Of a DNA stretch of 10,222 nt, positions 1 through 10,222 are shown piece by piece. The stretch is from positions 1 through 10,222 of the forward strand of contig JAKQQP010000290.1 of the NCBI GenBank assembly GCA_029564115.1, read 5' to 3'. Numbering within the stretch: position 1 is the stretch's first letter; each line of letters begins with the position of its first letter. The stretch comes from Candidatus Rifleibacteriota bacterium (GTDB lineage Bacteria > Riflebacteria > Ozemobacteria > Ozemobacterales > Ozemobacteraceae). The position numbers were made by a program, and so were the translations under genes. The notes below the pieces were generated by a model. The model worked only from the letters and a program-made list of their open reading frames with translations, did no database searches and was not told the DNA's origin.

Positions 1-75
1 CTCCTCGGCTGCGAGGTCGTTTACAATTCGATCTAAAAAATTAATCATTGCTTTGTGATTTGCTGCTTCACTCAT
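1..75 (-). CDS. Partial unknown phage protein (N-terminus only)
   Basis: The gene runs off the left edge; only the first 25 residues are visible (MSEAANHKAMINFLDRIVND, then LAAEE). The start ATG (75-73) overlaps the stop of the upstream gene as ATGA, and a GGAGGAG ribosome site lies 8-9 bases upstream, so start and frame are well supported. It is the last visible gene of the leftward operon, and the tight overlap implies translational coupling with the cysteine-rich gene before it. The visible part is helical and hydrophilic with no recognisable motif, so no function can be assigned. Confidence 0.7.
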   Translation of the reverse strand, partial: MSEAANHKAMINFLDRIVNDLAAEE

Positions 76-263
76 TCGATTTTCTCCTCCGATTCTTTTA
101 CCAAATGCCGAAACAGGCCGGAAGTCGGCCAGTCTGACGGCTGTTTCCGCAACATACAAAACCGGGCTGTCGTCGATGCTGAAACTTCGTTGAGTTCGCA
201 ATCTTTGCACTTTGTAGCTTTGCAGTGCTGCGACAAGTGCTTGAGCGCTTCAATCATGGTCAT
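72..263 (-). CDS. Small cysteine-rich protein, 63 aa, unknown function
   Basis: A 63-residue protein with cysteines at 14, 19, 22 and 36 (Cx4Cx2C, then a lone Cys). This spacing could bind one zinc ion, but I recognise no named family. The ATG at 263 has AAAGGA upstream at about 8 bases, and the start overlaps the stop of the preceding gene (CAATGA). The stop overlaps the next start as ATGA. It belongs to a run of small Cys-rich genes downstream of the helicase, which are probably accessory early proteins. Such mini zinc proteins in phage early operons often bind nucleic acid or host proteins; here that is only inference. Confidence 0.72.
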   Translation of the reverse strand: MTMIEALKHLSQHCKATKCKDCELNEVSASTTARFCMLRKQPSDWPTSGLFRHLVKESEEKIE

Positions 264-400
264 TGTTGGTTTCCTTTCAGTCTTTTAATTTTGCGCAGCC
301 TTCGCAGCTGCCGAGCCAAATACTGACGCAGGTCTCGCAGCATCACGTTGCCCGAGTAAGTTAAGAGCGGGTGGTGCTTCGGTATGACAGGCAGCTTCAA
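260..400 (-). CDS. Short highly basic protein, 46 aa, TTG start
   Basis: This short gene fills the gap between the lipoprotein gene and the Cys-rich gene. It starts at TTG (400-398), which overlaps the lipoprotein stop as TTGA. GGAGG lies 6 bases upstream, which decides the start. It ends in TGA (262-260), overlapping the next ATG. The product is 46 residues. Its second half is very rich in Arg and Lys and predicted helical (LARQLRRLRKIKRLK at about 28-42), which suggests nucleic-acid or membrane-surface binding. An internal ATG at residue 20 is possible but has no comparable ribosome site. Overlaps on both sides and a strong SD are the main evidence that it is real. No family recognised. Confidence 0.68.
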   Translation of the reverse strand: MKLPVIPKHHPLLTYSGNVMLRDLRQYLARQLRRLRKIKRLKGNQQ

Positions 401-636
401 AGCCGGCCTCCGTTGATCGTGAAATATTGCAGCAAACTGATCATTTCACCGGAGATGTTCACCTGCACCTGGTCGAGCTGCCGTTTCATTTCCTCAGTCA
501 GCTCGATCTTGGCCGCTGCCAGCTCGTTCTGCATTTCGAGCCGGGTTTCGTCGCCTTCTTTGTCCACGGCAGAGCTGATCGGGTTGCTGCAGCCGGTTAT
601 GGTCGTCAAAAACAGAATTATCAAAAGTTTTTTCAT
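397..636 (-). CDS. Small phage lipoprotein, 79 aa
   Basis: The N-terminus is a clear type II (lipoprotein) signal peptide: two Lys, a hydrophobic stretch (LLIILFLTT) and lipobox ITGC with the modified Cys at residue 16. Residue +2 is Ser, which under Enterobacteria-type Lol rules favours outer-membrane sorting. The mature part (about 64 residues) is charged and helical with coiled-coil character (about 30-62). The ATG at 636 overlaps the previous stop (TGATG), and AAGGAG lies 6 bases upstream. Phage lipoproteins expressed early or from prophages often block superinfection by binding host receptors. That role is possible here but is not shown by sequence. The position inside a replication operon is unusual. 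Confidence 0.8.
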   Translation of the reverse strand: MKKLLIILFLTTITGCSNPISSAVDKEGDETRLEMQNELAAAKIELTEEMKRQLDQVQVNISGEMISLLQYFTINGGRL

Positions 637-992
637 CAGTTACTCCTTGCGAGTTTGGCCAGGCGGGAGTTGAGCAGTTTTACGAGGGTAGTGCGGTTTT
701 GCTTGCTTGTTTCCAACTGCAGCGCCAGGGTGGCAACCTCTATCGACGCTTCTTTAATATTCATCTTTGCTTCATCGACCGATGTATAAACGATTTTCTC
801 TGCGGCACGCTCGAGCGCGGTGCGGTGTTCTTTGCATGTTGTCGAGGCGATGGTGACAAGCTTATCGGCTTTCGGGCCGTTAAAATGCCCGCATGTTGCG
901 CCGCTGCCTCTGTAATACCCGGAGCCGCCCAGGCGAACATAGGCGCATGTTTCGCAGACTCGCTTTTTTGTTGGTGTAGTGCTATTTTCCAT
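636..992 (-). CDS. Cys/His zinc-binding protein with coiled-coil tail, 118 aa
   Basis: The N-terminal half has C13xxC16, C34-G-H36 and C53xxH56, a plausible zinc site or sites. Residues about 57-115 are charged and heptad-like, consistent with a coiled coil and oligomerisation. The ATG at 992 is preceded by GGGAGG at 8 bases and lies within the end of the upstream zinc gene (overlap of 11 bases). The stop overlaps the lipoprotein start. A role as a DNA-, RNA- or protein-binding accessory factor is reasonable but not demonstrable. I do not recognise a named family. Confidence 0.75.
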   Translation of the reverse strand: MENSTTPTKKRVCETCAYVRLGGSGYYRGSGATCGHFNGPKADKLVTIASTTCKEHRTALERAAEKIVYTSVDEAKMNIKEASIEVATLALQLETSKQNRTTLVKLLNSRLAKLARSN

Positions 993-1146
993 GGCTCTTG
1001 CCTCCCTTGGCTTTTTTTGCGATGGGCTCCCACCCGCAACAATGCCAGGACTTCAGAAAATACGCCCGGCGCTTCTCGCAAAATCTGTATGGCTGGCTGC
1101 TCTGGTTTGAATGGCCGCAGTTATGGCAGGCTTGTTTTTTATTCAT
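982..1146 (-). CDS. Zinc-finger-like mini protein, 54 aa
   Basis: A 54-residue protein with C7xxC10 near the N-terminus, C23, and C36C37 near the middle, followed by a Lys-rich tail (KKAKGGKSHGK). The pattern is that of a small zinc ribbon. The start at 1146 is chosen rather than an upstream in-frame start because it overlaps the preceding stop as ATGA and has GGAGG 8 bases upstream; the extra upstream residues would lie inside the MazG-domain gene. The basic tail suggests nucleic-acid binding. Function unknown. Confidence 0.72.
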   Translation of the reverse strand: MNKKQACHNCGHSNQSSQPYRFCEKRRAYFLKSWHCCGWEPIAKKAKGGKSHGK

Positions 1147-1886
1147 GGCTCCAGCCTCCCGTGCAATCTGGCCACTTTTTCGGCGCGGGCGGTGTCGATC
1201 GGGGCGGCACCGAATATCATGCGCATCTGCACGCACATGACTTCAACGTCAGCCAGTTCGCTGATGATTTCTTCGCGACTGCCTTCGGTTGCCATGTGCC
1301 GGTTAATCGCTGCGGCCGCTTCGGCGAATTCTTCGGCGGCTTTTGCCATCTGCCGCAACAGGCCATACTGATTGATCGCGCGGCGACAAACGTCGGCTTC
1401 TTCGATTTCGACAACCGGCTTCGGTGGTGGGCTGGCGTGAATAGTGTTCGCTGCAGGCTCGAAAGCAGCATTAGATTTTTCTTGTGTTACTTTTGGGGCG
1501 GTTTCGTTACATAAGGGTTTTTCTGTCTGTGCGTTTGCTCGGATTTTGCGCATGTGGCAGGCTGAGCAAAAACCGTTTCTTGTCAGTTTTTTGCCGCAAA
1601 CCTCGCACGTCGATTCTGGTTTTTCAATCATTTTTTGCTCCTGGGGTTTCGGTTCGTTCGCCGGTTTTTTGATCGGCTTTTCGGGGATTTGGGCGAGTTT
1701 CTTGCACACGTCGCACAGACCCGGCTGTGTTGCACCTGGCAAAAATCGACCACATTCTTTGCTGGTGCAAAAGTATTCTGTTTCTTCGAGCCACTGCTTT
1801 TTCGATTCGCAGAGCCGGCAAAGCAGGCCGGCCGAAATCGGATAGTCGCAGATCTGGCAGCGCCTTCTGCTTTGTTGCTGATTCAC
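1143..1886 (-). CDS. Zinc-ribbon array fused to MazG-like NTP pyrophosphohydrolase, 247 aa
   Basis: Residues 1-115 hold three four-Cys clusters: C10xxC13/C23xxC26, C40x4C45/C58xxC61 and C94xxC97/C107xxC110. A Pro/Lys/Glu-rich linker (about 115-163) follows. Residues about 168-247 look like an all-alpha NTP pyrophosphohydrolase of the MazG type: a YGLLRQMAKAAEE segment with E185-E186-xx-E189, then E210-LA-D213 in SELADVEVM, the acidic residues expected to bind Mg2+. MazG enzymes hydrolyse NTPs or dNTPs to the monophosphate and pyrophosphate; phage versions are thought to adjust host nucleotide or alarmone pools. The start is GTG (1886-1884) with GAGGAGG 4-5 bases upstream, and it overlaps the previous stop as GTGA. 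The multi-ribbon N-terminus is not part of ordinary MazG and may target the enzyme to DNA, RNA or a protein. Confidence 0.78.
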   Translation of the reverse strand: MNQQQSRRRCQICDYPISAGLLCRLCESKKQWLEETEYFCTSKECGRFLPGATQPGLCDVCKKLAQIPEKPIKKPANEPKPQEQKMIEKPESTCEVCGKKLTRNGFCSACHMRKIRANAQTEKPLCNETAPKVTQEKSNAAFEPAANTIHASPPPKPVVEIEEADVCRRAINQYGLLRQMAKAAEEFAEAAAAINRHMATEGSREEIISELADVEVMCVQMRMIFGAAPIDTARAEKVARLHGRLEP

Positions 1887-2281
1887 GCGACCTCCTCATC
1901 GTTTGGGAGCAGGTCGAAGAGGCTTGAACCAGTGGCAGGTTGGCCAGGGGCCGGGCACTTTGCCGTAGCTGGCAACTCTGATTTCACATGTGACGTTGCC
2001 GCCGCCTGGCGTGTGTTTATGGTGTTCGCAGGATAAACAGGTTCGTCGCATTTTTCCGGCCATAGTTTGTTTTGCTCCTTGTATGCTTTATGACATGCTT
2101 CATTGCCGCAGCTCAGGCAGTCCTGGCGGGTTCGCAACGGCAGCGGGCACTCGTTCAACACAGTTCGCATCGCGGCATTCTGGATGCCGAAAACGATGCT
2201 GTCTTGATCCCATCTGGCTTGAAGTTCGGCCCGATGTCGTGCCGCATAATCGTCAAGCCACGGCTGTTCGTGTGGGCTCAT
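1883..2281 (-). CDS. Cysteine-containing unknown protein, 132 aa
   Basis: The protein begins with a charged helical region (about 1-40) and has a cysteine group C45, C55xxC58, C63 and C78 (core DCLSCGNEACHK), consistent with a zinc-binding loop. The C-terminal 45 residues are Pro/Ala-rich and probably disordered. The start at 2281 has a weak near SD (GAAGA) and a better GAGG about 13 bases away. It overlaps the upstream gene by 29 bases, so expression may depend on translation of that gene. The stop overlaps the MazG-fusion start as GTGA. I do not recognise the family. Confidence 0.68.
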   Translation of the reverse strand: MSPHEQPWLDDYAARHRAELQARWDQDSIVFGIQNAAMRTVLNECPLPLRTRQDCLSCGNEACHKAYKEQNKLWPEKCDEPVYPANTINTRQAAATSHVKSELPATAKCPAPGQPATGSSLFDLLPNDEEVA

Positions 2282-2477
2282 TCTTCAGTGTTTCCTCATA
2301 TTTCTGATAGTTTTTTATCGCCAGATCGCGCCAGTAATCGCGGTCACGTTCGGCATCGTTCAGGCGCTTGCCCAGGCTGATAATCATTTTGCAATCATCA
2401 GTCTTCAGGCCGGTTGCCATGGCCAGCATGTCGACTTCGCTCAGATGTTTTTCTTTGCCGCCTACGATAATTTTCAA
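2253..2477 (-). CDS. Small helical unknown protein, 74 aa, TTG start
   Basis: Encodes 74 residues with a central LKTDDCKMIISLGKRLNDAE region and a helix rich in Arg, Asp, Tyr and Lys (about 40-66). The start is TTG (2477-2475), overlapping the helicase stop as TTGA. A strong AGGAGG lies 7 bases upstream, which fixes this start. Helicase loaders or modulators are sometimes encoded next to DnaB in phages, but this protein has no AAA+ motif and is too short to be a DnaC-type loader. A helicase-associated role is only a guess from position. Confidence 0.7.
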   Translation of the reverse strand: MKIIVGGKEKHLSEVDMLAMATGLKTDDCKMIISLGKRLNDAERDRDYWRDLAIKNYQKYEETLKNEPTRTAVA

Positions 2478-3745
2478 GATGGTTCCTCCTGGGTTGAGAT
2501 TCGGTAAAAGCGCTGGTGATCAGCGTTAAAAATCGCCATCCGGGCGCCGACGCCGGAATCACGGCCTTTTGCCTGGATAACGAAAACTTTTTTGTTTCGG
2601 TCTTCGGTCTTCTGGCCGCTGTCGTGTAAAAACCAGACAATATCGGCATCGTTTTCAATCGCGCCACACTCTCGCAAATCGTGGAGTCGAGGAGCGCGCT
2701 TTTCGCTTTCGCATGCGCGGCTAAGCTGCGAAAGCAAAATAACCGGAACATGCAGCTCTTTGGCCATATTCTTAAAGCCACGGCTTGCAGCTGCGAGAGC
2801 CTGATCACGGGTGTCGCCTTCGCAGGTAATCAGCTGAAGATAGTCAATAATTATCAGCTCCACACCTTCTTCGACCTGTTTTCTTGCGATGCGTCGTATG
2901 CTTTGCAAGGTCTGGTCTGCTTGATCAAAAACCTTTATGCGGCCGGAAATCTGAAGCAACAGACTTGCGGCTTCAAGCAGATCTCTTCTGATTTCCAAGG
3001 GAACCTCAGAGGGTTTTCTTACCGCCAGCTTTGTATTGCGCAGAGACGTAGACGCTAACAATCTTGCAGCAAGCTTTGACTTGCTCATTTCCATCGAAAA
3101 AAAAGCGACTTTGCGACCGCAATCTGCAGCAATTTGCAATGCAAAGGCAGTTTTGCCATTGCTGGGTCTGGCGGCAAGTATGATTAAATCCTCGGGTAGA
3201 ATTCCGCCGCCATTCAGCTCGTCGACAATGTCAAGGCCAGTTACAAACAGATTCTCATTGTCTTCGCAAAGATCGATTCTTCGGATTACCGAAGCCGACG
3301 ACTCGACCAGGTCGCCTGAGTCGCCATTGTCGAGATACTTCGATGCAAGAACGGCTTCGCGTTCGGCGATTTCCCGCGAAAGCTCGACCAGATCTTCATT
3401 TTTAGAACGCTGCTGAACTTCGCGACGCAAAGACTCGATCTGGTCTTTGTAAACCTGCTGCTTAAGCCGGTCGAGATAATGCTGCAAGTTTTTTGAAGTT
3501 GGCACCGCGTTCAAAATGTCCGAAAGCTGGCTGATATCAACTTTTAAGCCGTGATTTGTCGCCCAGGTGCGAACCAGAACCATGTCGATCGGCCGGGCCT
3601 CGATCGCGGCGCAGATAATTGCTTTTGCCGGTGGGTGCAGGAAATCTTCGGGGGCCAGATCCACCGCCGTGATGTTTTCGCCGCTGGCGATAAGAACGCA
3701 GCCGGCAACACAGATTTCAAGTTCAAGTCTCGTTAAATTATTCAT
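2474..3745 (-). CDS. dnaB: Replicative DNA helicase, DnaB family, 423 aa
   Basis: Has the two-part DnaB layout: an N-terminal helical domain (about 5-100), then a RecA-type ATPase (about 165-415). Walker A is AARPSNGKT (191-199, Lys198), the catalytic Glu lies in SMEM (E218), Walker B is IIIDYLQ (Asp301), the sensor-like LLSQLSR is at 337-343, LHDLRECGAIENDADIVWFL is at 354-373, and the basic KGRDSGVGAR segment (393-402) is where the arginine finger lies. The hexamer would unwind the fork 5' to 3' and recruit primase. At 423 residues it is slightly shorter than host DnaB (about 450-470), as is common for phage copies. Its ATG overlaps the initiator stop as ATGA with only a weak SD, implying coupled translation. 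Family call is firm; phage-encoded rather than host dnaB is inferred from context. Confidence 0.95.
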   Translation of the reverse strand: MNNLTRLELEICVAGCVLIASGENITAVDLAPEDFLHPPAKAIICAAIEARPIDMVLVRTWATNHGLKVDISQLSDILNAVPTSKNLQHYLDRLKQQVYKDQIESLRREVQQRSKNEDLVELSREIAEREAVLASKYLDNGDSGDLVESSASVIRRIDLCEDNENLFVTGLDIVDELNGGGILPEDLIILAARPSNGKTAFALQIAADCGRKVAFFSMEMSKSKLAARLLASTSLRNTKLAVRKPSEVPLEIRRDLLEAASLLLQISGRIKVFDQADQTLQSIRRIARKQVEEGVELIIIDYLQLITCEGDTRDQALAAASRGFKNMAKELHVPVILLSQLSRACESEKRAPRLHDLRECGAIENDADIVWFLHDSGQKTEDRNKKVFVIQAKGRDSGVGARMAIFNADHQRFYRISTQEEPS

Positions 3746-4686
3746 GATAAGCTGCCATACTGCCCTTCAAGCTCGGTCACAAGGGCGTCTTCTCCTTTTT
3801 TGGATGTTTCCGATTTGCGCTTAACCGCAATCAGGGAACGAATAACCCAGTCAGCTTTGAAAGAATTGATTTTCGGATTCTCGGAAAGCAGAGTTTTAAG
3901 ATGCTCTGCGGTGCAACCCTGCTCGATTGCGTAAGAAACGTGCATTTTTTCCTGCTCAGTAAGCATCATTGCGCCAATTGCGCTTCTGAATTCTTCCAGT
4001 TGCGCGACCGTGGCAGTGATTTTTCCGCTGATTACAGTTGGGGTCGGGTCTTCGATCTGGCCCGGTGGTGGCAAAAATGCTGAGGCTTCAAAAACGCCTT
4101 TTTTTTTCGATTCGTGGTTTTCGGAATTTTGCGGATTATTATTATATTCTTTATTATTATTTACTTTACTTTTTGCGGAATTACGCCGCTTTGCGGGTAT
4201 ATCTTCGGGTTTCTCCGTTATTCCCCGTAATTCCCCGCAATTCTCCGCATAATCCAACAACCCCGAAGCAAGATATTCTGACCTGATTACGTCTTCAGGT
4301 TTGTAAGCTCTCTTGCTTGTCGCTGTTTTCGCAGCAATGAATCTGGCCTGCATCGACGCACTGGTGAGAATTTTGTGACGGTCATACAGATCTTTGTTGA
4401 ACAATCCGATTTCAAGACAGACGGTTTTAACTTCATTGACAAGGCCCGCAGAGAATCCCGCGCCCAGCAAGTCGGCGATATCCTGTGAGTATTCGGCATC
4501 CCACTCGATGAAGTAACCGTTTTCACGATATGCTTCGCAAAGCAGGCAGATAAATACCAGGGCGCCTTTGCCGCCAAAGCCACCTTTGCCGCCGATCCCG
4601 TTCAACAACCGCCGAATTTTGCGACAGTTGAAAAAGTCGGTGTCAAAGGAAAAATAAGCGAGAGAGTCCTTTAAAGGTCTGGCCAT
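3742..4686 (-). CDS. Phage replication initiator with DUF4373 (Lin1244/Lin1753-like) N-terminus, 314 aa
   Basis: Begins MARPLKDSLAYFSFDTDFFN and continues through LVFICLLCEAYRENGYFIEW, the signature of the Lin1244/Lin1753-like (DUF4373) N-terminal winged-helix domain, about 1-110. A low-complexity Asn/Lys/Ser-rich linker (about 165-200) follows. Its DNA carries the iterons and AT tract described separately. A helical C-terminal domain (about 225-295, TVAQLEEFRSAIGAMM) may contact the helicase, as the C-terminal parts of phage initiators do. The gene lies directly upstream of dnaB with a 4-base overlap, the classic initiator-helicase pair. The ATG at 4686 has only a weak TGAGA site. Role as origin-binding protein is inferred from domain and neighbours. 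Confidence 0.82.
   Translation of the reverse strand: MARPLKDSLAYFSFDTDFFNCRKIRRLLNGIGGKGGFGGKGALVFICLLCEAYRENGYFIEWDAEYSQDIADLLGAGFSAGLVNEVKTVCLEIGLFNKDLYDRHKILTSASMQARFIAAKTATSKRAYKPEDVIRSEYLASGLLDYAENCGELRGITEKPEDIPAKRRNSAKSKVNNNKEYNNNPQNSENHESKKKGVFEASAFLPPPGQIEDPTPTVISGKITATVAQLEEFRSAIGAMMLTEQEKMHVSYAIEQGCTAEHLKTLLSENPKINSFKADWVIRSLIAVKRKSETSKKGEDALVTELEGQYGSLS
4099..4107 (-). other. A9 homopolymer in initiator coding strand
   Basis: Nine consecutive A on the coding strand encode Lys-Lys-Lys in the initiator linker. One extra A would lead to a stop four codons later; one missing A leads to a later stop. It is a possible transcriptional slippage site or a sequencing-error hotspot. The full-length reading frame is open as given. 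Confidence 0.35.
4127..4250. other. ori: Candidate replication origin: iterons plus AT-rich unwinding tract
   Basis: Inside the initiator gene, bases 4211-4250 are four head-to-tail decamers: TTCTCCGTTA, TTCCCCGTAA, TTCCCCGCAA, TTCTCCGCAT (consensus TTCYCCGYWW). A 10-base period does not match the codon period, so the repeat is conserved as DNA rather than as protein. About 40 bases away is a nearly pure AT tract (4136-4170, ATT/TTA repeats) bracketed by two copies of TTTTGCGGA (4127-4135 and 4171-4179). Iterons plus an AT-rich element inside the initiator gene is the arrangement in lambda O and many Gram-positive phages. Function is inferred. Confidence 0.68.
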
Positions 4687-4694
4687 AAGTTATC

Positions 4695-4892
4695 TCAGTT
4701 CTGTTTATTTGATTTCGGACAGCTGACAAGATGTGAAATATTCACAAAAACACAGTGCGTATGCCCGTCAGAGCCCTTTACCGCAGCAAAGGTTTTTGCC
4801 AGGTCGAAAGGGTGCGGCTTGCCGTTTTTCGTTCGTTTCCAGATTATTGTTGCTCCGCAGTGTGAGCAGGTTTGAGGTTTGCTTTCTGACAT
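4695..4892 (-). CDS. Phage zinc-ribbon protein, 65 aa
   Basis: Matches a common small phage protein pattern: C9xxC12-G-ATIIW near the N-terminus, a GKPHPFDL segment (about 24-31), a GHTHCVF segment (His46, Cys47), and HLVSCP near the C-terminus (Cys58). The paired CxxC and the late Cys/His would hold one zinc ion. The gene sits two genes upstream of the helicase. The ATG at 4892 has no clear SD; a strong hairpin (4903-4926) lies just upstream, so its translation may be low or structure-dependent. The exact biochemical role of this family is not known to me. Confidence 0.78.
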   Translation of the reverse strand: MSESKPQTCSHCGATIIWKRTKNGKPHPFDLAKTFAAVKGSDGHTHCVFVNISHLVSCPKSNKQN

Positions 4893-4902
4893 GGGTTAGC
4901 TC

Positions 4903-4933
4903 GGGGGCCGGCTTGCGCCGACCCCCGCTTTTT
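4903..4933 (+). terminator. Strong hairpin with T-run on plus strand, GNRA loop on minus strand
   Basis: A 10-bp stem (GGGGGCCGGC at 4903-4912 with GCCGACCCCC at 4917-4926, one G-U type position) closes a 4-base loop. On the plus strand it is followed by GCTTTTT, a good intrinsic terminator. On the minus strand, the direction of the operon, the loop is GCAA (GNRA) and no T-run follows, so leftward transcripts should pass. It lies between the 4933-5748 gene and the 4695-4892 start. Confidence 0.6.
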
Positions 4934-5748
4934 CAGTAGTTGCGAATGATGAGCAGATTTTCCAGGCTCTTAACCTGTTCGCAGAAGGCGCTGTATTCGT
5001 CTTCGCGAATTTGATCGAGAACCAGATCCATGCCGGGCAGGGTCATTACAAAGAAAATCCGGCCGTTTTCGTCATCAAGCACCGGGGTCAGCTGCAGCGA
5101 GAATTCATAGGAAATGGGAGAACCGCGAACTACCTGGCCCTTGAACGGAATTTCAGACGGGCAAACCGCCTTTTGAGTTGCATTACTTGAGTCAACGCGC
5201 TGTTCCCATTCGAAAGCGCCCCGCTGTTCGCCGTCAGAAAAAATGGGGTCACTTACGAAGGCGACCTTTTTGTTAATTCTGAGCTTTGAAATGGCGTAAT
5301 GCAGATTTTCGTAGCCGGGGATGTACTTTCTGACGGAATCAAGAGCAAAGATCAGGTCTTTGTGGCTCATTGGCTTGCCATTGGCCATCTGAACGATGGT
5401 TTCCCAGAGATGCGTAAACCTTCGGCGGAAAAGCCATTTGTCCTGTTTGAAGCGATCGAGATCATCGATAAAGAATTCCGCGCCATTTTCGCAGAAAATG
5501 ACAGTTCTTCTCAGGCCGGTGGGGTGATTGTCATCAGCCCGACGCTTGTCTTCTTCGAGAACAACCTTGGCGAACGAATCGACGTTGCAAACGGTTCTGA
5601 TAAAGGGCTTTTCGTTTTCGTCCTTCTGGGCCAGGTCGTATCTTTTCTGGGCGTCGTTGTAAATGTAAGAATCAGACCCGATTTTTATCGTTTCTGGGCG
5701 CTTTCTCGTGGGGTCGATCAGTTTTTCAATTATTTCTACGGGGTTCAT
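4933..5748 (-). CDS. Unknown phage protein, 271 aa (possibly DUF2303/YfdQ-like)
   Basis: A 271-residue acidic protein with features such as TVCNVDSFAKVV (about 52-63), RRTVIFCENGAEFFIDD, and a C-terminal LTPVLDDENGRIFFVMTLPG (about 223-242) followed by LVLDQIREDE. The length, the early VDSFAKVV segment and the early-operon setting resemble DUF2303 (E. coli YfdQ-like) prophage proteins, but I hold that assignment only weakly. The ATG at 5748 has AGGAG about 10 bases upstream and lies just after the stop of the 5763-6128 gene. No enzyme motif, signal peptide or membrane segment is visible. Its steady pairing with the preceding gene suggests a shared role in early phage DNA metabolism. Confidence 0.7.
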   Translation of the reverse strand: MNPVEIIEKLIDPTRKRPETIKIGSDSYIYNDAQKRYDLAQKDENEKPFIRTVCNVDSFAKVVLEEDKRRADDNHPTGLRRTVIFCENGAEFFIDDLDRFKQDKWLFRRRFTHLWETIVQMANGKPMSHKDLIFALDSVRKYIPGYENLHYAISKLRINKKVAFVSDPIFSDGEQRGAFEWEQRVDSSNATQKAVCPSEIPFKGQVVRGSPISYEFSLQLTPVLDDENGRIFFVMTLPGMDLVLDQIREDEYSAFCEQVKSLENLLIIRNY

Positions 5749-5762
5749 GTCGAGCCAGCTCC

Positions 5763-6128
5763 TTATGCTGCAGTAGTGCGTTTGAGCGGTGCGGCCACTT
5801 CGCCGTCAGAGTCAAACATCTTGCCCTGGTTACCGTCTTCGAGGGTGATATTGCCTTTAGCGTCGCGATAGAACGCGCGACTGTTCTTGATTTCGAAGTC
5901 GAGCAGAGCGGTTTTGAGGGTTGCTTTGGTTTCGAATCTGCGATCAGATTCGCGCTCAAAGTCGAGTGTGACGGTAAGCTTCGACTTTTTGCCGGTAACC
6001 ATCGTGCGATAGATGGCTTCCTGCATCGCGCTGTGAATCATGTCATCCAGCATGCCGACGCGGCCGTCGTGACAGACTTCCAAGAGGGGCATCATTTCAA
6101 CAAATCCGATTTTTTTGTCATCCTTCAT
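5763..6128 (-). CDS. Unknown phage early protein, 121 aa
   Basis: The protein has a helical N-terminus (EMMPLLEVCHDGRVGMLDDM), then an alternating pattern suggesting beta strands (KSKLTVTLDFE, about 48-58; RFETKATLKT) and a short acidic tail. The ATG at 6128 has AAAGGAG 8 bases upstream and overlaps the end of the previous gene by 11 bases. Fifteen bases separate its stop region from the next start, with a shared AAGGAG at the stop. I do not recognise the family. Its location between the tRNA and the replication genes marks it as an early operon gene. Confidence 0.72.
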   Translation of the reverse strand: MKDDKKIGFVEMMPLLEVCHDGRVGMLDDMIHSAMQEAIYRTMVTGKKSKLTVTLDFERESDRRFETKATLKTALLDFEIKNSRAFYRDAKGNITLEDGNQGKMFDSDGEVAAPLKRTTAA

Positions 6129-6354
6129 TGTTTGTTCTCCTTTCTGCTGCAGCCTGAGAGGGATTGGCCTCGTTCAACCGCGCGGTATATTTGAGCCGGT
6201 AACGTGAATCATTAAAATCACCAACCGGCAGGTAGACATCTATATTATTTGCGTCGTGAGCGGCCAAGATATCGTTCAGCACAACAATTAGAGCGGCTTT
6301 TTCATCAGCGCAGATCTGCTTGATCGTCCTGAATTTGTTGTTCAAAGTGCTCAT
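6118..6354 (-). CDS. Small unknown phage protein, 78 aa
   Basis: Encodes 78 residues: a helical N-terminus (KFRTIKQICADEKAALIVVL) and a central IDVYLPVGDFNDSRYRLKY segment. No motif recognised. The ATG at 6354 has AAAGGAG 5-6 bases upstream, and the ribosome site begins only 6 bases from the tRNA 3' end, so the mRNA 5' end may be made by tRNA processing. Codons near the 3' end (LNEANPS) include the recurring GAGGCCAATCCCTC element. Confidence 0.7.
   Translation of the reverse strand: MSTLNNKFRTIKQICADEKAALIVVLNDILAAHDANNIDVYLPVGDFNDSRYRLKYTARLNEANPSQAAAERRTNNEG
6158..6171 (-). repeat. GGCCAATCCC leader element, copy C
   Basis: On the minus strand GAGGCCAATCCCTC lies 30 bases upstream of the start of the 5763-6128 gene, ahead of its AAAGGAG ribosome site. 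It is identical over 14 bases to copy A (7700-7713) and shares GGCCAATCCC with copy B (8565-8580). All three have the same orientation and a similar position relative to a ribosome site. Confidence 0.55.
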
Positions 6355-6372
6355 AAATGCTCCTTTCAGCGG

Positions 6373-6444
6373 CAGGGGCGGAAGGGTTCGAACCCACGAA
6401 TGTCTGCTCCAAAGGCAGATGCCTTACCACTTGGCTACGCCCCT
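6373..6444 (-). tRNA. tRNA-Gln (anticodon UUG)
   Basis: A 72-base cloverleaf reads on the minus strand. The acceptor AGGGGCG/CGCCCCT has 7 perfect pairs and discriminator G, typical of tRNA-Gln. The D arm is GCC-AAGTGGTAA-GGC; the anticodon stem TCTGC/GCAGA is perfect, with loop CTTTGGA giving UUG at positions 34-36; the T loop is TTCGAAC. CCA is not encoded. The T stem GTGGG/CCTTC has one U-U mismatch and one G-U pair. It lies inside a phage operon with a terminator-like hairpin touching its 5' end and a protein gene 18 bases from its 3' end. Confidence 0.9.
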
Positions 6445-6464
6445 AAAAAAGCCCCGAGAGGGGC
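6445..6464 (-). terminator. Intrinsic terminator abutting the tRNA 5' end
   Basis: On the minus strand GCCCC-TCTC-GGGGC (6464-6451) forms a 5-bp GC stem followed at once by TTTTTT (6450-6445), the base before tRNA position 1. It fits an intrinsic terminator for the 6490-6801 gene. No promoter is evident between it and the tRNA, so the tRNA and downstream operon would need readthrough. The left arm within 6459-6465 repeats the tRNA acceptor 3' strand CGCCCCT. Confidence 0.65.
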
Positions 6465-6489
6465 GAACTGAGAGTTTCGACATCCAAAA

Positions 6490-6801
6490 CTATTGCAGAC
6501 AGGGCTTGTCGATCTTGCTTTGCACCATGCCGACCGCGTAGGGCTCGACCAGTGCCAGACGCTTAAACAATCGCGCCAGGTGATCAGCGGGCGGGTTTTT
6601 GGCAATTTCATCGCTAAGTCGCGAAATCAGAGACAAAATCTGGGTTTCGCGACGTGACACTGCAGCGTCAGAGTTTTTCTGAATCAGCTGCCCGGCTAGA
6701 GAGCCGGCTTCCTGAGCCATCAGCTGCACTCTTCGCAGAGTGTTTTCGCTTCTGATGATCTGGTTTAGTTCTCGCTGTAGTTGCAAAATCTCGCTTGTCA
6801 T
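6490..6801 (-). CDS. Helical unknown phage protein, 103 aa
   Basis: A 103-residue, almost wholly helical protein with heptad-like N-terminal half (EILQLQRELNQIIRSENTLR) and many Arg/Leu/Glu residues, probably a coiled coil. There is no Cys cluster or catalytic motif. The ATG at 6801 has AAGGAAG 6-8 bases upstream. It is followed by the terminator at 6445-6464. I do not recognise the family. Confidence 0.68.
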   Translation of the reverse strand: MTSEILQLQRELNQIIRSENTLRRVQLMAQEAGSLAGQLIQKNSDAAVSRRETQILSLISRLSDEIAKNPPADHLARLFKRLALVEPYAVGMVQSKIDKPCLQ

Positions 6802-6925
6802 ATTTTCTTCCTTGTCTGCTTGAAATGTGTTGGTTAACCACCTGCTGCGGAATGGACTGCAAACCGGCGGATCATTGTAGAAAGGCGAGGGCTTTCGCCC
6901 CTGAAAACCACTGGTAGAGTGGGGT
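6802..6925 (-). other. Intergenic region with paired hairpins
   Basis: This 124-base gap between two leftward genes holds a hairpin at 6884-6899 (GGCGA/TCGCC; alternatively AGGGC/GCCCC with a GAAA loop on the minus strand) followed on the minus strand by TTTCT, and a smaller CCAC/GTGG stem near 6910-6923. It could be a weak terminator or an mRNA processing site. No ORF or promoter of note is visible. Confidence 0.35.
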
Positions 6926-7171
6926 TTAGAGCGAAAAGATTTTTTCCATGGCCTGATCGAGCTTTTGCCGGTCGTAAGTGAGTTTTTTGCAACCGGGAAA
7001 AGCTCTGGGCTGGACGATTGGATCGATAAACTTAATCAGGTAGGTTTCGCCGTAACCGATCAGGGCAGCTGCCTCTGCACGGTTCAGCCAGCGGGCAAAT
7101 TTCAACCGCTGCCAGTTGATTTCCTCTGGTTTGGCACCTTCAGGTTTTGTCGAATTTTCTACTTCAGACAT
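6926..7171 (-). CDS. Small HTH (excisionase/MerR-like) DNA-binding protein, 81 aa
   Basis: The segment from about 25 to 75 (FARWLNRAEAAALIGYGETY, then a short PIVQPRAFPGCKKLTYDRQKLDQAM) has the order of an excisionase or MerR-like winged helix: a W-L-x-R-x-E-A-A-x-L-I-G first helix pair, a turn, a wing with basic residues, and a closing YDRQKLD helix. The first 24 residues are Glu/Lys-rich and flexible. The start at 7171 is chosen because AGGAG lies 6 bases upstream; an earlier in-frame ATG at 7240 would put coding sequence through a GC-rich hairpin. It is the first clear gene of the leftward operon, so it may be an early regulator. No integrase is present in the window, so a true Xis role is unproven. 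Confidence 0.68.
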   Translation of the reverse strand: MSEVENSTKPEGAKPEEINWQRLKFARWLNRAEAAALIGYGETYLIKFIDPIVQPRAFPGCKKLTYDRQKLDQAMEKIFSL

Positions 7172-7180
7172 AAGATTCTC

Positions 7181-7232
7181 CTGAAAAGAGAAAGCCCCCG
7201 CGGCAGCGGTGCGACTCGCCGCCTGGAGGCTT
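7181..7232 (-). terminator. GC-rich hairpin with T-rich tail in 5' leader
   Basis: On the minus strand AAGCCTCC (7232-7225) pairs with GGGGGCTT (7199-7192) over 8 bp with one G-U, enclosing a GC-rich loop with further pairing. TTTCTCTTTTC (7191-7181) follows, overlapping the ribosome-site region of the 6926-7171 gene. It resembles a terminator or attenuator at the head of the leftward operon. Confidence 0.5.
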
Positions 7233-7241
7233 CCCCACAAA

Positions 7242-7261
7242 ACAGATGAAAATCCATCTGT
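7242..7261 (-). repeat. 7-bp hairpin, weak terminator-like
   Basis: ACAGATG at 7242-7248 and CATCTGT at 7255-7261 are perfect inverted arms around 6 bases. On the minus strand TTTTG follows. It sits just upstream of the larger GC hairpin, giving two stacked structures in the leader. Confidence 0.45.
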
Positions 7262-7279
7262 CGTGTGCTAAAGTTAGTT

Positions 7280-7327
7280 AAGAATCCGGTCGCACGATCA
7301 GATTCTTTGCCCCGGTCTTACGATCAG
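7280..7327. repeat. Inverted repeat interlocked with a direct repeat
   Basis: AAGAATC (7280-7286) and GATTCTT (7301-7307) are perfect inverted arms around 14 bases. Overlapping them, CCGGTC-GC-ACGATCAG (7286-7301) recurs as CCGGTC-TT-ACGATCAG (7312-7327), 14 of 16 identical and spaced exactly 26 bases. The layout suggests binding sites for a regulator or recombination protein. Confidence 0.55.
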
Positions 7328-7339
7328 GGCTGTGTTCTG

Positions 7340-7379
7340 GGGTAGTTCCGACAATCTTGGCGGAACGGCGGAACTACCC
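7340..7379. repeat. Perfect 11-bp inverted repeat
   Basis: GGGTAGTTCCG (7340-7350) and CGGAACTACCC (7369-7379) are exact reverse complements around 18 bases. The loop carries an extra CGGAAC (7361-7366), so two right arms compete for the left arm. It lies 50 bases before the start at 7429. There is no convincing T-run, so an operator or RNA switch is as likely as a terminator. Confidence 0.6.
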
Positions 7380-7406
7380 TTTACAAATTCAACCGCCCTT
7401 TGTAAT

Positions 7407-7418
7407 GGGGATTGAAAC
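7407..7418 (+). repeat. GGGGATTGAAAC element, copy 1
   Basis: Plus-strand GGGGATTGAAAC lies directly before the GGAGA ribosome site of the 7429 gene. Related copies are at 7733-7745 and 8121-8131. The sequence equals the 3' end of many CRISPR repeats, but no array is present. Confidence 0.4.
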
Positions 7419-7428
7419 GGAGACAGGC

Positions 7429-7596
7429 ATGAAAAAGGCAGAGATTGTTATACAGGCTACCAAAGAGATTGCGGTAGCGATAATTGCCAATGGCAAGACG
7501 GTGAACCGCGATACCCTACTAGCACTTATCAAAGATACCGCACAGGCTATAGGCGAAGCATACGATAACTGCGAACAAAAGCCCGACGCTCGATAA
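7429..7596 (+). CDS. Small unknown protein, 55 aa
   Basis: The ATG at 7429 has GGAGA 5 bases upstream, which makes it a better start than upstream in-frame starts at 7405 (ATG) or 7357 (TTG). The product is helical (KKAEIVIQATKEIAVAIIAN, then TVNRDTLLALIKDTAQAIGE) with no Cys cluster. It resembles small unannotated proteins near phage repressors, but I cannot name a family. A minus-strand ORF (7519-7671) overlaps it antisense; one of the two may be spurious. Confidence 0.58.
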   Translation: MKKAEIVIQATKEIAVAIIANGKTVNRDTLLALIKDTAQAIGEAYDNCEQKPDAR

Positions 7597-7671
7597 GTGA
7601 AGCTCGTAGCCCTCGGTTTCTTGCTTGCCCGAGAATCCCAGACAGGTCTTTGATATTCTGGCTATTTGCAC
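7519..7671 (-). CDS. Possible 50-aa leader-encoded protein, GTG start
   Basis: Downstream of leftward promoter P_A, an AGGAG site lies 6 bases before a GTG (7671) opening a 50-codon frame. The C-terminal part (SSVGLLFAVIVCFAYSLCGIF) is hydrophobic and could span a membrane. The leader with ribosome site is similar to that of the 8242-8529 ORF, which supports translation. It overlaps the plus-strand 7429-7596 gene antisense, so confidence is low. Confidence 0.35.
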   Translation of the reverse strand: MQIARISKTCLGFSGKQETEGYELHLSSVGLLFAVIVCFAYSLCGIFDKC

Positions 7672-7699
7672 GGCTTTCTCCTGGAGTCGAATGAAGTTT

Positions 7700-7718
7700 G
7701 AGGGATTGGCCTCGGTTT
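7700..7718 (-). repeat. GGCCAATCCC leader element, copy A
   Basis: On the minus strand AAACCGAGGCCAATCCCTC lies in the leader of P_A, about 20 bases before the AGGAG site of the 7519-7671 ORF. It matches copy C over 14 bases and copy B over most of its length. A second CCTCGGTTTC (plus strand) lies at 7611-7620. Confidence 0.6.
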
Positions 7719-7732
7719 CACCCCAACGCTTC

Positions 7733-7745
7733 GGGGATTGAAAAA
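7733..7745 (+). repeat. GGGGATTGAAAAA element, copy 2
   Basis: In the P_A leader, plus-strand CCCC-AACGCTTC-GGGG followed by ATTGAAA forms a short hairpin with flanking TTTCA/TGAAA complement, the shape of a degenerate CRISPR repeat. Only a single copy is present here. Confidence 0.35.
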
Positions 7746-7760
7746 CTCATCGACAGTTTG

Positions 7761-7789
7761 ATTTTATTACTTTAGTCATAAATTGTCAA
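7761..7789 (-). promoter_or_regulatory. Leftward sigma70 promoter P_A
   Basis: On the minus strand the -35 is TTGACA (7789-7784, perfect), the spacer is 17 bases, and the -10 is TAAAAT (7766-7761). Transcription would start near 7754 and run left into the leader and towards the early operon, with no stronger leftward promoter seen before 7171. Dyad operators overlap it, so the divergent HTH regulator at 7814 probably controls it. Confidence 0.72.
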
Positions 7790-7810
7790 TGACTTTTTGC
7801 CGAAAGTAAT
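7766..7810. promoter_or_regulatory. Nested dyad operator before the HTH regulator
   Basis: Two perfect inverted repeats are nested: an outer ATTACTTT (7766-7773) with AAAGTAAT (7803-7810), and an inner AGTCAT (7774-7779) with ATGACT (7789-7794). They cover the -35 and spacer of P_A and end 3 bases before the regulator's ATG, so binding could repress both directions. The same pairing could fold in the regulator's mRNA leader. Confidence 0.62.
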
Positions 7811-7813
7811 TTT

Positions 7814-8128
7814 ATGAAGAACTTTGCTGAAAAACTTAAAGTTTTTATGAAGCTCAAAGGTCTTAATCAGGGCGAGTTGAGCGAGCTTTGTGGTGTCTCT
7901 CAAACTGCTATTCACAAATGGCTAGCCGGAAAGGCCGAGCCGAGTATCAGTAACACCGTTGCCGTGGCCAGGGCTCTCGGTGTAACCGTCGCCGATCTGA
8001 CCGGTGAAGAACCACTGGAACTTTCGGCTGCTGACCGTAAGCTTCTGGCTTTAACCGAAGAAGACAAGCAAATTGCACTTGAATTTCTGGCCTTCTTCAG
8101 AAAACACGCCCCCAAGATCAGGGATTGA
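7814..8128 (+). CDS. HTH_3 (Cro/CI-type) transcriptional regulator, 104 aa
   Basis: Residues about 6-62 are a classic HTH_3/XRE domain: LKVFMKLKGLNQGELSELCG, then VSQTAIHKWLAGKAEPSI with the recognition helix at about 28-38 (SQTAIHKWLAG), then LGVTVADLTG. The C-terminal 40 residues are helical (SAADRKLLALTEEDKQIALE) and could mediate dimerisation. There is no S24 peptidase domain, so it cannot be inactivated by self-cleavage like CI. The SD is weak (GAAAG, inside the operator). It is divergent from P_A and followed 16 bases later by the 8145 gene. It is likely the direct repressor or Cro-like switch for the leftward early operon. Confidence 0.88.
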   Translation: MKNFAEKLKVFMKLKGLNQGELSELCGVSQTAIHKWLAGKAEPSISNTVAVARALGVTVADLTGEEPLELSAADRKLLALTEEDKQIALEFLAFFRKHAPKIRD

Positions 8129-8131
8129 AAC
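8121..8131 (+). repeat. GGGATTGAAAC element, copy 3
   Basis: GGGATTGAAAC spans the regulator's stop codon and ends 2 bases before the AGGAGG of the next gene, the same placement relative to a ribosome site as copy 1. Upstream CCCCC could pair with GGG. Confidence 0.35.
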
Positions 8132-8144
8132 ACAGGAGGATTCA

Positions 8145-8354
8145 GTGACCAAGACCCATAACTACCCGACAATCAAGGTCGGCCTTCTTAAGGAAGAGCT
8201 TGCCAGATATCCTGATGATTACGATCTGGACTTCTGCGGACTCACTTATGATCATCTGGAAGAATATGACGGGGAGAGCCTTCAGATGTCCTTTGCCGAG
8301 GTGATTTATCGCACTCAAGAAGGAGTTTTGGTGGTTCAAGATTCTGACTTATAG
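8145..8354 (+). CDS. Small acidic unknown protein, 69 aa, GTG start
   Basis: The GTG at 8145 with AGGAGG 5 bases upstream is chosen over an in-frame ATG at 8073, which lies inside the regulator gene and has no SD. The product is acidic (LARYPDDYDLDFCGLTYDHL, then EEYDGESLQMSFAEVIYRTQ) with probable beta strands and no known motif. It is co-transcribed with the HTH regulator and could modulate it. Its last third is overlapped antisense by the 8242-8529 ORF. Confidence 0.7.
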   Translation: MTKTHNYPTIKVGLLKEELARYPDDYDLDFCGLTYDHLEEYDGESLQMSFAEVIYRTQEGVLVVQDSDL

Positions 8355-8529
8355 CGGCAAGAGCGACGGCAGCAGCAGAATGATACAAAGGACGATACGA
8401 TATCAGGGCCCGGCCGTCTTCTCGAACTCTATGAATATGCACTCCTTCCGGCGATACCTTAACTGTCCAATAAGTAGTTTCCATGTCTTCAAGTCGAGTT
8501 AATACCGGATGTTTGCTGGAGATATTCAA
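8242..8529 (-). CDS. Unknown protein downstream of P_B, 95 aa, probable TTG start
   Basis: AGGAGG (8544-8539) lies 9 bases before an in-frame TTG at 8529; an internal ATG at 8484 (METTYWTVKVSPEGVHIHRV) has a weaker site. Promoter P_B lies about 70 bases upstream, with a leader homologous to that of P_A. The central region (TYWTVKVSPEGVHIHRVRED, then ALISYRPLYHSAAAVALAAI) looks like a small folded domain. The C-terminal third overlaps the plus-strand 8145-8354 gene antisense and may be non-conserved. No family recognised. Confidence 0.45.
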   Translation of the reverse strand: MNISSKHPVLTRLEDMETTYWTVKVSPEGVHIHRVREDGRALISYRPLYHSAAAVALAAISQNLEPPKLLLECDKSPRQRTSEGSPRHILPDDHK

Positions 8530-8564
8530 AGAGTGTCGCCTCCTGGTGTCGAGTTGAAAAATCT

Positions 8565-8584
8565 TGGGGATTGGCCTTCGGTTT
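8565..8584 (-). repeat. GGCCAATCCC leader element, copy B
   Basis: On the minus strand AAACCGAAGGCCAATCCCC lies in the P_B leader, 20-25 bases before AGGAGG. It matches copy A with one inserted base, and the shared region continues to CAACTCGAC(A)CCAGGAG against CATTCGACTCCAGGAG. Confidence 0.6.
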
Positions 8585-8605
8585 TTCTCAACTCCTGACG
8601 ATTTG

Positions 8606-8634
8606 ATTGTAGAAAAAAATTCAACAAAAGTCAA
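8606..8634 (-). promoter_or_regulatory. Leftward sigma70 promoter P_B
   Basis: On the minus strand the -35 is TTGACT (8634-8629), the spacer is 17 bases and the -10 is TACAAT (8611-8606). It is divergent from the S24 repressor at 8668 and overlapped by a dyad operator. Transcripts would read the 8242-8529 ORF and continue antisense to the HTH regulator operon. Confidence 0.7.
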
Positions 8635-8644
8635 TCGTGTTGAA
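8620..8644. promoter_or_regulatory. Dyad operator over P_B
   Basis: TTCAACA (8620-8626) and TGTTGAA (8638-8644) are perfect inverted arms around 11 bases, total 25 bases, covering the -35 and much of the spacer of P_B. The CI-like protein encoded 24 bases away is the likely ligand. The sequence differs from the operator at P_A, implying separate specificities. Confidence 0.6.
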
Positions 8645-8667
8645 AAATACACTGCAATCGAGGTTTT

Positions 8668-9285
8668 ATGAAGTTTAAAGATCGTTTAAACCGCATTTTA
8701 AGCGGTAAAAAAAGTTTGGAAAAAATTTCACAGGCTGAAATAGCCCGTCAACTGGGCGTTGACAGGTCTACTGTTTCTGCCTGGAAATTAGGAAAAGCCG
8801 AGCCGAGCCTCGACATGATTCATCGGCTGGCGGAAGTGCTCGCCATTTCCCCCGCTGAGCTGCTTGGTGGAAAAGCGCCGCAATTTGTAGACATGAGCAA
8901 ATGGGTGACGCTGCCGATTATTGGCAAAGTCCCTGCAGGAGTCGCACTTGAAGCTATAGAAGAATACGAGGGAGAGATAATCGTGCCGCCAGAAGATGCC
9001 AAGCCTGGCTATTTTGCGTTGAAAGTTCAGGGTGAATCGATGCACCCAAGGGTTTTAAGCGGGGATGTCGTTGTAGTGGCCCCAAACCTTGAGCCTTATA
9101 ACGGCCAGGTTGTAGTCACACGAATAAACGGGGAAGGCGAAGTGACGTTAAAGGAATTTCAGCGGGACGGGGAAACAATCTTGCTGGTTCCTGAGAACAA
9201 GGCCTTCCAGACAAAGGTTTTTCGACCTGGCTCAGAGCTGAAGATCGTCGGTGTCGTTGTAAGCCTGCAAAGGCGTAAAGTGTAG
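8668..9285 (+). CDS. CI/LexA-like phage repressor with S24 self-cleavage domain, 205 aa
   Basis: The N-terminal HTH_3 domain (about 5-67) has a recognition region QLGVDRSTVSAWKLGKAEPS (28-47). The C-terminal S24 peptidase domain (about 80-200) keeps the full self-cleavage apparatus: scissile Ala90-Gly91 in VPAGVAL, nucleophile Ser124 in GESMHP, and general-base Lys162 in VTLKEF. RecA-stimulated cleavage after DNA damage would lift repression, so this is the likely lysogeny repressor. The ATG at 8668 has GAGG 4 bases upstream. It faces away from P_B, whose operator lies in the shared intergenic region. The length is close to LexA and short CI proteins; phage context and the paired HTH gene favour CI over host LexA. 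Confidence 0.92.
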   Translation: MKFKDRLNRILSGKKSLEKISQAEIARQLGVDRSTVSAWKLGKAEPSLDMIHRLAEVLAISPAELLGGKAPQFVDMSKWVTLPIIGKVPAGVALEAIEEYEGEIIVPPEDAKPGYFALKVQGESMHPRVLSGDVVVVAPNLEPYNGQVVVTRINGEGEVTLKEFQRDGETILLVPENKAFQTKVFRPGSELKIVGVVVSLQRRKV

Positions 9286-9324
9286 TTTCAGGCGTGAACC
9301 GGCATTGCAAAAAGTGGTTTTAAA

Positions 9325-9879
9325 ATGAAAAACAAAGCGCTGACAACTGAATCAGACGTTATTGAGAGCAAAATTTATCAGATACGCGGCCAGCGCGTCA
9401 TGCTCGACTCTGACCTGGCCGAACTTTATGACGTGGAGACGAAGCGCCTCAATGAGCAGGTGAAGCGAAACATCGAGCGTTTTCCTGAAAGTTTTATGTT
9501 TCAGTTATCGCCGGAAGAAGAAGAATCTTTGAGGTCGCAATTTGCGACTTCAAAACCGAAAAACACGATCAACAAAGAAAATCGCGGTGGTCGAAGATAC
9601 GCAACGCGCGTTTTTACAGAACACGGGGTGTTGATGCTTGCCAATGTGCTGAAGAGTAAACCGGCAATAGCTGTAAGCATTCAGATCATCGAGGCATTTG
9701 TAAGACTCAGACAGCTGGCGTCTGTCAGTGCCGAGATTGCCGCTAAGATAAAAGAGCTGGAAAAAACAGTCAGGAGCAACACTGGCGATATAAAGCTGAT
9801 TTTCGCGACAATTAACAGCATGTTAAACCCCAGGGCAAAGAAAAAGCCGCAAATCGGTTTCAAGCCCGAAGGAAAATAA
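9325..9879 (+). CDS. ORF6N-domain protein, 184 aa
   Basis: Residues about 11-100 form an ORF6N domain: KIYQIRGQRVMLDSDLAELY, then VETKRLNEQVKRNIERFPES and FMFQLSPEE, with the usual LRSQFATS element. The following part (RYATRVFTEHGVLMLANVLK, then AVSIQIIEAFVRLRQL) is also standard for chromosomal and phage ORF6N proteins. The C-terminal part (about 135-165) is a coiled coil with a basic tail. The ORF6N/KilA-N group is predicted to bind DNA, and its role in phage biology is poorly known. The start has no strong SD. It lies 39 bases after the repressor in the same direction and may be a lysogenic or moron gene. Confidence 0.9.
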   Translation: MKNKALTTESDVIESKIYQIRGQRVMLDSDLAELYDVETKRLNEQVKRNIERFPESFMFQLSPEEEESLRSQFATSKPKNTINKENRGGRRYATRVFTEHGVLMLANVLKSKPAIAVSIQIIEAFVRLRQLASVSAEIAAKIKELEKTVRSNTGDIKLIFATINSMLNPRAKKKPQIGFKPEGK

Positions 9880-9899
9880 ATAATTCAGGAGTTTGTGAG

Positions 9900-10025
9900 A
9901 TGAAGATGCGTTTTTACGGGGCGTTTTGTATTTTTCTGCCGGTCGCTATTGCTTTCACTGGCTGCGACGGTATAGAGTTTAAAGAACCAAAGGGCATGTT
10001 GCCGCAGAAAAAAGGCGTTAATTGA
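9900..10025 (+). CDS. Very small lipoprotein, 41 aa
   Basis: The ATG at 9900 has AGGAG (9887-9891) 8 bases upstream. Residues 1-22 form a lipoprotein signal: Lys/Arg start, hydrophobic core (FCIFLPVAIAF) and lipobox FTGC with Cys22. Residue +2 is Asp, which in Enterobacteria-type sorting retains the protein in the inner membrane. The mature peptide is only 20 residues (CDGIEFKEPKGMLPQKKGVN). It is followed at once by AGGAGG for the next gene, so it sits in an operon. Rz1-type spanins are also tiny lipoproteins, but this one lacks their Pro-rich body and partner. Confidence 0.65.
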   Translation: MKMRFYGAFCIFLPVAIAFTGCDGIEFKEPKGMLPQKKGVN

Positions 10026-10038
10026 GGAGGAATGCAAA

Positions 10039-10122
10039 ATGCAGGATTTTACAAAAGACCTTGATAAAACAACAGTAATAGAAATCGTTCTCCATAGTCA
10101 GTTCGCCGATCTTTGCGTGTAA
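10039..10122 (+). pseudogene. 5' stub of a gene broken by IS remnant
   Basis: AGGAGG (10025-10030) lies 8 bases before an ATG at 10039. The first 14 codons (MQDFTKDLDKTTVI) look native; from 10081 the DNA is transposase sequence on the other strand, and the frame stops at 10122 after 27 codons. The original product cannot be recognised from what is left. Confidence 0.55.
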
Positions 10123-10222
10123 TTCAACGATATCTGGCCCATCGTTTTTGCGTTTTCCTTTTTCAAACAGCTCGTCTGCCCGTTCTAGAAGCTCTTTTTT
10201 CCACTGCACGATCTGATTCGCG
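10081..10222 (-). pseudogene. IS3-family transposase OrfA fragment
   Basis: On the minus strand the reading frame enters from the right edge and gives ANQIVQWKKELLERADELFE, then a Lys-rich linker, then ELHAKIGELTMENDF. This is the conserved C-terminal half of IS3-family OrfA (HTH_Tnp_1 type), where NQI-x-x-WKK-x-LL and AKIGxLTMENDF are hallmarks. Native OrfA continues LERAL or similar, but here the frame passes into unrelated sequence at about 10080, so the end of OrfA and all of OrfB are missing. No terminal inverted repeat or target duplication is visible at the junction. Confidence 0.85.

Follow-up and report, generated by a model that had tools for sequence, protein, structure and literature searches.

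To our knowledge, few phages carry RNA elements that by themselves make RNA polymerase ignore terminators, and put of phage HK022 is an example. Termination is suppressed by put without a protein factor. In phage lambda, nutL and nutR, which work together with N, represent one RNA signal repeated at several early promoters and comprise boxA followed by a small boxB hairpin. The bipartite immunity of P22 (immC and immI) employs two regulators, only one of which is cleavable; its two regions are far apart and the second governs an antirepressor. In HK022, putL and putR are two similar RNAs of about 70 nt located downstream of two early promoters, where they suppress termination in early transcription (PMC9378689). 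The same work describes put as two stem-loops that bind the zinc-binding domain of the β' subunit, and place putL just downstream of its promoter with pairing from the third nucleotide (PMC9378689).

The DNA analysed here (the window, 10,222 nt) is temperate-phage DNA, and the host of this phage is probably a member of Riflebacteria. Its main features are listed in Table 1. The place of the leaders, at the predicted start of transcripts from two early promoters, would fit that of put, with start sites predicted here from the promoter consensus. The arrangement differs from HK022 in two respects: each copy belongs to a leftward promoter, and the minimum free energy (MFE) fold of the leaders is one long stem with one or two apical hairpins instead of two stem-loops side by side. 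As in lambda, a common RNA signal is present at more than one early promoter. As in P22, one regulator is cleavable and the other is not, judging by domain matches, but unlike in P22 the two regulator regions are adjacent and face one operon.

Kinship with the described elements was not apparent. A model of the leader found no match in HK022 27000-36000 at E ≤ 10. When the three leaders (two from the window and one from the related phage L077) were aligned with the whole CI-Nun and CI-to-CII stretches of HK022, five of the six alignments were at chance level and the sixth (copy 1, putR side) was equalled by 12 of 500 shuffles. On sequence grounds the leader is thus not a put member, as this match is not convincing. 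A nut-like assignment was also rejected. In a scan with boxA words, the best matches (6-8 of 10 bases) were 65-300 nt from +1 and differed in position from leader to leader, and the neighbours scanned included no recognisable N-like protein. In an Rfam covariance-model scan of the window the tRNA was the sole family at E ≤ 1, the leaders matching no curated family, and a DNA search of phage records with 7400-9300 as the query gave zero matches at E ≤ 1e-5.

Table 1. Features of the window, with positions in nucleotides and the basis of each assignment
Feature	Position	Strand	Basis or remark
Replication genes (DnaB-like helicase, replication initiation protein), downstream	2474..4686	-	family match
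tRNA-Gln (UUG)	6371..6444	-	immediately behind terminator
Intrinsic terminator GCCCC-UCUC-GGGGC-U6, within leftward operon	6445..6464	-	identical in L077
Leftward operon gene 1, 81 aa	6926..7171	-	ORF and coding score; 82-aa ORF at same place in L077
Hairpin D, conserved, then U-rich tail	7189..7235	-	2 compensatory pairs vs L077
Hairpin C, conserved	7236..7267	-	3 compensatory pairs vs L077
Hairpin B, conserved	7280..7307	-	no varying pair vs L077
Hairpin A, conserved	7341..7378	-	1 compensatory pair vs L077
55-aa ORF, unassigned function	7429..7596	+	coding score positive; top family matches merely E 0.036-0.057
CCAGGAG, copy 1	7678..7684	-	one base 3' of hairpin
Leader copy 1, hairpin predicted at the 5' end (69 nt, counted from predicted +1)	7686..7754	-	fold; shared motif
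Promoter P_L2, TTGACA-17-TAAAAT	7761..7789	-	promoter-consensus scan
Candidate operator dyad AGTCAT-9-ATGACT	7774..7794		dyad search; overlaps -35 of P_L2
XRE/HTH regulator, 104 aa, no peptidase match	7814..8128	+	PF01381 E 2e-12
69-aa ORF, phrog_21180, unassigned function	8145..8354	+	E 4.7e-8; coding score positive
CCAGGAG, copy 2	8540..8546	-	one base 3' of hairpin
Leader copy 2, hairpin predicted at the 5' end (52 nt, counted from predicted +1)	8548..8599	-	fold; resembles L077:4880-4932 minus
Promoter P_L1, TTGACT-17-TACAAT	8606..8634	-	promoter-consensus scan; L077 counterpart TTGACT-17-TATACT
Candidate S24 operator dyad TTCAACA-11-TGTTGAA	8620..8644		dyad search; overlaps -35 of P_L1
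CI-like repressor, 205 aa, HTH and S24 peptidase	8668..9285	+	PF00717 E 1.4e-28; phrog_4 E 3.6e-38

Two leftward promoters and their common leader

The first-pass annotation had placed upstream of each regulator a leftward promoter with a dyad operator over it, a common leader motif and a ribosome-site region, CGAC-xx-CAGGAG. The two promoters are indeed where it had put them and are the only sites in the window, scanned on both strands, with a promoter score of at least 10/12 (shuffle means of 0.46 such sites on the minus strand and 0.44 on the plus strand). Downstream of the P_L promoters, no minus-strand promoter-like site was found in either phage even at 9/12. The +1 positions (7754 and 8599) are predictions from the promoter consensus. 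Both dyads are present as well, but neither stands above chance: the best dyad of 7745-7814 was equalled in 58 of 200 shuffles and that of 8590-8667 in 73 of 200. At the site corresponding to 8620-8644, L077 has a dyad (4952-4978) with an equal spacer and different half-sites.

The two leftward promoters do have a leader in common, and the similarity is significant. With up to three mismatches allowed, the pattern GGGATTGGCCTNCGGTTT matches the window only at 8567 (no mismatches) and 7702 (three mismatches, because one base is absent there), and two such matches were reached in none of 200 shuffles, which bears out the proposed common motif. Alignment of 7660-7815 with 8520-8670, which had been regarded as paralogous modules, gives a score of 38, which none of 2000 shuffles reached (maximum 29). 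However, the likeness is confined to the transcribed leader. Taken alone, the regulator-proximal side scores 19, a value that 179 of 2000 shuffles equalled; for the promoter part alone the corresponding figure is 255 of 2000.

In L077, a single leader (4880-4932, minus strand) adjoins the S24 repressor, there is no second cassette at that place, and the entire record contains one leader copy. Copies 1 and 2 are alike in the 3' half only (0 of 1000 shuffles as good, against 272 of 1000 for the 5' half), whereas the likeness of copy 2 to the L077 leader lies largely in the 5' half (0 of 1000, against 2 of 1000 for the 3' half). Copy 1 and the L077 leader are scarcely similar (equalled by 40 of 1000). 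The leader sequence is a mosaic, yet its arms still pair within every copy.

For copy 1, copy 2 and the L077 leader, MFE folding of the initial 75 nt predicts a single architecture, and in all three the predicted stem opens (with the G of GUC) 7 bases beyond the -10 element. The predicted fold of copy 1 consists of a P1 stem (GUC...GAC), one additional hairpin and an apical GAGG[CCAAUC]CCUC; that of copy 2 ends in an apical GG[CCAAUC]CC. Statistical support for the fold is modest. For copy 1, copy 2 and L077, respectively, the stability of the 75-nt fold was equalled in 23, 40 and 7 of 500 shuffles and that of the 90-nt fold in 95, 61 and 15 of 500. With 75 nt folded, 4, 96 and 56 of 500 shuffles gave an equally large 5'-terminal domain, and with 90 nt 38, 131 and 94 of 500 did so; for copy 2 and L077 this control of domain size is weak. 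A separate folding test of four stretches gave z values of -1.67, -2.20, -1.34 and -0.48.

The comparative evidence on the leader comes from three leaders in two phages. A model built without copy 1 matches it weakly at 7686-7727 (17.3 bits, E 0.055), with eight non-standard marks (four pairs). The match spans the motif and the 3' arm, omits the 5' arm and, being restricted to this stretch, lends no support to a copy 1 stem starting from +1. Between copy 2 and L077 the P1 stem shows zero compensatory pairs, and 3 of 32 cells are unpaired.

The supposed ribosome-site sequence exists, as CTCCTGG-N-GTCGA at 7678-7690 and 8540-8552, but its reading as a ribosome site is weak. The minus-strand ORFs behind CCAGGAG (7519-7671 and 8242-8529) have coding scores below zero, and for 8242-8529 a large protein search returned no match at E ≤ 0.001 among three candidates. 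CCAGGAG as a ribosome-binding site with its gene was rejected on these grounds, and so was paralogy of leader peptides, as the peptides of the two copies gave no alignment. A 5'-terminal stem-loop could also shield early mRNAs from 5'-dependent decay or tune the translation of a leader peptide via CCAGGAG. The predicted stem at the presumed +1 of all three leaders and the position of CCAGGAG one base past the hairpin in both window copies would suit this explanation, which we consider doubtful though worth keeping in view: the conserved apical sequence would be superfluous for a decay shield, the ORFs in question score as non-coding, and L077 keeps the hairpin while CCAGGAG is absent.

Searches for further leaders gave chance-level results. 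In 39 Riflebacteria genomes the model produced 30 matches in 17 genomes with a best per-genome E of 0.014, which is chance for 39. Its best E was 0.68 in 12 other loci (L078, L079, L081-L083, L088-L091, L097, L100 and L117), and 15 distant viral loci gave a single match at E 0.47. The motif core occurs in 76 stretches of the viral contigs, with CCAGG at most 50 bases behind it in four; none of the 76 flanks looked leader-like by eye, and these stretches are taken as chance. A search with the 5' arm pattern returned only the contig of L077 itself, and no leader was seen on reading L079, L097, L100 and the short upstream portions of L082 and L088. An approximate motif scan of 39 loci (L077-L115) yielded zero matches; it overlooked the diverged leader of L077 and is therefore blind to diverged copies.

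The two regulators and the origin of the arrangement

The S24 repressor has the features of CI/LexA-like proteins, namely PF01381 and PF00717 domains, an Ala-Gly site and a Ser-Lys dyad. In an alignment of 15 rows, Ala90-Gly91 is invariant and Ser124 and Lys162 are nearly so; following LexA, we take these to be the cleavage site and the dyad, respectively. The HTH protein shows no peptidase match, which fits the earlier suggestion that only one of the two regulators is self-cleavable. Some match to the S24 repressor was found in 37 of 39 genomes of the phylum, many of one domain only, and 2 of 130 candidate stretches in the genome contigs were confirmed as its relatives. The HTH regulator has eight more homologues with 69-85% identity.

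Compared with the HTH regulator, the S24 repressor of the window scores 36.6 bits and ranks 39th of 49 matches (ranks 1-10 are the HTH regulator itself and its own family). HTH-only XRE ORFs from Riflebacteria genomes score 50.8 and 47.4 bits, and a distant S24-type repressor from these genomes 50.1 bits. The HTH part of the S24 repressor likewise gives 62.4 and 59.7 bits to Riflebacteria XRE ORFs versus 37.4 to the HTH regulator. Judged by these scores, the two regulators stand no nearer to one another than to further XRE proteins of Riflebacteria, and what they have in common is only a very widespread DNA-binding fold.

The first-pass annotation had seen in this locus a duplicated and diverged switch that could give two-lock lysogeny, one promoter being governed by a cleavable repressor and the other by a non-cleavable one. 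Such a history would leave two regulators that each diverge from a strong promoter, with an S24 match in one of them only, as is seen here. Nevertheless, we find it improbable, and duplication of a whole switch is unsupported, because the promoter/operator sides align at chance level, the dyads do not exceed it, and the regulators are not mutual closest relatives. These points bear on the duplication and not on two locks per se; a two-lock lysogeny switch is possible. Gain or loss of the HTH cassette next to a pre-existing leader explains the data at least as well as duplication does, as the S24 repressor of L077 has one leader and no HTH cassette there.

The leader could instead be a recombination seam for immunity-cassette swaps, with no RNA function, the HTH cassette having been acquired between the leader copies. 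The L077 arrangement is consistent with such a seam, as are the mosaic copy 2 (L077-like in its 5' half and copy-1-like in its 3' half), the modest fold statistics and the repressor recognition helices, which are variable while the remainder of the protein is conserved. From a mere seam one would expect neither arms that stay paired despite their divergence nor a constant distance from -10 in three cases, and we regard this explanation as unlikely.

The leftward operon and a possible role of the leader in elongation

Four hairpins (A-D) precede gene 1 of the leftward operon. They contain six compensatory pairs in total relative to L077, compared with 0-1 in slid controls; at least six were obtained in 14 of 500 column shuffles. 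A search of 39 genomes with the leftward hairpin leader matched one, across merely 22 bases. These hairpins, with a U run in C and the U-rich tail of D, would be in keeping with leaders that act as attenuators, or as sites for a phage RNA-binding regulator, and lower early expression. As the scanned neighbours included no recognisable RNA-binding protein, this explanation appears very improbable.

Further downstream, in both phages, an intrinsic terminator within the operon is followed by replication genes. A terminator of this type arose in 1 of 1000 shuffles of the window and 2 of 1000 of L077.

We read the leader hairpin as a promoter-proximal RNA that may modify elongation and resemble put in action. 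Our proposal, a tentative one with somewhat less than an even chance of being right, is that both leftward early transcripts open with one cis-acting hairpin that promotes terminator readthrough. Its stem would begin at +1 and carry GG[CCAAUC]CC at the tip, with one copy per leftward early promoter. P_L1 (by the S24 repressor) and P_L2 (by the HTH regulator) would answer to different regulators and supply one operon, transcription from P_L1 reading across the HTH cassette. The nascent hairpin would act on RNA polymerase during elongation, either by itself or together with a phage or host factor, and the modified polymerase would pass the hairpins before gene 1 and then the perfect terminator before the tRNA and replication genes.

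If true, this would account for two promoters under two regulators sharing one terminator-guarded operon, and opening of either lock would launch a polymerase competent to cross the operon terminators. Whether the leader further represents a new, promoter-proximal class of antitermination RNA in Riflebacteria phages, with no recognisable kinship to put or nut and placed on two differently repressed promoters, is rather more doubtful. If it does, the presence of a second, unrelated self-acting RNA in a phylum about which little is known would point to repeated origin.

As a class, terminator-like sites show hardly any enrichment (17 in the window versus 14.7 expected; 14 in L077 versus 9.0, sd 2.7). 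By eye, hairpin D is terminator-like, with a loop that exceeds the size used in the terminator scan, and the U run of hairpin C lies in its stem.

Two leftward control regions and their shared leader

As the first-pass annotation had described, the window carries two leftward promoters, a common motif and CGAC-xx-CAGGAG. The duplication of a whole switch, which it also proposed, is not supported. The two control regions align with a score of 38 (shuffle maximum 29; 0/2000), but the signal is confined to the transcribed leader: the portion left of the motif was equalled in 5/2000 shuffles, the promoter stretch alone in 255/2000, and the regulator side alone (score 19) in 179/2000. The CCAGGAG common to both leaders is unconvincing as a ribosome site.

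Coordinates of features in the window and in the related phage locus L077
Feature	Position	Strand	Remark
P_L1	8606-8634	minus	adjoins S24 repressor
Leader copy 2	8548-8599	minus	behind P_L1; GUC at 8599
P_L2	7761-7789	minus	adjoins HTH regulator
Leader copy 1	7686-7754	minus	behind P_L2; GUC at 7754
L077 leader			GUC at 4932
Hairpins A-D	7189-7378	minus	ahead of first gene of leftward operon
tRNA-Gln (UUG)	6371-6444	minus
Dyad TTACAAA-11-TTTGTAA	7381-7405		between hairpin A and 55-aa ORF
GGGGATTGAAAC copies	7407, 7733, 8120	plus	within one mismatch

The leftward early operon contains a DnaB-like helicase, a replication initiation protein and tRNA-Gln, and the rightward block a 55-aa ORF, the 104-aa HTH regulator, a 69-aa ORF, the S24 repressor and an ORF6N protein. 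Both confirmed loci with repressor relatives in genome_contigs are from Riflebacteria, and hence the host of the phage is probably a member of that phylum. Among the fetched loci, L077 stands closest; it comes from a virus contig of 37.9 kb, and its S24 repressor is 75% and its replication protein 95% identical to those of the window. Its order is S24 repressor, promoter, leader, hairpins A-D and operon; the HTH cassette is absent at the corresponding place, and the contig ends soon past the repressor. The window has an additional ~1.1 kb between copy 2 and hairpin A, comprising the HTH cassette and the second promoter with copy 1. This stretch may have been gained in the window or lost in L077, between which two phages do not discriminate.

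The leader as a putative RNA structure

In all three leaders, GUC starts 7 bases past the -10, a position that would fit +1. In MFE folds of the first 75 nt, its first base is paired with +69 (copy 1), +52 (copy 2) or +53 (L077), and each leader is predicted to carry GG[CCAAUC or CCAAAU]CC in a hairpin at the tip. For copy 1, copy 2 and L077, respectively, a fold energy as low was found in 23, 40 and 7 of 500 shuffles at 75 nt (95, 61 and 15 at 90 nt), and an equally large 5'-terminal domain in 4, 96 and 56 (38, 131 and 94 at 90 nt). These counts are modest, and therefore no one leader proves the fold.

The leader sequence is a mosaic. Copies 1 and 2 resemble one another solely in the 3' half; for copy 2 and L077 the similarity lies mainly in the 5' half, and copy 1 shows hardly any with L077 (equalled in 40/1000 shuffles). 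The common block may thus be read as a recombination seam. Despite the mosaicism, the two arms pair within each leader, as judged by eye from the three folds, and it is mainly for this reason that we take the leader to be a putative RNA structure. A formal pair count between copy 2 and L077 gave zero compensatory pairs, with 3/32 cells unpaired. A model built on copy 2 and L077, with copy 1 left out, was run over 112,646 bases. Behind copy 2, L077 and L116, which shares its contig with L077, it placed copy 1 (17.3 bits, E 0.055); the next match had an E of 0.68. As the match to copy 1 covers 7686-7727, it is due to the motif and the 3' arm.

Hairpins and terminator downstream

Left of copy 1, the DNA can be aligned with L077, and hairpins A-D occur in both phages. 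All 56 of their 56 predicted pairs are kept, 6 of them changed on both sides; slid controls gave 0 or 1 such changes, and 14/500 column shuffles reached 6. A U-rich run follows the last hairpin, immediately ahead of the start of the first gene. Further on, GCCCC-UCUC-GGGGC-U6 lies between a 103-aa ORF and tRNA-Gln in both phages, and a site of this type arose in 1/1000 minus-strand shuffles of window 1-7754 and 2/1000 of L077 1-4932. A consensus scan, with other promoter types outside its range, found no minus-strand promoter-like site of at least 9 of 12 downstream of the P_L promoters in the window or L077. Because the operon contains this terminator and no other promoter-like site, P_L transcripts should, judging by sequence, meet a strong terminator ahead of the replication genes. 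The tRNA gene lies within the early operon of both phages, immediately behind the terminator. The terminator adjoins the 5' end of the tRNA, where it could also serve a function of its own.

The 5' hairpin may be an mRNA shield. We favor a role in which it would let polymerase pass the downstream hairpins and terminator, by analogy with HK022 putL and putR, which let polymerase pass termination signals (PMC9378689). Compared with the put elements, the leader element is alike in length, repetition and, with starts predicted from the promoter consensus, place, but differs in predicted fold. Membership in put is not supported, given this different predicted fold and the lack of a convincing sequence match to HK022. 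We found no report of the leader element among the open-licence papers listed.

Regulators and candidate operators

The HTH protein has 8 additional homologues (69-85% identity) and the S24 repressor 12 relatives of 205-206 aa (74-90%), including P0010, L077's own. Neither regulator reaches an NCBIfam cut-off, the best matches being RstR for the HTH protein (47.8 of 80 bits) and LexA for the S24 protein (82.6 of 110.95 bits). With the HTH protein as query against proteins and ORFs of the fetched loci, the window S24 repressor ranks 39th of 49 matches, some contigs being included more than once, with 36.6 bits. It is outscored by other Riflebacteria XRE ORFs (50.8 and 47.4 bits for two with an HTH match only, 50.1 bits for a distant S24-type repressor); P0012, the best match within the window's own S24 family, reaches 44.3 bits.

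The operator dyads of the first-pass annotation are present, one at each promoter, but the best dyad of such a region is common in shuffles (58/200 for 7745-7814, 73/200 for 8590-8667 and 74/200 for L077 4923-5000). At the corresponding place L077 has TTTCTATG/CGTAGAAA and the window TTCAACA/TGTTGAA, both with an 11-base spacer, which favors the candidate being a genuine S24 operator. By eye, 2 of the 8 arm positions changed on both sides, 1 gained symmetry and 1 lost it. The recognition helices of the two repressors differ, as do the dyad half-sites. Among the relatives, this helix (residues ~31-46 in the alignment) is highly variable and the S24 part near constant, a pattern as expected of immunity types.

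Two repressor relatives, P0015 and P0017, have unlike HTH parts and a common tyrosine-recombinase C-terminus after the cleavage-site region, as if recombination had acted within the repressor gene; the L077 record matches this recombinase part weakly elsewhere (35% over 51 residues). P0013 is a 117-aa form of the window repressor, identical initially, then changing frame and ending early; its contig is 40,660 bases long, a length also given for the contig of the window's own HTH protein. The further dyad next to hairpin A was noted by eye, without a control. The three copies of GGGGATTGAAAC were matched by 0/200 shuffles, and two of them stand immediately ahead of the starts of the 55-aa and 69-aa ORFs.
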